From NCBI GenBank assembly GCA_024398995.1, contig JAKSIE010000002.1, positions 1-64,000 of the forward strand: a DNA stretch of 64,000 bases. Reading direction: 5' to 3'. A program made the translations under genes and the position numbers. The stretch is from Fibrobacter sp. (GTDB taxonomy: Bacteria; Fibrobacterota; Fibrobacteria; Fibrobacterales; Fibrobacteraceae). The notes under the pieces were generated by a model. That model had not been told where the DNA came from. It did not search any database and was given only the letters and a program-made list of their open reading frames with translations. Positions 1-64,000 of the stretch are shown one piece after another (positions within the stretch are counted from its first letter, which is position 1; every line of letters begins with the position of its first letter).

Positions 1-54
1 TGCGATGACCAGTACTGGGACGAAGGCGACAACAAGGTTGTTGAAGTCAAGTAA
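1..54 (+). CDS. 3' end of an unidentified gene
   Basis: An open frame runs in from the left edge and stops at TAA (52-54), giving 17 residues that end in NKVVEVK. The tail is acidic (DDQYWDEGD). Too little is present to assign a family. A strong hairpin follows about 45 bases downstream, as expected for the end of a transcription unit. Confidence 0.55.
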   Translation, partial: CDDQYWDEGDNKVVEVK

Positions 55-100
55 TTATTCTCATTTTGTAGAATAGCGTTTTCAAAAGCGTATATAAGAA

Positions 101-127
101 AAACCCAAGGCACAGAGCCTTGGGTTT
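101..127. terminator. Bidirectional intrinsic terminator
   Basis: An 11-bp perfect stem (101-111 with 117-127) has a 5-base loop, with A-rich sequence on the left and TCTCTTTG on the right. It sits between the plus-strand gene that ends at 54 and the minus-strand xylanase that ends at 216, so it can serve both convergent genes. Confidence 0.8.
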
Positions 128-215
128 CTCTTTGTTCAAGTCATCCCGAAGAAACTTGCTGTTGGGCACGATACCTCGGGATTCCTTCCCCTAAATGTTT
201 TTGCCTTTTGGCTGA

Positions 216-1727
216 TTACTTGACGTTCACGCGAGCGCTTGCTGCGCCGCTCTTTACCATGTAAACGCCTGCGTTCTGGAACTTGTTTTTCAGAGCTTTG
301 TTCAGGGATTCGCCGGCTTCAGCCTTGACGGTGCCAAGAGCATTGCCGTTGAGGTCGAATACCTGGTAAGTCTTGCCTGCGGTCCACTGGAACTTGGTTG
401 CTGCGATAGAGGCGGGCTGATCCGGATTTTCGCTGGCTCCCGGCTTGGAGAACTTCACGTAGTCCACGTTGGTGCTTGCGGTGTTGATGGTGATACGTAC
501 TGTCTGCTTGCCGGCAGCGAGAGTAAGTTTGCCAGTTGCATCTTCATAGGTGTCCCAGTCAGCAGTCTTATTGAAGCTAAGGTCAGCCTTAGCGGAACCT
601 ACCTTAACGGTGACTGTGCCCTTGTTGTTGCCGTTAGAAACAGATGCGACTACATCGTATTCGCCAGCTTCCTTAACATCAACAGTGTATTCCAGCCATT
701 CGTCTGCTTCGGTGTAACCGATGGCACGGCCAGTTCCGTTCTTGACGATATCAACGGAGGCGTAGTCTTCACCACGATAGCTGTGGTCGCCATCATCACC
801 GGAAGCTCCTGCGACACCAGAATAGGTCACGCCGTAGTTACCGTTATCGAAGTCTTCTGCTTCGATGGTGCCCGGAATGGTCATGGACTTGAAGGCGGAA
901 CGTTCAATTTGCTTGGGAGGTTCAGAAGGCTTGCCGTTGTCGCTCATGTCAAAGTAGGTGTAGTTCACAGAACCGGTTGCGCCACCACCAGCTTCGTTCA
1001 TCAACATAACTTCAGTAACCTTACCGAACTTAAGAGTTGTAGATCCACCGCCCTTTGAGCCGTCAAGCTGTGCAACCTGACCGGTAAACATTTCATCCCA
1101 CTTGTTGAAGTGAGCGGAAATATCGATATGGCCGCATTGACGAGGAGTCTGGCGAACGCTGAAAATCTGCAAGAAGGTGGAAGTACCGGTCTTGGAAGGT
1201 TCCTGCTGACGGAGGTAAGCATGGATGGTATAGGTTGCGCCGTCAACAGTGATGGTACCGCGAGACTTACCGATGTACTGTTCGTTGGGTTTGCTGTACC
1301 AGTCATCAACAATGTAGTATTCCACCTGGGGGTTAACAGTCCAACCGTAAACACCGATGTAGCCATACTGAGCGGTACCCTGCTTGGTGTACTTATAGTC
1401 TACAGTGTAATGCTTGGTCTTATGATCCACACCCGGGCCATTGTCGCCATAGCGGTAACCCACGCGAGCCAGGTAGTCGTTGTTATTGGACCAGGTTGCT
1501 TCGAAAGTACCGTTGTCATAGTATTTCATGCTGTTGGAACCACCGCCAGACCACTGTTCAAAACCCCACGGGGTACCGGAAATAGAACCAGTCTGGTTGC
1601 CATTCACATTGTGTGCATTGCCACGAGGCTTAGTCATTTCGTCATGGCAGGCGTCTACTGCAAAAGCGGAGGTTGCCGCAAGACCGAGGACCAAAGCTAC
1701 GCTAGCTTTGAACATGTTAGAACTCAT
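216..1727 (-). CDS. Secreted GH11 endo-1,4-beta-xylanase with CBM6 and C-terminal module
   Basis: Endo-beta-1,4-xylanase that cleaves the xylan backbone outside the cell. Residues 1-23 form a signal peptide ending AFA. The GH11 jelly-roll spans about 30-265: PQVEYYIVDDW carries the likely nucleophile E136, and VMLMNEAGGG carries the likely acid/base E245. A family 6 carbohydrate-binding module follows (about 285-425, opening with IEAEDFD and ending NVDYVKF). The last 65 residues form a small basic module (FQWTAGKTYQVFDLNG...) like those at the ends of other Fibrobacter secreted enzymes, probably for export or anchoring (inference). The start is firm: AAGGAGAT lies 5 bases upstream of ATG 1727. 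It is transcribed alone and divergently from the FISUMP genes. The domain order is typical of Fibrobacter xylanases; the exact named homologue is not decided here. Confidence 0.93.
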   Translation of the reverse strand: MSSNMFKASVALVLGLAATSAFAVDACHDEMTKPRGNAHNVNGNQTGSISGTPWGFEQWSGGGSNSMKYYDNGTFEATWSNNNDYLARVGYRYGDNGPGVDHKTKHYTVDYKYTKQGTAQYGYIGVYGWTVNPQVEYYIVDDWYSKPNEQYIGKSRGTITVDGATYTIHAYLRQQEPSKTGTSTFLQIFSVRQTPRQCGHIDISAHFNKWDEMFTGQVAQLDGSKGGGSTTLKFGKVTEVMLMNEAGGGATGSVNYTYFDMSDNGKPSEPPKQIERSAFKSMTIPGTIEAEDFDNGNYGVTYSGVAGASGDDGDHSYRGEDYASVDIVKNGTGRAIGYTEADEWLEYTVDVKEAGEYDVVASVSNGNNKGTVTVKVGSAKADLSFNKTADWDTYEDATGKLTLAAGKQTVRITINTASTNVDYVKFSKPGASENPDQPASIAATKFQWTAGKTYQVFDLNGNALGTVKAEAGESLNKALKNKFQNAGVYMVKSGAASARVNVK

Positions 1728-1908
1728 TTGTCATCTCCTTTTTTATTTTACCCAGCTTAAATCTATTCTTGGTTGGAGTATTCTGGATTATGTTGAAATA
1801 CAAAAGAGTTGTAAAATGTTGTAATTTTCTGTCAAAAATGGCGTTTTTGAATGAATTTCGGCACTTTGGAAATGTAATGAATTAAATTTTCTATGGTTTA
1901 GTTTTTAA

Positions 1909-1998
1909 AGCAAACGTGTTTCCGGCGATGGCGTCATGGAAGCTACTCGTACCATTGATCCTGTGGATGGCTTGACAATTACTGCGAACTTTAAGTAA
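1909..1998 (+). pseudogene. Orphan 3' coding remnant
   Basis: In the 313-base gap between the divergent xylanase and FISUMP genes there is a short frame after a stop at 1906-1908 and ending at TAA 1996-1998. It reads as an ordinary protein tail (GVMEATRTIDPVDGLTITAN). It has no start codon of its own with a ribosome site. It looks like the surviving 3' end of a deleted gene. The rest of the gap is AT-rich and should hold both divergent promoters, but I could not place them with confidence. Confidence 0.35.
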
Positions 1999-2040
1999 AC
2001 GTTGTTTGTATTAGATTTTGTGCAAAATAAGGAATTTTGT

Positions 2041-3468
2041 ATGATGAATTTTTTGGGAAAGAAGGGCGTTGTTCTGTTAGCGCTGTTGATGGTGCCTGCC
2101 TGCTTTGCAGGTACTTTGAAAGACAAACGTGACGGTAAAACTTATAAGACTGTAAAGATCGGCAATCAGGAATGGATGGCCGAGAATTTGAACTTTGATT
2201 ATAATCAGGGCTCCGCTAAAAGTGTGTGTTACAATAATGATCCAGAAAATTGCAAAATATATGGACGTCTTTACAACTGGGCTGCAGCCGTGGATTCCGC
2301 CGCAAAGTTTTCTTCATCATGTGAAGGCTGTGGTTTTGGCTATGGATACCAGTCCGAAGAGACAATACGAGGCGTTTGTCCGGAAGGATGGCATTTGCCT
2401 AGTAAAATGGAATTTGAGACATTAGTGAAGAAAGTTGGTGGCCGTAAAGAATCAAAATACATAGGTGTATGGGCTCGTGCCGGCAAGGCCTTGAAGTCTA
2501 GCCATAGCTGGCGATTTATTGAATTCTGGGAAGATGGTGGAAGCAAACCTGTTTTGGGATCCGATGCTTTTGGTTTCAGGGCGATGCCTGGTGGTGAATA
2601 TTTCAGCGGTGACGAAAAATTTAAGCATGGGGGAGAGAAAGCGTATTTCTGGTCATCTACTGAGGATAGTGAGTACGGTGCATACCGCTTGGATTTGTAC
2701 TACCATAATGATTATACTCAAGTATATCACAATAGCAAACTTTATGGTTTTTCCGTCCGTTGTGTAAAGAACTCTAATAAGAAGAAAAAGTCAGAATCAG
2801 CTCGCCTTAGCGTAACAAAGGCACAAACCCTAGAAAAAACGGGTACTTTAACAGACTATCGAGATGGCAAAAAGTACAAGATCTTTAAAGTCGGTGGCAT
2901 GACCTGGATGGGGGAAAATCTGAACTTTAAAACTTGGAAAAGCATGTGCTATACAAGCAAATCTGAAAATTGCGAAAAGTATGGCCGCCTATATGTTTGG
3001 CGTGATGCGTTGTCCGCATGTCCTAGGGGTTGGCATTTACCTAACTTAGATGAATTTCTCAGATTGCAAACTTTGGCTGTACAGGCTGGTGGCTTTCAAG
3101 ATGATGATGATGCGTATGCTAAAAACAAAAAAGACAAAGGTGGACTTGCTTTAAAGTCCCGGCAGGGTTGGAAAATGAATGGTACAGACGCTATCGGCTT
3201 CAACGCGTTGCCTGCAGGAGAGCGCACTGATGCATCAAATTTTAAGTATGGACGTATTATTGACGGTTACTTTGAAAATGAAGCGGCAACAGGCTTTTGG
3301 GCGTCTAATTTGTACTTGGGAGCCGCTTGCCGTCTGGATATCAATGGGGGATACGACGGCTCCGTGGTTGCTTGTGGAAACTCGAAGAACGCGTACTCAG
3401 TTCGCTGTGTGAAGAATGAATCGAAACCATCTCTTTTTGAATATATCAAACAGAAATTTGTAGAATGA
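2041..3468 (+). CDS. Secreted protein with two FISUMP domains
   Basis: Member of the Fibrobacter succinogenes major paralogous family (TIGR02145); function unknown, exported. A signal peptide (MMNFLGKKGVVLLALL... ending CFA) is followed by two copies of the domain. Each copy opens with a DxRDGKxYK motif, then a WMAENLNF-type motif (second copy WMGENLNF), then CPxGWHLP, and closes with FSVRCVKN or YSVRCVKN. The first copy spans about residues 21-245 and the second about 265-465. The ATG at 2041 is preferred over the in-frame ATG at 2002 because AAGGA lies 7 bases before it and the signal peptide begins there. The stop overlaps the ATGA of the next frame, so it probably forms an operon with the two lipoproteins that follow. 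Conserved Cys pairs suggest disulphides (inference). Confidence 0.88.
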   Translation: MMNFLGKKGVVLLALLMVPACFAGTLKDKRDGKTYKTVKIGNQEWMAENLNFDYNQGSAKSVCYNNDPENCKIYGRLYNWAAAVDSAAKFSSSCEGCGFGYGYQSEETIRGVCPEGWHLPSKMEFETLVKKVGGRKESKYIGVWARAGKALKSSHSWRFIEFWEDGGSKPVLGSDAFGFRAMPGGEYFSGDEKFKHGGEKAYFWSSTEDSEYGAYRLDLYYHNDYTQVYHNSKLYGFSVRCVKNSNKKKKSESARLSVTKAQTLEKTGTLTDYRDGKKYKIFKVGGMTWMGENLNFKTWKSMCYTSKSENCEKYGRLYVWRDALSACPRGWHLPNLDEFLRLQTLAVQAGGFQDDDDAYAKNKKDKGGLALKSRQGWKMNGTDAIGFNALPAGERTDASNFKYGRIIDGYFENEAATGFWASNLYLGAACRLDINGGYDGSVVACGNSKNAYSVRCVKNESKPSLFEYIKQKFVE

Positions 3469-3479
3469 TAAGGCATTTT

Positions 3480-4136
3480 ATGAAGAACGTTTTTGCGAAA
3501 TTCGTTTCATTGGCGGTGCTGCTGGCGGCGGGGTTTGCTTTTGTTGGTTGCAGCTATGATTCCGGAACCTCGCCGAATGGTGGGATTGGTACTGTTGATT
3601 ATGGCTCCATGACCGATTCCAGAGATGGGAAAACTTACAAGACTGTAAGAATTGCTAACCAGGTTTGGATGGCCCAGAACTTGAACTACGCGACTGGCGG
3701 AAGTATGTGCTACGACAATGACCCGTCGTATTGCGGCAAGTATGGCCGCCTGTATACTTGGAACGATGCCATGAATGCTTGCCCCAGTGGCTGGCATTTG
3801 CCCAGCAAGGAGGAATTTGAAACATTGAAAGTTGCTGCTGGTGGCTACGATGTTGCAGGGACTGCGTTGAAGTCCCGACAGGGTTGGGAAGAATATGAAG
3901 GCAAGAGAGGAAACGGTACCGACAGCCTCGGCTTTGGGGCGTTGCCCGCTGGCCGCTACTACGACTACTTCGACAACGAGGGCTACTACGCGTACTTCTG
4001 GTCTTCTACGGAGCTCAGTAGTCGCAGTGCGTACTGCCTGGATTTGTACTACAAATACGAGTACGCCTTCGTGAGCTACGACTATAAGGATTACGGCTTG
4101 TCAGTCCGTTGTGTCCAAAATAATTATACTGAGTGA
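3480..4136 (+). CDS. FISUMP-domain lipoprotein
   Basis: Single FISUMP (TIGR02145) domain on a lipoprotein. The signal peptide MKNVFAKFVSLAVLLAA ends in the lipobox FVGC, so Cys is the likely lipidated first residue of the mature protein. The domain shows DSRDGKTYKTVRIANQVWMA, CPSGWHLPSKEEF and LSVRCVQN. The start at 3480 puts the signal peptide at the N-terminus; the in-frame ATG at 3465 would add five residues and overlap the previous stop. It is the middle gene of three related tandem genes. It is about half the length of its upstream neighbour, which has two domains. Function unknown; envelope location is well supported. Confidence 0.87.
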   Translation: MKNVFAKFVSLAVLLAAGFAFVGCSYDSGTSPNGGIGTVDYGSMTDSRDGKTYKTVRIANQVWMAQNLNYATGGSMCYDNDPSYCGKYGRLYTWNDAMNACPSGWHLPSKEEFETLKVAAGGYDVAGTALKSRQGWEEYEGKRGNGTDSLGFGALPAGRYYDYFDNEGYYAYFWSSTELSSRSAYCLDLYYKYEYAFVSYDYKDYGLSVRCVQNNYTE

Positions 4137-4155
4137 TAACAAAAGAGGTTTTTCT

Positions 4156-4803
4156 ATGAAACGGGTATTTGCGAGATGGGGTGCAGCGTTGATGGCAGCT
4201 GGCTTGGCTTTTGCTGTGAGCGGTTGCGGAGATGATTCTGCAACATCGCCGTATGGTGGTGCAGGTGGGAATGTCATGACAGACTCCCGAGACGGTCAGA
4301 CTTACAAGACCGTAAAAATTGGCAATCAGGTTTGGATGGCGGAAAATTTGAATTATGCGATGAATGGAAGCTTGTGCTACAACAATGAACAAGTATATTG
4401 CAACAAGTATGGCCGCCTGTATACTTGGAACGATGCCATAAATGCTTGTCCTGATGGCTGGCATTTGCCTAACAAGGATGAATTTGAAGGTTTGAGAACA
4501 TTGGCAGGCCAGACTGCCGAAGATATTGAAAAGGCTGGTGTGGTGCTGAAGTCCAAATCGGGTTGGGCAGAGAATGGCTACGGTACGGACGACTTCGGTT
4601 TTGGCGCGCTGCCTGCTGGTGATTACGACGGCATTGATGAAGGTCTTTTTGACGATGAGGGCAAACGAACTCGCTTTTGGTCTTCTACGGAGGAATCTAG
4701 CGGCAACGGGTATTATCTGCGTTTGAGGTACAACTCTGATAACGCCAGCATAAACAGTAGTGACAAGAGAAATGGTCTATCAGTTCGCTGCGTGAAGGAT
4801 TAG
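4156..4803 (+). CDS. FISUMP-domain lipoprotein
   Basis: Third tandem FISUMP (TIGR02145) gene, one domain, with a lipoprotein signal MKRVFARWGAALMAAGLAF and lipobox VSGC. Motifs: DSRDGQTYKTVKIGNQVWMA, CPDGWHLPNKDEF, FWSSTEE and LSVRCVKD. ATG 4156 follows AAAGAGG at a good distance; an upstream in-frame ATG (4111) would run through the previous gene and lose the signal peptide. It is very close in sequence to the gene at 3480, so the pair probably arose by recent duplication. Function unknown. The 5' half is more AT-rich than the neighbouring lysA. Confidence 0.87.
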   Translation: MKRVFARWGAALMAAGLAFAVSGCGDDSATSPYGGAGGNVMTDSRDGQTYKTVKIGNQVWMAENLNYAMNGSLCYNNEQVYCNKYGRLYTWNDAINACPDGWHLPNKDEFEGLRTLAGQTAEDIEKAGVVLKSKSGWAENGYGTDDFGFGALPAGDYDGIDEGLFDDEGKRTRFWSSTEESSGNGYYLRLRYNSDNASINSSDKRNGLSVRCVKD

Positions 4804-4902
4804 GTTTTATTTGCAGTGATTCTGTTAGGGACCGAAGTGGCGTAGCCATTCGAACGGGTTTTACAGTTTTTGTGAGAGGTTCCTGAAACCCGGTTGAACG
4901 AA

Positions 4903-4919
4903 AAACGCCGGAGGCGTTT
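4903..4919 (+). terminator. Hairpin after FISUMP operon
   Basis: A 7-bp stem AAACGCC/GGCGTTT has a 3-base loop inside the 283-base gap before lysA. It is followed by a second GC-rich hairpin (GGCCCGGCCGGCCCATGCCGGC area, 4929-4952). There is no long T-run, so termination is likely but not certain. The rest of the gap contains a copy of the genome's CTTCGCTCAGGATGAC repeat. Confidence 0.45.
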
Positions 4920-5086
4920 ATAGCGCAAGGGCCCGGCCGGCCCATGCCGGCAACAGCCAAGAAATAGAATTTCTTCTACTAGATCCTTCGCTTCGCTCAG
5001 GATGACGTTGGGCGAAGTTTTACTAAATTTTTCCCGTAATTTAACAGGGCGAGCGTAGTTTGTTTCGCCCAGAAAGGGAATACAAA

Positions 5087-6349
5087 ATGAAGAATACTAA
5101 CATCCCCGAAGAACAGTTTGTGAAGGCTGCCGCTGAGTTCGGCACCCCGCTTTGGATTTACGACCGCGCAACTATCGAACAGCGTTGCAAGGAAGTGAAG
5201 GTTTTTGATAACGTGCGTTTTGCCCAGAAGGCATGCCCGAACCTCAGCGTGATTTCTCTTGTGCGCAAGCAGGGCTGCGTGGTGGACGCTGTCAGCGCCG
5301 GCGAAATTGTCCGCGCTCTCAAGGCCGGCTACAAGGGCGGCTGCGAAAAGGGTAAGGTTCCCGAAATCGTTTACACTGCCGACATCTTCGACAAGGATGC
5401 TCTGGAACTGGTGAAGCAGCACAACATCGCTGTGAACGTTGGTTCTCCGGACATGATCCAGCAGCTTGCCGATGCAGGCGTGAAGTCCGAGCTGACCATC
5501 CGCGTGAACCCGGGTTTCGGTCACGGTCATTCCCGCAAGACCAACACCGGTGGCGATCTTTCCAAGCACGGTATCTGGCACGAACAGATCAAGGACTGCG
5601 TGAAGCTGGCTCAGGAAAATGGTATGTGGATTACTGGTCTTCACATGCATATCGGTTCCGGTTCTGACTTTGAACATTTGGCTTCTGTTGCCGACGCCAT
5701 GTGCGACGCTAGCCGTCGTCTCGGTTCTCACCTCCGCACTATTAGCGCTGGTGGTGGTCTTCCCATCGAATACCACGAAGAGAACAAGGGCCCGCACATC
5801 GACATGGCTGCCTACTATGGCATTTGGGATGGCGCTCGCAAGAAGATCCAGCAGAGCATCGGTCACGACGTTCATCTGGAAGTGGAACCGGGTCGCTACC
5901 TGGTTGCAGAAAGCGGCTACCTCATGGCTGAAATCCGCGCTGTCAAGAAGCAGGGCGACAATCTGTTCTACATCGTTGACGCTGGCTTTACCGACCTGGT
6001 TCGCCCCAGCTTCTACGGTTCCTACCATCAGATCTCTGTCATCGCCCGCGATGGCCGCGAACTGAACGAAACTGTTGACGCTGTCGTTGGCGGCCCGCTC
6101 TGCGAATCCGGTGACGTGTTCACCCAGGAAGAAGGCGGCTTCGTCGTGACCCGCAAGCTCCCGAAGGCTAAGGTGGGCGACCTCCTGGTTCTCCACGATG
6201 CAGGCGCCTACGGTGCTGCAATGTCTAGCAACTACAACAGCCGTCGTTACGCTGCCGAAGTGATGTACACCAACGGCGAAATGAAGGTTGTCCGCGAACG
6301 TCAGACTTGGGAACAGCTCCTCCAGAACGATCGCATTATTGAATTCTAA
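5087..6349 (+). CDS. lysA: Diaminopimelate decarboxylase
   Basis: PLP-dependent fold III decarboxylase that converts meso-diaminopimelate to L-lysine, the last step of lysine synthesis, in the cytoplasm. At 420 residues it is the usual LysA length. The PLP lysine is K48 in FAQKAC, a variant of the usual YAxKAN. Other family marks are GSGSDF, the glycine-rich GGGLPI (phosphate binding), EPGRYLVAE, CESGDVF (active-site Cys from the partner subunit) and DAGAYGAAMSSNYN near the end. Start chosen at ATG 5087, preceded by AGAAAGGGA; the longer frame from 5060 has no ribosome site. The gene stands alone between terminators and is GC-rich like other core genes. Ornithine or carboxynorspermidine decarboxylases share the fold, but the CESGD motif and length favour LysA. 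Confidence 0.93.
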   Translation: MKNTNIPEEQFVKAAAEFGTPLWIYDRATIEQRCKEVKVFDNVRFAQKACPNLSVISLVRKQGCVVDAVSAGEIVRALKAGYKGGCEKGKVPEIVYTADIFDKDALELVKQHNIAVNVGSPDMIQQLADAGVKSELTIRVNPGFGHGHSRKTNTGGDLSKHGIWHEQIKDCVKLAQENGMWITGLHMHIGSGSDFEHLASVADAMCDASRRLGSHLRTISAGGGLPIEYHEENKGPHIDMAAYYGIWDGARKKIQQSIGHDVHLEVEPGRYLVAESGYLMAEIRAVKKQGDNLFYIVDAGFTDLVRPSFYGSYHQISVIARDGRELNETVDAVVGGPLCESGDVFTQEEGGFVVTRKLPKAKVGDLLVLHDAGAYGAAMSSNYNSRRYAAEVMYTNGEMKVVRERQTWEQLLQNDRIIEF

Positions 6350-6456
6350 AAAAGGGGATCCCGGAACAGGTCCGGGATGACAAAATGGAACAAATCCGGG
6401 ATGACAATCCGGCATAAAAAAATCCGTAGGAATTGCTTCCTACGGATTTTTGTTTT
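6346..6456 (+). terminator. lysA terminator within dispersed repeats
   Basis: Directly after lysA are two copies of a TCCGGGATGACA repeat (about 6355-6410). Next comes a strong terminator: a 14-bp stem (6419-6432 with 6437-6450), TTGC loop, then T-rich sequence to 6456. A-rich sequence on the left side means it may also act for the minus-strand gene that ends at 6552. Confidence 0.85.
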
Positions 6457-6551
6457 GGTTGTTGGAGAGATTCGTGCGCGGTTTAACTTGTGGAGTTGTT
6501 TCAGGTTTGACCCGCGCGGTCTTGTACTGAGCGGAATCAGTCCGCGGTCTT

Positions 6552-9137
6552 TTACTTCAGGCTTACCTTGCGGACCATCAGCACTGCGCCGTGGTTGGAA
6601 ATCACCTTGGCGAAGTAGGTGCCTGCGGTCATGCCTTCCAGGGAGACGGTGACGCTTCCGTTTACGGCTGCCATCTTCACGCTGCGTCCCTTGGAGTCCG
6701 TGAGAATCATGCGGGAGCCTGCAGGGGCGCCTACGAAGAGGTTGCGGCCTTCAAGCTGCATGCTTGCGGAAATTCTATTGGGGAGGCGTACTGTCTTGAT
6801 GCCCTGCACCACGGTACCTTCCGGAGCACCCACGATAGTGCCGCGGCCCACAGTACTCATGTACACGACGCCGTAGGTATTCATGTCGCCTACAACGAAC
6901 TTGCCGTTACCCGGACCACCGAACTGGTGCATGTCATCGTTGATGCGTTCCCAGGTCTTGCACTTGTCAGTACTGCGATAGATGCCGATGGTGGAGTACT
7001 TGTATTCCGTGCCGCCCCACTGCTTTTCGCCAATGGAATCCTTGGTGCCACCCCAGATGTAAATGGTTTCGTAGTCGGCGCCTTCCTTGGCCTTGCCGAT
7101 ACCAACGGCCACTGCGGTACCTACGATGTCGCAATCAGTCCAAGTCTTGCCGCCGTCTTCGGTGTAGCTGAGACCGTTATGAGTGTAACCGTCGGTTTGC
7201 CAAATCTGGTTCTGATCACGGGCTACCCAAACGTGGCCTTCTCTGCCGGGAACGGTGCGGATGGGGTTACCGTCGCCAGCCCAGTTTTCGTTGGTCTTGA
7301 GGTTGGAAATCTGCTTGAAGGATTCGCCTGCGTCGTTGGAAACGTAGAACTCGCCATTGTTGCCGGCCAGGTAGAACACCTTGGGATTTACCGGGTCCGG
7401 AGTCATGCGACCGTTGCCTGCACTAAGGTCCACTGCAGTCCATGTCTTGCCGTTATCTGCGGAGCGGTAGTAGGAGGATCCGTTTTCCGGCTTATGCATA
7501 ATGACCTTGCCGTCTGCGGAGAGTGCCACGATACCCTTGGGTCCCTTGATGATGCCGTCGACTTCCAGGTCGACCCATGTCTCGCCCATGTCGTCGGAGC
7601 GGTACATCATGTTGTGGTTCTTGCTTTCGTACTGCAGGTATTCCGTTGTCACGCCTGTACGGACCAGCGTACCTGTCAGGGGAGCGTAGCCCATGCTTTC
7701 GGTGGAGCCCACGATGGGGAAGTGGCGCTTTACGGGAGCGTTAATGTCTGTATAGACGCCGCCGTCGTAGTCACCGATGGCAGTGACCAGCGGGCCGTCA
7801 GGGATGCTTACAATGTCCAGAGGAACAGTTTCTTCGATGCCCTTGGATTCAAACTTCCATACAGGAACTTTTGCGGTGATGTCGTCGGTTGTGAAAATGC
7901 CGTTACCGCTGGTGACCCAGACCTTCTTGTTATTGAACGGATCGAATTCCAGGGAACCAGCCCAGTGAATTGCATTGCCCGGAATCCAGTCGGTGCCGTT
8001 GGCGTCAATGTTCGGGATGTCGCCGTAATGCTGGCCATGAATCCAGTTCTTGCCGCCGTCGGTGGTGACGTAAATGCGGTCGCCGTAGTTATCCTTTTCG
8101 TCCTTGGTCACATGGCGTCCGGTGTACTTGCCCAGGGTGGAAACCACGATGTGGTTCTTGTCCTTGGGGTCGATGGCGATGCCGCCGTAGGAACTTTCGT
8201 TCTTCTTGTGCTGCACGACCTTGTTCTCGTCTTCCTCGTCATCATAGGGCGTAATGTCGGTCCATTCGCCGGTCTTGAGGTTCAGTTTCATCACGGCGCC
8301 GCTGCTGATGGTGTGAGGCCCCGGGCCGTCGGCATAGGTAATGTACATGTCGCCGTCCACGATCTTTGCGCGGTGGGGCATGTACTTGGCGGGACCACCT
8401 TCAATAACCTTCCAGGTCTTGCCGCCGTCCTTGGAAACCTGCAGGTTGTCCTTGGTGTCGGAAATGCCGATATAGATGGTGGCGGTGCTGCCGTCGGCAA
8501 GCTTGCCCTGGGATTCGTCGAACATCACGAAGGCTACGCCGTTCACGTTGGATAGGGAGTTGCCCGAGGCGCTGGAAATTGCAACTTCATAGAGGCTGCT
8601 CCAGGTCTTGCCATAGTCGGTACTCTTGTAGACGCCTGCGTTACGGCTGCCGCAAAGGATGATGTTCGGCATGTTGGGGTCCACGGCCAGCTTTTCGCCG
8701 GTCTGGCGGCCCATGCCGTTACCGTGGGCGAGAATGCCGGTGCCGTCCTTGAAGCCCACGTAGGTGGTGTCCCAGGTGTTGCCGTAGTCTTCGGAGCGGA
8801 GCACTGCGGTGCGTCCCCAGCTAAAGTAGCCGGTACCAGCCAGAACGTAAATGCGCTTGGGGTCGGTGGGGTCCAAAGCGAAGGATTCGGTGCCATAGAG
8901 GCCCTTGTCCACTTCGTTGAACTGGTCCATGAGGGGGAGCCAAATGCTGTTTGTTGCGTCCCAGCGGTAAATGCCGCCCACGTCGGTGCGGGCGTATAAA
9001 AGATTCTTTTCGGTAGGATGGGGGAGAACTGCGCTAACAAAGCCACCGCCGTCAAAACGGACGTTGCCCCAGTCGTACTTTTCGGCCATGCTGGCGGTTG
9101 CCAACAAAGAAAGACCCAAAACGATCAGTTTTTTCAT
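6552..9137 (-). CDS. Secreted GH74 xyloglucanase
   Basis: Endo-xyloglucanase of glycoside hydrolase family 74, which cuts the beta-1,4-glucan backbone of xyloglucan. Signal peptide 1-18 (ends SMA). Two seven-bladed beta-propellers follow, with repeated BNR/Asp-box-like turns such as SEDYGNTW, STDYGKTW, SKDGGKTW and SADNGKTW. RTDVGGIYRWD near the N-terminus holds the conserved catalytic Asp (about D52). A second Asp-rich turn, GDYDGGVYTD, in the C-terminal propeller may hold the partner. The last ~75 residues (GRNLFVGAPAGSRMILTDSK... to VRKVSLK) form a beta-sandwich tail like those on other Fibrobacter secreted enzymes. The 861-residue length fits GH74 plus tail. Monocistronic. Exact specificity (endo or exo) cannot be told from sequence alone. 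Confidence 0.92.
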   Translation of the reverse strand: MKKLIVLGLSLLATASMAEKYDWGNVRFDGGGFVSAVLPHPTEKNLLYARTDVGGIYRWDATNSIWLPLMDQFNEVDKGLYGTESFALDPTDPKRIYVLAGTGYFSWGRTAVLRSEDYGNTWDTTYVGFKDGTGILAHGNGMGRQTGEKLAVDPNMPNIILCGSRNAGVYKSTDYGKTWSSLYEVAISSASGNSLSNVNGVAFVMFDESQGKLADGSTATIYIGISDTKDNLQVSKDGGKTWKVIEGGPAKYMPHRAKIVDGDMYITYADGPGPHTISSGAVMKLNLKTGEWTDITPYDDEEDENKVVQHKKNESSYGGIAIDPKDKNHIVVSTLGKYTGRHVTKDEKDNYGDRIYVTTDGGKNWIHGQHYGDIPNIDANGTDWIPGNAIHWAGSLEFDPFNNKKVWVTSGNGIFTTDDITAKVPVWKFESKGIEETVPLDIVSIPDGPLVTAIGDYDGGVYTDINAPVKRHFPIVGSTESMGYAPLTGTLVRTGVTTEYLQYESKNHNMMYRSDDMGETWVDLEVDGIIKGPKGIVALSADGKVIMHKPENGSSYYRSADNGKTWTAVDLSAGNGRMTPDPVNPKVFYLAGNNGEFYVSNDAGESFKQISNLKTNENWAGDGNPIRTVPGREGHVWVARDQNQIWQTDGYTHNGLSYTEDGGKTWTDCDIVGTAVAVGIGKAKEGADYETIYIWGGTKDSIGEKQWGGTEYKYSTIGIYRSTDKCKTWERINDDMHQFGGPGNGKFVVGDMNTYGVVYMSTVGRGTIVGAPEGTVVQGIKTVRLPNRISASMQLEGRNLFVGAPAGSRMILTDSKGRSVKMAAVNGSVTVSLEGMTAGTYFAKVISNHGAVLMVRKVSLK

Positions 9138-9311
9138 ATTCCAAACATTCCTATAGAATAAAATGGTCCTAATCCAATCTAATCCAAGGTATAATTTATA
9201 TCGTTGTCACGTAAAAAGATAGCCCGTTCTAGTCTAGTGTAGAATAAATGTTGAGAGGGGTTCTACATGTTGGCAGCGTCACCTCTTGGGCTCCGTGAGA
9301 ATCAAAAAACA

Positions 9312-9340
9312 TTGAAAAAAGCCCCTTATCTAACTATATT
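9312..9340 (+). promoter_or_regulatory. Promoter of prs
   Basis: TTGAAA (9312-9317), a 17-base spacer, then TATATT (9335-9340). This is 43 bases before the prs start and fits the pattern seen at other promoters in the window. Confidence 0.7.
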
Positions 9341-9382
9341 TTTACACGTCAATAAACAAAAACCTTTAAAAAAGGCAATCTT

Positions 9383-10549
9383 ATGTCAGATCGTTTTATC
9401 GTGACCGGTAACTTCACCGATGATCCGTTTGCCATCGATATGGCCCAGTACATTGGTCTTCGTGAAGATATTTCCGACGTGGTCTCCCTGAAGACCTTCG
9501 CCAACTCTGAATTCTGCCCCCGCTACATGCTGGATGCCGATGATATCGAACATATCGGTCGCCGCCTGGAAGGCAAGATTGTCCTTATTTGCTCCGTTTC
9601 CAACCACGAACGCAGCCGTAACGACTACGCAATGCGCAACATGATCCTCGCCCGCGCCGCCAAGGACAACGGTGCCGAACAGGTCGTTCTCGTGGAACCG
9701 GACTTGTTCTACTCCGCACAGGACCGCGGCCCGCACCGCGTTGGCGAACTGGAAAAGGATCGCCCGGATGCAGACCTCAAGAAGTTCGACGGCCAGGCTT
9801 TCTCCAGCATGCTCTATGCTGAACTCCTGAAGAAGTCCGGCGTGGACGCTGTGGTCACCTGCCACAACCACTCCATCAAGGTCCAGAACCTCTTCAACGA
9901 CATTTTCGAAGGTCACTTCCACAACCTGATCCCCACCGACGTTTACGCTCACTACATCAAGAACAGCAACTTCGTGCAGTGCGGTAAGGATGGCAACAAC
10001 CTGGTGATCGTCTCCCCGGACAAGGGCGCACGCCCCTTCATGAACGCTGTCTACGATGCTCTCCAGCTCCCGGAATGCAAGCGCGTGGTGATGGACAAGG
10101 TCCGTACCGGCGAACGTGAAATCAGCATGACCTTCAACCCGGAACTCAGCGACATCAGCATCGAAGAAATCGAAGGCAAGGACGTAATCGTGTTCGACGA
10201 CATGGTCCGCACCGGTACGACGATTGTGCAGTGCTGCGAACACATCAAGAAGGGTAACCCCAACCGCGTGTGCTTCGGCGTCACCCACTTCCACACCAGT
10301 GCAGAAGCTCGTGAAAAGCTGAACAGCCCCGCTATCGACGAAATCCTCACCACCTCCACTCTCCCCGACATCATGAACCGTGACTGCCAGGGCCGCCTCC
10401 GCAAGAAGCTCACCGTGCTTAAGCTGGGCAAGTGGATTGCTCGCCACGTGATGCAGATGTACGGCATGGACGACGGTCGTTTCGAACGCGACTTCTACAA
10501 GATCGACATGTCTTCCAAGAACCCCCGTTGGCCGCCTCAGCAGTATTAA
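9383..10549 (+). CDS. prs: Ribose-phosphate pyrophosphokinase
   Basis: Makes phosphoribosyl pyrophosphate from ribose 5-phosphate and ATP for nucleotide, His and Trp synthesis. The N-terminal half has FANSEFCPRY and EPDLFYSAQDRG. The C-terminal half has VSPDKGARPF and the PRPP-binding loop VFDDMVRTGTTI (about residues 269-280), both diagnostic of the family. At 388 residues it is longer than typical bacterial Prs (about 310-320), with extra sequence in the N-terminal half and at the end. ATG 9383 follows AAAAAAGGC. GC-rich codon use resembles the core genome. It is monocistronic between its own promoter and a strong terminator. A paralogous phosphoribosyltransferase role is possible, but both halves of the Prs fold are present. 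Confidence 0.85.
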   Translation: MSDRFIVTGNFTDDPFAIDMAQYIGLREDISDVVSLKTFANSEFCPRYMLDADDIEHIGRRLEGKIVLICSVSNHERSRNDYAMRNMILARAAKDNGAEQVVLVEPDLFYSAQDRGPHRVGELEKDRPDADLKKFDGQAFSSMLYAELLKKSGVDAVVTCHNHSIKVQNLFNDIFEGHFHNLIPTDVYAHYIKNSNFVQCGKDGNNLVIVSPDKGARPFMNAVYDALQLPECKRVVMDKVRTGEREISMTFNPELSDISIEEIEGKDVIVFDDMVRTGTTIVQCCEHIKKGNPNRVCFGVTHFHTSAEAREKLNSPAIDEILTTSTLPDIMNRDCQGRLRKKLTVLKLGKWIARHVMQMYGMDDGRFERDFYKIDMSSKNPRWPPQQY

Positions 10550-10609
10550 TCTGCTGCAGTGTCTTACGGCGCTTTTGAATAGCCACTCCGGCATTACCTT
10601 GAATTGTCA

Positions 10610-10639
10610 CCCCGGCCTCCGAGCCGGGGTCTTTTTTTT
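10610..10639 (+). terminator. prs terminator from dispersed GC repeat
   Basis: CCCCGGC (10610-10616) pairs with GCCGGGG (10623-10629), followed by a run of eight T after TC. The arms belong to the dispersed TCACCCCGG...CCGGGGTC repeat family found elsewhere in the window. Confidence 0.85.
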
Positions 10640-10653
10640 CTAAATTCGATTTC

Positions 10654-11253
10654 ATGGGCGAAAAGTTGAAAACAGGAATCCTCTCCATCGAAGATCCCTA
10701 CTATCTCGAGAGGAACATTGTCCCGATGAACGACAGGGGCATCTTCCGTGCAATGCCCTTGACCGAAGGCGACGCGCCTTTCTTGAAGCCCGTGGTGAAA
10801 AAGGAACGCTTTTCCAACTACATTTCGTTCCTGTTTGACTACCAGGATATTAGCGGTAGGATCGTCTATACGCCCAAGGATTACAGCCACCTGTTTTCTG
10901 CGTTCTCCGTCAGTTTCTTCCCCCGCGAAGACGAATACGACGAGGAGCATCTCCAGGATGTGTGCCGCCTGCTTTCGCTGAAACTTCACGCCAACATCCA
11001 GCTGAAGGTTTCCACGAAAAAACTGCACAGCTTTGTTAAAGGCGTGCAGCTGAAGTCCAAGACCCTCAAAAAGCAGGACTTTACCTTCCACAAGCTTTTT
11101 GAGCACGCCGCCTTTGCTGGCGAGGCCCCCCTGCAAAAATACATGGCTGAACGCTTTGATTTCTGGTATGTGTGCGGCGAGAACGAAGCCGCCGAGCAGC
11201 AGGCCGTGTTTGGCGCTGGGGAAACCATGTTCGGGGATAATTCCGAAAATTAG
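10654..11253 (+). CDS. Conserved hypothetical protein, 199 aa
   Basis: A cytoplasmic protein with no signal peptide or membrane segment; I do not recognise the family. The frame is open from ATG 10654 right after the prs terminator. Composition is that of an ordinary globular protein (SFFPREDEYDEEHLQDV, KLHANIQLKVSTKKLHSF), with GC-rich codons like the core genes, so it is probably real. It is followed by a dispersed-repeat stretch and then rmuC. No ribosome site is obvious. No functional inference is offered. Confidence 0.6.
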   Translation: MGEKLKTGILSIEDPYYLERNIVPMNDRGIFRAMPLTEGDAPFLKPVVKKERFSNYISFLFDYQDISGRIVYTPKDYSHLFSAFSVSFFPREDEYDEEHLQDVCRLLSLKLHANIQLKVSTKKLHSFVKGVQLKSKTLKKQDFTFHKLFEHAAFAGEAPLQKYMAERFDFWYVCGENEAAEQQAVFGAGETMFGDNSEN

Positions 11254-11335
11254 GGCTGATTTACGGGAAAAACAATCAAATTCGGTCTGGTTTTCCCGTA
11301 ATTTGCCCCGTTTTTTCAAAAAGATCCCTTTATTT

Positions 11336-11413
11336 GTCATCCACTTCGTGGACAAGTCTTTCTAAGCGCTAAAGCGCTAAGAAATGCTTCATCCCGGACT
11401 TGACCTAGGATCA
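11336..11413. repeat. Dispersed repeat A, copy 1
   Basis: About 69 bases, from GTCATCCACTTCG through a doubled AAGCGCTA to ATCCCGGACTTGACC, match 19413-19481 with one difference. It then runs into the CCCGGxCTTGACC family motif and lies in the 220-base gap before rmuC. Confidence 0.8.
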
Positions 11414-11475
11414 TTTTTTATTTGACAACTCCCGCGCAAAAAGCGATAATAGTGTAGAAACAAAAAGGAGTTAGC

Positions 11476-12723
11476 ATGATCGCTATTATTGGTGTTTTGT
11501 GTGCCCTGATGGGCTTGGCTCTTGGCTTTCTTTTTGCCAAGGTGAATCTGTCTAAGCAGGTGGAGGCCGCCAAGGCCGATGCGCAGGCTGCAAACGACTC
11601 GTTGAAGGGGCAGGTCGCAAGTCTTCAGGCGAATTTGCTTGTTGCAGAAAATAACGCGGTGCTTGTTAAACAGCACGCGGCCGATTCCAAAAAAGAGCGC
11701 GAAGAAGATTTCGCCCGCCAGCTGACCGCTATGAAGGCGCAGTTCGTGGCGGTCTCCGAGGAACTTCTGCAAAAGCGTGCCAACGAGTTCAAGGGCTCCA
11801 ACAAGGAGCAGATGGATTCCATTGCAAAGCCCCTGCTTCAGGAACTTGAAAACATGCGCAAGCAGCTGGGCGAAACCAAGGAAGGTAGCGACAAGAGTAT
11901 TGCAGAGCTCAGCGGTGCCCTCAAGAACATGATGGAGCAATCCGTCAAGCTGGGCCAGGATGCCGAAAATCTCGCCGACGCACTAAAGAACCGCGGCAAG
12001 GTGCAGGGCGACTGGGGCGAACAGGTGCTCGCCAACATCCTCCGTGACAGCGGCCTCCGCGAAGGCGAGGAATTCTTTACCCAGAAGAATTTCAAGGACA
12101 AGGACGGCAAGGATTTCCGCCCCGATGTGATTGTGGCAGCAGCGGACGGCACCCAGATTATTGTGGATTCCAAGGTCTCCCTGACGGCTTACTCGGATTA
12201 CGTTTCTGCAAAGGATGAGGCGGCCCGCATCAAGGCCACCAAGGAAAACTGCGACAGTGTCTGGAAGCATGTGGAGGAACTTTCCGAAAAGAACTATCCG
12301 GGCATTGTGCCGGGCGCATTGCCCTACGTGCTCATGTTCGTGCCCAACGAAGGCAGTTACATCCTGGCCATGAATCACGACCCGCAAATCGGAATCAAGG
12401 CCTACAAGAAGGGCGTGCTAATCATCAACCCCACAAACCTGATGATGGCCCTGAGCCTCATTCTCTTTACGTGGAAGAACACCCGCCAGGAAGAAAGCTG
12501 CGCAAAGATTATCAAGGCCGCCGAGGAACTCTACAGCAAGTTCTGCAACTTCAGCGAAAGCTTTGCAAAAATCGGTGACCAGTTGGCAACCGTCAGCAAA
12601 ACCTACGGCGCAGCCAAGGGCCAGCTGAACGAAGGCCCCGGCAACATCATCTCCCGTTTCGAGAATATGCAAAAGCTTGGCCTTACCACCACCAAGACTA
12701 TCAGCGAAAAATTGTTGAACTAG
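11476..12723 (+). CDS. rmuC: RmuC-family DNA recombination protein
   Basis: RmuC limits recombination at short inverted repeats and is a predicted nuclease-fold protein. One N-terminal membrane segment (IIGVLCALMGLALGFLFA) anchors it. A long coiled coil follows (about 30-165, with heptads rich in A, L, E and K), then the conserved RmuC domain (about 165-370) with GDWGEQVL, FRPDVIV, IIVDSKVSL, FVPNEGSYI and INPTNLMMAL. At 415 residues it is the normal family length. AAAGGAG precedes ATG 11476. It is monocistronic, with a repeat-derived terminator downstream. The family assignment is solid; its role here is inferred from E. coli RmuC. Confidence 0.93.
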   Translation: MIAIIGVLCALMGLALGFLFAKVNLSKQVEAAKADAQAANDSLKGQVASLQANLLVAENNAVLVKQHAADSKKEREEDFARQLTAMKAQFVAVSEELLQKRANEFKGSNKEQMDSIAKPLLQELENMRKQLGETKEGSDKSIAELSGALKNMMEQSVKLGQDAENLADALKNRGKVQGDWGEQVLANILRDSGLREGEEFFTQKNFKDKDGKDFRPDVIVAAADGTQIIVDSKVSLTAYSDYVSAKDEAARIKATKENCDSVWKHVEELSEKNYPGIVPGALPYVLMFVPNEGSYILAMNHDPQIGIKAYKKGVLIINPTNLMMALSLILFTWKNTRQEESCAKIIKAAEELYSKFCNFSESFAKIGDQLATVSKTYGAAKGQLNEGPGNIISRFENMQKLGLTTTKTISEKLLN

Positions 12724-12727
12724 GGGG

Positions 12728-12818
12728 CGTGTCACCCCGGGCACTACTGAATATTGTCACCCCGGCCACTACTGAATATTGTCACCCCGGCCACCGAGCC
12801 GGGGTCTCCTTTTTTTTA
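12728..12818 (+). terminator. Tandem-repeat terminator after rmuC
   Basis: The segment GTCACCCCGG followed by CACTACTGAATATT is repeated in tandem (units start near 12729, 12756 and 12782). The last unit completes a hairpin, CCCCGGC (12785-12791) with GCCGGGG (12798-12804), and a run of eight or more T. It is the same repeat family as the prs terminator. Confidence 0.85.
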
Positions 12819-12855
12819 CATACCATGTACTGTATAAATGGCTATTTTTTCAGCC

Positions 12856-13680
12856 ATGAAACGCGCACTCACTTTAATCTTTAGCCTCGCAGCTCTTGTG
12901 CTTGCCGGCGGCCCTCCCTACGATTTTCTGGGGTCGTTCGTACAAAATAACAAGCGGATTCCCAATAGGTGCGTTTCCAAGGGCGAGACTTTCAAGTGCG
13001 TAGGCTACGAGGGCTACGATGGCGTCATTGCCAATGTGAACACAAGTCGCCTTTACTTGTTCAGCCAGGACGGCGACGTAGAAATTTACCGCGAAGATTT
13101 GTGCCAGGAATTCTATGTGCAAGATGACAACGATAACGAAATCATCATGTGCACGGAGGGCGAATCCCTGTACGAAGCTCGCTGCAACACTAGTCACCAA
13201 ACCGTAGAAATTCAGGAATACGACGAACTGGGCATCCTCAAGAACAAGAGAATCTACGAGGACGCCGATCCGGCATTCTGCCGCAACGCTTTCCATTTCC
13301 AGTATGGCAACAAGGGCGTAACCCGCTATTCCCACATTTTCGCAAATAACCCGCCCGAACCCGAGCGCTCCATCGGCCTCGTGGTAGAAAAAGGCAACCG
13401 CGATTCCGCAAGTATCATGAAGGTCGTCCACAAGCATACTCCGGAACTTCAGCGTATCTACAAGAAGTACCAGCGTCGTAAAGCCAAGTTCGGCGGCGAA
13501 GTCGTGCTGAGAATGACCATTGCCCCCAATGGCGAAGTCATCAAGCTTTCCATGATCTCGTCGACCACCGGCAACGACTCTTTCGATGACGAAGTCAAAA
13601 TCGCCGTGTACCGCTGGCTCTTCGGCCGCGCCCGCGTCACCAACACTACAGTGACTTTGCCCATTACGTTTGGGGAGTAA
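12856..13680 (+). CDS. Secreted protein with TonB-like/AgmX C-terminal domain
   Basis: A signal peptide (MKRALTLIFSLAALVLAGG) is followed by a Cys-containing region of about 150 residues and a C-terminal domain of about 75 residues. That domain reads GGEVVLRMTIAPNGEVIKL...TGNDSFDDEVKIAVYRWLF...VTLPITF, the pattern of the TonB / AgmX-PglI C-terminal fold. Such domains bind outer-membrane or gliding/motor partners, so an envelope role is likely, but the missing N-terminal anchor means it is not a standard TonB. ATG 12856 is preferred over 12838 because the signal peptide begins there. No strong ribosome site. Monocistronic. Confidence 0.7.
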   Translation: MKRALTLIFSLAALVLAGGPPYDFLGSFVQNNKRIPNRCVSKGETFKCVGYEGYDGVIANVNTSRLYLFSQDGDVEIYREDLCQEFYVQDDNDNEIIMCTEGESLYEARCNTSHQTVEIQEYDELGILKNKRIYEDADPAFCRNAFHFQYGNKGVTRYSHIFANNPPEPERSIGLVVEKGNRDSASIMKVVHKHTPELQRIYKKYQRRKAKFGGEVVLRMTIAPNGEVIKLSMISSTTGNDSFDDEVKIAVYRWLFGRARVTNTTVTLPITFGE

Positions 13681-13791
13681 TATTGGCTTTACACTTCGTC
13701 ATATCTATAACAAATTTTTAAAACACAGGCCAGGATTCGCGGGAAAGGTGACGAAATCAAGCCCACACATCGCAAAAAAGTAAAAATTTCA

Positions 13792-13832
13792 TTGTTTACA
13801 TTTTGTATAATATATTGTATATTTGTAAACAA
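13792..13832 (+). promoter_or_regulatory. Operator and promoter of Xre-ImmA/PIN pair
   Basis: A perfect 9-bp inverted repeat, TTGTTTACA (13792-13800) and TGTAAACAA (13824-13832), encloses a TATAAT box (13806-13811). It is placed 18 bases before the regulator's start, as expected for autorepression by its Xre domain (inference). Confidence 0.65.
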
Positions 13833-13849
13833 CAATGGAGTTTGCGAAT

Positions 13850-14908
13850 ATGTCCGAAGTTTCCACTTTTGCTTTGCGATTGAAGAGCGCCCGCCTTATG
13901 AAGGGGTTCTCCATGGACGACCTTTGTGAAAGAATGGAACCGAAGGTCTCCAAAATGGCAATTTCCAAGTACGAATCTGGGAAAATGGACCCTGACAGCG
14001 AAGTTCTGATTTCCTTGGCAGACGCGTTGGATCAAACCCCCGATTATTTTTTCCGCCCGTTCACTTTTAAGCTGGAATCCATGCGCTTTAGAAAAAAGCA
14101 GAACCTAGGGGCCAAGCAAATTGAAAGCGTGAAAATGAACATTGCGGATTTCGTGGAGCGCTATGTCAATATCGAAGAAATCTGCAATGACGTAAACATT
14201 GACGTTGATTTTTCCTCCGTTCCTGTCGCCTCTGCAGAACAGGTCAAGGCTGCCGCAGTCAAGCTTCGTGAACGTTGGTGCCTGGGCAAGGACGGCATTG
14301 TCAATGTGATAGAAATGCTTGAAGAACACGGCGTAAAAGTTGTGGAGATTGATGCTCCCGACGGATTCGATGGCGTAAGTACCAAGGTCAACGATGTTAT
14401 CCCGGTGATTGTCCTTGGTAAAAACTTTTTGTACGAACGAAAGCGTTTTACCGCGTTGCACGAACTTGGCCATTTGCTGCTGAATTTTGAAGACCGTTTT
14501 TCTGACAAGGAACAGGAATCCCTTTGCAACCTGTTTGCAAACGAAATGCTGCTTCCTGAAACTGAACTTAGGCGTATCCTTGGCAATTGCAGGAAGAAGG
14601 TCTCCGTTAAGGAACTTCGACCGATTCAGATGCGATTCGGTATTTCCTGCGATGCCATTATGTACAAGGCCAAGGAATGTGGAATTGTATCTGCAGCGCT
14701 TCATAGGGGCTATTGCATAAGGAAAAACCAAAGTCCAGAATACAAGTCGTTCGTTGAAAGATCCGATTCTCCTGCAGAAACCTCACATCGTTTTGAGTCC
14801 CTGGTATATAAGGCTCTTGAAAACGAACTGATTACCATGTCAAAAGCGGCGAGCCTGCTCCGTACTGATGTCATGACTATCCGGAAGGAGCTTTCTACGG
14901 CATGGTAA
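13850..14908 (+). CDS. Xre-family regulator with ImmA/IrrE metallopeptidase domain
   Basis: The N-terminal helix-turn-helix (about 8-65, RLKSARLMKGFSMDDLCERM... KYESGK) is fused to a zinc peptidase domain of the ImmA/IrrE (COG2856) family. HELGH at 204-208 and a downstream ESLCNLFANEMLLP supply the metal ligands and catalytic Glu. Such fusions repress and, on a signal, cleave or release partner proteins; paired with PIN genes they are classed as antitoxin-like. ATG 13850 is chosen because GGAG lies at 13837-13840; a longer frame from 13835 removes that site. The stop overlaps the next gene's ATG by seven bases, showing translational coupling. The flanking inverted repeat suggests autoregulation. 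Confidence 0.88.
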   Translation: MSEVSTFALRLKSARLMKGFSMDDLCERMEPKVSKMAISKYESGKMDPDSEVLISLADALDQTPDYFFRPFTFKLESMRFRKKQNLGAKQIESVKMNIADFVERYVNIEEICNDVNIDVDFSSVPVASAEQVKAAAVKLRERWCLGKDGIVNVIEMLEEHGVKVVEIDAPDGFDGVSTKVNDVIPVIVLGKNFLYERKRFTALHELGHLLLNFEDRFSDKEQESLCNLFANEMLLPETELRRILGNCRKKVSVKELRPIQMRFGISCDAIMYKAKECGIVSAALHRGYCIRKNQSPEYKSFVERSDSPAETSHRFESLVYKALENELITMSKAASLLRTDVMTIRKELSTAW

Positions 14909-15426
14909 AGAACCGAATTATAGTCAGCGATGCGAATATATTTATTGACTTACTTCAAGTTGAATTGCTTGAAGCATTCTTTGCGTTGACATTTTCGGAT
15001 TGTGAAATTTGGACCACGGACTTTGTATATCGCGAAGTGAAAAAGGTCGGTAAGGTACATGTTCTTGAAAAATTCAGGAAGAATGGAAAATTGAAAGTTG
15101 CCAGTTTCAATAGCACTGAATTAGGAGAAATTATTGGTCTTCAAAATAGCAGTGCTAATAACACCTCTATAGCGGATGCATCCGTTTGGTATTATGCAAA
15201 GAAAACGGGTGGAGTTTTATTGACGGGGGACAAAAAACTTCGTAAAGAATCGACTAAAGACGGCATCCGTGTTTCGGGTATTATTTACGTATGGGAGCTG
15301 ATGCTTGCAAATAATATTTTTTCTGCCAAAGATGCCGCTGATAATCTAGAAGCCTTGATGGACGAAAATCCGAGATTGCCAAGGCAAATTTGCGAACAGA
15401 AGATTAGTGCGTGGAGATCTGCTTAA
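14902..15426 (+). CDS. PIN-domain protein (toxin-like)
   Basis: A 174-residue PIN-fold nuclease candidate. The acidic set is visible: D10 in VSDANIFIDL, E45 in VYREV, D92 in SIADASVW and D110 in LLTGDKKL. PIN toxins cut RNA, usually tRNA, rRNA or mRNA. It overlaps the Xre-ImmA gene, which is the probable antitoxin/regulator. A strong terminator follows, so the pair forms a self-contained bicistronic unit. It is longer than VapC (about 130 aa), with an extra C-terminal helical part (WELMLANNIFSAKDAADNLEAL). The target is unknown. Confidence 0.82.
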   Translation: MVKNRIIVSDANIFIDLLQVELLEAFFALTFSDCEIWTTDFVYREVKKVGKVHVLEKFRKNGKLKVASFNSTELGEIIGLQNSSANNTSIADASVWYYAKKTGGVLLTGDKKLRKESTKDGIRVSGIIYVWELMLANNIFSAKDAADNLEALMDENPRLPRQICEQKISAWRSA

Positions 15427-15460
15427 ATCTTTGAATTTCGCTGAAATGCAGAAATAGAAC

Positions 15461-15487
15461 GAAAGGACCCTTGCGGGTCTTTTTTTG
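15461..15487 (+). terminator. Terminator of Xre-ImmA/PIN operon
   Basis: GACCC (15466-15470), TTGC loop, GGGTC (15475-15479), then eight T. It lies 40 bases after the PIN stop. Confidence 0.88.
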
Positions 15488-15504
15488 CAAATGTCGGCGC
15501 ATCC

Positions 15505-15774
15505 TCACCATAGAAGCGGTATGGCGCCTGGGGCGAGGCGCAAGCGCACTCCCATGCGTCTCGGCAGTACGAACACGAGTGTTCGTGTTGCTCTCGACTT
15601 TTGGGCGTTCTGCCCGTAGGCATAGTTCAGCACCTTCCCAAGGACATCGTGAATCGGGAACGTCGGATTCATCCCGACCTCTACTTTTGTTGTCATCCCG
15701 GGCATCGACCCGGCTGCAACACACTTAGGAACTTGTTTCTTAGTGTGGCTGGTCCCCGTAGGGGGAGGATCTCC
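15505..15774. repeat. Composite dispersed repeats C and B
   Basis: This 540-base gap before the AbiEi-like gene holds two repeat modules. Element C (15505-15666) matches 20263-20352 but carries a 72-base insertion (15536-15607) bounded by GGGCG on both sides. Inside the insert is a perfect palindrome, ACGAACAC-GA-GTGTTCGT. Element B (15707-15774) matches 19479-19546 and contains a near-perfect 28-base hairpin (CACACTTAG...CTTAGTGTG). Both copies lie next to CCCGG..GGATC motifs. Confidence 0.8.
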
Positions 15775-15822
15775 TTTTTTTTGGGGGGGGGTGTTGATAT
15801 GTATTATGTATTCCTTGTGAAA

Positions 15823-15958
15823 TGTTTACTTTTGTGTAAACAATATGAACAATATATTAACAGGAATTTGCTGAATTTTAATGAAAAATTAAAATTTGTA
15901 ACATTTGTTGTTGATTCTAACATTTTAAAATGTTATATTAAATGTTGATTGTTATAAT
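15823..15958 (+). promoter_or_regulatory. Palindromic operators before AbiEi-like gene
   Basis: Two palindromes lie upstream of the start at 15968: TGTTTAC-N6-GTAAACA (15823-15842) and the 18-bp perfect TAACATTTTAAAATGTTA (15918-15935). A TATAAT follows at 15953-15958. AbiEi-type proteins repress their own operon through inverted repeats, so these are operator candidates (inference). Confidence 0.5.
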
Positions 15959-15967
15959 GAGGCGGTG

Positions 15968-16975
15968 ATGTTCTTTTTCTTCTTTGAATCGACAGAGGAC
16001 CTCTCAAAGAGAGTCTTTGATGAATATGGACTCAGGTGCGAATTTCGCAGGGCTCTGAAGCCCGGCGGTCTTCCTCTGTATATGGTTCGGAGGAGAGAAA
16101 TCGTTGAAGCGCAAATTGGTAATGTGCTTTTTGCTCTTGTTGGTATTCGCGACAACGAAGAATTCGGTGCAGAGGCGTTAAAGAATCAAGCTGATAAATA
16201 CGAACTTGTGCTTGGTTGCCCTGTTGCTTTTGTTTTTGAAAAAGTGACGGACGCTCAAAAAAAAGCCATGATTAGTCAGGGTGTTTCGTTCTTGGCATTT
16301 CCGGCAATGGTTTTCCTTCCTTTTCTTGGAATAGCCTTGCAACAACAGATTCGAGTTGTTCAAAAGATTAAGGCTTCTCCCCGTGAATTTGTATCCCCGC
16401 AGGCTCAACAATTATTCTTGTTCATGCTTTATCGCGTTAAGGATTCCTATATCACTAAGGTGCGCGTTGCCGAAGAACTGGGACTTAATCCAATGTCGGT
16501 TACTAGGGGCTCGAGAGAATTGGAAGCCCTTGGTCTGATAAAAATGCAAGAGGCCGGTCGCAGCGTTCAAATGACCTGCGCTATGAATGGCTATGCATTG
16601 GTGGAAAAGGCCTTGCCGAATTTGATAAATCCGGTTCAAAAAAATATCGTGGTTGTAAGAAACTGCTTGCCTGATACTTCTCTGTTGGCGGGGGAATCTG
16701 CTTTGTCTAAACTTTCTTTGCTAGGTGTTCCGTCAAGAGATACTTTCGCTTGCGCCCCTAGATTTGTGTTGTCCAAAACCGAGGATTTTTCCAAAGACGC
16801 TAAGTGGCTCAATTCGGTCGATCTAGTGAATGCTCAAATATGGAAGTACGATCCGGCTAAGCTTGCCTTGAATGGGATTGTTGATCCTGTGTCATTGTAT
16901 TTGTCATTAAGGGATTCGTATGACGAAAGAATACAATCTAGCCTTGACGAAATGATGGGGAATGTTAAATGGTAA
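15968..16975 (+). CDS. AbiEi-like winged-helix antitoxin/regulator
   Basis: A 335-residue DNA-binding protein. A winged-helix segment in the middle (SYITKVRVAEELGLNPMSV TRGSRELEALGLI) is preceded by a domain with hydrophobic helices (SFLAFPAMVFLPFLGIAL). The next gene is a nucleotidyltransferase whose ATG lies inside this stop (ATGGTAAG), the arrangement of type IV abiEi-abiEii modules. I therefore call it the antitoxin/autorepressor; the sequence itself supports only a MarR/AbiEi-like winged helix. ATG 15968 has GAGGCGG just upstream; the GTG one codon earlier is less likely. The MMFFFFF start is odd. Confidence 0.6.
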   Translation: MFFFFFESTEDLSKRVFDEYGLRCEFRRALKPGGLPLYMVRRREIVEAQIGNVLFALVGIRDNEEFGAEALKNQADKYELVLGCPVAFVFEKVTDAQKKAMISQGVSFLAFPAMVFLPFLGIALQQQIRVVQKIKASPREFVSPQAQQLFLFMLYRVKDSYITKVRVAEELGLNPMSVTRGSRELEALGLIKMQEAGRSVQMTCAMNGYALVEKALPNLINPVQKNIVVVRNCLPDTSLLAGESALSKLSLLGVPSRDTFACAPRFVLSKTEDFSKDAKWLNSVDLVNAQIWKYDPAKLALNGIVDPVSLYLSLRDSYDERIQSSLDEMMGNVKW

Positions 16976-17745
16976 GCCAATTGATTGGACTCGACATTTT
17001 TCGTGAGCATTTTAGTGCTTTTACGAATGAATATGTTGTTATTGGCGGTGCCGCGTGCTCAATTTTAATGAGTGCCGAAGACATGGATTTTCGCACGACC
17101 AAAGACATTGACATGATCTTGATTCTTGAGGCGAAAGAACAAGCTTCTTTTGGAAAAGCTTTTTGGGAATTTATCAAGAAAGGTAAATATGTATGTGGCG
17201 AGAGAAAAAGGGACAAGACTTGTTTCTACCGTTTTACGGAACCTGAAAGCGGTTATCCTTCGCAAATAGAGTTGCTCTCTAGAAGTCCCGACCCGTTGGC
17301 AATCCCTGAGGGGATAAGAAAAGTTCATATAGATGACGATGTATCAAGTTTATCTGCAATTATCCTTGATGAAAAGTATTACGGGTTGTTGGAAAATGGC
17401 TGTGAGATTAAGGATGGAATTAGAGTTCTTAAAGCTGAATATTTGATTTTATTCAAGATGTTTGCGAGAATGAATCTTAAGGCTGCAAAAGAGCGCTATA
17501 GAGAAACGCGTAACCAGGCTGATTTCGTAAATGAAAAGGATTACAAGAAACACAAAAATGATGTGTTTAAGTTGTTACAAATTATTCCGCCGGATTTGAA
17601 GCTAGACTTGCCAGATGAAATTCGCAATGATGTAGGGCAATTCCTTGAACACGTAAGCGAGGAACCTCCCAATTTGAAGGCTATGGGCATTGACATGGAT
17701 GTGAAAGAGGCCATGCAAATGTTAAGAGATGTGTATTTGGGCTAA
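16969..17745 (+). CDS. AbiEii-like nucleotidyltransferase
   Basis: A 258-residue protein with the DNA polymerase-beta-type nucleotidyltransferase signature: VVIGGAACSILMS followed by TTKDIDMI (D46 and D48 as metal ligands). This is the pattern of AbiEii/MNT-type toxins that transfer nucleotides to tRNA or protein. Later KAEYLILFKMFAR resembles the helix that follows the active site in AbiEii relatives. It overlaps the AbiEi-like gene by seven bases, so the pair is probably a toxin-antitoxin or abortive infection unit. The target is unknown. Confidence 0.72.
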   Translation: MVSQLIGLDIFREHFSAFTNEYVVIGGAACSILMSAEDMDFRTTKDIDMILILEAKEQASFGKAFWEFIKKGKYVCGERKRDKTCFYRFTEPESGYPSQIELLSRSPDPLAIPEGIRKVHIDDDVSSLSAIILDEKYYGLLENGCEIKDGIRVLKAEYLILFKMFARMNLKAAKERYRETRNQADFVNEKDYKKHKNDVFKLLQIIPPDLKLDLPDEIRNDVGQFLEHVSEEPPNLKAMGIDMDVKEAMQMLRDVYLG

Positions 17746-17821
17746 AATAAATAATGCCCGCGCATTCTTGCACGGGCTGTTTTTATGCGTGAGTGTGAAG
17801 AATATTTTTATATTGAAGCCT

Positions 17822-19345
17822 ATGATTAATAATTTGTCTTTAAAAGCTGTTTTTTACAGCGCGATTGTTCTGGGCGCTGGTATGCTTGCGTCCTGTAGCG
17901 AAGATAATTCCACATCAACACCCCCTTCTATTTCGTGCTCTACAGAAAGTCTCCCCGATAGTACGGGGCTTGTGATTCTGTGCAACGGAGATTCCATAGG
18001 CGTCATCTACAACGGCAAGGATGGTTCCGATGGCAAGGACGGCTCCAATGGAAAAGATGGATCCGATGGCAAAGATGGAACAGATGGCACTGATGGCAAG
18101 GACGGTTCTGACGGAAAGGATGGCACTGACGGCAAAGATGGTTCCGACGGCACCAACTGCAAGGTACTGGATAGCACCCCGGAAGTTATTACCGTTTTGT
18201 GTGGCGAAGATACATCAACTATTCGCCTGACTGTTGATCAATCTCCTACGTACATTTATTGGGCTGTAGGGACTAGGGTAATTGCCAGTGAAGTGGCTAA
18301 CGCCACATTAAAAGGAACTGGGAATTTTTATAGAGGAGTATTTGATCAATATCTTTTCGACTTGGCTCAAATAAGATTAGCCTCTCAATATGTTCTCCTT
18401 GATGCACAAGGATATTACGTTCGCTTTATGACAGGCCAGTTTTTTGAAACTCCTATTGCACTTCGTGCCATATGCGGTATGGGTAGATCTTACTGGGTAA
18501 ATATCAACTATTTGACAGAAATGGAATATGAACGCGTTTTTTACATAGTAAACAATTTGAAAAATAGTGCCACCGACCGCTACGTTGGGCCATTGCATGC
18601 GAAACAAATGGCCGAATCAGAAATTTTCAGAAACTTCCATATTGACGATTCGCAGTTCCAAGAGCGGTTGAGAGACGATTACTACTATGTAGAAGATATG
18701 CAGGCCGATATAGGGGGGGGAGACGCCGATGGGGCTTACCTGGCGATATCAATCCTTATGGAGGGTGATTTGTCTCCGGGAGAATTAACTGAACGGCTAA
18801 CGCGTTTTGGTTATGATATAGAAAGGGATGGAAGTTATGATGATGTTCGTACGCGAGCCCGGATGGCGGAATGGGCCTTAGATGCCGAATCAAAGGGACG
18901 GTTTACGCAAGTTCGTCAGTGGATGAAGAAACGCAATATTTTGAGTGGCCCTCCTGATTTTGAAAAGTATATTCACAAATACTGGACAAATGAGCTGGGC
19001 CTAGGCGATTGCTACGAAAAAACTGAAGGTGCGCTAAAGCATGTTTCCAATAGCTGGTCTATCTACTATGCAAAGGATTTTGATGACTACAGCAATTCGA
19101 GTGTAAGATTTGTCTGCCATGAGGGACACTGGGCAGTTGCAACGGAAAGTGACATGGCTACAGGTGCGTACAATCCAACTGAATATCTGTCTTGCGGGTC
19201 GAAATATTACGACTCCGAAAAGTCCTTCTGCAATAATTCCGTAATTTACGAGCTCTGTGGTGGCGCAACTTACGACCCGGCAACAGAAATCTGCAATGGC
19301 ACAGAAGTTGTAGCAAAAGAAACTACAGAAGAGATTGAGCCATAA
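17822..19345 (+). CDS. Lipoprotein with collagen-like Gly-X-Y repeats
   Basis: Surface lipoprotein candidate. The signal peptide MINNLSLKAVFYSAIVLGAG ends with lipobox LASC (C25). Residues 65-110 (nt 18014-18151) are about 15 uninterrupted Gly-X-Y triplets of the types GKD, GSD, GTD and GSN, rich in Lys-Asp pairs as in bacterial collagens, which gain stability from such charges instead of hydroxyproline. A large C-terminal part of about 390 residues with several Cys near the end (LSCGSKYYDSE, YELCGGATYDPATEICNG) is unrecognised; the last motif recalls Cys-rich tails of Fibrobacter secreted proteins. The ATG at 17822 places the signal peptide at the N-terminus; the frame continues upstream to 17729 but without a ribosome site. 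Trimerisation and adhesion are inferences. Confidence 0.78.
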   Translation: MINNLSLKAVFYSAIVLGAGMLASCSEDNSTSTPPSISCSTESLPDSTGLVILCNGDSIGVIYNGKDGSDGKDGSNGKDGSDGKDGTDGTDGKDGSDGKDGTDGKDGSDGTNCKVLDSTPEVITVLCGEDTSTIRLTVDQSPTYIYWAVGTRVIASEVANATLKGTGNFYRGVFDQYLFDLAQIRLASQYVLLDAQGYYVRFMTGQFFETPIALRAICGMGRSYWVNINYLTEMEYERVFYIVNNLKNSATDRYVGPLHAKQMAESEIFRNFHIDDSQFQERLRDDYYYVEDMQADIGGGDADGAYLAISILMEGDLSPGELTERLTRFGYDIERDGSYDDVRTRARMAEWALDAESKGRFTQVRQWMKKRNILSGPPDFEKYIHKYWTNELGLGDCYEKTEGALKHVSNSWSIYYAKDFDDYSNSSVRFVCHEGHWAVATESDMATGAYNPTEYLSCGSKYYDSEKSFCNNSVIYELCGGATYDPATEICNGTEVVAKETTEEIEP

Positions 19346-19354
19346 GCCCCGGTC

Positions 19355-19587
19355 CCCTTACCATGTCATTGCGAGGCGAAGCCGAAGCAATCGAAGCTGG
19401 CTCTTGGGCGTTGTCATCCACTTCGTGGACAAGTCTTTCTAAGCGCTAAAGCGCTAAGAAATGCTTCATCCCGGGCTTGACCCGGCTGCAACACACTTAG
19501 AAACTTGTTTCTTAGTGTGGCTGGTCCCCGTAGGGGGAGGATCTCCCTTCAGCAACACCATCCCGCTATCCAGGCATTCCATGGGCA
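19355..19587. repeat. Composite dispersed repeats A, B and D
   Basis: The gap after the collagen-like gene is built from repeat modules placed end to end. There is a TCATTGCGAGGCGAAGCC AAGCAATCGAAGC-type motif, shared with 20357-20392. Element A (19413-19481) is a copy of 11336-11404, and element B (19479-19546) is a copy of 15707-15774. Element D (19547-19587) matches 20402-20442. The modules share their edges, which suggests recombination between them. Confidence 0.78.
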
Positions 19588-19722
19588 ATATTGTCTAGAG
19601 TTGACTATGTTGCGGAATTTAGGTATATTTGTCTGTACCACCGTTGAGTGTGTTGCCGGGCGTAGACCTGTTTAGTTTCGTCCTAGAGTTAATATATGGA
19701 CATTTAGCGAAAGGAAAAGGCA

Positions 19723-19848
19723 ATGGCTCTCAACATGAAACCTGTGGTAATCCGTCGGTCTCAGGTAGACGAGTTCCTGAAATATCTTTCTGAAGGCAAA
19801 AAGACCCAGGAAGACGTGAACCGTTCTGCAAAGCCTGCGTCCAAATAA
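19723..19848 (+). CDS. Small 41-aa protein before a GNAT remnant
   Basis: ATG 19723 follows an excellent ribosome site (AAAGGAAAAGG) and encodes 41 residues (MALNMKPVVIRRSQVDEFLK...), ending at TAA 19846-19848. The frame continues after the stop into an acetyltransferase remnant. By position it resembles the small antitoxin upstream of GNAT toxins, possibly shortened by a nonsense change, but it is too short to classify. The good ribosome site makes translation likely. Confidence 0.5.
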   Translation: MALNMKPVVIRRSQVDEFLKYLSEGKKTQEDVNRSAKPASK

Positions 19849-20208
19849 ATTCATGGATATAGAATCTATCGTGATGCTTCCCTGCGAAGGGGAAGATTTT
19901 TTGCGCATCTCACAAAAAGGAAGTTTCTAAGAGAGGATCATTTCTTCAAAACTTACAAGTTTGTAGAAAAGGGAAGGGAAGACGATATCCTTGCCCTGGC
20001 TAGCTTGGCAAATTCAAGCATAACCTTTGACACATACGAAAGCACTCCGGACACTTTGCAGAATTCGGGATATAACGAGGCGTTTCCTGCCGTTATGCTC
20101 TCTGCTTTTGGTGTGAGGTTCGGCCTTCAAAGGAATGGCATTGGTAAAAGGGCTTTTAAATTACTGTTGCAAAATATTCGAGAGCATTCTTTTGCGGGAG
20201 TGAAGTAG
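19849..20208 (+). pseudogene. Truncated GNAT acetyltransferase
   Basis: The frame is open from just after TAA 19846-19848 to TAG at 20206-20208, without an ATG start. The first part reads YRDASLRRGRFFAHL TKRK. The core, FPAVMLSAFGVRFGLQRNGIGKRAFKLLL, is the acetyl-CoA loop region of GNAT toxins (compare the family's Q/RxxGxG/A pattern, here QRNGIGK). The C-terminal third of the fold (the FYxxxGF region) is missing, cut off at the junction with repeat sequence. Probably a dead toxin or acetyltransferase gene. The 41-aa frame upstream would be its partner or its own broken N-terminus. Confidence 0.6.
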
Positions 20209-20259
20209 AGTCAATGGTATTGGATATCTGGAATTGTTGATTCAGGCTTCTGCACCGAT

Positions 20260-20760
20260 TTCTCACCATAGAAGCGGTATGGCGCCCGGGGCGTTCTGCC
20301 CGTAGGCATAGTTCAGCACCTTCCCAAGGACATCGTGAATCGGGAACGTCGGCGATATGTCATTGCGAGGCGAAGCCGAAGCAATCGAAGCATCATCATC
20401 CTTCAGCAACACAATCCCGCTATCCAGGCATTCCATGGGCAACTCCCCGTCAATATCAAGGCTTCCCGGCCGGAACCGGTTCCAGATAACGTAATCGGTA
20501 TAACCCTCGGCAATATCCTTTGGCGATAGGTTGTCGCCCGTACCCGGCTGAATCTTCAGGAATTCCCCGCTACATGTCATCCCGGCCTTGAGCCGGGATC
20601 TCTTTCCTGCCGCCGGGGCGGGCCCTCGCGTTATCGGCTCGCAGAGCTCGCCGTCCGTTCAGCCTCGCGCTCCCGGCAACAGTACGATGCAAGTGCCGCG
20701 CGAGTCCGCCCCGCTTCGCGGCTTCACGCCCTAACGCACCGCGGGCTGGAAACGCTTGAA
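20260..20760. repeat. Dispersed repeats C, D and GC-rich block
   Basis: This 657-base gap before the defence island has no convincing gene. It holds element C without insert (20263-20352), a GCGAGGCGAAGCCGAAGCAATC motif, and element D (20402-20442). D lies inside a stretch whose minus strand reads like coding sequence (GDNLSPKDIAEGYTDYV, GELPMECLDSGIVLLK), perhaps a gene remnant. A GTCATCCCGG...CCGGGATCTC inverted repeat (20577-20602) and a very GC-rich block (20605-20755) that reads EIPAQGRDDM on the minus strand complete it. Confidence 0.6.
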
Positions 20761-20823
20761 ATTTGACAAAAAGTCGCCTAAAAAGCGACCAAATTAACAG
20801 CATAATCGCATATTTTTTAAGAT

Positions 20824-20847
20824 ATGACACTAGAGTGTCATTTTTTT
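20824..20847 (+). terminator. Hairpin with T-run before the MORC gene
   Basis: ATGACAC (20824-20830), TAGA loop, GTGTCAT (20835-20841), then seven T in all. It lies only 19 bases before the first gene of the island, so it either ends upstream transcription or attenuates the operon. A TTGACA (20763-20768) upstream and CATAAT (20801-20806) are possible promoter parts, though spacing is not standard. Confidence 0.6.
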
Positions 20848-20865
20848 AGCTTATTTTTAAATTAT

Positions 20866-22359
20866 ATGAAAAAGCAACTAAAACTCGAGAAGAACGATCC
20901 TACAGCCGATGTTTTGACGAAATCTATCCGTTGTATGGGATATTCTATGGAAGCGGCTATCGCTGATATTATAGACAATAGCATTAGTGCAAAAGCTAAT
21001 GAAATTGAAATAAAGTTTCCTGTAGATCCTAATGAGATTTATATCGCTATTTGTGACAATGGCTGTGGAATGTCAAAGTCTGAACTTTTCGATGCAATGA
21101 AATATGGTAGCGCATTGAAAGGTGATGTACGTGATGAAGATGACCTAGGCCGATTTGGCATGGGGCTTAAATCAGCTTCTCATTCTCAGTGTCGACGCTT
21201 GAGTGTCATTAGTAAAAAAGAAGGTAAGGTTTCTGCATATATTTGGGATTTAGATGTTGTTGAGGAAAAGAAGGGTTGGTTGATAATTGATTGCGATGAT
21301 GAACAAATCTCTGAAATTCCTTGTGTAGAATATCTTGATAAGAAAAAGTCGGGTACAGTAGTTGTTTGGCAAGATTTTGATTTTATTCGAAAGGAATCTG
21401 GAGAAGAATATGGCGAAATTGTTCGACGCCAAGATGATGTAGGCAATTATCTTTCTTTGATTTTTCATCGTTTTTTGAGAAGGGAAAAGAAAAGTCGAGT
21501 TTCTATAAAACTCAATAATTTTTCTTTGGAACCTTTAGATCCTTTTCTTGAAAATCATCCGAAGTCAACGAAACGAAAATCTTCATCAATCCCTGTTAAG
21601 GATGCTAATGGTGTTGAAAGAATGATTTTCATTCAGCCGTATGTTCTTCCTTTTCAAAAAGATTTGTCTAAAGAAGATGAAAAGCTCTCTGGTGGTATCG
21701 AAAATTATAGAACAAAGCAGGGGTTCTATATCTATCGAAATGAACGCTTGATAATTTACGGTACGTGGTTTAATCGTCGACGTGATGAATTGACAAAGTA
21801 TGCAAGAATACAGGTTGATATTCCGAATACCTTGGATGATGTTTGGGGAATTGATATAAAAAAGCAAAATGCAAAGATTCCGGCAAGCATTCGTCAGCGT
21901 TTAACTCGCGCGGTAGACGATGTTATGGATGCTTCTGTAAAAAGACAGAACTATCGTGGCCGAATTGCTAAAGTTGATGAAGACTTGGATTATGTTTGGA
22001 ACCGTACGGAAAATCGTGGCCAGTATTCATATTCTATTAATCGTCAATCAAGGATTTTTGAGCTGCTTGAAAATCATATAGATGATGAGGCAAGATCCTA
22101 TTTGGATATGGTTTTAGATGAAATAGAAAAGAATGTTCCGTTTCATCAGATTTATCTTGACAAGTCGAAAAATGCAGTTAATGAAGAAGATGACGAAGAA
22201 CGAATTGCAGAAATTTTGAATAAGGCAAAAATGATGGTTAATTTTGCGATGAGTTTGAATTCAAAACAAACGAAGGAAGCGGCTGTTGAGGAGTTGTTTA
22301 AATCTGAACCGTACTGCAAGCATCTTGAATTGAAAGAAAAAGTTTTAGAGGTGTGCTGA
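20866..22359 (+). CDS. MORC-type GHKL ATPase of a restriction system
   Basis: A 497-residue ATPase of the GHKL (gyrase/Hsp90/histidine kinase/MutL) fold. N-box IADIIDNSISAKA (about 32-44), G1 box CDNGCGM (about 63-69) and lid GRFGMGLKSAS (about 95-105) are intact. The middle S5-like domain has RNERLIIYGTWF and a WGIDIKKQNAKIP loop, as in MORC/MutL-like proteins. These proteins are predicted to clamp or reel DNA in restriction systems (Iyer, Abhiman and Aravind 2008). Start at ATG 20866; the frame from 20824 would pass through the hairpin. No clear ribosome site. Its TGATG stop overlaps the next start. The whole island is AT-richer than lysA or prs, consistent with transfer. Confidence 0.86.
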   Translation: MKKQLKLEKNDPTADVLTKSIRCMGYSMEAAIADIIDNSISAKANEIEIKFPVDPNEIYIAICDNGCGMSKSELFDAMKYGSALKGDVRDEDDLGRFGMGLKSASHSQCRRLSVISKKEGKVSAYIWDLDVVEEKKGWLIIDCDDEQISEIPCVEYLDKKKSGTVVVWQDFDFIRKESGEEYGEIVRRQDDVGNYLSLIFHRFLRREKKSRVSIKLNNFSLEPLDPFLENHPKSTKRKSSSIPVKDANGVERMIFIQPYVLPFQKDLSKEDEKLSGGIENYRTKQGFYIYRNERLIIYGTWFNRRRDELTKYARIQVDIPNTLDDVWGIDIKKQNAKIPASIRQRLTRAVDDVMDASVKRQNYRGRIAKVDEDLDYVWNRTENRGQYSYSINRQSRIFELLENHIDDEARSYLDMVLDEIEKNVPFHQIYLDKSKNAVNEEDDEERIAEILNKAKMMVNFAMSLNSKQTKEAAVEELFKSEPYCKHLELKEKVLEVC

Positions 22360-25157
22360 TGCCTATTGATTTTAAGAAAATTGAAAATCTTCGTCGTTCT
22401 GCAAAATCACTTATTGAGATGAGCGGCATTAGTGATGACTTGTCAGAAGAAAAATTGGAAGACGTCATAAACAAATCTGCTCTTTTTATTGGAGCCGTTT
22501 TATTACCCGAAGAGTTTGAGGCAATAAAACGAGATTTGCAGTATCAGTATCAAGTTCGTTGTTCGCCGGGCCAAAGCATTTTGAATGATTATGATCAAGA
22601 AATGTGGTATGATGAAGCTAAGGCCGATATTGATCCTAAGTTTTGGACCCGCTATAAAGACTACTTAGTGGATGTTCAACAATTTAGTCCTAATGTTGTG
22701 AATACATTGGGGGACGACACACTCGATGGAAAATTGATGAATTATATTGGAAATCCTAAATCGGAAAAGGATTTCTTAAAGAGAGGGCTGATTATTGGTG
22801 ATGTTCAATCAGGAAAAACATCTACATATATCGGTTTGATGTGCAAGGCGGCTGATGCTGGTTATAAGGTCTTTATTCTTTTAACGGGAACCATTGAATC
22901 CTTGCGTACACAGACACAGGAACGTGTTGAAGAAGGGTTTGTTGGCGTTAACATGTCCGCAGATAATGTAGATGGAGTTCGCGTTGGTGTTGGTTTAGAT
23001 AACAAACCTTTGTTCGCGAAAGCAATGACGTCTAGAAAGCGTGATTTTACAGGGGATATTGACACAATTGCTGATAGTCTTGCAAATAACAACCAGGCAG
23101 TTGTATTTGTGATTAAGAAGAATATCACAACACTGAAAAAATTGACGGATTGGCTTGTAAAGTTAAATGCAGATGCTGTTACCAAGAAAATAAATGTTCC
23201 TATGTTGATGATTGATGATGAAGCGGATAATGCATCTATCAATACAAGCGGGGATAAGGAAGATCCTTCCAAGATTAACAAGGCTATTCGCAAACTTGCC
23301 AATGTTTTTACAAAATCGAATTATGTAGGATTTACTGCAACTCCGTTTGCTAATGTTTTCATTGATCCTCAAACAACTGAAGAAATGGAAAATGCAGATT
23401 TGTTCCCAGAGGATTTTATTGTCGCTTTGCCAACTCCGGACAATTATGTTGGTGCAACGAAAATCTTTTCTGAAGATGGAATCTTCCATAACCAGCTTGT
23501 TTATATAGAAGATGCAGGCAGTGAAATTGCTGACGGATGGTCCTTCTATTACAAACACAAGAAAGATTGGCGAAGTGATTTGCCTGATAGCTTAACTGAT
23601 GCGATTTATGCATTTTATATCGCAAATACACTTAGGGATTTAAGAGGCGACAATGATAAACATCGCTCTATGCTCGTGAATATATCACGATTTGTTGCGG
23701 TTCAAAAATATATCAAGGAGGAAATTGATGGTATTCATGCGGCTGCATATAGAGCGATAAAGTATAATTTGTCAGGTCTGTCTAGTGATTTGAGAGATCC
23801 AATTCTTAAACGAATTCACGATATTTTTGAGAAATATTATGCCAATGTTGAATTTGAATGGAGCGACGTTGCTAAAAATATGTTTAAGGCGATTGAATCC
23901 ATAAAAATTCGCGTTGTTAATAGTTCAAAGTCTTCTGAAAAATTGGTTTATCCTAAAAAGGAATCGTTGCGGGTTATTGCAATTGGTGGCTTGGCTCTTT
24001 CTCGTGGATTGACGTTGGAAGGACTTATTACAAGCTATTTCTATAGAAATACAAGTACATATGATGTATTGATGCAGATGGGACGATGGTTTGGTTATCG
24101 TAGAAATTACGAGGATTTATTCCGAATTTGGACCGCAGAAAGTTCTTCTGATTGGTATGCTGAAATTGCAGAAGCTACAGAAAGGCTTAAACGTGATATG
24201 AATGTGATGCGAGACAAAGATCTCAAGCCGAAAGATTTCGGTATTCGTGTTAGAAATAATTCTAATGAACTGCAGATTACTTCCTATAACAAAATGCGTA
24301 ATACTACGGATGAGTACGATGCAAATGGATTCTTTGGAGGAAGTGTCGAAACTCAGTATCTTGAAGCGGATGCAAATAAGCAAATAAAGAATTTTGAAAC
24401 TGTAAAAACTTTGGTCGATGATTGTGTTTCCGGTGGGATTCCTTTTGTACGTGTGAATAGCTCTTGTTATAAGGGCCGTTACATGCTTCAGGATGTTCCT
24501 AAAAGTTCTATAAAAAAGATGCTGAAGAATTTTTCTGTTTCTCCATACTGTTTAGATTTTGATCCAAATCAGATTACAAAATTCTTGAGTGAATGCAACG
24601 ACCCCTCGATAGACTATTTTGATGTTGCCTTTATGGATGGCTCAGATGATTCGGCTATAGTAAATATTGGTGGAGTAGATATTCATCGAGTTGTAAGAAA
24701 TAAATGTAAGATTGATTCGGAAAGAGAAAAAATAAATATTGGCTCTAGAGGCAAACTAAGCGGTCCTGGAGATGGTATGGTTGGCATTGTTGATGTTGAA
24801 GCAAAACTTGCTAAAGATATCATTGAACAAGCTAGAGAAAATTTTAAGGTTGCTCATAGTTTACCAAAGGATACCAAAACCTTGCCTACAGATGCATGGT
24901 TTGAATTCGTTAAAGATCGTAAACCATTGGTGATGATATACCTTATGAATGTAAATCTTGGCGAAGATCAAAAGAATAACCAAAAATTTGCTGATATAAA
25001 AGAGGAACTGGGCGAAAATGTTCCTTTTACTGCAATAATGATGGGCTTCCCGCAAAACGATGAATGGTCTTCTATGAGTTTTACCAGATATAAGGCAAAT
25101 AAGTCATACAACTATTATGAACTCCATAAGGATGATGACGTAGAAGAGGTTGAATGA
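22359..25157 (+). CDS. Z1-domain helicase-like protein
   Basis: A 932-residue superfamily II-type ATPase carrying the Z1 domain (PF10593). Walker A GDVQSGKTSTYIGLM, Walker B LMIDDEADNASI, motif III FTATPFANVFID and an arginine-finger motif QMGRWFGYRR are all present. The N-terminal ~130 residues and C-terminal ~250 are helical/mixed and unassigned. Z1 proteins accompany MORC ATPases, DUF4420 nucleases and AIPR proteins in predicted R-M loci, where they should supply DNA translocation. ATG 22359 overlaps the previous stop (TGATG), with GAGGTG upstream. Intact motifs argue that the protein is active. Confidence 0.88.
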   Translation: MPIDFKKIENLRRSAKSLIEMSGISDDLSEEKLEDVINKSALFIGAVLLPEEFEAIKRDLQYQYQVRCSPGQSILNDYDQEMWYDEAKADIDPKFWTRYKDYLVDVQQFSPNVVNTLGDDTLDGKLMNYIGNPKSEKDFLKRGLIIGDVQSGKTSTYIGLMCKAADAGYKVFILLTGTIESLRTQTQERVEEGFVGVNMSADNVDGVRVGVGLDNKPLFAKAMTSRKRDFTGDIDTIADSLANNNQAVVFVIKKNITTLKKLTDWLVKLNADAVTKKINVPMLMIDDEADNASINTSGDKEDPSKINKAIRKLANVFTKSNYVGFTATPFANVFIDPQTTEEMENADLFPEDFIVALPTPDNYVGATKIFSEDGIFHNQLVYIEDAGSEIADGWSFYYKHKKDWRSDLPDSLTDAIYAFYIANTLRDLRGDNDKHRSMLVNISRFVAVQKYIKEEIDGIHAAAYRAIKYNLSGLSSDLRDPILKRIHDIFEKYYANVEFEWSDVAKNMFKAIESIKIRVVNSSKSSEKLVYPKKESLRVIAIGGLALSRGLTLEGLITSYFYRNTSTYDVLMQMGRWFGYRRNYEDLFRIWTAESSSDWYAEIAEATERLKRDMNVMRDKDLKPKDFGIRVRNNSNELQITSYNKMRNTTDEYDANGFFGGSVETQYLEADANKQIKNFETVKTLVDDCVSGGIPFVRVNSSCYKGRYMLQDVPKSSIKKMLKNFSVSPYCLDFDPNQITKFLSECNDPSIDYFDVAFMDGSDDSAIVNIGGVDIHRVVRNKCKIDSEREKINIGSRGKLSGPGDGMVGIVDVEAKLAKDIIEQARENFKVAHSLPKDTKTLPTDAWFEFVKDRKPLVMIYLMNVNLGEDQKNNQKFADIKEELGENVPFTAIMMGFPQNDEWSSMSFTRYKANKSYNYYELHKDDDVEEVE

Positions 25158-26068
25158 TGAATTATAAGTCTAGATTTTCAGAATTTTCTAAACCATCATT
25201 CTTTTCAAGAGTGGATGCCGACCATGTGCTGAATTGGCATATTGGTGTTGATGGTCTTGGCAGAAAATCTATTGAATATCGCTCAAAATTTACTGCCAGA
25301 AAAGTCGTAGGGACGAAGTATATTGAAGTATCTCAATATAAAAAAGAGGAATACTGTACGATTCGTTTTTCCCTGTGTAATAAAGAACTTGAGGATTTGT
25401 TCTACAAGTTCTGTGAAGACATGGTAGAGAAGACCCGATGTGTTCAAGATCCTTTGCTCGGTTATAATGCAATAATTGAAAGATTTACTCTTTGGAAAAA
25501 GCTGTTTAACCAATCTCAGGAAGGATTGCTTTCAGAAGAGAAGATAATGGGACTTATTGGAGAAATCATTTTCTTGCGAGATTATCTTTTCTCGTTATAT
25601 GGAATAGAAAAATCTGTTGTTGGCTGGAGTGGCCAAGATTTGACTCGCAAAGATTTCTCATATGATGAGATGTGGTATGAGGCGAAGGCAGTTTCTTATA
25701 ATAGAGATTCTGTTTCCATTTCATCTTTGGAGCAGTTGGATTCTGATGTTCTTGGTGAACTTGCCGTAGTGTTACTAGAAAAAATGAGTCCCTCGTTTGC
25801 AGGAGTATCTTTAAATAATCTTGTAATAAATGTATGCGATAAGATTGAGTCTGTGGAAGCAAAGGAATTGTTTCTTGCAAAGGTTGAATCTAGTGGCTAT
25901 GCATACAATGTGGCTTATGACGGCTATGTGTATGCATTGAAAAGTATAAAACGCTATTCTGTGAATGATGAATTTCCTAGAATGACTCCTAGAACGGTCC
26001 CTGAGGGAATTGTGTCTGCAAAGTATGAAATATCACTTCCTTTACTAAAAAAGTTTGAAATTTTCTAA
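25157..26068 (+). CDS. DUF4420 PD-(D/E)XK nuclease-like protein
   Basis: A 303-residue protein of the PF14390 (PD-(D/E)XK motif) family, the likely DNA-cutting subunit of the MORC/Z1 system. The nuclease core is visible: GLIGEIIFLRDYL supplies the first acidic residue, and FSYDEMWYEAKAVS is the D-x(n)-E-x-K signature, preceded by GWSGQD. Two ATG codons overlap the Z1 stop (25154 and 25157); 25157 has better spacing from AAGAGG. It is the third gene of a tight same-strand block (12 bases to AIPR). The function comes from family and context, since no strand-cleavage evidence exists here. Confidence 0.82.
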   Translation: MNYKSRFSEFSKPSFFSRVDADHVLNWHIGVDGLGRKSIEYRSKFTARKVVGTKYIEVSQYKKEEYCTIRFSLCNKELEDLFYKFCEDMVEKTRCVQDPLLGYNAIIERFTLWKKLFNQSQEGLLSEEKIMGLIGEIIFLRDYLFSLYGIEKSVVGWSGQDLTRKDFSYDEMWYEAKAVSYNRDSVSISSLEQLDSDVLGELAVVLLEKMSPSFAGVSLNNLVINVCDKIESVEAKELFLAKVESSGYAYNVAYDGYVYALKSIKRYSVNDEFPRMTPRTVPEGIVSAKYEISLPLLKKFEIF

Positions 26069-26080
26069 AGCAGGTGTGCT

Positions 26081-28327
26081 ATGAGCGACTATCAAGAGTA
26101 CAAAAGAGAATTCCTTCAAACTCTTCGAAATGATTCCGCAATAAACGGAACCGATACTGAAGATGAATTCATCAATCACGTGTTGGATTTGTTGAAAGAC
26201 TATGATGACCTACAGTCTCCTGAACGAGTTAATTGTGGGGAAACTCGTTGCTCAAAAAATAGGGTGATGCGTATTGACGGCTATAGTATAGATGATGCTG
26301 ATCATAGCTTAATCCTGTTTATAAGTGATTTTGAGGATTCTTTTGATACGCCAAATTTGACAATGAGTCGTATTGATGAATTGTATTGGAAAATGTTTTA
26401 TTTTCTTGACGAAACGTGTAATGGAAAAATTAGCGACTATTTTGATGACTCGGATGACATGTTGAAGGTAGCTTCTTTTGTAAGAAGTAAACTTAATATT
26501 GCGAATTCAGATGACCCTGAAAAAATATTGAAAATTAGGTTTTTGATTCTCACAAACAAGGAATTGGATTCCAAGTTGATGAACAAGGACTTGTTGCAGT
26601 CTTCAGAAAAAAAGTCTAAAGCTCGTAGGAAAACGAAGAGTACGAAAAAAATCAAGAAGGATGATTTTAAAGGGCTGCCATTGGAAATTAATTTGTGGCA
26701 TTTAGAACGAATCTATGATCAAGAAAAATTAAACCTTACAGAAACGGTGCACATTGATTTTGAAAAAGATTATGGTACCGAGGGTATCCCTTGTATTAAG
26801 GGTAATATTGGTGATAACTTAGGTTATCAAGCGTATATAGCTATTATTCCTGGAAAATTATTGGCAGATATTTACATAGATTATGGCAGTAAAGTGTTGG
26901 AGGGGAATGTTCGTGCATTTTTAGGGACTGGCGGAGCCAAAAGTGTGAATAACGGTATTCGAAAAACCATTAACAATGAACCTCAAAATTTCTTTACTTA
27001 CAATAATGGCATAGCTGCGACCGCTGCAAATATTGAATTTGTCAAGCAGGATTCTCAACTCTATATAACAGAGATTGATGACCTTCAAATTATAAATGGT
27101 GGTCAAACAACTGCATCTTTGGCGGAGGCGGTTTTAAAGAAAACGAACCAGGGCCTTGAAGGGATCTTTGTTCCAATGAAATTGACTGTCATTGAAGATC
27201 GAGAAACTGAAAATGTTGATGGAATAAGCTTTTATGATCAAATGGTTCAGGATATCGCAAAATATGCTAATAGTCAAAATAAGGTGACTGCGGCGGATCT
27301 GTTCTCTAATGATCCTTTCCATATCCGAATGGAAAAAATGTCAAAGAGTTATCTCGCTCCTCCTAAGAGGTTTGCCGTGCCCACTGCGTGGTATTATGAA
27401 CGATCACGCAAAAAGTATAAACAAGAACAGATAAAACTGCGTGGCGAAAATTTAAAACGGTTCCTTGCGAAATATCCTAAGGAACAGATTGTCACAAAGG
27501 AACAGCTGGCTATGTATTTAACAACTGTTGAGGGGAAGCCTCACATAGTGGCAAAGGGCAAGAATTTTGTTATTAAGGAGTTTAATCAGAATATCAGAGA
27601 AACATTTGGGAAGAACAAAAATTTATTTAATGAATTTTTCTTTCATAAAAGTATCGCTGCTACGATCATTTTTAGAACGGTAGATGATTATTTGGAAGAA
27701 AATAAGGATAGCGCCAAAAAGCCTACTGGGTTCTGGTATAAGGCTGGTGGCTTTAAAATGGATATTGTGCCATATTCTATTGCAAAGATTTTGGATTGTT
27801 TGCCGCAGGGGATGAGTATTGACTGGGAATCTATTTGGCAACGACAAAAAATTGGTCCGGGATTTATGAAGGAAATTGCCCGTGCAACAAAATTCACAAA
27901 TGATTTCATTTGCGATTGTAATGGAATGATAGTTTCTGAATACTGCAAAAAAGCTTCAACCTGGGAATCCTTTAAAGAGGTTAAATACACGCTCTCCCAA
28001 GCGTTTGTAGATGAACTTATTCCATATTCAGTGGTGAAAAAACAGGAACAAGAGGCTTCCAAAGAAAAAAAAGAAGGTGATGGACTGAAATCACTGGTTG
28101 AATTCGTACAATTAGGCCCTGTTTATTGGAATGCAATTTCGGAATTGGCTGAGAAGCATGGCGTTGGAACGAACTCTGAGAAGACGAGTCTTTTGAAGGC
28201 GATTGTCTTTACAAAGAAGGCTGAATTGCCAAAATCGAACTCTGTACCGATGAATGTTCAGTTAATGATGAATGATTGTTATGCGATTAAGGAAAAGTTA
28301 GTATCTTTGGGCGTAAAGATACGATGA
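26081..28327 (+). CDS. AIPR family protein
   Basis: A 748-residue protein of the AIPR (abortive infection phage resistance, PF10592) family. Diagnostic motifs are NFFTYNNGIAATA and IINGGQTTASLAEA, with YANSQNKVTAADLFSNDPFH and a basic central part. AIPR proteins recur with Z1, DUF4420 and MORC genes and in some abortive infection systems; their biochemical activity is unclear. It follows DUF4420 by 12 bases and its TGA overlaps the ATG of the methyltransferase (ATGA), so it is in the same operon. Length is typical, and no motif loss is seen. Confidence 0.88.
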   Translation: MSDYQEYKREFLQTLRNDSAINGTDTEDEFINHVLDLLKDYDDLQSPERVNCGETRCSKNRVMRIDGYSIDDADHSLILFISDFEDSFDTPNLTMSRIDELYWKMFYFLDETCNGKISDYFDDSDDMLKVASFVRSKLNIANSDDPEKILKIRFLILTNKELDSKLMNKDLLQSSEKKSKARRKTKSTKKIKKDDFKGLPLEINLWHLERIYDQEKLNLTETVHIDFEKDYGTEGIPCIKGNIGDNLGYQAYIAIIPGKLLADIYIDYGSKVLEGNVRAFLGTGGAKSVNNGIRKTINNEPQNFFTYNNGIAATAANIEFVKQDSQLYITEIDDLQIINGGQTTASLAEAVLKKTNQGLEGIFVPMKLTVIEDRETENVDGISFYDQMVQDIAKYANSQNKVTAADLFSNDPFHIRMEKMSKSYLAPPKRFAVPTAWYYERSRKKYKQEQIKLRGENLKRFLAKYPKEQIVTKEQLAMYLTTVEGKPHIVAKGKNFVIKEFNQNIRETFGKNKNLFNEFFFHKSIAATIIFRTVDDYLEENKDSAKKPTGFWYKAGGFKMDIVPYSIAKILDCLPQGMSIDWESIWQRQKIGPGFMKEIARATKFTNDFICDCNGMIVSEYCKKASTWESFKEVKYTLSQAFVDELIPYSVVKKQEQEASKEKKEGDGLKSLVEFVQLGPVYWNAISELAEKHGVGTNSEKTSLLKAIVFTKKAELPKSNSVPMNVQLMMNDCYAIKEKLVSLGVKIR

Positions 28328-29577
28328 AATTTCTTGATCTTTTCGCTGGCGCAGGTGGTCTTTCCGAAGGGTTTGTTCGGGAAGGTTTTGAGCCTGTTGC
28401 TCACGTTGAGTTGTGGGATGCTGCAAGTTATACACTAAAAACAAGGGCTGCTTTTCATTATTTAGAAGATTTTGGTCAAAGAGAGATTTACGCGCAATAT
28501 TTAAGGGGCGAAATTACTCGAGATGATCTCTATTCCCATGTTCCACAAAATGTCCTCGATTCTGTGATAAATAAGGAAATTGGGGAGAATACAATTGCAT
28601 CCATTTTTGAAAAAATAGATGCGTTGAAGGGAAATGATGATATTGATTTGGTTGTTGGTGGACCTCCATGCCAGGCCTACTCTTTAGTTGGGCGAGCTCG
28701 TGATCCGAATGGGATGCGTGATGATCACAGAAATTACCTTTTTCAATATTATGCTCAGTTCCTTGAAAGATACCAGCCTAAGTATTTTGTTTTTGAAAAT
28801 GTTCTTGGGTTGTTGAGTGCTAAAGATGAAAATGGTATGCGTTATTTTGATTTGATGCGTCAGAAATTTCATGAAATTGGCTATCGTGTAGATTATAGAG
28901 TGTTGTCTGCTGACAATTATGGTGTTCTGCAAAAACGTAAACGCATTATTTTGATTGGGAAGAAAACAGAAGAAAATTTTCAGTATCCTGAACCGGATCC
29001 GGTTGAACATCAGTATACTGTTAAAGCGGTATTTTCTGGTTTGGCTTCGTTGCGTGCTGGAGAAGGTGATGTGTACGGGCGTCCATTAACTGTAGGGCGT
29101 CATAGTCAATGGTTGGAAGAATTTGGTGTATTGTCCGCATATCCCGTAACCTTTCACTATGCTCGGCCTAATTGCGATAGAGACCTTGAAATATACAGAC
29201 GCGTTGTTGATTTGTGGAATAATGAAAGAAGAAGGCTTGATTATAGTCAATTGCCTGAAGAACTGAAAACACACGCAAATCAGAAAACATTTTTAGATCG
29301 ATTTAAAGTTGTTGCTGAAACAGAATCAGCTTCGCAAACAATTGTTGCTCATATTTGCAAAGATGGTCACTATTATATCCATCCAGATATTGAACAGAAC
29401 CGTTCTATTACACCGAGAGAAGCTGCCCGATTGCAGACTTTCCCGGATGATTATTTCTTTGAAAGTGCTTCTGGAAAGCCTAGTCGCACCGATGCATTTA
29501 AACAGATTGGAAATGCAGTGCCTGTTCTTTTGGCTCAAAAAATCGCTGCAAAATTAAGGGAGGTCTGGGATGACTAG
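28324..29577 (+). CDS. DNA (cytosine-5)-methyltransferase, first of two
   Basis: C5 DNA methyltransferase that protects host DNA by methylating its target. Motif I FLDLFAGAGGLSEGF, motif IV GGPPCQAYS with the catalytic Cys, motif VI FENVLG, motif VIII QKRKRI (a variant of QxRxR), and motif X IGNAVPVLLAQ are all in order; the target recognition region lies about 215-345. Length 417 is normal. It overlaps the AIPR gene by 4 bases and the next gene by 8, so it belongs in the MORC/Z1 operon as the modification partner. It is not closely similar to the second methyltransferase at 33112, so the two should read different sites or strands. Confidence 0.93.
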   Translation: MKFLDLFAGAGGLSEGFVREGFEPVAHVELWDAASYTLKTRAAFHYLEDFGQREIYAQYLRGEITRDDLYSHVPQNVLDSVINKEIGENTIASIFEKIDALKGNDDIDLVVGGPPCQAYSLVGRARDPNGMRDDHRNYLFQYYAQFLERYQPKYFVFENVLGLLSAKDENGMRYFDLMRQKFHEIGYRVDYRVLSADNYGVLQKRKRIILIGKKTEENFQYPEPDPVEHQYTVKAVFSGLASLRAGEGDVYGRPLTVGRHSQWLEEFGVLSAYPVTFHYARPNCDRDLEIYRRVVDLWNNERRRLDYSQLPEELKTHANQKTFLDRFKVVAETESASQTIVAHICKDGHYYIHPDIEQNRSITPREAARLQTFPDDYFFESASGKPSRTDAFKQIGNAVPVLLAQKIAAKLREVWDD

Positions 29578-31669
29578 TACAAAAGCTTTGTTGCAATTTA
29601 AAACTCGAGCTCGCTTGTTGGCTCAACTTGGTGAACAATTGATTAAGGATGAAGCGATTGCGTTGGTAGAATTAGTGAAAAATGCTTACGATGCCGATGC
29701 TCGTTGTTGCAATGTAATTCTTGAAAAATTAGATGTTGAAGGACAATCATCTATCTTAATTGAAGATGATGGTTGTGGAATGAATTACGATACCATAAAA
29801 AATGTATGGCTTGAGATAGGAACATCAAATAAATTTGATAAAAAGAAAGCCGGGAAAAAAACACCTGTTCTAGGAAGAAGTGTTCTTGGAGAAAAGGGAA
29901 TAGGTCGTTTTGGAGCACACCGTTTAGGTGAATGTATAGAGATAATTACAAGAGCTAAGGATTGTCAAGAATGTGTTCTAACGATTGATTGGAGCAGTCT
30001 CGACAAAGTTAAATATATTGAAGACATCCCTATTTCGCTTTTAGAAAGACCTCCTAAACATTTTCGTCATAAGACCGGAACTTGTATTAAGATTACAAAG
30101 TTAAAAGATAAATGGGAAAGAGGAAAAGTACGAAGTATAGCACGTTCAATAAACTCTCTCAATTCACCGTATTGTTCTGAGGATTCGTTTTCCGTTTCAA
30201 TATCGGTTTCTAATGATTGGTTGTCAAACATCCTTTCTTATGAAGATGTGAAGGGTATGTCTATGTATTCGTTTGATTTAACGATGAATGGAGGTCAAAT
30301 TACCTCATTTTCGTATGATTTTAAACCGTATACTACGATGAATAATGTTGAAGGTAGGCATGTTTCGTTGGATCAATTGGCGGCAACGACGATAATTGAT
30401 TCTAACAATAATAAAATTGATCTAGAAAAGTCTAAGGTTGGTTCGATTCGTATAGAGGGACGAATTTTTGATTTGGAAACGCGAATTTTAAGTCTTGGAT
30501 TGACTTCTGGGGCTAGTGATGTAAAAGAGTACCTTCGAAACAATGGTGGAGTTCGTGTTTTTAGAGACAATATGCGCGTTTGGGATTATGGCGAAGTTGG
30601 AAATGATTGGTTGGGTTTGGATGCGCGTCGAATAAACGACCCTTCAAGAACCATTAGCAACAGACTGTTATTGGCGGCGGTTTATTTAAATGGAGACAAA
30701 AGTGATGGCCTTGTTGAGAAAGCAAATAGAGAGGGGTTTGTTGATAATGCTGCATTTAAGATTTTTCAGGATGCATGTCGCTTTGCCATTCTAAATGTAG
30801 AAGTTTTACGTAATTCTGATAAAGATCGTATTAGGGAAGTTTACAAGAAAGATCCTCAACCGGGAAAAAATGTTTCGGAATCAATCGAAGATCTTCGTAC
30901 TATTTTGAAAAAAAAGATAAAGGATGAGAAGCTTCTGCACTCTCTAAACCAAAAATTGGATTTAATTTCGGATAATTATTCACGTACTGTGGAAAATTTA
31001 ATGAAGAGTGCTGGAGCTGGCCTAAATTTGACATCCGTTCTACATCAAGTTGAAAAAATAGTGAAAAATTTGAAATATAACCTTACGAAGAACGTCGAGT
31101 TGGATGCAGTTGTATCGGACATGAGCTTGTTGTCGGATCTTGTTGAAGGATATAGTGTTTTAACTCGCAATTCTAGAGTAAAGGAACGAGATGTTGTTCC
31201 TTTATTGGCTCAAGGGAAAAAAAATGTTCGGCTTCGATTGAATGCCCACAGAATTACTTTTGTTATGAGTGAATCTTGCGTTGCCAAGACTTATTATGGT
31301 TTATATTCAGACAATTTATTGATGAATGTTGTTATGAATATTGTTGATAATTCGATTTGGTGGCTTTGTTACAAGGATGTTGAAAATCCCGAAATTTATG
31401 TTGATGTTCGGTATAAGGGTGAATCATATTTGAGTGTGGTTTTTGCAGATAATGGTCCTGGATTTGCTCTTGGTAAGGATGAACTGACGAAACCATTCGT
31501 TTCTGCAAAGCCTGCTGGTTTAGGTATGGGTATTGGATTGCATCTTTCAAAAGAAATTATGGAATCTATGGGAGGAGAAATTCTTTTTCCTGATTATAAA
31601 GATGTTGATGTTCCTGAAAAGTATTGTTGTGGAGCAATTGTTGAACTTTTGTTAAAAAGGAAAAAGTGA
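29570..31669 (+). CDS. Protein with two GHKL ATPase modules
   Basis: A 699-residue protein with two separate GHKL folds. The N-terminal one is MutL/Hsp90-like: ALVELVKNAYDADA (N-box, N38), IEDDGCGM (about 64-71) and GEKGIGRFGAHRLG. The C-terminal one is histidine-kinase-like: LLMNVVMNIVDNSIWW, FADNGPGF and GLGMGIGLHLSKEIMESMGG. Between them, about 430-520, is a helical region (LNQKLDLISDNYSRTVENLMKSA) that could play the dimerisation part of a kinase, though I see no clear phospho-His H-box. It overlaps the methyltransferase upstream and the receiver-like gene downstream. ATG 29570 follows GGGAGG. Likely a signalling or DNA-clamp component; exact role unknown. Confidence 0.82.
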   Translation: MTSTKALLQFKTRARLLAQLGEQLIKDEAIALVELVKNAYDADARCCNVILEKLDVEGQSSILIEDDGCGMNYDTIKNVWLEIGTSNKFDKKKAGKKTPVLGRSVLGEKGIGRFGAHRLGECIEIITRAKDCQECVLTIDWSSLDKVKYIEDIPISLLERPPKHFRHKTGTCIKITKLKDKWERGKVRSIARSINSLNSPYCSEDSFSVSISVSNDWLSNILSYEDVKGMSMYSFDLTMNGGQITSFSYDFKPYTTMNNVEGRHVSLDQLAATTIIDSNNNKIDLEKSKVGSIRIEGRIFDLETRILSLGLTSGASDVKEYLRNNGGVRVFRDNMRVWDYGEVGNDWLGLDARRINDPSRTISNRLLLAAVYLNGDKSDGLVEKANREGFVDNAAFKIFQDACRFAILNVEVLRNSDKDRIREVYKKDPQPGKNVSESIEDLRTILKKKIKDEKLLHSLNQKLDLISDNYSRTVENLMKSAGAGLNLTSVLHQVEKIVKNLKYNLTKNVELDAVVSDMSLLSDLVEGYSVLTRNSRVKERDVVPLLAQGKKNVRLRLNAHRITFVMSESCVAKTYYGLYSDNLLMNVVMNIVDNSIWWLCYKDVENPEIYVDVRYKGESYLSVVFADNGPGFALGKDELTKPFVSAKPAGLGMGIGLHLSKEIMESMGGEILFPDYKDVDVPEKYCCGAIVELLLKRKK

Positions 31670-33069
31670 TGATTCGAAATAATACGCAAATTTTGATTAT
31701 TGATGATGTTTACGAAGAAGTTCGAAATTTGATATCTGTTTTGGCGAAAAACGGATTGTCATACGTATATAATGATGGGTCTGAAAAAATGCGGCCTAAA
31801 AAAAAATTAAAATATACAGGTGTAAGATTTGTTGTTCTCGACATCAATATTACGAAAGTTACGAAGGGCCTTCCAGATGAGGTGAAAGGAGCTAAGCTAG
31901 CGGATTTGTTGACATCTTGTATTGCTGCAGATAACGGCCCTATTTTTATCTTATTTTGTACAAATGATGAATCGGTTGTTGATGCTGTGAAAAAAAATTT
32001 GTTAAGAACAGAATTAACTCTTGTCGGATCATTATTACTTGAAAAAGAGAATGGTTCTGTTGGAAAAAAGGCCCTAGATGAGTTAAACAAAGCTTTGGAT
32101 GGCTCTGATTTGCCGGAATCGTTCAATTTCTTTTTATCGTGGGAACAGAATGTGGATAAGGCAAGATCTTTATTTGTTCATGATTTGGCGACTCTGTGTC
32201 CTATGCTCAATGATGATTTGGAAAATCGGATTGTGAGATGGGATGAGGAAATGAAACGACTTCTAGGAAATCTTGCTGTAGCATACACAGGACAGGAATG
32301 GAAGAAGATAAAAACAGATTCCAAAATACCTGATTATGCTACATGCATGCTTAATCAAAGTTTTGTTGATAAGATTTCAAAAAATGGAAAAACGTTGACG
32401 ATTCCCTCAGAGAATGATTTTACATCTATCTCTATAGATGCTTTAGCAAAAATAAATACGTCTCTTTTTTTAGAAAAAATTATTGATGAGTTTAAAGTTG
32501 ATACTGGACGCGTTGCTTATGCTATAGATGAACAGATGTTGGGAATGATAAAGAAGAGTGTATTAAATAAAGATTATATTGAGAAGGCACATGCAAGCTT
32601 AATATATGCTGTAATAACACCACAATGCGATTTAGCACATCCTAGGTATTTGCGTAGCGAAAATACATCTTCTTCGGGCAAAAAAATTGATTCGTGGCAT
32701 CGAATTGTTTGGGGAATAGAGATTGAGGTTGATGATGATCGGTACGGGGATATGTTTCAAAAGGCCTCGGACTATTGTCAACGAATAAATTTTATTGACG
32801 ATTTGCAATCTGTAAGTGTTGAGGATAAGAAAAAATTGAAAAAGTATATACAGAATTGTAAACCTGAAAGCATTTTTTCAACAAGTCCTTTAATTAATGT
32901 TTTGGGAAAGAAGTGTATTTGGGTGTTTCACTTTGCTTCTGTGACAACTAAGTGTTTAAAAGAAAAACAAAGGTTTAAGTACCAAATGTCTAGAGAACTT
33001 GTTTTTGATTTGCAATCTAAACTGGCTAATCATGTCAATCGTTTGGGAAACAACATGCTTGAATGTTAA
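31669..33069 (+). CDS. Receiver-like protein paired with the double-GHKL ATPase
   Basis: A 466-residue protein. The first ~130 residues look like a response-regulator receiver domain: TQILIIDDVYEEVRNL gives the acidic pair (D12, D13), VRFVVLDINITKV gives the likely phospho-acceptor D58, and IFILFCTND and SLLLEKENG sit where the conserved Ser/Thr and Lys strands fall. There is an insert between strands 2 and 3. The remaining 330 residues are unrecognised and contain VITPQCDLAHPRYLR, a pattern with Cys and His. ATG 31669 is preferred to GTG 31666 because AAGGAAAAAG is well placed. The overlap with the GHKL gene marks a two-gene module. No output domain of a known transcription factor is visible. 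Confidence 0.66.
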   Translation: MIRNNTQILIIDDVYEEVRNLISVLAKNGLSYVYNDGSEKMRPKKKLKYTGVRFVVLDINITKVTKGLPDEVKGAKLADLLTSCIAADNGPIFILFCTNDESVVDAVKKNLLRTELTLVGSLLLEKENGSVGKKALDELNKALDGSDLPESFNFFLSWEQNVDKARSLFVHDLATLCPMLNDDLENRIVRWDEEMKRLLGNLAVAYTGQEWKKIKTDSKIPDYATCMLNQSFVDKISKNGKTLTIPSENDFTSISIDALAKINTSLFLEKIIDEFKVDTGRVAYAIDEQMLGMIKKSVLNKDYIEKAHASLIYAVITPQCDLAHPRYLRSENTSSSGKKIDSWHRIVWGIEIEVDDDRYGDMFQKASDYCQRINFIDDLQSVSVEDKKKLKKYIQNCKPESIFSTSPLINVLGKKCIWVFHFASVTTKCLKEKQRFKYQMSRELVFDLQSKLANHVNRLGNNMLEC

Positions 33070-33111
33070 GATGGCATAAATTGACATTTGGTATTTTCTA
33101 TCATTGATTCT

Positions 33112-34410
33112 ATGGCAACTGTAAAAAAAGACATTCAGGAAACGAACAAGAAGATTTCTCACGTTAAAAAGATTATTAAGAAGCGTGTTGAATCTCTAGA
33201 AGAACGTGATATTCCCCAGACTCCGCTTAGTACAGAAGAAACCTGGCGCTCGGCGGAATTTTCCAAGCCTCAAAAGACGGTTCGTATTGGAACCATGTTT
33301 AGTGGCATTGGCGCTATAGAACATGCGTTTCAAAGATTAGGATTGAAGCATAAGATTGCGTTTGCTGGTGATATTGAACCGAAATGTAAAACAAGTTATT
33401 TCGCAAATTACGATATAGCGGAAAAAGATTGGTTTACAGATATCCGTAATTTTGATGCCAAACCGTACGCTGGTAAAGTTGATTTTATCATCGGTGGTGC
33501 ACCTTGCCAAGCTTTCTCAATGGTTGGAAAGAGGCTCGGCTTTGAAGATGCTCGCGGAACACTGTTCTATGAGTTTGCAAGAGTCGTTAAAGAAACGTCT
33601 CCTAAGGTATTTTTGTTTGAGAATGTTAAGGGTTTGTTAAATCATGACAATGGCCGTACATGGCATGTGATGCATGATATTTTTGAGGAGCTCGGTTATA
33701 CTGTTTACTTCCGTGTTTTGAATAGTAAGGATTATGGTATTCCTCAACATCGTGAACGCGTATATTGTCTAGGCTTTAAGAAAAAGGTGGATTTTGAATT
33801 TCCCGCACCTATCTCACTTGAATATACGATGTATGATTTTTTGGAGGATTACATTGATTCCAAGTATTTCTTGAAGGAAAAGGGAATTAAATTCGTCACC
33901 AGCCATAAGAATAGAGAAAAATGCTATACTCAAATTAATGGTGACGTAGCACTTTGCCAAAAAAGAAATCAACAGTTTAACTGGCACGGTGATTTCGTTT
34001 ATCATCCTGATTCGAAGGATACTCCTAGTAATGAGGCTTTCGATGAATTCATCTTTGATGTTAAGGATGTCGAAGAAAAGTATTATCTGTCAGAAAAAGT
34101 GGCCAAGTATGTTTTAGCGGGTGGTACAAAGAACTTTAAAACATCTACAAAGACCGATTTGGAAGTTGCACGACCGCTTTTGCATTCTATGCATAAGATG
34201 CATCGTGCTGGAGTCGATAACTATGTAACCCATAAGGGGCGTATTCGTAAGCTGACGCCTAGAGAATGCCTGCGCCTAATGGGGTTTAAGGATTCTTTTA
34301 AAATCGTTGTCTCCGATACGGCTGCTTATCAACAAGCGGGAAATAGCATTGTTGTTGATGTTTTAATCGCGATCCTTAAGCAGATGGACATCACTAAATA
34401 CGGAGTATAG
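33112..34410 (+). CDS. DNA (cytosine-5)-methyltransferase, second
   Basis: C5 methyltransferase with motif I IGTMFSGIGAIEHAF, motif IV GGAPCQAFSMVG (catalytic Cys), motif VI FENVKGL, motif VIII PQHRERVYCLG and motif X YQQAGNSIVV. A basic N-terminal extension of about 60 residues (KKDIQETNKKISHVKKIIKK) precedes motif I. Start is ATG 33112; the TTG 24 bases earlier lacks support. It is separated from the receiver-like gene by 42 bases but is only one base from the HNH gene. It is therefore most likely the modification enzyme of the HNH/McrB/LlaJI-type restriction block downstream. Confidence 0.92.
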   Translation: MATVKKDIQETNKKISHVKKIIKKRVESLEERDIPQTPLSTEETWRSAEFSKPQKTVRIGTMFSGIGAIEHAFQRLGLKHKIAFAGDIEPKCKTSYFANYDIAEKDWFTDIRNFDAKPYAGKVDFIIGGAPCQAFSMVGKRLGFEDARGTLFYEFARVVKETSPKVFLFENVKGLLNHDNGRTWHVMHDIFEELGYTVYFRVLNSKDYGIPQHRERVYCLGFKKKVDFEFPAPISLEYTMYDFLEDYIDSKYFLKEKGIKFVTSHKNREKCYTQINGDVALCQKRNQQFNWHGDFVYHPDSKDTPSNEAFDEFIFDVKDVEEKYYLSEKVAKYVLAGGTKNFKTSTKTDLEVARPLLHSMHKMHRAGVDNYVTHKGRIRKLTPRECLRLMGFKDSFKIVVSDTAAYQQAGNSIVVDVLIAILKQMDITKYGV

Positions 34411-34411
34411 A

Positions 34412-35398
34412 ATGCTTATTGCTGGAAAGTATACTTTTGCAGATGTCTATGACAGTGTCATTACCATTCCGGACTGTTTTGTTTTGCGAAAAAATAAAAT
34501 TGGTTCCGGAAATGGTGAAGCAAAATTGTATTTCGGTTCTAAAGTTTCGATGAGAAATTTTTTTGGTGAGGAAGGCTTTTTTGCAAGCTGTTTTCTGCTC
34601 AAGAGCGACCTCATTGCCTATATGGATACGATTAAGGCTGAATATCTTAATCCTTCTTATGACTATAGCGGTAAAGATTCTTTTGCTTCATTATGGCAAG
34701 AACGTCGGAAAAAAGTTGAATCACTTCCAGATGTAATAAGTTTTTCGATTCAGGATCAAAATCAAATTGGTGGCCCACGTGGTTACGTAAATTCTGGCGA
34801 TGAAGGTTATTATTTGATAAGGGAATTGTCTTTACCCTTAGTTAGTTATATCTCGGCAATGCGTGTGGAAGCTCTTGATGGAACTTCCTGTTTTTATTTG
34901 AAGCTTTTTGTTGATTTTGATGCCATAGAAATGAAGAAAAATGGTCCTTTGGTTCTGAACTATGGTAAAAAGGCTGATTCGGTGCATGAAAAGACGGCTA
35001 AGTATGACGCTACAGAAAAGGATTCTAACAAGGGAAGAATTGGGCAGGAAAAGTATCGTAATGCTTTGCTTGAAGAATGTCCGTTCTGTCCAATAACGAT
35101 GATTAACGATGAACGTTTATTAATTGCTAGCCATATCAAACCGTGGGCCGTTTGTGATGAGAAAGAACGTATTGACCCAAAGAATGGATTCATGCTTTCT
35201 CCATTGTACGATCGTCTTTTTGACCAGGGTTTTATCACATTTACAGATGATAAAAAACTTTGGGTATCGCAATGGTTGAGCCCCAAAAATGTTCAACGAA
35301 TTGGTTTGAAAAATGATATGTACATTCAGATGCTCCCCATAGATGAAAAGAGAATTGAATATTTAGAGTATCATAGAAAATGTGTCTTTAGAGGATGA
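34412..35398 (+). CDS. HNH restriction endonuclease
   Basis: A 328-residue protein with a C-terminal HNH nuclease domain. ECPFCPITMINDERLLIASH IKPW gives a CxxC zinc pair and the first catalytic His of an SHIKPW motif (HNH_2, PF13391, typical of R-M nucleases). KNGFMLSPLYDRLFDQGFI follows with the Asn/His-equivalent region. The N-terminal 200 residues are unassigned and probably recognise DNA. It lies one base after the second methyltransferase, so the pair would form a type II-like R-M unit. The start ATG 34412 is preceded by GGAG. No frame damage. Confidence 0.85.
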   Translation: MLIAGKYTFADVYDSVITIPDCFVLRKNKIGSGNGEAKLYFGSKVSMRNFFGEEGFFASCFLLKSDLIAYMDTIKAEYLNPSYDYSGKDSFASLWQERRKKVESLPDVISFSIQDQNQIGGPRGYVNSGDEGYYLIRELSLPLVSYISAMRVEALDGTSCFYLKLFVDFDAIEMKKNGPLVLNYGKKADSVHEKTAKYDATEKDSNKGRIGQEKYRNALLEECPFCPITMINDERLLIASHIKPWAVCDEKERIDPKNGFMLSPLYDRLFDQGFITFTDDKKLWVSQWLSPKNVQRIGLKNDMYIQMLPIDEKRIEYLEYHRKCVFRG

Positions 35399-35401
35399 TT
35401 T

Positions 35402-37066
35402 ATGAAGCGACTTTTGCCCCAAAACAAGACTTTTTCGTCACTAGTGCTGGATATTTTTTCTTTTTTGTATGAAAAAGATGAATTTAAATCGTTTGAAACA
35501 TATTCAAAAGAATCTATTCCAAAAACAGGTATGCCGGGTGAGACTATAGTACAGCTCTATGCTGTAAACAGTGGCCATCGACTTACAGGGCTTTTTCTAA
35601 AAAGTTCTCTTTATTCTGTACAAGAACGAAATAGGCGTAGAGCGCCTCGTTGGTTTGAAAAACCTTTTTCATTTAAAGGCGAACAGGTCTTTTTGAGCAG
35701 TCAGTGGAATTCTGAAGGTGAATATCAATTAACGTTGGATGATCTAAACTTTTTTTTGAAACTGTGCTATTACAACAAGAATGAGGATTCTTATTATAAA
35801 GTTCTAAAGAATGATGAATTATTTGAATTTTACGAGGTGAAAAAAGGTGAAATAAACGAAGACGAAATTATAAATCAGGAAAAGAGTAGTTGTGTGAATG
35901 TTGATTTTTCGGTGTCTCAAAAAATTTTCTTTGGAACTCCTGGCACAGGAAAGTCCTACAAAGCTAACGAGTTTGTAAATGATGTTGTCCTTTCTGTTTA
36001 TAAACGAGATGAACGGAGAGAAAAGTTTGCGCAATCGGGAATGCCGAAGGCGTCTCATTACGCAGATGTGCTGAATAATGCTGATTCGTTTGGGGTTGAC
36101 ATCTTTGGTATTGACCATGTGTCTGAATTAGAAGAACATCTGAAATCTTGCGAAGGCGATGACAAGGTGAAAAATCCGCGTCATAGCGCATTACGTTCTT
36201 ATATTGAATTTCTGAAGATCTCAAAAGTATATCGTACCACATTCCATCCTGATTACGACTACGCTCAGTTTGTAGGCTCGTACAAGCCTAAAAAGGAAAA
36301 TGGGCAGATTACCTATTCCTTCGTTCCTCAGGTTTTTGCAAAGGCTTATGCGGCTGCATGGAAAAATTTGAATCAGCCAGTTTATCTTGTGATTGAAGAA
36401 ATCAATCGTGGTAACTGCGCTCAGATTTTTGGCGACTTGTTCCAGTTGCTTGATCGTAAGAACGGTGAATCTGAATATCCTATTAATGCGGATGCCGATT
36501 TTGGACAATGGCTTGTTGATGAAGCTAAGGTCCCTAAACACGAATATGACGAAAATGGATGCGTGAAAATTATGCTCCCGCCCAACTTCAATATTCTCGC
36601 AACCATGAACACTAGTGACCAGTCTTTGTTCCCTATGGATAGCGCCTTCAAGCGCCGCTTTGACTGGGAATATGTGCCTATTGATTATAAGAAGACAGAG
36701 GCTGATTTTACTATTGTAATTGGTGACAAGAAATATCGCTGGCTTGATTTCCTTAAAAAAGTGAATGCTGATATCTATATCGCTACTGAAAGTGAAGACA
36801 AGCAGATGGGCGAATTCTTCGTTAAGCCTAGTGACGGAAAAACTATAGATTTACCTACCTTCTGTTCCAAGGTGCTTTTCTATCTCTGGGATTCTGTTTA
36901 TAAGGATGATGACCAGAATAAAAAGGTTTTCCGTTTTGACTGGAAATTTGATGGTGAAGAGAAAAACCGTCCCGTAACATTCCAATCTCTATTTGAAGAT
37001 GAAAAGACGAAGATTGCTATCGTCCAGAAGATGATGGAAAACTTGGACGTTCCTGAAAAACAATGA
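35402..37066 (+). CDS. McrB-like AAA+ NTPase
   Basis: A 554-residue motor subunit of a McrBC/LlaJI-type restriction enzyme. The N-terminal ~175 residues are a DNA-recognition-type region. The AAA+ domain follows with Walker A FFGTPGTGKSY, Walker B YLVIEEINRGNC, and NFNILATMNTSDQSL with the McrB-type MNTxD signature used for GTP. FKRRFDWEYVPI is the sensor/arginine region. It begins three bases after the HNH gene, and its TGA overlaps the nuclease start (ATGA), so the two subunits are coupled. GTP rather than ATP use is inferred from the MNTSD motif. Confidence 0.9.
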   Translation: MKRLLPQNKTFSSLVLDIFSFLYEKDEFKSFETYSKESIPKTGMPGETIVQLYAVNSGHRLTGLFLKSSLYSVQERNRRRAPRWFEKPFSFKGEQVFLSSQWNSEGEYQLTLDDLNFFLKLCYYNKNEDSYYKVLKNDELFEFYEVKKGEINEDEIINQEKSSCVNVDFSVSQKIFFGTPGTGKSYKANEFVNDVVLSVYKRDERREKFAQSGMPKASHYADVLNNADSFGVDIFGIDHVSELEEHLKSCEGDDKVKNPRHSALRSYIEFLKISKVYRTTFHPDYDYAQFVGSYKPKKENGQITYSFVPQVFAKAYAAAWKNLNQPVYLVIEEINRGNCAQIFGDLFQLLDRKNGESEYPINADADFGQWLVDEAKVPKHEYDENGCVKIMLPPNFNILATMNTSDQSLFPMDSAFKRRFDWEYVPIDYKKTEADFTIVIGDKKYRWLDFLKKVNADIYIATESEDKQMGEFFVKPSDGKTIDLPTFCSKVLFYLWDSVYKDDDQNKKVFRFDWKFDGEEKNRPVTFQSLFEDEKTKIAIVQKMMENLDVPEKQ

Positions 37067-39219
37067 TTTTCCTTTTTGAACAGTTCCCTTACTCCATGGA
37101 GTATCTGAAATCTGTCCTGCCTTTAGATAAGGAGGGGCGTTTTAAGGATTTGCCTAACGGCTTCGTGACTCGCGATGGTAAGCTGGATGGTGTAGGGTAT
37201 TTGTTCAATGGATCCCGACTCGGAGGCCGGGATGACAAGGCGGGTGACAGAATTGTATTTGTTCTGCCTAAGGTGTTTTTGGATTCTTCGGCTCGGAATG
37301 ATGCGGCTAAAGTTTCTGCTTTTGGGCAGGATGTTCCTCATGATAAAAATTTTGAGCTGAACGGAGATCACAAGGATTTCCTGGCCAACCTTTCTTTGTG
37401 GGTGTGTTCTTCTATTGGTAAATATCGCGAGGATTTTCCTGACGACAAGAGCATGGAGGCTCCAACCGCCCGTGGCTTCAGTACAGACAAGGCTTGCCCC
37501 ACGCTGATCGACGTGAAGAACGCCATGGAGCGTTTTTACGAGGAGAACAAGAGTCTCTTTGTATTCGTGAGCAAGAATGTGCATAGCGGCAACAATCGCA
37601 TAGATTGGCGCAGGACCATGCGGAAGACTCCGTTTTTGCAGGGGGCTGGTTCTGCGGCGACACCGATTTATATGGAGTTGGTGAACAAGAAGAAGGTTTT
37701 CGATCTGGATGACCGTCTGATTGTGCTGTTCTTCTCCGCCATGAATTACATCGAGGAAACCTTTGGTTTCAAGATGCCCAAGTCGGAATTCTACGCCCCC
37801 ATGCGAGTGAACGAGTTCCGCCGCCTGCTGGGCCACCGCGGCATCATGGAGCTTCGCCGTATCAAGCACAAGTACTTTGCCGACAAGTTCCTCCGCCTCT
37901 ACAATATCATGAAGGCCTTCTTCGAATGGGGCGGCAACTTTAGCGCATGCGGCTTCGGCAGCGAATACCTGCTTACCAGCAAGTACAACAATGTGTTCGA
38001 GCACATGATCGACAAGCTGGTTGGCGATGACTTGCCTGCAATTCAAAAGAAGAAAAACTTGGACGATGGCAAGATTATAGACCATCTCTACAAGGAGAAC
38101 TCGTTAATCTTCAGCTCCGGCGAATCTGATAAGATTTGGCATATTGGTGATAGTAAGTACTATAGCGACCCCGAGGATATTCGTGGCCAGTCTATTGCAA
38201 AGCAGTTCACCTACGCAAAGAATATCATCCAGGATTTCTTTAGCCCTGGGTATGTAGATTCCTTGAACAAAGAGCCGGCAGAACGTAATATCGGAAATGT
38301 CCATCGCGGGGTGCGCTATCGCGATGACCTGACCGAAGGTTATTCCGTAACTCCTAATTTCTTCATTCGTGGCGAGGTTCCCGCCTATAATCAGGAACAG
38401 GGCAAGGAACAGTTCGGGGATTCCTATTTCAGAAATCCTGGTGTCGGAAATTATGAACTGATTCAGGAAGTAAAGGAGTCTGATACTTTTGATGATGGAG
38501 AAGGGGATAAGAATCGGAACATAAAGAATCATCTTTGGGAACATCGCAATCGCCAGTTCCAAAACCGCCTCTTCGATCGCGACACCCTTTTACTCCAGGT
38601 TTACAACGTTAACTTCCTGTATGTACTCAAGGCCTTTACTGCCAAGAGTTCCAGCCTCCGCACCGAATTCAAGCGCACCGCCCGCGAAAAATTCCGAAAG
38701 AACTTTTTGACGTTATTGGATGAGAAGTATGTTTTCTGGGCTGTGTATCCACGAAAAGAATCTCTAGATAATTTTGTGACGAATAATTTCCGGAAACTTC
38801 AAGGTAAGATGTTCCGTAGGGATGAATCGGATAACTTTATCATATTGGCCCTTGAAAAGGGTGCTGACAAAAATCCAGAGATTCTGACAGACGTCAAAAA
38901 AGTTGCAGATTTAATGTGGGTCGCGGTGGAAAAATTTATTGACGGCTCTGATGTGAATTGTCTTGAAGTTCGCGAAGTTGTTGATGGCCGATGGAACAAT
39001 CAAGATAACGGCTTCTATTTGAAGAAGGAAATCTTTGAGGAAAGAGTCTTGAACAATACGACTCTGCCCAAGAAACTTGTCGTGAAATCGCAAGATGGCA
39101 ATGCTGTTATACGAGAATCGTTGCTCAATGGTGGCGTAATTCCCGATTACTCGCCCAATGGTGAATACGGTGATGTAGATTGCTATTTCCTGCCGTGTAA
39201 ACAACGCCTTGACAAATAA
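37063..39219 (+). CDS. LlaJI/McrC-like restriction nuclease subunit
   Basis: A 718-residue partner of the McrB-like motor. A PD-(D/E)XK-like core is seen at WHIGDSKYYS (about residues 361-370), preceded by helical sequence (RLLGHRGIMELRRIKHKYF). The overall look is that of LlaJI-family (PF09563) or McrC-like nucleases, longer than usual. Near residue 50 the frame passes through a copy of the genome's dispersed GGATCCCG...CGGGATGACA repeat, read as GSRLGGRDDKAGD, without breaking the frame. Codons in 37.4-38.1 kb look GC-richer than in the rest of the island, suggesting a mosaic. The last nine codons plus the downstream RNA unit are duplicated 2.57 kb away (41762). Family call moderate; nuclease role from the McrB overlap. 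Confidence 0.75.
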   Translation: MIFLFEQFPYSMEYLKSVLPLDKEGRFKDLPNGFVTRDGKLDGVGYLFNGSRLGGRDDKAGDRIVFVLPKVFLDSSARNDAAKVSAFGQDVPHDKNFELNGDHKDFLANLSLWVCSSIGKYREDFPDDKSMEAPTARGFSTDKACPTLIDVKNAMERFYEENKSLFVFVSKNVHSGNNRIDWRRTMRKTPFLQGAGSAATPIYMELVNKKKVFDLDDRLIVLFFSAMNYIEETFGFKMPKSEFYAPMRVNEFRRLLGHRGIMELRRIKHKYFADKFLRLYNIMKAFFEWGGNFSACGFGSEYLLTSKYNNVFEHMIDKLVGDDLPAIQKKKNLDDGKIIDHLYKENSLIFSSGESDKIWHIGDSKYYSDPEDIRGQSIAKQFTYAKNIIQDFFSPGYVDSLNKEPAERNIGNVHRGVRYRDDLTEGYSVTPNFFIRGEVPAYNQEQGKEQFGDSYFRNPGVGNYELIQEVKESDTFDDGEGDKNRNIKNHLWEHRNRQFQNRLFDRDTLLLQVYNVNFLYVLKAFTAKSSSLRTEFKRTAREKFRKNFLTLLDEKYVFWAVYPRKESLDNFVTNNFRKLQGKMFRRDESDNFIILALEKGADKNPEILTDVKKVADLMWVAVEKFIDGSDVNCLEVREVVDGRWNNQDNGFYLKKEIFEERVLNNTTLPKKLVVKSQDGNAVIRESLLNGGVIPDYSPNGEYGDVDCYFLPCKQRLDK
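37207..37242 (+). repeat. Dispersed repeat inserted inside coding sequence
   Basis: The segment GGATCCCGACTCGG AGGCCGGGATGAC is the same inverted repeat that forms intergenic terminators at 10607-10631 and 12785-12806 (in reverse complement) and lies at 20577-20602. Here it is within the nuclease gene, read in frame. Confidence 0.7.
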
Positions 39220-39299
39220 TTTCTGTAAACGTATATTAAAAACGATAGTACCCACCACGCGATCTTAGCGATAAGAGCGGACCACGGTGGGTCTTTTTT
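39191..39299 (+). ncRNA. Promoter-hairpin small RNA unit, copy R1
   Basis: TTGACA (39209-39214), spacer of 17, TATATT (39232-39237). About 7 bases later starts a ~55-base segment that folds as ACCCACC (39250-39256) with GGTGGGT (39286-39292). Inside are CGC/GCG and TCTTA-GCGA-TAAGA, capped by a GNRA tetraloop. A six-T run ends it. It has promoter and terminator but no reading frame, so a short stable RNA is the simplest reading. The promoter overlaps the last codons of the LlaJI-like gene. Copies: R2 at 41762 and R3 at 43280. Confidence 0.6.
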
Positions 39300-39382
39300 A
39301 CGTATAAATTACAATATGACCCTTGCCAATATTTAGTCATTAGCTATTATTCAGCCTGACGTACGAAAAAGTATCTCTAAGG

Positions 39383-39412
39383 CATCTGTGAAAAACAGAT
39401 GTTTTTCTTTTT
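39383..39412 (+). terminator. Terminator/attenuator just before the AlbA gene
   Basis: CATCTGT (39383-39389), GAAAA loop, ACAGATG (39395-39401) and TTTTTCTTTTTC. The T-run ends right at the ribosome site (CAAGGAG, 39413-39419) of the next gene, so it would act as a leader attenuator unless the transcript starts inside it. Confidence 0.7.
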
Positions 39413-39424
39413 CAAGGAGATACT

Positions 39425-40882
39425 ATGCCCAGACGAAAACTGCTTTTAAAAAGCGGTATTAATCTTAACAAAGAAGAAAGCCAGAACGTAGAGTTCAAGG
39501 AATCCTGGCAAGACGAATACCTTAAATGGATTTGTGCCTTCGCGAATACCGAAGGTGGCTCTCTATTCATTGGTGTTGATGATAAGGGCAATGTTTGTGG
39601 TGTCAAGGACATTCACAAGAAAAGTGAGGATATCCCTAACAAGATCCGCAATACCATGGGCATTGTTTGCGATGTTAATCTATTGACTGAAGGTAATTTG
39701 GATTATCTTGAAATCAAGGTGGAAAAATACCCGATGCCAATCAGTTACAGGGGCAAATACTATAAGCGTTCCGGTTCAACGACGCAAGAACTGAGTGGCG
39801 TAGAAGTGAGCAAACTGATTTTATTTTCGCAAGGACGCACATGGGATTCAATTCCGGTTCCTGGAATTTCAGCGAAATGCTTGGATTCTGACGCCATCAA
39901 ACTTTTCAAGAAAAGGGCTGTAGAATCTTGCCGCCTCGATGAAAAATCCGCAAAGATTTCTATCCAGAATCTGATGCAGAATCTTCGTTGTGTCGAGGGT
40001 GATTATTTGACCCGTACGGCAATGATGTGTTTCCATCCTGATCCCGAAAATTGGGTGGCTGGAGCCTATATCAAAGTAGCCTACTTTGCTACAGAAGCGG
40101 ACCTTCTTTTTCAGGATGAAATTCATGGTCCATTATTGACGCAGGTCGAAAAAGCCATGGATTTGATTTTCTCAAAGTATATGAAGGCGCTCATTACTTA
40201 TGAGGGAATTCATCGTCAGGAGTTTTTCTTTTTCCCGCCGGACGCCTTTAGGGAACTTCTGCTGAATGCGATTGTCCATAAGGATTACATGGACCCGACG
40301 CCAATCCAAATCAAAATTTATGCAGACAGTATTTGGATGTGGAATCCGGGAAATATGCCGCAAGAAGTTCGCGTCAGGGATCTGTTCAGGAAGCATGTTT
40401 CAAAACCGCGAAATCCTGGAATTGCGAATATTTTCTTTATGAGCGGTTATGTGGAGCGTTGGGGCCGAGGCTATTACAACATTGAACAGGCTTGTGCAGA
40501 GACAAATTCTAAGTTGCCGAAAGTCAAGGCTTCTGGTGGGGTGACGGTGGAATGTTTCGCCAGTGACAAGTACAACGCCGTTGCCTCGAAATGGAAATTG
40601 GATGGCAAAAGTCCGGAGCTGTCGCCAGAAAATCTGCCTGTAAATCCTACTGTAAATCCTACTGTAAATCCTACTGTAAAAATTCCTTTGAACAAAACCG
40701 AGCGAGAGATATTCTCGTTAATTCAAGAGAATGGATTTTACACCTATGATGAAATTGCGGAAAAAATCGGACGCACTCGAGACACCGCATATGACAATCT
40801 GAGAAAATTGAAGGAAAAGGGCTTGATTAAACGTGTCGGTGCCGATAAGAATGGTCATTGGGAAATTGTAAGCGAAGGTTAG
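39425..40882 (+). CDS. AlbA_2/Schlafen-type protein with HATPase_c_4 and winged helix
   Basis: A 485-residue predicted transcription regulator or RNA/DNA-binding ATPase (COG2865). The N-terminal AlbA_2/Schlafen-like domain has QNVEFKESW and AFANTEGGSLFIGVDDKGNV (about 15-55). The central HATPase_c_4 region has FPPDAFRELLLNAIVHKDY and IFFMSGYVERWGRGYYNI. The C-terminal winged helix, EREIFSLIQENGFYTYDEIAEKIG, ends the protein. A 12-base tandem repeat (40639-40680) codes a VNPT linker before the helix. AAGGAG lies before ATG 39425. It is directly preceded by a terminator hairpin, which hints at attenuation. Such genes are common in bacterial accessory regions; target unknown. Confidence 0.85.
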   Translation: MPRRKLLLKSGINLNKEESQNVEFKESWQDEYLKWICAFANTEGGSLFIGVDDKGNVCGVKDIHKKSEDIPNKIRNTMGIVCDVNLLTEGNLDYLEIKVEKYPMPISYRGKYYKRSGSTTQELSGVEVSKLILFSQGRTWDSIPVPGISAKCLDSDAIKLFKKRAVESCRLDEKSAKISIQNLMQNLRCVEGDYLTRTAMMCFHPDPENWVAGAYIKVAYFATEADLLFQDEIHGPLLTQVEKAMDLIFSKYMKALITYEGIHRQEFFFFPPDAFRELLLNAIVHKDYMDPTPIQIKIYADSIWMWNPGNMPQEVRVRDLFRKHVSKPRNPGIANIFFMSGYVERWGRGYYNIEQACAETNSKLPKVKASGGVTVECFASDKYNAVASKWKLDGKSPELSPENLPVNPTVNPTVNPTVKIPLNKTEREIFSLIQENGFYTYDEIAEKIGRTRDTAYDNLRKLKEKGLIKRVGADKNGHWEIVSEG

Positions 40883-40891
40883 AAACTAAAA

Positions 40892-41146
40892 ATGCCAGAG
40901 ACTCCGAAATCAGCCTACTTTAGAGAAATGCTCCCCTACCCCCTGGAGGAGTTTAGGAGTGTTCTTGGCTTGAACATGGATTCTGCCAAGAAGGTGGTTT
41001 TGGCCCTTAAACGTTCTGGTGTTGCCAAAGCTGTTAATAGAAAAACCTTTGATCTGGATCGACTTACTGAAGAAAGCGAAGTCATTTCCGAAGATATTGC
41101 TGAAAATTCTGATATAGCCTACGTAATAAAGTACGTGGGTGTGTAA
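40892..41146 (+). pseudogene. N-terminal fragment of a restriction-type gene
   Basis: An 84-residue frame (MPETPKSAYFREMLPYPLEEF...) with a winged-helix-like stretch, LGLNMDSAKKVVLALKRSGV, ending in YVIKYVGV. That ending resembles the junction in LlaJI/McrC-like proteins, where a long protein should continue. Immediately after, in another frame (41130-41262), the sequence reads KQFVYHKAFLEYLIKNG and NVFNAFLFP, which looks like part of the same kind of protein's C-terminal nuclease region. So this is probably a gene with a large internal deletion and frameshift rather than a small complete gene. Assignment to the LlaJI type is tentative. Confidence 0.42.
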
Positions 41147-41190
41147 GCAGTTTGTTTATCACAAGGCGTTTCTAGAGTATTTGATTAAGA

Positions 41191-41685
41191 ATGGAATCCA
41201 AAATGTGTTTAACGCATTTTTATTCCCGGCACCATCATCAAAGAAAAAATCGTAAGGCTGAATTAGAACTTTGTGTGGCTGAAATTCAGAAGTCGCCGGG
41301 CTATAGCTACGATGCCATAATTCCTAGTTTGTTGCAGGTTGCAGAAGTTAGGGCAGATTATTCCGCGCAGCAATTAACCATGGTCGGTTATTTGAAGCCT
41401 GGTTATGTGGAGTCTTTGCATCGCGGCTGTTCTAAAATGATATTCTATTTCTACCATACAAGAAACGGATTCGTATATCCGGTGCATCCGCATTTGATCA
41501 ATTGCAAAACTTTTGCTGGCTATACAGATGGGGAAGGCGTTATTGTTGGCAACATTGTTGGGAAGTTGCAAATAAGAACTGTTGCCGGAAGAAATAAATC
41601 CTATTACCAAGACGCCATAAATGCATATCCGGGTAATGACATTACTCATGAATATTCACCGAAAGTGGTGAATGATATAAGGTAA
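41191..41685 (+). CDS. Hypothetical protein, 164 aa
   Basis: An intact 164-residue frame (SPGYSYDAIIPSLLQV, YFYHTRNGFVYPVHPHLINCKTFAGY) with globular composition; I do not recognise it. The first ~25 residues overlap the decayed nuclease fragment in another frame and are rich in His and Arg (SRHHHQRKNRK), so the true start may be later. No ribosome site is evident. It may be a remnant trapped in the scrambled zone between R1 and R2. Confidence 0.4.
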   Translation: MESKMCLTHFYSRHHHQRKNRKAELELCVAEIQKSPGYSYDAIIPSLLQVAEVRADYSAQQLTMVGYLKPGYVESLHRGCSKMIFYFYHTRNGFVYPVHPHLINCKTFAGYTDGEGVIVGNIVGKLQIRTVAGRNKSYYQDAINAYPGNDITHEYSPKVVNDIR

Positions 41686-41761
41686 AACGGTTGTGTAAAA
41701 TAGGACGAAGCCTATGAAAGGCTCCGCCCCGTAAAAACCGTGTGCAATCCCTTGCAGATAT

Positions 41762-41868
41762 TGCCGTGTAAACACCGCCTTGACAAATAATTTCTGTAAA
41801 CGTATATTAATAACGATAGTACCCACCACGCGATCTTAGCGATAAGAGCGGACCACGGCGGGTCTTTT
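41762..41868 (+). ncRNA. Promoter-hairpin small RNA unit, copy R2
   Basis: This is nearly identical to R1 over about 106 bases. It includes the last codons of the LlaJI-like gene (LPCKHRLDK then stop), TTGACA (41780-41785), a 17-base spacer, TATATT (41803-41808), the hairpin with TTAGCGATAAG core, and six T. The outer stem has one A-C mismatch (ACCCACC against GGCGGGT). No LlaJI gene lies upstream here, so the copy arose by duplication. Confidence 0.6.
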
Positions 41869-42258
41869 TTATTTGCAGTACTTCGCTTCCTTAACCCTCT
41901 TAACTGCGTTCATTCCATTCTTGTCGTAGCAGTAGTAGCCGCCTTCACTGAGCTTTTCCCAGAGCAGGGTTCCGTCGCTTTGGCGCCAGCCCTGTTCTGT
42001 TTTCATTTCGTTCATTAGACCGACCAGGGTTTCTACGAAGCCGCTTGCGTCGTCGCTTTCGTCATCTTTCGGCATTGCCTTTTTCTTGTGTGCGTTTCCC
42101 TGTTTTTCCATTTGTGCAGCGTCCCTTTCGCAGACTTTCTTGTCGTCGTACTCGGTGAAGCTTGCCTTTTCGCGGGTCCCGATGGGTACGATGAAGTAGG
42201 ATACACGTCCGGGGATTCCGTACAGGTCCTTGCCTTTTTTGTATTCCCCATAATCTAC
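41869..42258 (-). pseudogene. 5'-truncated gene remnant
   Basis: On the minus strand an open frame of 129 codons runs from 42258 to TAG/TAA at 41869, reading YKKGKDLYGIPGRVSYFIV, then an acidic-basic linker (KKKAMPKDDESDD) and a tail, YYCYDKNGMNAVKRVKEA. A stop (42259-42261) precedes it, and the only ATG is internal (42111). So the N-terminus has been lost, or translation starts only at 42111, giving 80 residues. Family unknown. It ends one base after R2. Confidence 0.4.
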
Positions 42259-42296
42259 CTAATTTCGCATGCCATATTCTGACATTTTGAAGGGTC

Positions 42297-42369
42297 TGTC
42301 AACAGTTGTTTGCAAAATGAGTGGTCCCTGATTGCGGACCTTGACAGAAAGCTTTCGTACACATATATT
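42297..42369 (+). promoter_or_regulatory. Consensus promoter with shared upstream element
   Basis: TTGACA (42341-42346), spacer of 17, TATATT (42364-42369), a near-perfect sigma70-type promoter. A 23-base element upstream (42297-42319, beginning TGTCAACAGTTG) is repeated exactly at 43354-43376 before another such promoter. GGTCC/GGACC (42323-42340) could form a small hairpin ahead of the -35 box. Confidence 0.75.
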
Positions 42370-42376
42370 TGTAACG

Positions 42377-42568
42377 AAAAGAATTAAACCTCCCGTCAGA
42401 GTTGCTGGCAGCGGACTGGGAATCTGCTGTTGACCTGTAAAGCGGGCATCGCACAACGGGGAGGTCAGAAACTCTTAAGGAATCAGCTGGAGTGAGGGGA
42501 TACAACCGCCAGCATGCCCCTAGGAACAACTCCCAAAATCTCTCGAAACGTTAATTCGCTCCTTTTTT
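42377..42568 (+). ncRNA. Candidate structured RNA of about 190 nt
   Basis: The stretch downstream of the promoter codes for no protein but is rich in paired segments. GAATTAA (42381-42387) pairs with TTAATTC (42551-42557) to close the ends. CCTCCCGT (42389-42396) pairs with ACGGGGAGG (42456-42464), with inner hairpin CAGCGGA/TCTGCTG (loop CTGGGAA). GGAGT plus GGGG (42489-42499) pair with CCCC plus ACTCC. A six-T run (42563-42568) follows the closing stem. I tested it by eye against 6S, tmRNA, SRP, RNase P and common riboswitch signatures and found no match. Confidence 0.5.
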
Positions 42569-42601
42569 AGGGGCTATCTTTGTGTATTGATTGGGGTATT
42601 C

Positions 42602-43063
42602 GTGAGCAGGCGAAAACTTAAGGTTTATTTGGATAATTGTTGTTATAATAGGCCGTATGACGATCAGTCCAACTTGACGGTGTCTTTGGAAACACAGGCG
42701 AAACTTTTTGTTCAAGGACAAATTCGAGACGGGTGCTTGGATATGGTTTCATCGTATATTCTTGACTATGAAAACAGCTGTAATCCGTTCGCAAACAGAA
42801 GAACCTCAATATCCAGCTTTCTCACATTGGCGGAAACATTTGTTGGGGCGGATCATGCCCAGCATATTCAGGAATATGCGGAGCAAATAATGGAGACTGG
42901 CGTAAAAGAGAAGGATAGTCTTCACGTTGCGTGTGCGATTTTTGCAAAAAGTGATTATTTTATAACCACTGATTATCGGTTGCTAAAGTACAAGTCGGAT
43001 GACATTAGGATTATTGATCCTATACGATTTGTCCTAGAATATGAGTTGAGGGATTCACTATGA
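42602..43063 (+). CDS. PIN-domain protein (toxin-like)
   Basis: A small PIN-fold protein of about 153 residues. LKVYLDNCCYNRPYDD gives the first Asp, DYENSCNP gives a Glu, and KEKDSLHVACAIFAKSDYFITTDYRLL gives the later Asp residues. The frame is open from TTG 42587, but GTG 42602 has GGGG at a suitable distance, so the start is uncertain within five codons. The next gene overlaps (ATGA) and is probably its antitoxin. The unit lies just downstream of the structured RNA candidate, with no separate promoter visible, so read-through or control by that RNA is possible. Confidence 0.72.
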   Translation: MSRRKLKVYLDNCCYNRPYDDQSNLTVSLETQAKLFVQGQIRDGCLDMVSSYILDYENSCNPFANRRTSISSFLTLAETFVGADHAQHIQEYAEQIMETGVKEKDSLHVACAIFAKSDYFITTDYRLLKYKSDDIRIIDPIRFVLEYELRDSL

Positions 43064-43263
43064 CTTCTGCGGAACTTTTGGACAAGGGCATGCGCTGCTT
43101 ACGCGAACACTTGGGCGTTGTCGATGCTGAACAATTCATTGCGACTGTGTTGCGTGAACGTTTTGACTACACGAAATGGCAACGCGAACATTTTGACGGA
43201 ATGTCCCTAAACGAGCTGAACTCCGCCGCAGTAGACTACGCCAAGAAAACCGGAAAAATCTGA
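43060..43263 (+). CDS. Small antitoxin-like protein
   Basis: A 67-residue protein whose ATG overlaps the PIN stop (ATGA), so the two are translationally coupled. Helical, charged sequence (ELLDKGMRCLREHLGVVDAEQF IATVLRERFDYTKWQ) is compatible with an antitoxin that wraps a PIN toxin, but there is no recognised DNA-binding motif. Toxin-first order occurs in some PIN modules. It ends 17 bases before the R3 hairpin, which can terminate the operon. Confidence 0.55.
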   Translation: MTSAELLDKGMRCLREHLGVVDAEQFIATVLRERFDYTKWQREHFDGMSLNELNSAAVDYAKKTGKI

Positions 43264-43279
43264 AACTTCCCGGCAATCG

Positions 43280-43336
43280 TAACCACCACGCAATCTTAGC
43301 GATAAGAGCGGACCACGGCGGGGATTTTTTTTCTCA
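43280..43336 (+). terminator. R3 hairpin copy ending the PIN operon
   Basis: The hairpin of R1/R2 (ACCACCACGC ... TTAGCGATAAGAG ... CACGGCGGGG) is followed by eight T, but without the TTGACA/TATATT promoter. Here it acts as a plain terminator. A further fragment (AGCGATAAGAGCGGACCA) lies at 44608-44625, at the end of the RhuM gene. Confidence 0.7.
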
Positions 43337-43396
43337 ACACTGTCGAGAGTTTTTGTCAACAGTTGTTTGCAAAATGTGGTCCAATAGAAAGAACGC

Positions 43397-43507
43397 TTGA
43401 CAAAACCTTTGTCAATAAATATATTCTTACTACGTAAATAGTTTAATAGATCCATAACGAGGTCCTCCCGACATAGGGGAAGCGACGATGTTATGGATCT
43501 TTTTTAT
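43397..43507 (+). ncRNA. Candidate short RNA with 11-bp terminator stem
   Basis: TTGACA (43397-43402), 17-base spacer, TATATT (43420-43425). Transcription from about 43432 would give about 75 nt. An 11-bp perfect stem, AGATCCATAAC (43448-43458) with GTTATGGATCT (43490-43500), encloses a small CCTCCC/GGGGA region and is followed by seven T. No frame is present. The 23-base element at 43354-43376 precedes it, as at 42297. It is independent of the next promoter (43519). Confidence 0.55.
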
Positions 43508-43518
43508 TTGAGTGGTTA

Positions 43519-43547
43519 TTGACAAATTTCTTTATCTAGTGTATATT
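43519..43547 (+). promoter_or_regulatory. Promoter of rhuM-like gene
   Basis: TTGACA (43519-43524), 17-base spacer, TATATT (43542-43547). The 5' leader contains CCGTAG/CTACGG (about 43562-43585), a hairpin just before AAAGGAG, which could affect ribosome access. Confidence 0.75.
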
Positions 43548-43597
43548 TGTGCAGTAAACATCCGTAGTTATACGCTTGTCTACGGAAAGGAGAAATG

Positions 43598-44614
43598 ATG
43601 GCTAGTAGTATTCAAAAACAGTTGCAGTTCCTTATGTACAGCACTCCCGACGAAGATGTCAAGGTGAGTGCCTTGGTGAAGGATGAAACCATTTGGCTTA
43701 CGCAAAAGGCCATGGGGGAACTGTTTGGCTGTTCTTCAGACAATGTTGGATTGCATCTGAAGAATGTGTATGAAGATGGGGAACTTTCGAAGGATTCAAC
43801 TACCGAGGAAATCTCGGTAGTTCAGCAAGAAGGTGCGAGATCTGTCAAAAGAAAAATAGCGTTCTACAATCTCGATGCCATCATTTCTGTAGGTTATCGC
43901 ATCAGTTCTGCTCGCGCAACGCAGTTCCGCATTTGGGCGACTGGCATTCTCAAGGAATATATCCGCAAGGGCTTTGTGCTGGACGATGATCGCCTGAAGC
44001 AGGGTGAAAACGCTTTTGGCGCAGACTATTTCCGTGAATTGCTGGAGCGGGTACGCTCGATCCGTGCAAGCGAACGCAGAATTTGGCAGCAGATTACGGA
44101 TATTTTTGCCGAATGCAGTTTTGACTACAATAAGGATTCCGAGGTTACCCAGGAATTCTATGCGACCGTCCAGAACAAGTTCCACTTTGCAATTACTGGG
44201 CAGACCGCTGCAGAAATTGTCGCCGCAAACGCTGATGCATCCAAGGAACATATGGGACTTCAGACATGGAAAAACTCACCTGATGGTCGAGTGCTGAAAA
44301 GCGATGTCGCTGTTGCCAAAAACTACCTGACCGAAAAGGAAATCAGAAGGCTGGAGCGTCTTGTGAGCGGCTTCTTTGACTATGTGGAAGACCTGATCGA
44401 AAGGGAAATCCCGTTTACCATGCAACAGTTTGCCGGTGCCGTAAATGAGTTCCTGGAGTTCCGTAAGTACCAGGTTCTTGATGGCAAAGGAAAAATTTCT
44501 CACGAGCAGGCGGAACGCAAGGCCTTCGCTGAGTATGACGTTTTCAACAAGACGCAAAAGATTGAATCTGACTTTGACAAGCTTGTGAAGAAAATGAATA
44601 AAGGTCAGCGATAA
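43598..44614 (+). CDS. RhuM family protein
   Basis: A 338-residue protein of the virulence RhuM family (PF13310). Family marks: DETIWLTQKAMGELFGCSSDNV with a helix-turn-helix look, ISVGYRISSARATQFRIWATGILKEYI (the most conserved stretch), and a C-terminal helical region (RLERLVSGFFDYVEDLIER). RhuM was first noted in a Salmonella pathogenicity island, but its function is not established; it is widespread in accessory and mobile regions. ATG 43598 sits six bases after AAAGGAG; an ATG one codon earlier is too close. The final codons coincide with a fragment of the R-type hairpin, so the gene's end may have been made by recombination with it. Confidence 0.85.
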   Translation: MASSIQKQLQFLMYSTPDEDVKVSALVKDETIWLTQKAMGELFGCSSDNVGLHLKNVYEDGELSKDSTTEEISVVQQEGARSVKRKIAFYNLDAIISVGYRISSARATQFRIWATGILKEYIRKGFVLDDDRLKQGENAFGADYFRELLERVRSIRASERRIWQQITDIFAECSFDYNKDSEVTQEFYATVQNKFHFAITGQTAAEIVAANADASKEHMGLQTWKNSPDGRVLKSDVAVAKNYLTEKEIRRLERLVSGFFDYVEDLIEREIPFTMQQFAGAVNEFLEFRKYQVLDGKGKISHEQAERKAFAEYDVFNKTQKIESDFDKLVKKMNKGQR

Positions 44615-44771
44615 GAGCGGACCAAGAAGCTCATTAATTTCGGATGATTTTCACATTCCAGAAATACGATGGTACCGCCCACAAGGTTTTCGTGGCGGTC
44701 CTTGAAGAAGGGCTGGTCCAAGAGAAAGCCGAATGCGATAATCAAGCTCCTCAAAAAATCCTGCCTATTTT

Positions 44772-44801
44772 TTGACAGATCACCTCTAAGTGTCGATATA
44801 A
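44772..44801 (+). promoter_or_regulatory. Promoter with CGATATA motif
   Basis: TTGACA (44772-44777), then TAAGTGTCGATATAA. The -10 is GATATA or ATATAA, with a spacer of 17-18. The TAAGnnnCGATATA part recurs at the promoters at 45253 and 58143. Confidence 0.65.
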
Positions 44802-44832
44802 AATGTGATGTCGATTTCTTAGAGGTTTTTTA

Positions 44833-45234
44833 ATGGGCAAAATTGCTTTCAACTTTCCGTTCTTGTCGATTCTCGCCTTTGGCATGGGTTGCGTCGGCCT
44901 TTACTCTGCGGATGTTTTGCGCAGTATCTTGCGTTACCTTGCTAACGGACGTATTGTGGAGGGTCTATGGTTGACCCTTACCCTTGGATTTGCCTATGCT
45001 CTGATTTTGGCTGGTTACCGAGTCATCGACACGACGCTAGACCGTTTGCTGAGCAATTCCCTGATTTACTTCGGGGCCTTTGTGTGCTGTTGGTTATCCC
45101 ATTTCGGCGCGCCTTTTATGGGGCGCGTTCCCGTCAGCTTCAGCTTCCGCTCAGACTTTGTGATGTTGTTTCTGATCGCCCTTGGGCTAATGGGGTTACA
45201 CGTTGGGGTTGGCTATGTGATGAGGAGGTGGTGA
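44833..45234 (+). CDS. Small integral membrane protein, 4 TM segments
   Basis: A 133-residue hydrophobic protein with about four membrane helices: FPFLSILAFGMGCVGLYSA, LWLTLTLGFAYALILAG, LIYFGAFVCCWLSHFGAPF and FVMLFLIALGLMGLHVGVGY. I do not recognise the family. AGAGG lies before ATG 44833, and it has its own promoter. It stands directly upstream of the large helicase-like gene, with which it shares a promoter motif, so it may belong to the same system, perhaps as a membrane effector or anchor (inference from context only). Confidence 0.6.
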   Translation: MGKIAFNFPFLSILAFGMGCVGLYSADVLRSILRYLANGRIVEGLWLTLTLGFAYALILAGYRVIDTTLDRLLSNSLIYFGAFVCCWLSHFGAPFMGRVPVSFSFRSDFVMLFLIALGLMGLHVGVGYVMRRW

Positions 45235-45252
45235 AAAAAATTTAAAAGTCCT

Positions 45253-45284
45253 TTGACAAATCGCACATCTAAAGACGATATATG
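45253..45284 (+). promoter_or_regulatory. Promoter of the large helicase gene
   Basis: TTGACA (45253-45258) then CTAAAGACGATATATG; best -10 GATATA (45277-45282, spacer 18). A second possible start region has TATATT followed by GTAAACAA just before the ribosome site at about 45345. Confidence 0.6.
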
Positions 45285-45354
45285 TATAGTTTTTACTAAA
45301 AACGGCTTTTTTCGCGGTTTTTAGCGTATATTGTAAACAAATAACGGAGATTAT

Positions 45355-48300
45355 ATGCTTTTTGTATATCAGACGCCGGCTTTTGAAAAGCGAGTGGCAA
45401 AGGATTTTAAGGGCCTTTGTGCCTGTGTCAAGACCTTGATCGATAGAATTGAGAAAAGGCAGGAATATACGGGTTTTGTACCGTTCCCGGATTGTTTCTT
45501 TGTCAAGAAGAAGCTCATGTACAAGTACCGTCTGATTGCAAGGACCGTGACTATTGATGCCGGCGAGGTTGACGACGAAGAACACGAGCTTCTCGTGTTC
45601 CACGACATGATGATCCGCAAGGACCCTGACTACAATAATCCCAATAGCTCCGATTGTTTCTGCAAGGACCCCGAAGGGTATGCCAAAAAGCATCAGTATA
45701 TCACGGAGAACTTCGAAAAGGAATGCCTGGAGTACTGCAAAAAGCGCTTGAAGGAAAAGAATGGGTTCAAGCCCAAGAAGCCTGTTTCGGACTACGAAAA
45801 CCAGTTGCTGTACGACCAGCTGAACGGCATCCAGGAAAATACGGGTAATTTGGACATTTACGAGACCAGGGAATGGGTTTCCAGCCTCAAGTCTGAAGAA
45901 AACAAGGATATCTACGATACCTATCTGCATAATTTGTATGCAGCCGTGGTTGATGCTGTAAAGAAAGCTGCCGCCAGCGACAGTCCCGTAGGCTGGGACG
46001 TCCAGGAGGTGGAATGTGGTAGCCGAAACAAGAAGTATTTTAGCTACTACTATAACATTGACCAGATGGTGTTCATCCTAGGTCGCATTGACCAGAGCGA
46101 TACCCTGGCCTACGAATTTATTGAAAAGCAGGAGCGCTTGTACGAAAACTTCAACAAGGAAAAGGATCTCAAGAAGACCTTGCGCTCCTATCCCGAGACT
46201 ATCGTCTCGGACGAAAAAGATTTGGATCTGTGGAAGAATATCGAACACGAACTCTCCAACAACATGTCCCTTTCCTCCGAGGAACTCAGGATTCTTAACA
46301 GGACTCTTGATTCCCAAACCCGTGCGTACCCTCTGTTTATTAATGGTCGTGCGGGCAGTGGTAAGTCTACGATTCTGCAGAGCCTTTTTACTCCGTACTA
46401 TTTCCAGTATCTTAAGTCAGAAAATCCTCAGGATGCTAGCCCGGTCTACTTTACTTACAACGAAAAGCTGAAGATTTGTGCCCGTGAAACGGTGAGCAAG
46501 CTGCTTCAGAACCATAGGTATATCGGTTCCAAGCAGCTGGATGATTCCGAAAAGTCCAGGATTACTGACAAGGATGGTGCGAACTGGAAGAACGTGTTCC
46601 GCCAGTTTACGGATTTTCTGCTGGAGGTTGCGAAGGTTAGAAAGGGTGGCTACGAGTTCCGTGACAAGTGCAAGATTGACTTTGCCAGGTTCAGGAAGCT
46701 GTTCCTGGAGCGTTTCGGCAAGGAGCGCGATCTCCTGAAGAAGGCTCCTCCCGAAATTTGCTGGCACGTGATCCGTACCTACATTAAGGGGGATTCTGTA
46801 GACGCACTCATGGATTTGGAGGAATTCAAGTCCGAGAAGAACCGTACTGTTTCTGAAGATACTTTTAGGTGCGTGTATGACAAGGTTTGGCGCCCGTGGT
46901 ATAGCACTATTACCTTGTTTGCGGACAAGGGCGAGGGCGAGTTCGCTCAGAATGTACGTCCTGAGTATTGGGATGAACAGGACCTGGTCCGTTACATCCT
47001 GATGGAAGACGAAGAGCATGATGGCGATTCCCTGCTGGACCAGTATTTTGAAACCAAACCCAGGTTCTCTGCTATTTTCTGCGATGAATCCCAGGACTTT
47101 ACGCATATCGAACTGGAAGCAATTCCGGAGATGTCCCTGTACTTGTATAGGAAGGTGGACCGCAACTACATCAAGAAGATTCCTTTTGTCTTTGCTGGCG
47201 ACCCGTTCCAGACTTTGAATCCCACAGGATTCTCTTGGGAGGCTACGGAACGCGGCTTTGTGGATATCATTGCTCGCGCGCTCGACAAGAAGGCCGCTCA
47301 TGTGTCCCTTGTGTACGAGGAATTGAAGATGAACTATCGTTCTGCGGCCAGCATTGTGAAGGTCAGCAACGCGGTTCAGGCGGTTCGTGCTGCCAAGTTG
47401 AATCCGGACAAGGAGAAGATTGAACCGCAGCGCCCCTGGAATGACACGAAGGGCTCTTGTCTTTTCTTTGACTGGAACGATGCCGAAGTCTGGGACTGGC
47501 TCGAGAATAACGATGACGTAAGTTTTGTGCTCCCTTGCGACAGCAGTAACAGAGCCGATTTTATTGCCTCGCACCCGAGCCTTGCCGAGCATTTGGGCTT
47601 CGATTCTGTGAAAAGGGACATTAGTAGCTGTAAGTTCCCTGTTTATAGTGCTCTGGATATTAAGGGCCTTGAGTACGACAAGGTTGTTGTATATGGATTT
47701 GGTGCATTTGACGAAGATCCCACGAATGGTCAATCTGGCCGTTTCCGCAAGCTCTTGGAAGGCAACGCCTCTTTGCAAGGCGACCAGAACCTGGAAATGG
47801 AGTACTTCATTAACCGTTTGTACGTGTCGGTGACAAGATCTAAGAAAAAGCTGTTTGTGTTGGATAATTCAGACTGTACTTTCTGGAATAAGTTTAAGGA
47901 ATCCAAGGATGGCGATACTGTTCAGTGGTTGAGCTCGATTCTTCCGGATAACTGCAAGAAGTCCTGGGTGGAAGACGGAGATACCGTTGAAAGCCATCTG
48001 GATGTCTTGCAGATGGGCCGCATTAGCGACTTGGATGGTGAATCTGCCGGCGAGGACAGGGAAACGTTTGCAGAGCAGTTGCTTAGCGACGGTATTGAAA
48101 ACGCAAATGTGGAACGACTGGGCTCTGCGCTGAGACGCTTCTCTGGGATCAAGGGCGAAAACTCGTCCAAGTGCAGCGAAATCCGAGGCTGCATCTATTA
48201 CCTTGATAAAAAGTTCGAACAGAGTGCCGATTTCTTTGAAAAGGGCGGTAGACCCGTTGCCTCAAATCACAGCTTGTTCCTTGCGTCTAATTTGGAAGAT

Positions 48301-50433
48301 GCGGAAATTTTCTCTCGCATGAAGAGCTTGGCACGTAAGAAAACGGATTGCGAGGACTCTGCCGAGTACGCCCTTGTCCGTTGCTGCGTAGATCAGCCTT
48401 CTGATCTCAATTTCCTGGATGCCCTTGACAAGTTTGACAAGCTGTACGCGGATTACTCAAGAAAGTCTGGCCATGAGATTTTTGCCTGGAAGTATGATTT
48501 CGAAAGGTGGGAAGCCTTGTTCAATAAGGCTTTGGGGAGGCTGCCTGGCTGTAAACCGGAAAACAGCAAGATTAACAAAGTCAATGAAAATATGGTGGCA
48601 GAAAGGTTGCTCGCCCAGGAAGACCTGCAGTTTGATGAGGTTCTGGTTGCCCAGTTCTTGATGCATGTGGAGAAGTATGACGAACTCCGTAAAATTGCAG
48701 AAAAGTCTGATAATGCAAAGGTTAAGGAATTGGCCCGTAGGGCAAGAGCCTTGGATCGGCCGTTCCCTGAGAACCTTCATTCTTTGAACGAGTCCAATGA
48801 CCATGCGACCATCTACGATGTGTTCAAGGAGAAATGTGCCGAGGATCGCGGCAATGTCGTTAAGGTTATGGATGGAGGCGACTCCAAGATTGTTCTTGAC
48901 GCGATGACGACGTTGAACGCCCCCTTTAACGAAGACTACTTTGGAATTCTGTTCAACAAGTACATGGATTCTGATGTCTGGGACAAGTATGTTAAGGGGT
49001 TGAAGTCTATTCGCAACCTGAATGACAAGGAAATGAATGTCAAGATTGTCTGGAACGCGGTTAAGAACCTTAATTCCGCTGAGATTGTTGCTGAAATGCG
49101 CAAGTGCAACACGGTAAAGGACGAAAAACTGTTCAACAAGTTCTTCATCTACTGTTGTGTGGCCTCGAAGTGCCACCTGAACGCAAAGGATCTCGCTGGC
49201 TGTCCTGGAATGTTGAAGGATGTTTTCTTTGACACTAAGGAAAATGCAATTATCAAGTATGATTTGTCTGTGAATGACGTTGTGGAGATTGGTGCCTTCT
49301 ATGAGTACGTTGCCGAACTTGCTGGCAAGCTGAGTAATGATAAGAGTAAGCAGAACAGCAATCTGATCAATCAGTGGAAACGCGCCCTTGAGTTCTATAA
49401 CAAGGCTCTCAAGGATTTGAAAAAGACCAATCTTTTGCTTGTCCAAAAGCGTATTGTGTTCTGCGAAGAAAGGCTAGCTGAATTGTATGCAGTTGAAGCT
49501 ACTGCTGCTAAGCATAGGCAGAACGTCTTTGGTGGGTATAATAGTGATGCCGAGGTGGCCAAGACCTACGAGAAAGAGGCTGAGGATCATCGTAGCCAGT
49601 GGGGAATTTCCGGATCGATCGATAAGAGCGAAAAGGGTAAGGATGAGGGCAAGTGGGCTAATGAGCTTGCCTGCAGGCTGTGGCGCGGTGACGGCTACCT
49701 CATTAAGCACACCCCTGTGATTGCTGAAGCCCAGGCTGTTGAAACTCCGATTGCGGCTCCGGTTGTGAAAACTGCTGCTGAACCTGTTGTGGCCGCAGCA
49801 CCTGTTGCCGAGCCCGCTTCCGAAGCTGCCGAGCTCGCCGTTGTGGAAACTGCGGCACTCGCCGACGTTGCCGCACCCGCTGCTACTGAAGCCCCGAAGG
49901 TCGCCGAGCCTGTTGTCGCACCTGCCGTTGAACCGGAGGTAAAAACTCCCGCAGTTGCTGCCCCCGCCGCTGAACCGGGAGCCCCTGCCGTAGAAATTGC
50001 CGATAAGGTGGAAGAACCTGAGAAGGTTGAAACCCCTGTCGTAGATGAAACTCCCGCCCCGGTTGAAAAGGTCGAGGCTGTGGTGGTTGAACTTGCAAAA
50101 AAGAATCCTGAAATGAGTGAGAACAAGAATAGCGTTGTTGAAAGTGACTCCCAGTACCCCGAAAGCTTTAAGCTGGAATGCAAAGGCTATGAGTTTGTAA
50201 CTAGGGTGGTGGATGACCTCTATTCCCTGGAAATCTATGCCGTCAATCCCAGGGTGAGGCTGTGTCGCATTAACTCCGACGGAATTACCTTTGGTAGGGC
50301 CTCCAAGGGTGTAATCCACGATGGTGGCCAGCTTGGCTACGGAAGCCTCGAAAAGATTACGCTTGTGGAAGAAGAATCTGGCGAGTGCAAGGTAAGTATT
50401 GGCCGTTGGAGTTTCAGCGTTACCTTGAACTAA
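45355..50433 (+). CDS. Giant SF1 (UvrD-like) helicase protein with extra domains
   Basis: 1692 residues. The SF1 core has Walker A INGRAGSGKSTILQ (331-338), FCDESQDFTHIE (Walker B, DExQ), FVFAGDPFQTLNP, a MNYRSAASIV motif, SALDIKGLEYDKVVVYGFG, and motif VI YVSVTRSKKKLFV. Residues 1-90 (YQTPAFEKRVAKDFKGLCA ... KLMYKYRLIARTV) look like a RelE/ParE-type toxin fold, an inference from pattern. About 930-1450 is a helical, TPR-like region. About 1459-1590 is a linker rich in Pro, Ala and Val. The last ~95 residues are a beta-rich domain (FKLECKGYEFVTRVV ... SFSVTLN). ACGGAGA precedes ATG 45355. It is 25 bases from the RtcR-like gene, so probably one operon. It is not a repair UvrD by architecture; a defence or RNA-related role is likely. 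Confidence 0.82.
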   Translation: MLFVYQTPAFEKRVAKDFKGLCACVKTLIDRIEKRQEYTGFVPFPDCFFVKKKLMYKYRLIARTVTIDAGEVDDEEHELLVFHDMMIRKDPDYNNPNSSDCFCKDPEGYAKKHQYITENFEKECLEYCKKRLKEKNGFKPKKPVSDYENQLLYDQLNGIQENTGNLDIYETREWVSSLKSEENKDIYDTYLHNLYAAVVDAVKKAAASDSPVGWDVQEVECGSRNKKYFSYYYNIDQMVFILGRIDQSDTLAYEFIEKQERLYENFNKEKDLKKTLRSYPETIVSDEKDLDLWKNIEHELSNNMSLSSEELRILNRTLDSQTRAYPLFINGRAGSGKSTILQSLFTPYYFQYLKSENPQDASPVYFTYNEKLKICARETVSKLLQNHRYIGSKQLDDSEKSRITDKDGANWKNVFRQFTDFLLEVAKVRKGGYEFRDKCKIDFARFRKLFLERFGKERDLLKKAPPEICWHVIRTYIKGDSVDALMDLEEFKSEKNRTVSEDTFRCVYDKVWRPWYSTITLFADKGEGEFAQNVRPEYWDEQDLVRYILMEDEEHDGDSLLDQYFETKPRFSAIFCDESQDFTHIELEAIPEMSLYLYRKVDRNYIKKIPFVFAGDPFQTLNPTGFSWEATERGFVDIIARALDKKAAHVSLVYEELKMNYRSAASIVKVSNAVQAVRAAKLNPDKEKIEPQRPWNDTKGSCLFFDWNDAEVWDWLENNDDVSFVLPCDSSNRADFIASHPSLAEHLGFDSVKRDISSCKFPVYSALDIKGLEYDKVVVYGFGAFDEDPTNGQSGRFRKLLEGNASLQGDQNLEMEYFINRLYVSVTRSKKKLFVLDNSDCTFWNKFKESKDGDTVQWLSSILPDNCKKSWVEDGDTVESHLDVLQMGRISDLDGESAGEDRETFAEQLLSDGIENANVERLGSALRRFSGIKGENSSKCSEIRGCIYYLDKKFEQSADFFEKGGRPVASNHSLFLASNLEDAEIFSRMKSLARKKTDCEDSAEYALVRCCVDQPSDLNFLDALDKFDKLYADYSRKSGHEIFAWKYDFERWEALFNKALGRLPGCKPENSKINKVNENMVAERLLAQEDLQFDEVLVAQFLMHVEKYDELRKIAEKSDNAKVKELARRARALDRPFPENLHSLNESNDHATIYDVFKEKCAEDRGNVVKVMDGGDSKIVLDAMTTLNAPFNEDYFGILFNKYMDSDVWDKYVKGLKSIRNLNDKEMNVKIVWNAVKNLNSAEIVAEMRKCNTVKDEKLFNKFFIYCCVASKCHLNAKDLAGCPGMLKDVFFDTKENAIIKYDLSVNDVVEIGAFYEYVAELAGKLSNDKSKQNSNLINQWKRALEFYNKALKDLKKTNLLLVQKRIVFCEERLAELYAVEATAAKHRQNVFGGYNSDAEVAKTYEKEAEDHRSQWGISGSIDKSEKGKDEGKWANELACRLWRGDGYLIKHTPVIAEAQAVETPIAAPVVKTAAEPVVAAAPVAEPASEAAELAVVETAALADVAAPAATEAPKVAEPVVAPAVEPEVKTPAVAAPAAEPGAPAVEIADKVEEPEKVETPVVDETPAPVEKVEAVVVELAKKNPEMSENKNSVVESDSQYPESFKLECKGYEFVTRVVDDLYSLEIYAVNPRVRLCRINSDGITFGRASKGVIHDGGQLGYGSLEKITLVEEESGECKVSIGRWSFSVTLN

Positions 50434-50458
50434 AGGAAAAATTCCTAGAATTGCAGGT

Positions 50459-52060
50459 ATGACGAGCAAGACCCCTCTGGAAAACATTACGTTACTCACT
50501 TGGATGGCGACTAATCGCGATCCAAGGTTTCTCGAGAATATCATCTACGCCTTTGAGCACAAGTGCAGAAAAAAGGTGACAAAGGTTTACTACCTGTATG
50601 GCGGCAAGCCCGAAGATGCCGGGAAACTAAAGCAAAAGATCGCCGAAGTCAAGGCCTTTTGCACCGAGAAAGAGGTGGAGCTCGTTGACCTGCGAGTGGA
50701 CATAACCGACCCCTCTGACTATGACCAGTTATATAATGGCATGGTGAAGGTTCTTACGCCCCGTTTGGTTGAAATAGGCGACGTGTGCGTAAGTATCAGT
50801 AGCGGCACCAATGCAATGAGCATTGTGTGGATGCTCCTTAGGACTATGGATTTCTTTAATGGTCGCGCCAAGTTCTATGATGTTCGTAAGTACGAGCCTC
50901 AATTTAAAGTTCAGGGTTCGCCGATTTGCAACAAGGAAGACCAAAAGATTAACGAGATTAACTTTAGTGTCCGTAAGATGTATCTTCCTGTGAGTAGGAA
51001 GAGTACGCTTGTGGGCGACGGTATATCCTCGTTTTCCCATCCGCCTCGTTCTGCCAAAAGGTCGCAGGCCATGGAGGATTTGGAATGCTATTCCAGTATG
51101 CCCGACTCCCTGCTGATTCTCGGTGAACGCGGCGTCGGTAAGTCCAGCTCGGTTAGAGAAATTGTCGCTAGGATCAAGAGTGTCAAGGAAGATAAAGTTG
51201 TTGAAATGGGCTGTGGCGAGTTTGACAAAGGAATCGTTGGCTCCGTTCTGTTTGGACATGAGAAAGGTGCCTTTACAGGTGCCGTGGAGAAACGCGTAGG
51301 CCTAATTAAGACAGCCGAAAACGGCATCTTGTTCCTGGACGAAATTCAGGACCTGCCCAAGGATGTCCAGCGCAAGCTTGTTCGATTCCTCCAGGATAGA
51401 AAGTACCGAAAGGTTGGCGGTAATACAGACGAATCTTCAAATGCCCAGTTGGTGTTTGCCAGCAACAATTCCATTGAAATGCTCCGCGAAAAGCTTGACC
51501 CGGATTTCTATGACCGTATCAGTACGTTTGTAGTAACCATTCCGCCTTTGCGCGAATGTCCGGAGGACCTGCCCGAGGATTGGAATAACGTTTGGAGAAA
51601 AGTCCGTAGTTCCTCTGCGCCTGAAGAACCTCCTTTGACTCCCGAGTTAAAGGCTCATTTTGACAATCCTGTAAATCTTCAGGGGAATATGCGTTCCTTG
51701 CAGAAGGTGGCCCGCCATATTATTGCAAAAAAGGCGTGGGAGTCGGCTGACAAGATCCGTGAGGTCCTGGCAAAGCTTGAGGCCGAAAACCGGTTGATTG
51801 GCGCCTGCGACAGTGGGGAAGCCGGGCGCCCTGGAAACGCCGCCTTTGCAGTAAAGGACTTTAAGGAGTTCCAGAACTGTTCATGGGACGAGGCGGAGGC
51901 AAAGTTCAAGTGCGCTATGGCCCAATGGGCCCAGGAGCAATACCCTTCATTGGCGGCGGCCGGAAAGGCTTTGGGTTGTACGCCGCGCACCTTATCTAAC
52001 GCGAAGGCTGCAAAGGCAAAGGTTGCTGCGAAGGTTGCTGTGAAGAAGAAATCGCGATAG
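50459..52060 (+). CDS. RtcR-like sigma54 activator with CARF-type sensor
   Basis: 533 residues in three parts. The N-terminal ~175 match the CARF-type sensor of RtcR: VCVSISSGTNAMSIVWMLL (111-127) is the counterpart of the TGTHxxQxCWFLL signature. The middle is a sigma54 AAA+ domain: Walker A GERGVGKSS (222-230), GAFTGA (270-275), Walker B GILFLDEIQ (289-297), and FDRIS-like FYDRISTFVV. The C-terminus has a Fis-type helix-turn-helix (YPSLAAAGKALGCTPRTLSNAK) and a Lys/Ala tail. CARF domains sense cyclic oligoadenylate or RNA-end ligands, and GAFTGA contacts sigma54. The next operon starts with a perfect sigma54 promoter, so this is its activator. No RtcA or RtcB is nearby, so the usual RNA-repair target is replaced. 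Confidence 0.88.
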   Translation: MTSKTPLENITLLTWMATNRDPRFLENIIYAFEHKCRKKVTKVYYLYGGKPEDAGKLKQKIAEVKAFCTEKEVELVDLRVDITDPSDYDQLYNGMVKVLTPRLVEIGDVCVSISSGTNAMSIVWMLLRTMDFFNGRAKFYDVRKYEPQFKVQGSPICNKEDQKINEINFSVRKMYLPVSRKSTLVGDGISSFSHPPRSAKRSQAMEDLECYSSMPDSLLILGERGVGKSSSVREIVARIKSVKEDKVVEMGCGEFDKGIVGSVLFGHEKGAFTGAVEKRVGLIKTAENGILFLDEIQDLPKDVQRKLVRFLQDRKYRKVGGNTDESSNAQLVFASNNSIEMLREKLDPDFYDRISTFVVTIPPLRECPEDLPEDWNNVWRKVRSSSAPEEPPLTPELKAHFDNPVNLQGNMRSLQKVARHIIAKKAWESADKIREVLAKLEAENRLIGACDSGEAGRPGNAAFAVKDFKEFQNCSWDEAEAKFKCAMAQWAQEQYPSLAAAGKALGCTPRTLSNAKAAKAKVAAKVAVKKKSR

Positions 52061-52115
52061 CGAAAAAAAATTCCTGTAGCAGAAAAAATTTTCCATATTA
52101 CAAAATCCTTAAATC

Positions 52116-52158
52116 AATGACGTTTTTGAAATCTAATCAAAAACGCCATTTTTTTTGT
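52116..52158 (+). terminator. Terminator of the helicase/RtcR-like operon
   Basis: ATGACGTTTTTGA pairs with TCAAAAACGCCAT with one mismatch, followed by eight T. It ends two bases before the sigma54 promoter, separating the regulator's transcript from the target operon. Confidence 0.8.
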
Positions 52159-52160
52159 GT

Positions 52161-52176
52161 TGGCACGGGTTTTGCA
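52161..52176 (+). promoter_or_regulatory. Sigma54 (-24/-12) promoter
   Basis: TGGCACGGGTTTTGCA is a perfect match to TGGCAC-N5-TTGCA, with GG and GC separated by ten bases. Expected start of transcription is near 52187, about 30 bases before the first gene. A GAFTGA-type activator is encoded immediately upstream. Confidence 0.92.
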
Positions 52177-52217
52177 CATAGGCGAATGTTTTAATACATT
52201 CAGTAGGAGTTTTCGCT

Positions 52218-52892
52218 TTGAAAACAGCAAATTACAACAGTATGAGCGACGCCAAGTTGCTTGCAACGATTCGTAAGAATGATACACATGGCTTTGCCAG
52301 AAAGGCTTTTTTGGCCCGCTATGCCGCCAAGATTAACGCGGCCGCCAAGATTCTTGCCTATAAAGTGAATTTTGACTACTCGATGCCCTTCGAGGAACGT
52401 AAGAACGAAGCTTTGTCCGAGGCTTACATCCTGGTGGATGAGCTTATTAAGTCTCATGATTGCCGCCGCGCCGGTTTTATGACGAATTTTGGCTTGCGTC
52501 TGAAGTGGCGCCTTTTGACTATGCAGCGCGAGTACTGCGAGTCCCATGGTGTGTCTCTTCCTTTCAAGGACCAGAACTTTGATTACGACCAGTCGAAATA
52601 CGATGAGCGTGAATACTTCATCAGGGAAGCATGCCTGCGTCTTTCTGTTGTGCTCCCGAAGGGTAGTGTGGAACTGGATACTTTCAACGCTCTCGCCAAG
52701 GCTTTTCACGATGAAGAGGCTCATCCGTACGAAGTTGCAGCTAAGGCAATGGGTTGCTCCCGCCAGACGGTGTATAACCGTTGCAAGTCCCTGGTGAATA
52801 TGCTTCCGGGTTCCATGGCAGCCGAAATCCGCAAGCTGCTGTGGGACGAGAACATTACCGCGTTTGCAGTTCCGTATTGCAATGTCGCCTAG
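52218..52892 (+). CDS. Sigma-70-like protein with HTH
   Basis: A 224-residue protein, first gene of the sigma54 operon. The N-terminal part is helical (FEERKNEALSEAYILVDEL, FMTNFGLRLKWRLLTMQRE), like region 2 of sigma factors. The C-terminal part has a region 4-like helix-turn-helix, HPYEVAAKAMGCSRQTVYNR. It is shorter and more divergent than housekeeping sigma factors. TTG 52218 is the start: TAGGAG precedes it by 8 bases and there is no ATG before residue 9. It could act as an alternative sigma factor or DNA-binding regulator in the same response. A second sigma-like gene is at 59838-60629. Confidence 0.6.
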   Translation: MKTANYNSMSDAKLLATIRKNDTHGFARKAFLARYAAKINAAAKILAYKVNFDYSMPFEERKNEALSEAYILVDELIKSHDCRRAGFMTNFGLRLKWRLLTMQREYCESHGVSLPFKDQNFDYDQSKYDEREYFIREACLRLSVVLPKGSVELDTFNALAKAFHDEEAHPYEVAAKAMGCSRQTVYNRCKSLVNMLPGSMAAEIRKLLWDENITAFAVPYCNVA

Positions 52893-52940
52893 GGGCAAAC
52901 CTCTAGGTTATAAACGAACCATCCTAAATAGGAGATAACT

Positions 52941-53519
52941 ATGGTTACCATCTTTGATGGCTTCCTTGATTCTCGCGGCATTGGCCGCGATAATTCCCGC
53001 GGCATTGGTCGCAACAATTGCTTTAAGTCGGCCCGCGCTTCACCTCCGCTGCGCATCCCTGTGGGTTGCAAGGCTATCATCGATACGTGCACCCACATTC
53101 ATGGTAACATGGAGGCTTTTTGGAAGGTCACTGCGCCCGAGTTGATTAAGCACAATGTCGAGATTATGACCCCGATGAGCTGCATGAATGAGATTCTGCG
53201 CCTTAGCAAGAGGAAAGATGATCCCCATACCGCCGCGCTCGCCGTCAAGGCTTGGAACTCCATCATTGAACACCAGAATGCCGGTCTTTGCCAGATCTAT
53301 GGCGACCCCGATGATAATACCCATGCAGACCCTGTGTTCCTCTATGTGATTCTGAAGTACCGCCATCGTTTTCCGATCTTGGTCATTACCCAGGACAACG
53401 ATCTGGCCCATGATATCCATTCGATTAATAAGTTGAAATCCACCCATTGCCGTAACGAAGTCAAGGCCGTACGCCTTATGAACGACGGCACTCTCCAGGA
53501 GAGAAAACAACATGTTTGA
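52941..53519 (+). CDS. PIN-like ribonuclease candidate
   Basis: 192 residues. Acidic motif set of a PIN fold: D48 in KAIIDTCTHIH, E84 in CMNEILRLSK, D130 in THADPVFLYVI, and D152/D154 in VITQDNDLAHDI. The N-terminus has a doubled GIGRDNSR/GIGRNN stretch. ATG 52941 follows TAGGAG. It ends inside the kinase start (8-base overlap), so it is co-translated with the kinase. In this operon it may be the RNA-cutting effector released or controlled by phosphorylation (inference). Confidence 0.68.
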   Translation: MVTIFDGFLDSRGIGRDNSRGIGRNNCFKSARASPPLRIPVGCKAIIDTCTHIHGNMEAFWKVTAPELIKHNVEIMTPMSCMNEILRLSKRKDDPHTAALAVKAWNSIIEHQNAGLCQIYGDPDDNTHADPVFLYVILKYRHRFPILVITQDNDLAHDIHSINKLKSTHCRNEVKAVRLMNDGTLQERKQHV

Positions 53520-54876
53520 TCATGACAATAATACCCACAGCGCCGGTTTTAACAACCATCGTAACTCCGGCTACTTCAATGCCCCGCGTAACCCTGGTTT
53601 CAATAATCAGCGTAACCCTGGCACCTTCAACGCCCCGCGTAACCCGGCTCCTGTGGTACGCCCTGATGCCTTCCCGCTCTATAACCGCCCCCGTTGTTGC
53701 GCAGATCGTACCAACAACATTTCCAACATCCCGGCGGAAAACAGTATCGTGTACTCCGCTCGCTATGGTCAGCTTATCTTGGGCAAGGAAATCGGTCGTG
53801 GTGGCGAAGGCTTTGTGTATCGTGTCGCAGGCAAGCGCGTGGCTAAGATCTACCGCTCTGATACCAATACCGTGTTCAAGTACGAAAAGCTCAAGTTGCT
53901 CACTAGCCGTAAGTTCAATTGCAATGGAATCTGCTTCCCCGAAGATATCCTCTACAACGAAGTGCACGAACCTGTGGGTTACCTCATGGAAGAGGCTGAA
54001 GGTGTTCCTTTGTCTTCTTTTGCCCTTCGTCCTATTTTTGCCCGTAACTTTCCGAGGTGGAAGAAACGTGATCTGGTTGAGTTGTGCATCACCATCCTCA
54101 AGATGATCAACTACTTGCACAACCGCAACATTATCATGGGCGACATTAATCTGAGCAATATTCTCGTGAAGGATAGCAAGACTGTCTACTTCATCGATGT
54201 TGACAGTTTCCAGATTCAGGATCTCCCTTGCCCTGTGGGTACTCTCAACTTTACCCCTCCCGAACTTTATAAGTTCAATAGTTTCCATGATGTCATGCGC
54301 AACTTTGGTAATGAGAACTACTCTATTGCGGTTTTGCTCTTTACCCTCATGCTTCCTGGCCAGTTCCCGTATCATCAGAAGGGTGGTGTTTCCGACAAGG
54401 AAAACATCATGAATTATGCCTTCCCCTATCCCTTGGGTTCCATTAGGAACAGCAATCTCCCCGACGGCCCTTGGCGTTTTATGTGGTCTCATCTGCCCGC
54501 AGACCTGAAGAAGGCTTTTTTTCATACCTTTGCCTATGGCGGCGAATTCACCAAGATCAGCAAGCGCCTGAGCGCCATGGAATGGAAGCTCCTGATGCAG
54601 AAGTTCCTTTACCTGCTTGACTCTGGCAAGTTTGGCGAACAGGACGAAATGTCTGAGGAGATTTATCCCACCCGTTTCAAGAAGCAGCCTGATTCCGTTA
54701 TCGTAAACTGCACCTGTTGCGGTAACGAAACGGACCAGAAGTACGTGGACGAGAATGGCGTGTGTCTGGATTGTCGCCGCAAGCAGAGCATTGTTAGTGG
54801 CGAACCGATGCGCCGTGTCAAGCGTGTTGTTTCTGGCCCGCGTCCCCACTCTCGCGTGAACAACATCATCTACTAA
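53512..54876 (+). CDS. Ser/Thr protein kinase with C-terminal zinc ribbon (TerY-P type)
   Basis: 454 residues. An Asn/Pro-rich repeat N-terminus (NAPRNPG repeats, about 20-45) precedes the kinase domain: glycine loop GRGGEGFV (95-102), VAIK-type Lys at VAKIY (about K112), catalytic loop IIMGDINLSNIL (D211; MGD replaces HRD), DFG-equivalent FIDVDSF (D229), and GTLNFTPPEL as activation end. The C-terminus has a CxxC...CxxC zinc ribbon (CTCCGNE, CLDC). Together with the vWA and PP2C genes this matches the TerY-P phosphorylation triad (Anantharaman and co-workers 2012), later linked to phage defence (Gao and co-workers 2020). AGGAGAG precedes ATG 53512, which overlaps the PIN gene. Confidence 0.85.
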   Translation: MFDHDNNTHSAGFNNHRNSGYFNAPRNPGFNNQRNPGTFNAPRNPAPVVRPDAFPLYNRPRCCADRTNNISNIPAENSIVYSARYGQLILGKEIGRGGEGFVYRVAGKRVAKIYRSDTNTVFKYEKLKLLTSRKFNCNGICFPEDILYNEVHEPVGYLMEEAEGVPLSSFALRPIFARNFPRWKKRDLVELCITILKMINYLHNRNIIMGDINLSNILVKDSKTVYFIDVDSFQIQDLPCPVGTLNFTPPELYKFNSFHDVMRNFGNENYSIAVLLFTLMLPGQFPYHQKGGVSDKENIMNYAFPYPLGSIRNSNLPDGPWRFMWSHLPADLKKAFFHTFAYGGEFTKISKRLSAMEWKLLMQKFLYLLDSGKFGEQDEMSEEIYPTRFKKQPDSVIVNCTCCGNETDQKYVDENGVCLDCRRKQSIVSGEPMRRVKRVVSGPRPHSRVNNIIY

Positions 54877-54931
54877 TCCGTAATAAATCAATCATCACTT
54901 GGCGAAAGCCAAATAAACAAGGATAATAACA

Positions 54932-55615
54932 ATGCAGAATAGCATTTTTGATATCGAAGATCTGGAAAGTAATCCCTCCGCTCGCATCCCCGTGGCTATC
55001 GTTTCTGATACCAGTGGTTCCATGTTGGGCGCCCCCATCGACGAACTCAATGCCGGTATCAACCTCTTCTACGACACCATCAAGAAGGATGACTACGCAT
55101 ACAGTGCCGCCGAGATCGCCGCGGTGACCTTTGGTGGTGAGGCTCGTTGCCACTCCTACTTCAAGCCGGTTTACAACCAGCCCTATGCGCCTCATTTCAA
55201 GGCTGATGGCAACACCCCCATGGGCGAAGGTGTGAATCTGGCCCTGGACATGTTGGAACGTCGTAAGGAGGAGTACAAGCGTTGCGGTGTTTCCTATTAC
55301 CAGCCCTGGCTGGTTCTGATGACTGATGGTCAGCCTAACGGCAGTGCTGCTGAATTGCAGCGCGCCAAGGATCGCGTTGCGCAGTTGGTTAACAACCGTA
55401 AGCTCACCGTGATTCCCATTGGCATCGGTCCTAATGCTGATATGAATGTCTTGTCGGAATTTTCTCCCCGTCTTAAGCCTCTTCGCCTTAAGGGCCTGCG
55501 CTTTAAGGATTTCTTCTCCTGGTTCAGCCAGAGCGTTTCTAGCGTTGCCCAGTCCCAGCCGGGCGATATGGTTTCTCTCGACCTGGATTCCATCAAGGGC
55601 TGGGCTGAGCTGTAG
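54932..55615 (+). CDS. vWA-domain protein (TerY-like)
   Basis: 227-residue single von Willebrand A domain. The metal-ion site DTSGS (D26-S30), the Thr in GNTPMGEGV, and MTDGQPN give a full MIDAS. No signal peptide, so it acts in the cytoplasm, as TerY does. AAGGATAA precedes ATG 54932. It lies between the kinase and the phosphatase, and only one base separates it from the PP2C start. In TerY-P systems the vWA protein is thought to act as scaffold or substrate of the pair; that part is family knowledge, not seen here. Confidence 0.88.
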   Translation: MQNSIFDIEDLESNPSARIPVAIVSDTSGSMLGAPIDELNAGINLFYDTIKKDDYAYSAAEIAAVTFGGEARCHSYFKPVYNQPYAPHFKADGNTPMGEGVNLALDMLERRKEEYKRCGVSYYQPWLVLMTDGQPNGSAAELQRAKDRVAQLVNNRKLTVIPIGIGPNADMNVLSEFSPRLKPLRLKGLRFKDFFSWFSQSVSSVAQSQPGDMVSLDLDSIKGWAEL

Positions 55616-55616
55616 T

Positions 55617-56597
55617 ATGTGGAACGTCTCTCACAGTGCAGTTCAGGGACGTGGCCATATTGCCCGTAGCATCCCCTGTCAGGACAAGACCTTCGCCATT
55701 CAGCAGGATGGCTGTACGGTTTGCGCCCTGGCGGATGGTGCGGGCTCCGCCCCGTTTTCCCATTTTGGCGCCGAAGCAGCGACTCAGGGCATTTGCTACT
55801 ACATGGCGGAACACTTCGATGATATCGTCTCTAATGCCAATGGCGTCTATGTCAAGGCTGAGATTCTCGACGAAATCGTCGCCATCCTGGAAGACCTTAG
55901 CGTGGATATGGGTGTAAAGCTCAAGGACCTGGCTTCTACCTTGCTTTTCGTTGCTACCAAGGGTGACAAGTTCGTTGTTTGCCACCTGGGAGATGGTGTC
56001 ATTGGCTACGTCAAGGCAGGCAAGGTGATGGTGGCTAGCCACCCCGAAAATGGTGAATTTGCCAACACCACCTCCTTTACCACCTCTAGCCGGGCGCTTG
56101 CCTCCATGCGGCTGATCAAGGGCAGCCTGGGCGATATCTCCGGATTCGTCATGATGTCTGACGGCACCGAAAGTAGCTTGTACAACCTGCGAACCCGTTC
56201 GCTCTCCCACGCCGTTCTTTCCATGATCAAGGCGACTCAGCGTGTTGGCGGCGAAACGGATGACTGGCTGACGGGATCTTTGGAAACGGTTTTTCGCAGC
56301 AGAACAACGGACGATTGCAGCCTTGCCCTTATGGCGCGAACCTTTGACGCCGAGGAGTATCTCCGCCTTAGCGACGAAGGCAAGGCCGCCTTTTGGGAAA
56401 TGGCTAACACCCGCAAAAGTGCAAAGATCATTGCCGCTCGCGACCAGTTGTTAAAACGCATGCAAATCTGGAACACCCCGAACGCCATTCGTAAGCAGCT
56501 CCACTGGCACGAAAAGTCCTTCTGGAATCGCTTCGAACATTTGCGTGATGCGGGCCTCATTCAGGTTAGGGAGGGCAACCAGGCGAAGGCTGCATAA
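55617..56597 (+). CDS. PP2C-family phosphatase
   Basis: 326 residues. PP2C marks: HIARSIPCQDK, CALADGAGSAPFSHFGAEAA (metal-binding Asp), VCHLGDGVIGYV and MMSDGTESSLY. The C-terminal ~80 residues contain TTDDCSLALMA (the last metal ligand) and a winged-helix-like tail (NAIRKQLHWHEKSFWNRFEHLRDAGLIQV). Start is ATG 55617, one base after the vWA stop; the frame extends upstream to 55446 inside the vWA gene but that part is a shadow. It should reverse the kinase next door. A strong terminator follows, closing the sigma54 operon. Confidence 0.88.
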   Translation: MWNVSHSAVQGRGHIARSIPCQDKTFAIQQDGCTVCALADGAGSAPFSHFGAEAATQGICYYMAEHFDDIVSNANGVYVKAEILDEIVAILEDLSVDMGVKLKDLASTLLFVATKGDKFVVCHLGDGVIGYVKAGKVMVASHPENGEFANTTSFTTSSRALASMRLIKGSLGDISGFVMMSDGTESSLYNLRTRSLSHAVLSMIKATQRVGGETDDWLTGSLETVFRSRTTDDCSLALMARTFDAEEYLRLSDEGKAAFWEMANTRKSAKIIAARDQLLKRMQIWNTPNAIRKQLHWHEKSFWNRFEHLRDAGLIQVREGNQAKAA

Positions 56598-56611
56598 ACC
56601 ATAAACACTAA

Positions 56612-56638
56612 GCCGGCCATTCGGCCGGCCTTTCTTCA
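56612..56638 (+). terminator. Terminator of the sigma54 operon
   Basis: GCCGGCC (56612-56618), ATTC loop, GGCCGGC (56623-56629), followed by CTTTCTTCATT. It lies 15 bases after the PP2C stop. Confidence 0.8.
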
Positions 56639-56806
56639 TTCAAGGATTCCTATGATTGTTCTTTTTCTTGCTCAGATATCTCTAAAGCGAATTTGCATGG
56701 TGATATTTACTGCTTTGTATTTGGAGTATTTAAAGAATAGTTTAAAAATTACATAAGTAATTTGACAAATTTTTTGAAATTTCAGATGTCATATCGGAGG
56801 CTTTTT

Positions 56807-58126
56807 ATGTCCGCAAATTCAGTGTCTGGCATGCTTAAAATCAACAAGACCATCGTGTGTGCGCCCATCCATTTTAGTGACCGTTCCAAGGATGTCCCGT
56901 TTTGCCTTGAGTTTGAACCGTTCAACACGAATGTTTTGTGGTGGCACAGCCAAAGTTCCGAGGAAGACCGCGAACTGATGCGGGACTTTCTCAATGGCAA
57001 TGAAATCGTACGGGAAAAGTGTTCCGTGACGTTCATTGTGGCCGATGATGTGTGCAGGGATTCCGAAGAGGACTTGCTGGATTTTCTGGTCTTTACAAAC
57101 AAGCAGTTCCGCGTGGCGCAAACTGTAAATTCCTCTAAAATCCAGGCGAAGATCATTTGGAAGTCCATGAAGGTTGCCCGGCGCTTTACCGGTTGCAGCA
57201 AACTGCATGGCAAGTACCGTATGATCTGTCTCGAATTTTCAGTGAAGCTTCGCTACGGTGCTCCTGGTGGAATACCCTCTTGTGGGTCTGGGCAGGGTCA
57301 GTTCTATTGGCTGGACCAGGCACCGACTTCTCTCGGTTACTACGATCGCTTGCGCGTTATCAAGATGATTGTCTCTAAGGATGGAGTCTATTGCGGCTCG
57401 GGTAAGTTCCTCGCGCCTGTTCCCAAGACCAATTCGGCCCGCTTCGAAATATTCAAGGCCGAAATGAAGCTGGAAAAGGACTTGGTGAACTTCGCCTCTC
57501 TTTTGAAGCTGGGTTCCGACTTTGCCGCAGATGCGGGTGACCGTTTGGCATTGTCCAGTGGCCTGGCAAATTTCAAGTTCAAGTACCGTGGCCCAATGAC
57601 CTATATCTTTATGTTGTTCGGGCAGGACTCTGCTCCAATCGGGCGTGGTGCCGCTTCAATCGGGCGTGGCCCTAATCTTTCCACGACGGAGGTCAATGTT
57701 TGCCTGCCACAGCTTACCGAAGGCCCCCACTCTATCGTACACGGAATGCGCGAGGTTGCGAATTATTGCACCCGGAGTATTGACCAGTGGATTGCCAGCG
57801 GCGTTATGAAGCATATGTCTATTGAAAGCGGTGGTACGCGGGTTGCCGTGAGAACGGCTGTACAGTACGGCGTAATGGCTGGAAAAACATTCGACGAGGT
57901 AGTGGAATTCCTGCGTAACTTGTGCGCTTTCCTTAACGCCTATGCAAATTTTCTGGAGTCGATCATGGGGGCGGTCCGTAACCATTCCCGTAGCGATAGC
58001 ACCATTGTTCGAAACTTGTGCGGCCTGATTGCCCAGGCAATGCAGGTCTCGCCGGCGGACTACCTGGATTACGAGGTGGAACCTATCCGGAAACTCGCTT
58101 ACTGGTATGTGATGGGTGCGGTTTAA
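56807..58126 (+). CDS. Unknown protein, paralogue of the gene at 58498
   Basis: 439 residues, family not recognised. Start ATG 56807 with GGAGG just upstream; a TTGACA at 56762 may be its promoter. It aligns by eye with the protein at 58498: KTIVCAPIHF against RTIVCGANYF, EDRELMRDFLNGNEI against EDRRLVYRFLNGETI, ARRFTGCSKLHGKYR against VRKFTGRNKIWGSYR, and a tail SPADYLDYEVEPI against SPADFLDHEMPPV. The C-terminal third is helical (EVVEFLRNLCAFLNAYANFL). A short internal repeat reads IGRGAASIGRG. No catalytic motif stands out. Position after the TerY-P triad suggests membership in the same system. Confidence 0.65.
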   Translation: MSANSVSGMLKINKTIVCAPIHFSDRSKDVPFCLEFEPFNTNVLWWHSQSSEEDRELMRDFLNGNEIVREKCSVTFIVADDVCRDSEEDLLDFLVFTNKQFRVAQTVNSSKIQAKIIWKSMKVARRFTGCSKLHGKYRMICLEFSVKLRYGAPGGIPSCGSGQGQFYWLDQAPTSLGYYDRLRVIKMIVSKDGVYCGSGKFLAPVPKTNSARFEIFKAEMKLEKDLVNFASLLKLGSDFAADAGDRLALSSGLANFKFKYRGPMTYIFMLFGQDSAPIGRGAASIGRGPNLSTTEVNVCLPQLTEGPHSIVHGMREVANYCTRSIDQWIASGVMKHMSIESGGTRVAVRTAVQYGVMAGKTFDEVVEFLRNLCAFLNAYANFLESIMGAVRNHSRSDSTIVRNLCGLIAQAMQVSPADYLDYEVEPIRKLAYWYVMGAV

Positions 58127-58142
58127 TTTTTATGAGCATTTT

Positions 58143-58173
58143 TTGACAATTTCGCCTGTAAGTCCGATATATA
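58143..58173 (+). promoter_or_regulatory. Promoter of coiled-coil/paralogue pair
   Basis: TTGACA (58143-58148) followed by TGTAAGTCCGATATATAG; -10 is GATATA (spacer 17) or TATATA (spacer 19). It shares TAAGnnCGATATA with 44772 and 45253. Confidence 0.65.
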
Positions 58174-58189
58174 GTTTGGAGGTCTATCA

Positions 58190-58495
58190 ATGACGAATGA
58201 AAATATGAAAAACAATCTGGAATTGGAAAAATGGGAACGTGAAGTGGAAATGGCAATCAAGAAAGTTGCCGAGGCAAAGTCCCGCCTTTCCTCTGCGCTT
58301 TGTAATCGGGACAAGATGCAATTGCGGTGCGAAGCGTTAAAGTGCAATCTTGAAAAAACGCAGAACGAATTGAAAGCCGCCGAAAGCGAGTATCAGGAGT
58401 TTGCAAAGTTTGTCGAGGAGTTTAATCTTCGTGTTGGTGCCCTTGAAAATCGCCTGGCGGAACTCAAGGCTCGTACCGAGAATGTAGGTGGTTAG
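58190..58495 (+). CDS. Small coiled-coil protein
   Basis: 101 residues, almost wholly one coiled coil with heptads of L, A, K and E (WEREVEMAIKKVAEAKSRL, KCNLEKTQNELKAAESEY, LENRLAELKARTENV). GGAGG sits seven bases before ATG 58190. It is two bases from the start of the 58498 gene, so they are co-expressed. It probably mediates dimerisation or bridges the two paralogous proteins (inference). Confidence 0.75.
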   Translation: MTNENMKNNLELEKWEREVEMAIKKVAEAKSRLSSALCNRDKMQLRCEALKCNLEKTQNELKAAESEYQEFAKFVEEFNLRVGALENRLAELKARTENVGG

Positions 58496-58497
58496 TT

Positions 58498-59826
58498 ATG
58501 CCGGTCACCAAGCACGGTATCTTCTCGGTTGCCCGCACCATTGTGTGCGGCGCCAATTATTTTGTTAATGTATCAGACTTCCGGAATACGGGTGGGCCGT
58601 CTATTTTCAATGGCGTCGCGCCCTTTTCTACGAACTGGCACACTATTGTAAATGAATATTCTGCTGAAGATCGCCGTCTGGTGTACCGTTTTTTGAATGG
58701 GGAAACGATACAGATTGAAAACAACTGGGTGGAACTTGTGGTTCCTGGGTCTAGCTGGACTGACGATCAGTTGTTGAATTGCCTGGTTTACAGGAACTCC
58801 AACTTCGGGCTGCTCCAGTCGCTAATGAGTCAAGAAGTGCGGGCTAACATTGTGCCGGGTTCTTTCAAGTTGGTTCGTAAGTTTACTGGTCGCAACAAGA
58901 TATGGGGCAGTTACCGTAAGTTCGAGATTGCCTTTAGTACCTGCTTGCGTCTTATGAATGCCGTATCGGACTTTACTCGCGAGGAACTTGAAAATCATTT
59001 CTGGCCCGTAAAGGATAATTCGCCCCGTCATCAGCTTGATGAATGGCGCATTGCCAAGGCACTTGCCAGTGATGTGGATGGGTTGTACTACAGCAAAACC
59101 CGTCTTTTCCTGGCCAAGGCGCCCACGACTGACGAGGAATACGACCGCATTGTCATCAGCGAGCTGAAAGCTTACGATGGTTGCTATCTTCGTAACTTGT
59201 TCAAGTTTTGTTCCGACTTTGGCCCTACAAAGGAATGCCGCAGTACTCTTGCAGAAGGCTCCCGAAAATTCAAGCTAGTGGCCGATTATCAGGAAGGCCG
59301 GATTACCGATTTCTTTGGAGACCTTTCAAAGTCGGGCTGGAGCTCCGTAGGCGTCAGGATTCCCCGTACCGATGAACGCCCCTGGTGTTTTGTGAACAAT
59401 GTACGTAAGGGTACGGCGGCCTGCCGCGAGGAGATGAGCCTTTGGCAGCAAAAGGGCGAGGCGGAATCGGTCCGGATCAAGTTCGGCTGTTTCGAGATTG
59501 ATGTCAAAGCCAATGAACGCACCCCCAATCGATACGCCAGGTACCTGGTGTATGACAACCACATGAAAATGTCCTATGCAACGCAGTGCCTTACTTCGAA
59601 GGAGTCGCTCCCGATTCTAACGGAACATCTGGAGACCCTGTGCAACATGCTGGAGCATTTGGCGAATTTCGTGGAGCAGCTTTTGGCTGGAACCCGCAAT
59701 ATCCAGGTTATGAACGAGAACCTCGGCAAAAGAATCGTGGAGGGCGTAAGGCTTTCGCCGGCAGATTTCCTGGATCACGAAATGCCCCCGGTCAAGATCC
59801 TTGCCCAGCATAGTCTCGTCGGATAA
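58498..59826 (+). CDS. Unknown protein, paralogue of the gene at 56807
   Basis: 442 residues, family not recognised, clearly related along its length to the product of 56807 (shared RTIVC, EDRxLxxxFLNG, FTGxxKxxGxYR and SPADxLDxE motifs), but divergent enough to be an old duplication. C-terminal helical segment (LPILTEHLETLCNMLEHLANFVEQLL). It starts two bases after the coiled-coil gene. Its stop is followed directly by the terminator of the convergent gene. Two diverged copies with a coiled-coil between them suggest a hetero-complex. Confidence 0.65.
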   Translation: MPVTKHGIFSVARTIVCGANYFVNVSDFRNTGGPSIFNGVAPFSTNWHTIVNEYSAEDRRLVYRFLNGETIQIENNWVELVVPGSSWTDDQLLNCLVYRNSNFGLLQSLMSQEVRANIVPGSFKLVRKFTGRNKIWGSYRKFEIAFSTCLRLMNAVSDFTREELENHFWPVKDNSPRHQLDEWRIAKALASDVDGLYYSKTRLFLAKAPTTDEEYDRIVISELKAYDGCYLRNLFKFCSDFGPTKECRSTLAEGSRKFKLVADYQEGRITDFFGDLSKSGWSSVGVRIPRTDERPWCFVNNVRKGTAACREEMSLWQQKGEAESVRIKFGCFEIDVKANERTPNRYARYLVYDNHMKMSYATQCLTSKESLPILTEHLETLCNMLEHLANFVEQLLAGTRNIQVMNENLGKRIVEGVRLSPADFLDHEMPPVKILAQHSLVG

Positions 59827-59848
59827 AAAAAACGCCGTTATTCGGCGT
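59827..59848 (-). terminator. Terminator of the minus-strand sigma-like gene
   Basis: On the minus strand, ACGCCG-AATAA-CGGCGT is followed by seven or more T. The TAA stop codon of the gene forms part of the loop, so coding sequence and terminator overlap completely. Confidence 0.8.
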
Positions 59849-60629
59849 AGTGGCGCATCACTTCGTTGAAGTTTTCGCGGTCTTCTTCGTCCAGGTGGAC
59901 CATGCACTTGCTTGCCCAGTAGTAGGCGTCGGTGCGGGGATCCTTCTTGGCCTTGGGCGCAGTGTACTTTCCGTGGTTGCGAATGTCTGCGGCCTGCATG
60001 TATTCTCCAACCTTTCGCATGGTGTTCTTGTCGCCGTCCGGTTCGTTGCAGACTTCCAGATAGCCCTTGATGAAGGTGCTGGTCTTTTCGTCATTGGCGT
60101 TCTTGCTCACCAGATTTGCCACCAGTTCTTCCAATTCCTGCTGCTTGCGGTCGCTGAGTTCCGGGTTGTACATCAGATCGCGGTAGGCCTGCTGTTCCAC
60201 GATGTCCTCGTCATCCATGTCGATTCCCTTCTGGGCGGACTTGTTCTTCAGTTCGCTGAAGGTGACGAACTTATTTTTGTATTCCTTTTCGGAATCCAGT
60301 TCGTCCAAGGCGCGAAAGTCGATAATGGTGCGCAGGTAGGCAAGGAACGGCAGCTTTGCGGTCTTGGAACGTGCGTGGAAGTCGTAGTCCATTACGGCCT
60401 TGTAATAGTTGAGGTAGATTTCGCCGGAGTGGCTGACGAAATTGACGAAATTGCGGCTCCAGTTGTAGCCCAGTTTGCGGGGTGCGCTGCCGATAGCGCT
60501 GAACTTGTGCTGAGTCATGATTGGCTCAATGTAAATCATGAACAGTTTTCTTGCTGCGCCCTTGACTCCTTTTTGGGCGAGGTAGATGTAGGCGGCTTCG
60601 TGGGCGGCGGTCATGTTTTCGAACTTCAT
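59838..60629 (-). CDS. Atypical sigma-70-like protein
   Basis: 263 residues. The segment FVSHSGEIYLNYYKAVMDYDFHAR followed by FLAYLRTIIDFRALDEL recalls sigma region 2 (core binding and -10 recognition), and STFIKGYLEVCNEPDGDKNTM RKVGEYM resembles a divergent region 4. This is a weak, pattern-level call; a phage-type or unknown DNA-binding protein is possible. Start chosen at ATG 60629 with AGAGAGAG upstream. The frame stays open to 60812, but that extension (KKSDKGGSGGLKTLKDSRTR) lies in hairpin-rich sequence and looks non-coding. It is convergent with the paralogue operon. Confidence 0.5.
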   Translation of the reverse strand: MKFENMTAAHEAAYIYLAQKGVKGAARKLFMIYIEPIMTQHKFSAIGSAPRKLGYNWSRNFVNFVSHSGEIYLNYYKAVMDYDFHARSKTAKLPFLAYLRTIIDFRALDELDSEKEYKNKFVTFSELKNKSAQKGIDMDDEDIVEQQAYRDLMYNPELSDRKQQELEELVANLVSKNANDEKTSTFIKGYLEVCNEPDGDKNTMRKVGEYMQAADIRNHGKYTAPKAKKDPRTDAYYWASKCMVHLDEEDRENFNEVMRHYAE

Positions 60630-61060
60630 ATATCCGTATCTCTCTCTTAGAATGATTGTGTATGTGTGGCAATCGGGATCTGCCGTTTGCGAGCAGGACG
60701 CACTCAAAAACCTGGTTGCCCGTCGTCGGGTTTCCCAGTCTATTTGTCGAGTCCTGCTATCCTTAAGGGTTTTAAGCCCGCCAGAGCCGCCTTTGTCAGA
60801 TTTTTTCGGCATGTCAGCCGCTTTAAGGGGGGGCTCTGGGTGGTTTTAGGGACACGACGCCCCGTCGTCTTGTCAGTGCGTCGACAAGACTACGAAACAC
60901 GCGCTTTTCTACGCGTTAACCTCCAACATGCTTGCGCATGCTTTGCAACAGCCAGCGGGCTCTAGGGCCTTACTGCCGGGACTCCGTATAATCCCGGGGA
61001 TTTAGTGGAATGTGCAGGGCGACATTACCCTACACTACAATTATAGTAAATCCTACAAGC
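60630..61060 (-). other. Hairpin-rich leader or structured RNA region
   Basis: In the 640-base gap upstream of the sigma-like gene (minus strand) there is a TATAAT at 61040-61045 facing the gene. Many short stems follow: CCGGGA/TCCCGG, CATGC/GCATG, ACGCG/CGCGT, GTCTTGTC/GACAAGAC (8 bp) and ACGACG/CGTCGT. I see no intact gene. It could be a long structured 5' leader, a stand-alone RNA, or a patch of palindromic repeats. The part from 61061 to 61201 is AT-rich and includes the palindrome listed separately. Confidence 0.4.
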
Positions 61061-61144
61061 ACTGGCAGGACAAAAATTGACACAAAAAATTTTCGTGTGA
61101 ATTTTCTGTGGACAGACGGCTAGTTACCTTTTACTATAAAAGTG

Positions 61145-61160
61145 ACGATATATATATCGT
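61145..61160. promoter_or_regulatory. 16-bp perfect palindrome
   Basis: ACGATATATATATCGT is flanked by outer arms AAAGTG and CACTTT (61139-61144 and 61170-61175). It could be a dimer-protein operator or a hairpin, and lies in the intergenic region between two minus-strand genes. Confidence 0.45.
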
Positions 61161-61201
61161 GAAATTTCGCCACTTTGTCAAAAAAATTTTTCCTTCAAGT
61201 C

Positions 61202-61232
61202 AAAAAAAAATCCCCGGGCTGTGCCGGGGAGA
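61202..61232 (-). terminator. Terminator of the DUF4153-like gene
   Basis: On the minus strand, TCCCCGG pairs with CCGGGGA (61225-61231 with 61212-61218), followed by nine T. It lies 38 bases after the stop of the membrane protein gene. Confidence 0.88.
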
Positions 61233-61269
61233 CGTTCAAGTATATAAGTATATAAGTATATATATGTAA

Positions 61270-62934
61270 TTACTTAAAGAACCAGTAGCCCCTGATGCTT
61301 CCGTAGTCCCTGCTGCTGTCGAGCGCGCAGATCTTGAAGTAGACGGAGGTGAGGATCAGTGTCTCGGAGCCGTTGTCCAGGGTGATGGATGTAGGCTTTC
61401 CCTTTGCGGGCTGGGCTGCCGCCACATTGGCGGAGTCTGCGATGTCGGCTGCTACGTCATCGTCGTCGGTATCGTCGTTTATGTTTTTCAGGAGGCTCAG
61501 GGGAACGCTGAAGCTTGCGAACAGGGTGTCGCCGCTGCTATAGCCGTTGGGGCGTACCTTGATGAAAATGGTGTCGCCGTCCAGTACAAACTGGTCGGAG
61601 CTCAAATAGGTGTTCTCCAGCTTTGCCATGGAGCTGCGGTTAGGCGGCACGGCAATGAAGGAGTATTCCTGTTCCTTGAATTCAAAGTATTTGATGCTCT
61701 TGAGTACCAGTTCCTCACGCTCCCGTTCCTGGGCCCTGGCGACGGAATCCTTAGCCCATTCAGCCTGTCTGTGGGCGCTATGGCGAAGGTAACTGTGGGC
61801 ACCCAGCGTAAAGACGTTGACGGGGGAGAAGGTGGAAATGATGGCGGTAATGATAAGGCTTACCACGGTCCACCAGATCTTCTTTTTAATGCGGGGGACC
61901 AGCAGGATAATCAGTGAGGCGAGGAGCCAAATGTGGACGGTGATAACGTAGAACAGGATGAAGTGCTCGTCGGGGGAGCTGTGGTCAATGCAGCTGACGA
62001 AGTTCCTTAAGGAAAGGAGCGTAGGGAGAATGACGAGCCAGGGGATGATTTTCAGGAACTTCTTGTCGAACCCGTCCTTGAAATGGCTAGGGTAGATAAT
62101 GTTGCCGATGAGGATGGTGCTGCTGACCGCGATAAGGGCCATGGTGGAAAGGCTCATTTGTTCATGGGACTGATCGAAGCCGATTTTAATAGTGAAGGCG
62201 TATACGAAAAGAATGTACAGCAGGAGCACCGGTATAAAGAGGAAGTGGATGGTGTTGTTGAAGTACTTGCTCGTCTCGCTGTTTTCGTTTGGCTCCCTCA
62301 GGCTAGGAAATCCTGCGTAGAACAGGGTGGGGAACACGATGCAGGTGCAGATAGAGGCCATGTCAAAGAAGATCATGCCGTCGAAGAAGTCAAAATTCGT
62401 AAGTAGATGGGCGCAGCCGGCCAGGGCGGCCATTGCTCCGTAGAACAGCGAGGTGATGGCAGAGGAAATCAGGAAGGATATGACTACCTTGCCAATGAAG
62501 TTCCATAGGGGAATGTCGTTCTTGCCTCTAAAGAAGGGAACAACCAGGGGGCTCAGCACCACGATGGCGATCCACACCACCGACTTGGCGATAAAATGCG
62601 CATTGTCCGGGTTGCCGTTTGCAATATAGCCCGCGGTCAGCGCCATCAGTACGGCCTCGGAGACGCCGGTAATGATCCAGCCGGTCTTGGGGGAGTAATT
62701 CCTGGCCTCTTGCACCAGCTTGCAGGCTGTCGTGAGGAAAATGGACAGTAGGGCGAAGGTTGCGACCCAGATGAAGTACTTGGGGTGATTCTCGATGAAC
62801 TGGTTTTTGCCTACCATACGCGCCAGGGCCATGGAGTAGAGGCAGGCGAAGATTGCAAAGCCCATGGGCAGGGGGAAACGCTTGAAAACGTTGGATATCT
62901 GGGTGGGGTACTGTTTGATTTTTGCTAAGTCCAT
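61270..62934 (-). CDS. Multi-pass membrane protein, DUF4153-like
   Basis: About 554 residues with 10-12 predicted membrane helices in the first 370 (FAIFACLYSMALA, YFIWVATFALLSIFLTTA, VVWIAIVVLSPLVVPFF, FIPVLLLYILFVYAFTIKIG), then a soluble C-terminal part with a helix rich in Arg and Glu (RAQEREREELVLKSI) and an Asp-rich stretch. The layout and sequence style fit DUF4153 proteins, whose function is unknown. Start is taken at ATG 62934; the frame also has a GTG at 62967 that adds 11 residues, and neither has a clear ribosome site. Monocistronic, with a strong terminator. Not evidently linked to the defence systems. Confidence 0.72.
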   Translation of the reverse strand: MDLAKIKQYPTQISNVFKRFPLPMGFAIFACLYSMALARMVGKNQFIENHPKYFIWVATFALLSIFLTTACKLVQEARNYSPKTGWIITGVSEAVLMALTAGYIANGNPDNAHFIAKSVVWIAIVVLSPLVVPFFRGKNDIPLWNFIGKVVISFLISSAITSLFYGAMAALAGCAHLLTNFDFFDGMIFFDMASICTCIVFPTLFYAGFPSLREPNENSETSKYFNNTIHFLFIPVLLLYILFVYAFTIKIGFDQSHEQMSLSTMALIAVSSTILIGNIIYPSHFKDGFDKKFLKIIPWLVILPTLLSLRNFVSCIDHSSPDEHFILFYVITVHIWLLASLIILLVPRIKKKIWWTVVSLIITAIISTFSPVNVFTLGAHSYLRHSAHRQAEWAKDSVARAQEREREELVLKSIKYFEFKEQEYSFIAVPPNRSSMAKLENTYLSSDQFVLDGDTIFIKVRPNGYSSGDTLFASFSVPLSLLKNINDDTDDDDVAADIADSANVAAAQPAKGKPTSITLDNGSETLILTSVYFKICALDSSRDYGSIRGYWFFK

Positions 62935-63070
62935 AGGGGAATAGTTAGAAAAATTTGCTTTAAACACCTTGCATTTAGCCTAATCTTTGCGCAATAGCCT
63001 CAACTTTTTTCTGGAAATAGATTATTTTGTAATATGAAAGGCTGATAAACACTATTAACCATAGGTAAAT

Positions 63071-64000
63071 ATGTCCGCAAAGGTAACTAGCAGCGATCGC
63101 GTCGAAGATTTGTTCCCGGAAACCCCGGCCCGCAAGATCTTTACCCCTATTGAACGTCTCATGCAGGTGGAAACCACCGGTGGTATAGTTCTTATCATCA
63201 TGACCATTGCCGCCCTCCTTTGGGCCAACCTTTCCCCGGAGTCATACCACCATGTTTGGCACTTGCCTTTTGCCGTGACCATCGGTAGCTGGATTGGTTC
63301 TGCCGACCTGCACTGGTTTATTAACGACGCCCTCATGACCATCTTCTTCTTCAACATTGGTCTTGAAGTGAAGGGCGAAATGACCTACGGCGAACTTCGC
63401 GACCCCAAGGCGGCCAGCTTGCCTATTATTGCGGCTGCCGGCGGTATGCTTTTCCCGGCCTTGATCTACCTGGCTGTTAACGGCTTGACCGGTACCGACG
63501 CCGCCCGCGGTTGGGGTATTCCCACTGCAACGGATATTGCCTTCGTGGTCGGCTGTATGGCGATCCTCGGCAAGAAGGTGCCCCATGCTCTCCGCGTCAT
63601 GATCTTGACCTTGGCTATTGCCGACGATATCGGCGCCATCCTCGTGATTGCCATCGGTTACCCCAGCGGTGACGGTTTGAACTTCGCCGCCCTCGGTACT
63701 GGTATCGCCCTGCTGGTGCTTATCAACGTGCTGTTCCGTATCGGCGTCCGTAACTTGTTCCTCCACGGCATTATCGGTGTGGCTGTCTGGGCATTCTTTG
63801 TGAAGTCTGGCGTGCATCCCACTATCGCCGGTGTGCTCCTGGGTCTTTCTGTTCCTGCCAAGCCGGTGGTTACCAGCGGCAAGGTCCGTAGCTTTGTTGC
63901 CGGTGCCGACCATGTTCTCTCTGGCGAAACCAAGGACGAACACGAAAAGTATCGCGTATTCTCTATGCTGACCAAGGCTTCCAGCGAAAGCATTTCTATG
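63071..64000 (+). CDS. nhaA: Na+/H+ antiporter NhaA, 5' part
   Basis: The frame opens at ATG 63071 (AGGT just upstream) and runs off the right edge after 310 codons. It exchanges two H+ for one Na+ across the inner membrane. Features: ETTGGIVLIIMTIAALLWAN (first helix), FFFNIGLEVKGEM, PTATDIAFVVGCMA, and LAIADDIGAILVIAI, the last holding the Asp pair equivalent to D163/D164 of E. coli NhaA. About 80 C-terminal residues are missing from the window. GC-rich codons mark it as core genome. Confidence 0.94.
   Translation, partial: MSAKVTSSDRVEDLFPETPARKIFTPIERLMQVETTGGIVLIIMTIAALLWANLSPESYHHVWHLPFAVTIGSWIGSADLHWFINDALMTIFFFNIGLEVKGEMTYGELRDPKAASLPIIAAAGGMLFPALIYLAVNGLTGTDAARGWGIPTATDIAFVVGCMAILGKKVPHALRVMILTLAIADDIGAILVIAIGYPSGDGLNFAALGTGIALLVLINVLFRIGVRNLFLHGIIGVAVWAFFVKSGVHPTIAGVLLGLSVPAKPVVTSGKVRSFVAGADHVLSGETKDEHEKYRVFSMLTKASSESISM

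Follow-up and report, generated by a model that had tools for sequence, protein, structure and literature searches.

The locus described here raises the question of what is controlled by a pair of adjacent genes, lying between two cytosine methyltransferase genes of a Fibrobacter, of which one encodes two GHKL-type ATP sites in a single protein and the next encodes a receiver-like domain. The C-terminal part of a response regulator is usually a DNA-binding or enzymatic domain that serves adaptation. The window, namely the whole 64,000-nucleotide stretch that was analyzed, was examined together with related loci, predicted structures and the literature.

Gene Order and Conservation of the Pair

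Both open reading frames were confirmed on the forward strand, on which all features of the island lie: protein 1, a GHKL ATPase with a histidine-kinase half (699 aa), is encoded at 29570..31669, and protein 2, a response-regulator-like protein, at 31666..33069. The two genes overlap by 1–4 nt, a good ribosome-binding sequence precedes each start, and the junction reads AAGGAAAAAGTGATGATT, in which the kinase stop codon TGA shares one base with the ATG at 31669. The regulator likely starts at this ATG (466 aa; 467 aa from the GTG at 31666), and therefore its acceptor residue is D58, or D59 when counted from the GTG. The start of the kinase gene overlaps by 8 nt the end of the gene for C5 cytosine methyltransferase 1, directly upstream (28324..29577; PF00145, E 1e-61), and C5 cytosine methyltransferase 2 is encoded 18 nt downstream of the regulator gene (33088..34410; PF00145, E 5e-82).

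Further upstream, PADLOC and Pfam identified MzaB-, MzaC (Z1)-, MzaD (DUF4420)- and MzaE (AIPR)-like genes at 20824..28327, and downstream an HNH_2 endonuclease, a McrB-like AAA ATPase and a 718-aa partner protein are encoded at 34412..39219, in the same order as in loci L004 and L155. The former locus has two tandem HNH_2-like genes (L004:11086-13073) where the window has one. Altogether, about 12 same-strand genes with small gaps or overlaps run from 20824 to 39219 and include the pair; the GC content is about 36% at 21 to 36 kb, compared with 45–55% across much of the remaining window. The upstream block, with its MzaB–E-like genes and C5 methyltransferase, is similar to the MZA and MZA-like putative defense system (PMC9523054), whereas the kinase–regulator pair is in neither description; MzaA, a sigma factor, was not seen among the annotated flanking genes.

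A scan with the kinase alignment, using one genome per species, yielded at least 557 relatives. The locus counts given here come from the best 80 of these, a choice that favors close relatives, in sequence collections that end at contig ends; they include Spirochaetota, Bacteroidota, Pseudomonadota, Planctomycetota, Acidobacteriota, Bacillota and others. Among these 80 loci, fetched by the kinase alone, the next gene matched the regulator profile in 73, with a median gap of 1 nt, and several of the unpaired loci were contig ends or broken open reading frames. Of the 80 loci, 67 have a C5 methyltransferase gene no farther than about 6 kb away; it is directly upstream in 36 loci and overlaps in 31. 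The pair is thus conserved elsewhere, and the earlier reading of a two-component-like module is supported by this pairing together with the receiver fold described below. The first-pass annotation had also placed the pair as an insertion between two methyltransferase/restriction blocks. Its position between them is correct, and a very different pair occupies the same slot in another genome of the genus; however, the term insertion fits poorly with a pair that belongs to a continuous same-strand run and whose upstream methyltransferase is its usual operon partner.

Of 81 loci, 42 have Vsr genes and 12 have Z1 (MzaC-like) genes, the counts of nucleases being limited to the query set used. Since many loci also hold ordinary nucleases, it is possible that these provide the defense instead of the pair. 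Conjugative plasmids of rhizobia, Burkholderia and Campylobacter also carry the pair. The kinase is matched by dozens of plasmid records, and two conjugative Campylobacter plasmids (L029, L030) carry the kinase, the regulator and a C5 methyltransferase, possibly as a plasmid maintenance or defense module. In Acinetobacter baumannii (L114:3629-9657), a related pair, whose regulator has TQPCDL, lies beside convergent genes, one of which resembles by eye a DndC-type PAPS reductase.

Domain Architecture of the Kinase

The two ATP sites that had been read from the letters of protein 1 were both significant in Pfam. The MutL/Hsp90-like site was matched by HATPase_c_3 at residues 30–157 (29657..30040; E 2.3e-21), and in the alignment of relatives its E34, N38, D66, G68 and G70 and the GEKG motif are invariant or nearly so. 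The histidine-kinase ATP domain was matched by HATPase_c (PF02518) at residues 583–673 (31316..31588; E 2.6e-16). Between them, a conserved GGVRVFRD..YGE..DW...EKxNREGF block at residues 326–391 (30545..30742), seen in the A2 and A4 alignments, is probably an S5-like transducer, a name that we infer.

In profile searches with A4, which was built from 64 kinase relatives, the N-terminus matched Hsp90 and MutL, and positions 485–682 matched the DHp and ATP domains of ZraS, ThkA and FixL with E-values of about 1e-15 to 1e-14. His492 (codon 31043..31045), the predicted phospho-acceptor of the DHp helix, is present in all 64 relatives and aligns with the phospho-accepting histidine (HE box) of these three kinases. 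The phospho-histidine of kinases usually has an acidic neighbor. The residue after His492 is Glu in 59 of the 64 relatives and Gln493 in the window, L031 and L109, and the window kinase may be weak because of this replacement. At the +4 position, K or R stands in 51 of 64, not the Thr or Asn of the HisKA phosphatase motif (HExxT/N); as judged by HisKA kinases in general, this suggests a kinase without phosphatase activity.

The N-terminal half of protein 1 also brings in the possibility that the pair itself supplies restriction in a restriction-modification system, with protein 1 as an ATP-dependent subunit like that of BbrUII/HgiDII, the C-terminus of protein 2 cutting or binding unmethylated DNA, and the receiver acting only allosterically. 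The first 200 residues do resemble these enzymes (91 bits, E 7e-26), the REase_II models of PADLOC match 59 of the 64 kinase relatives, and a methyltransferase is often directly upstream. However, the similarity to the BbrUII/HgiDII model (NF050001) is confined to residues 15–211, stopping after the ATPase module at 91 bits against a cut-off of 550, and the remainder of the protein is a histidine-kinase core. Further, a nuclease motif was not recognized in protein 2, whose predicted fold matches RNase/gyrase toxins, and we regard this explanation as unlikely.

The paraMORC GHKL ATPases described by Iyer et al. 2008 (PMC2292703) likewise have an N-terminal GHKL module in methylase, Vsr and helicase neighborhoods, but that description has neither a histidine-kinase half nor a receiver partner and mentions no receiver or response regulator. 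Concerning the signal, two kinase relatives carry a fused EcoRII N-terminal DNA-recognition domain (L085, E 7.5e-18; L105, E 2.8e-16), which favors DNA as the thing sensed. A stand-alone EcoRII-N protein is encoded close to the pair in Agrobacterium (L026:12753-13181).

The Receiver Domain of the Regulator

Protein 2 had no match in Pfam, NCBIfam or PADLOC, nor among plasmids, phages and viral contigs. The AlphaFold (AF2) model (pLDDT 85.5, pTM 0.80) consists of a receiver at residues 1–150 in GTG numbering (31666..32115), a helical linker at 151–256 (32116..32433) and a C-terminal domain. The best structural match of the receiver in the VIA search was AdeR at Z 10.8, with PmrA and CheY also at Z about 10–11, and the profile matched CheY-like chains. 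The proposed acceptor aspartate (codon 31840..31842) is retained in 55 of 55 relatives; the first residue of the acid pair is D in 54 of 55 and the second in 47 of 55, with T/S in 53 and K in 54 at the remaining positions. The receiver-like start of the second gene, with its DD pair and D58, is consequently borne out by both fold and conservation. In genome G008, the regulator gene is frameshifted inside the receiver (L157:6944-7867; L008:316-1239) and intact in other genomes; the idea that G008 has a receiver-less regulator was rejected, as the receiver is present and split by the frameshift.

These residues bear on another possibility, that the two proteins form a complex without phosphotransfer, in which the effector is gated mechanically by the GHKL clamp, with the receiver as the docking domain between them. 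The Gln beside His492 in the window, L031 and L109 and the lack of the phosphatase motif across the family would be compatible with such a complex. The invariance of His492 and of the acceptor aspartate, along with the nearly invariant T/S and Lys, would be hard to explain without phosphoryl chemistry, and we consider a purely mechanical mode very improbable.

The Output Domain of the Regulator

Because the fold search with the whole protein listed only receivers, the C-terminal output domain (residues 257–467; 32434..33066) was folded separately. The domain of the close relative L109, folded alone, gave a pLDDT of 91.6, and its 30 best matches in the VIA search were all of the CcdB/MazF/CptIN/ToxN/AbiQ type, the best at Z 8.3 over 102 of 104 residues, with unrelated chains beginning at Z 4.4. 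The best match in the viral library BFVD was a PemK/MazF toxin (prob 0.96, with an E-value of 0.07). As read from the model, the order is two β-strands, a short helix, four strands and a C-terminal helix, as in MazF save for two inserted helical segments. These data suggest a MazF/CcdB-like fold, which is modelled and whose Z-score is modest.

The sequence of the domain is its own. Its family has invariant G281, C321, D322 and R459, of which C321 and D322 belong to a TPxCD motif at residues 318–322 and R459 to an RxG motif at 459–461. The domain profile had no match among PDB sequences, and hhalign against 20 PemK-like proteins (PF02452) gave P 0.24, that is, no sequence-profile homology; the catalytic Arg/Thr of MazF are not evident in the output-domain alignment A5. 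An assignment to MazF by sequence was rejected on this basis. Therefore, while the predicted fold and the order of strands and helices resemble MazF, PemK, CcdB and ToxN, the domain, with its own invariant residues and no sequence homology to PemK proteins, should not be called MazF; it also differs from these toxins in being fused to a receiver. Given the negative profile comparison, the catalytic Arg/Thr that are not evident and a predicted model of modest Z, it might not be an enzyme.

Exchange of Outputs and of the Pair

Related regulators appear with other outputs. The regulators of L085, L092, L099 and L100 are short (about 240–260 aa) and have no TPxCD domain, and directly after each comes a gene starting FKDVGQGDS; the product passes the cut-off of the metallo-beta-lactamase model in L092, matches it weakly in L099 and L100, and in L085 only resembles the others. 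L111 encodes a 209-aa receiver-like protein, with HNH and N-6 methylase genes after it. Four genomes belonging to the same genus as the window (G033, G059, G431 and G432) have the receiver joined to a C-terminal part that bears RNxxAH or RNxxGH. Read from the motif, such RNxxxH ends resemble HEPN RNases and can be called HEPN-like, but a HEPN domain was not recognized by Pfam in the G033 regulator.

Regulators of the same genus in which RNxxxH replaces the TPxCD domain (L154:8843-9754, L159, L160 and L161) adjoin Mrr- or McrB-like genes. Elsewhere, a helicase gene directly follows the kinase gene (L110:1343-7418), and in another locus a short regulator, together with an Eco57I-type methylase, comes after the kinase (L084:5989-12257).

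The exchange of outputs is relevant to the proposal in PMC8011034 that such a system is regulatory, tuning the expression or activity of the neighboring restriction-modification genes. The linkage with these genes is consistent both in that report and here. However, a DNA-binding output domain was not recognized, the outputs are swapped with metallo-beta-lactamase, HNH and HEPN-like parts, as is typical of effectors, and in many fetched loci the methyltransferase is the sole recognized partner of the pair. A tuning role is, in our view, doubtful.

The pair itself can also be exchanged. Between the window and genome G056 of the same genus, methyltransferase 1, methyltransferase 2 and the HNH protein are 95.9%, 98.8% and 97.9% identical, whereas the proteins of the G056 pair (L155:7134-10353) are only 28.0% and 26.9% identical to those at 29570-33069. 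Nucleotide similarity ends at 29573 and returns at 33111, positions that coincide with the boundaries of the two genes. By this comparison, the kinase and regulator genes are replaced together as a unit, which argues for matched partners and for a pair separable from the methyltransferases.

Relation to Published Systems

It had been stated that no named system contains such a pair; this does not hold, because Bellieny-Rabelo et al. 2021 (PMC8011034) already described "two-component-like" genes, Response_reg_2 (PF19192) and HEF_HK (PF19191), linked to restriction-modification. In their arrangement, a protein with HATPase_c_3, DHp and HATPase_c is encoded beside a divergent receiver protein, with linkage to C5 methylases, Vsr and HNH_2; no other known domain was found in the regulator, and no effector was reported. 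The window pair shares the adjacent regulator-like and kinase-like genes, the HATPase_c_3, DHp histidine and HATPase_c order, the DD/D/T-S/K residues of the receiver, and the linkage to C5 methylase, Vsr and restriction genes. At the level of Pfam models they differ: the window proteins did not match PF19192 or PF19191 at E<=1, the 55 regulator relatives lack a PF19192 match, and only 1 of the 64 kinases matches PF19191 at E<=0.1. One relative, L108, does score above the HEF_HK cut-off in the expected region. PF19192 had no match in 30 genomes holding relatives, which themselves lack a positive control.

Genuine Response_reg_2 proteins were found in Vibrionaceae, and profile comparison linked them to the window family both in the receiver (E 1.5e-6) and in the C-terminal domain (hhalign score 62, E 1.8e-8; shuffled maximum 12.7), with a TPxCD...RxG core in common. 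Since Pfam misses the pair and profile comparison connects it, the window pair is best placed as a divergent branch of Response_reg_2/HEF_HK and not as a Pfam-defined member. The toxin-fold output is probably general for the Response_reg_2 family.

WonAB (PMC12137116), an ABC ATPase with a PD-(D/E)xK nuclease, was considered as a match and rejected. No experiment on the pair or on any family member turned up in the literature searches. The kind of pair is already known; as far as our searches show, there is no earlier description of the fold of the output domain, of its replacement by other types of effector or of the cassette exchange.

Possible Role of the Pair

Based on the architecture, pairing and linkage above, we would give an even chance to the pair being a soluble, methylation-coupled two-component phosphorelay whose output is toxin-like. 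In protein 1, the MutL/Hsp90-like ATPase would close on DNA, or on the DNA-bound methyltransferase encoded with it, and the closed protein would report foreign or undermethylated DNA. The histidine-kinase half would then be switched on and pass the phosphate of His492 to D58 of protein 2, whose phosphorylated receiver would release or activate the C-terminal domain with the predicted MazF/CcdB-like fold. This domain may halt growth, most likely through RNA cleavage or by acting as a poison of some essential target, and thereby limit infection, while the C5 methyltransferase of the operon would mark self DNA and keep the output off in normal cells.

A broader and more tentative reading, which we hold possible, is a widespread immune or suicide class in which a methylation-linked GHKL kinase phosphorelay feeds regulators with interchangeable toxin-type outputs (MazF/CcdB-fold, HEPN-like, or a partner metallo-beta-lactamase or HNH protein) that replace the restriction endonuclease, the pairs being swapped as cassettes while the methyltransferases on either side stay in place.

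The two genes may encode a switch by which the appearance of wrongly methylated DNA brings the cell to a halt. Fusion of a receiver to a toxin-fold domain, encoded together with a DNA methyltransferase, would unite two-component signaling, restriction-modification and abortive infection in one circuit. A published gene family without a function thereby gains a candidate effector, whose role is directly testable, and the cassette exchange within one genus offers a natural experiment on partner specificity.

Other Features of the Window

Just past the island, a protein with SLFN_AlbA_2, HATPase_c_4 and winged-helix domains is encoded at 39425-40882, with 96.5% identity in G056 over the 201 aa compared. 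At 2002-4803, three successive proteins carry the repeat DGKxYKTVKIGxQxWMAxNLNY and resemble the Fibrobacter major paralogous family. The region 13835-17745 encodes an ImmA/IrrE-like protein with an HTH and a HELGH metallopeptidase motif and, farther along, an HTH gene with a nucleotidyltransferase-like gene after it; by eye, these two genes have the look of an AbiE pair.
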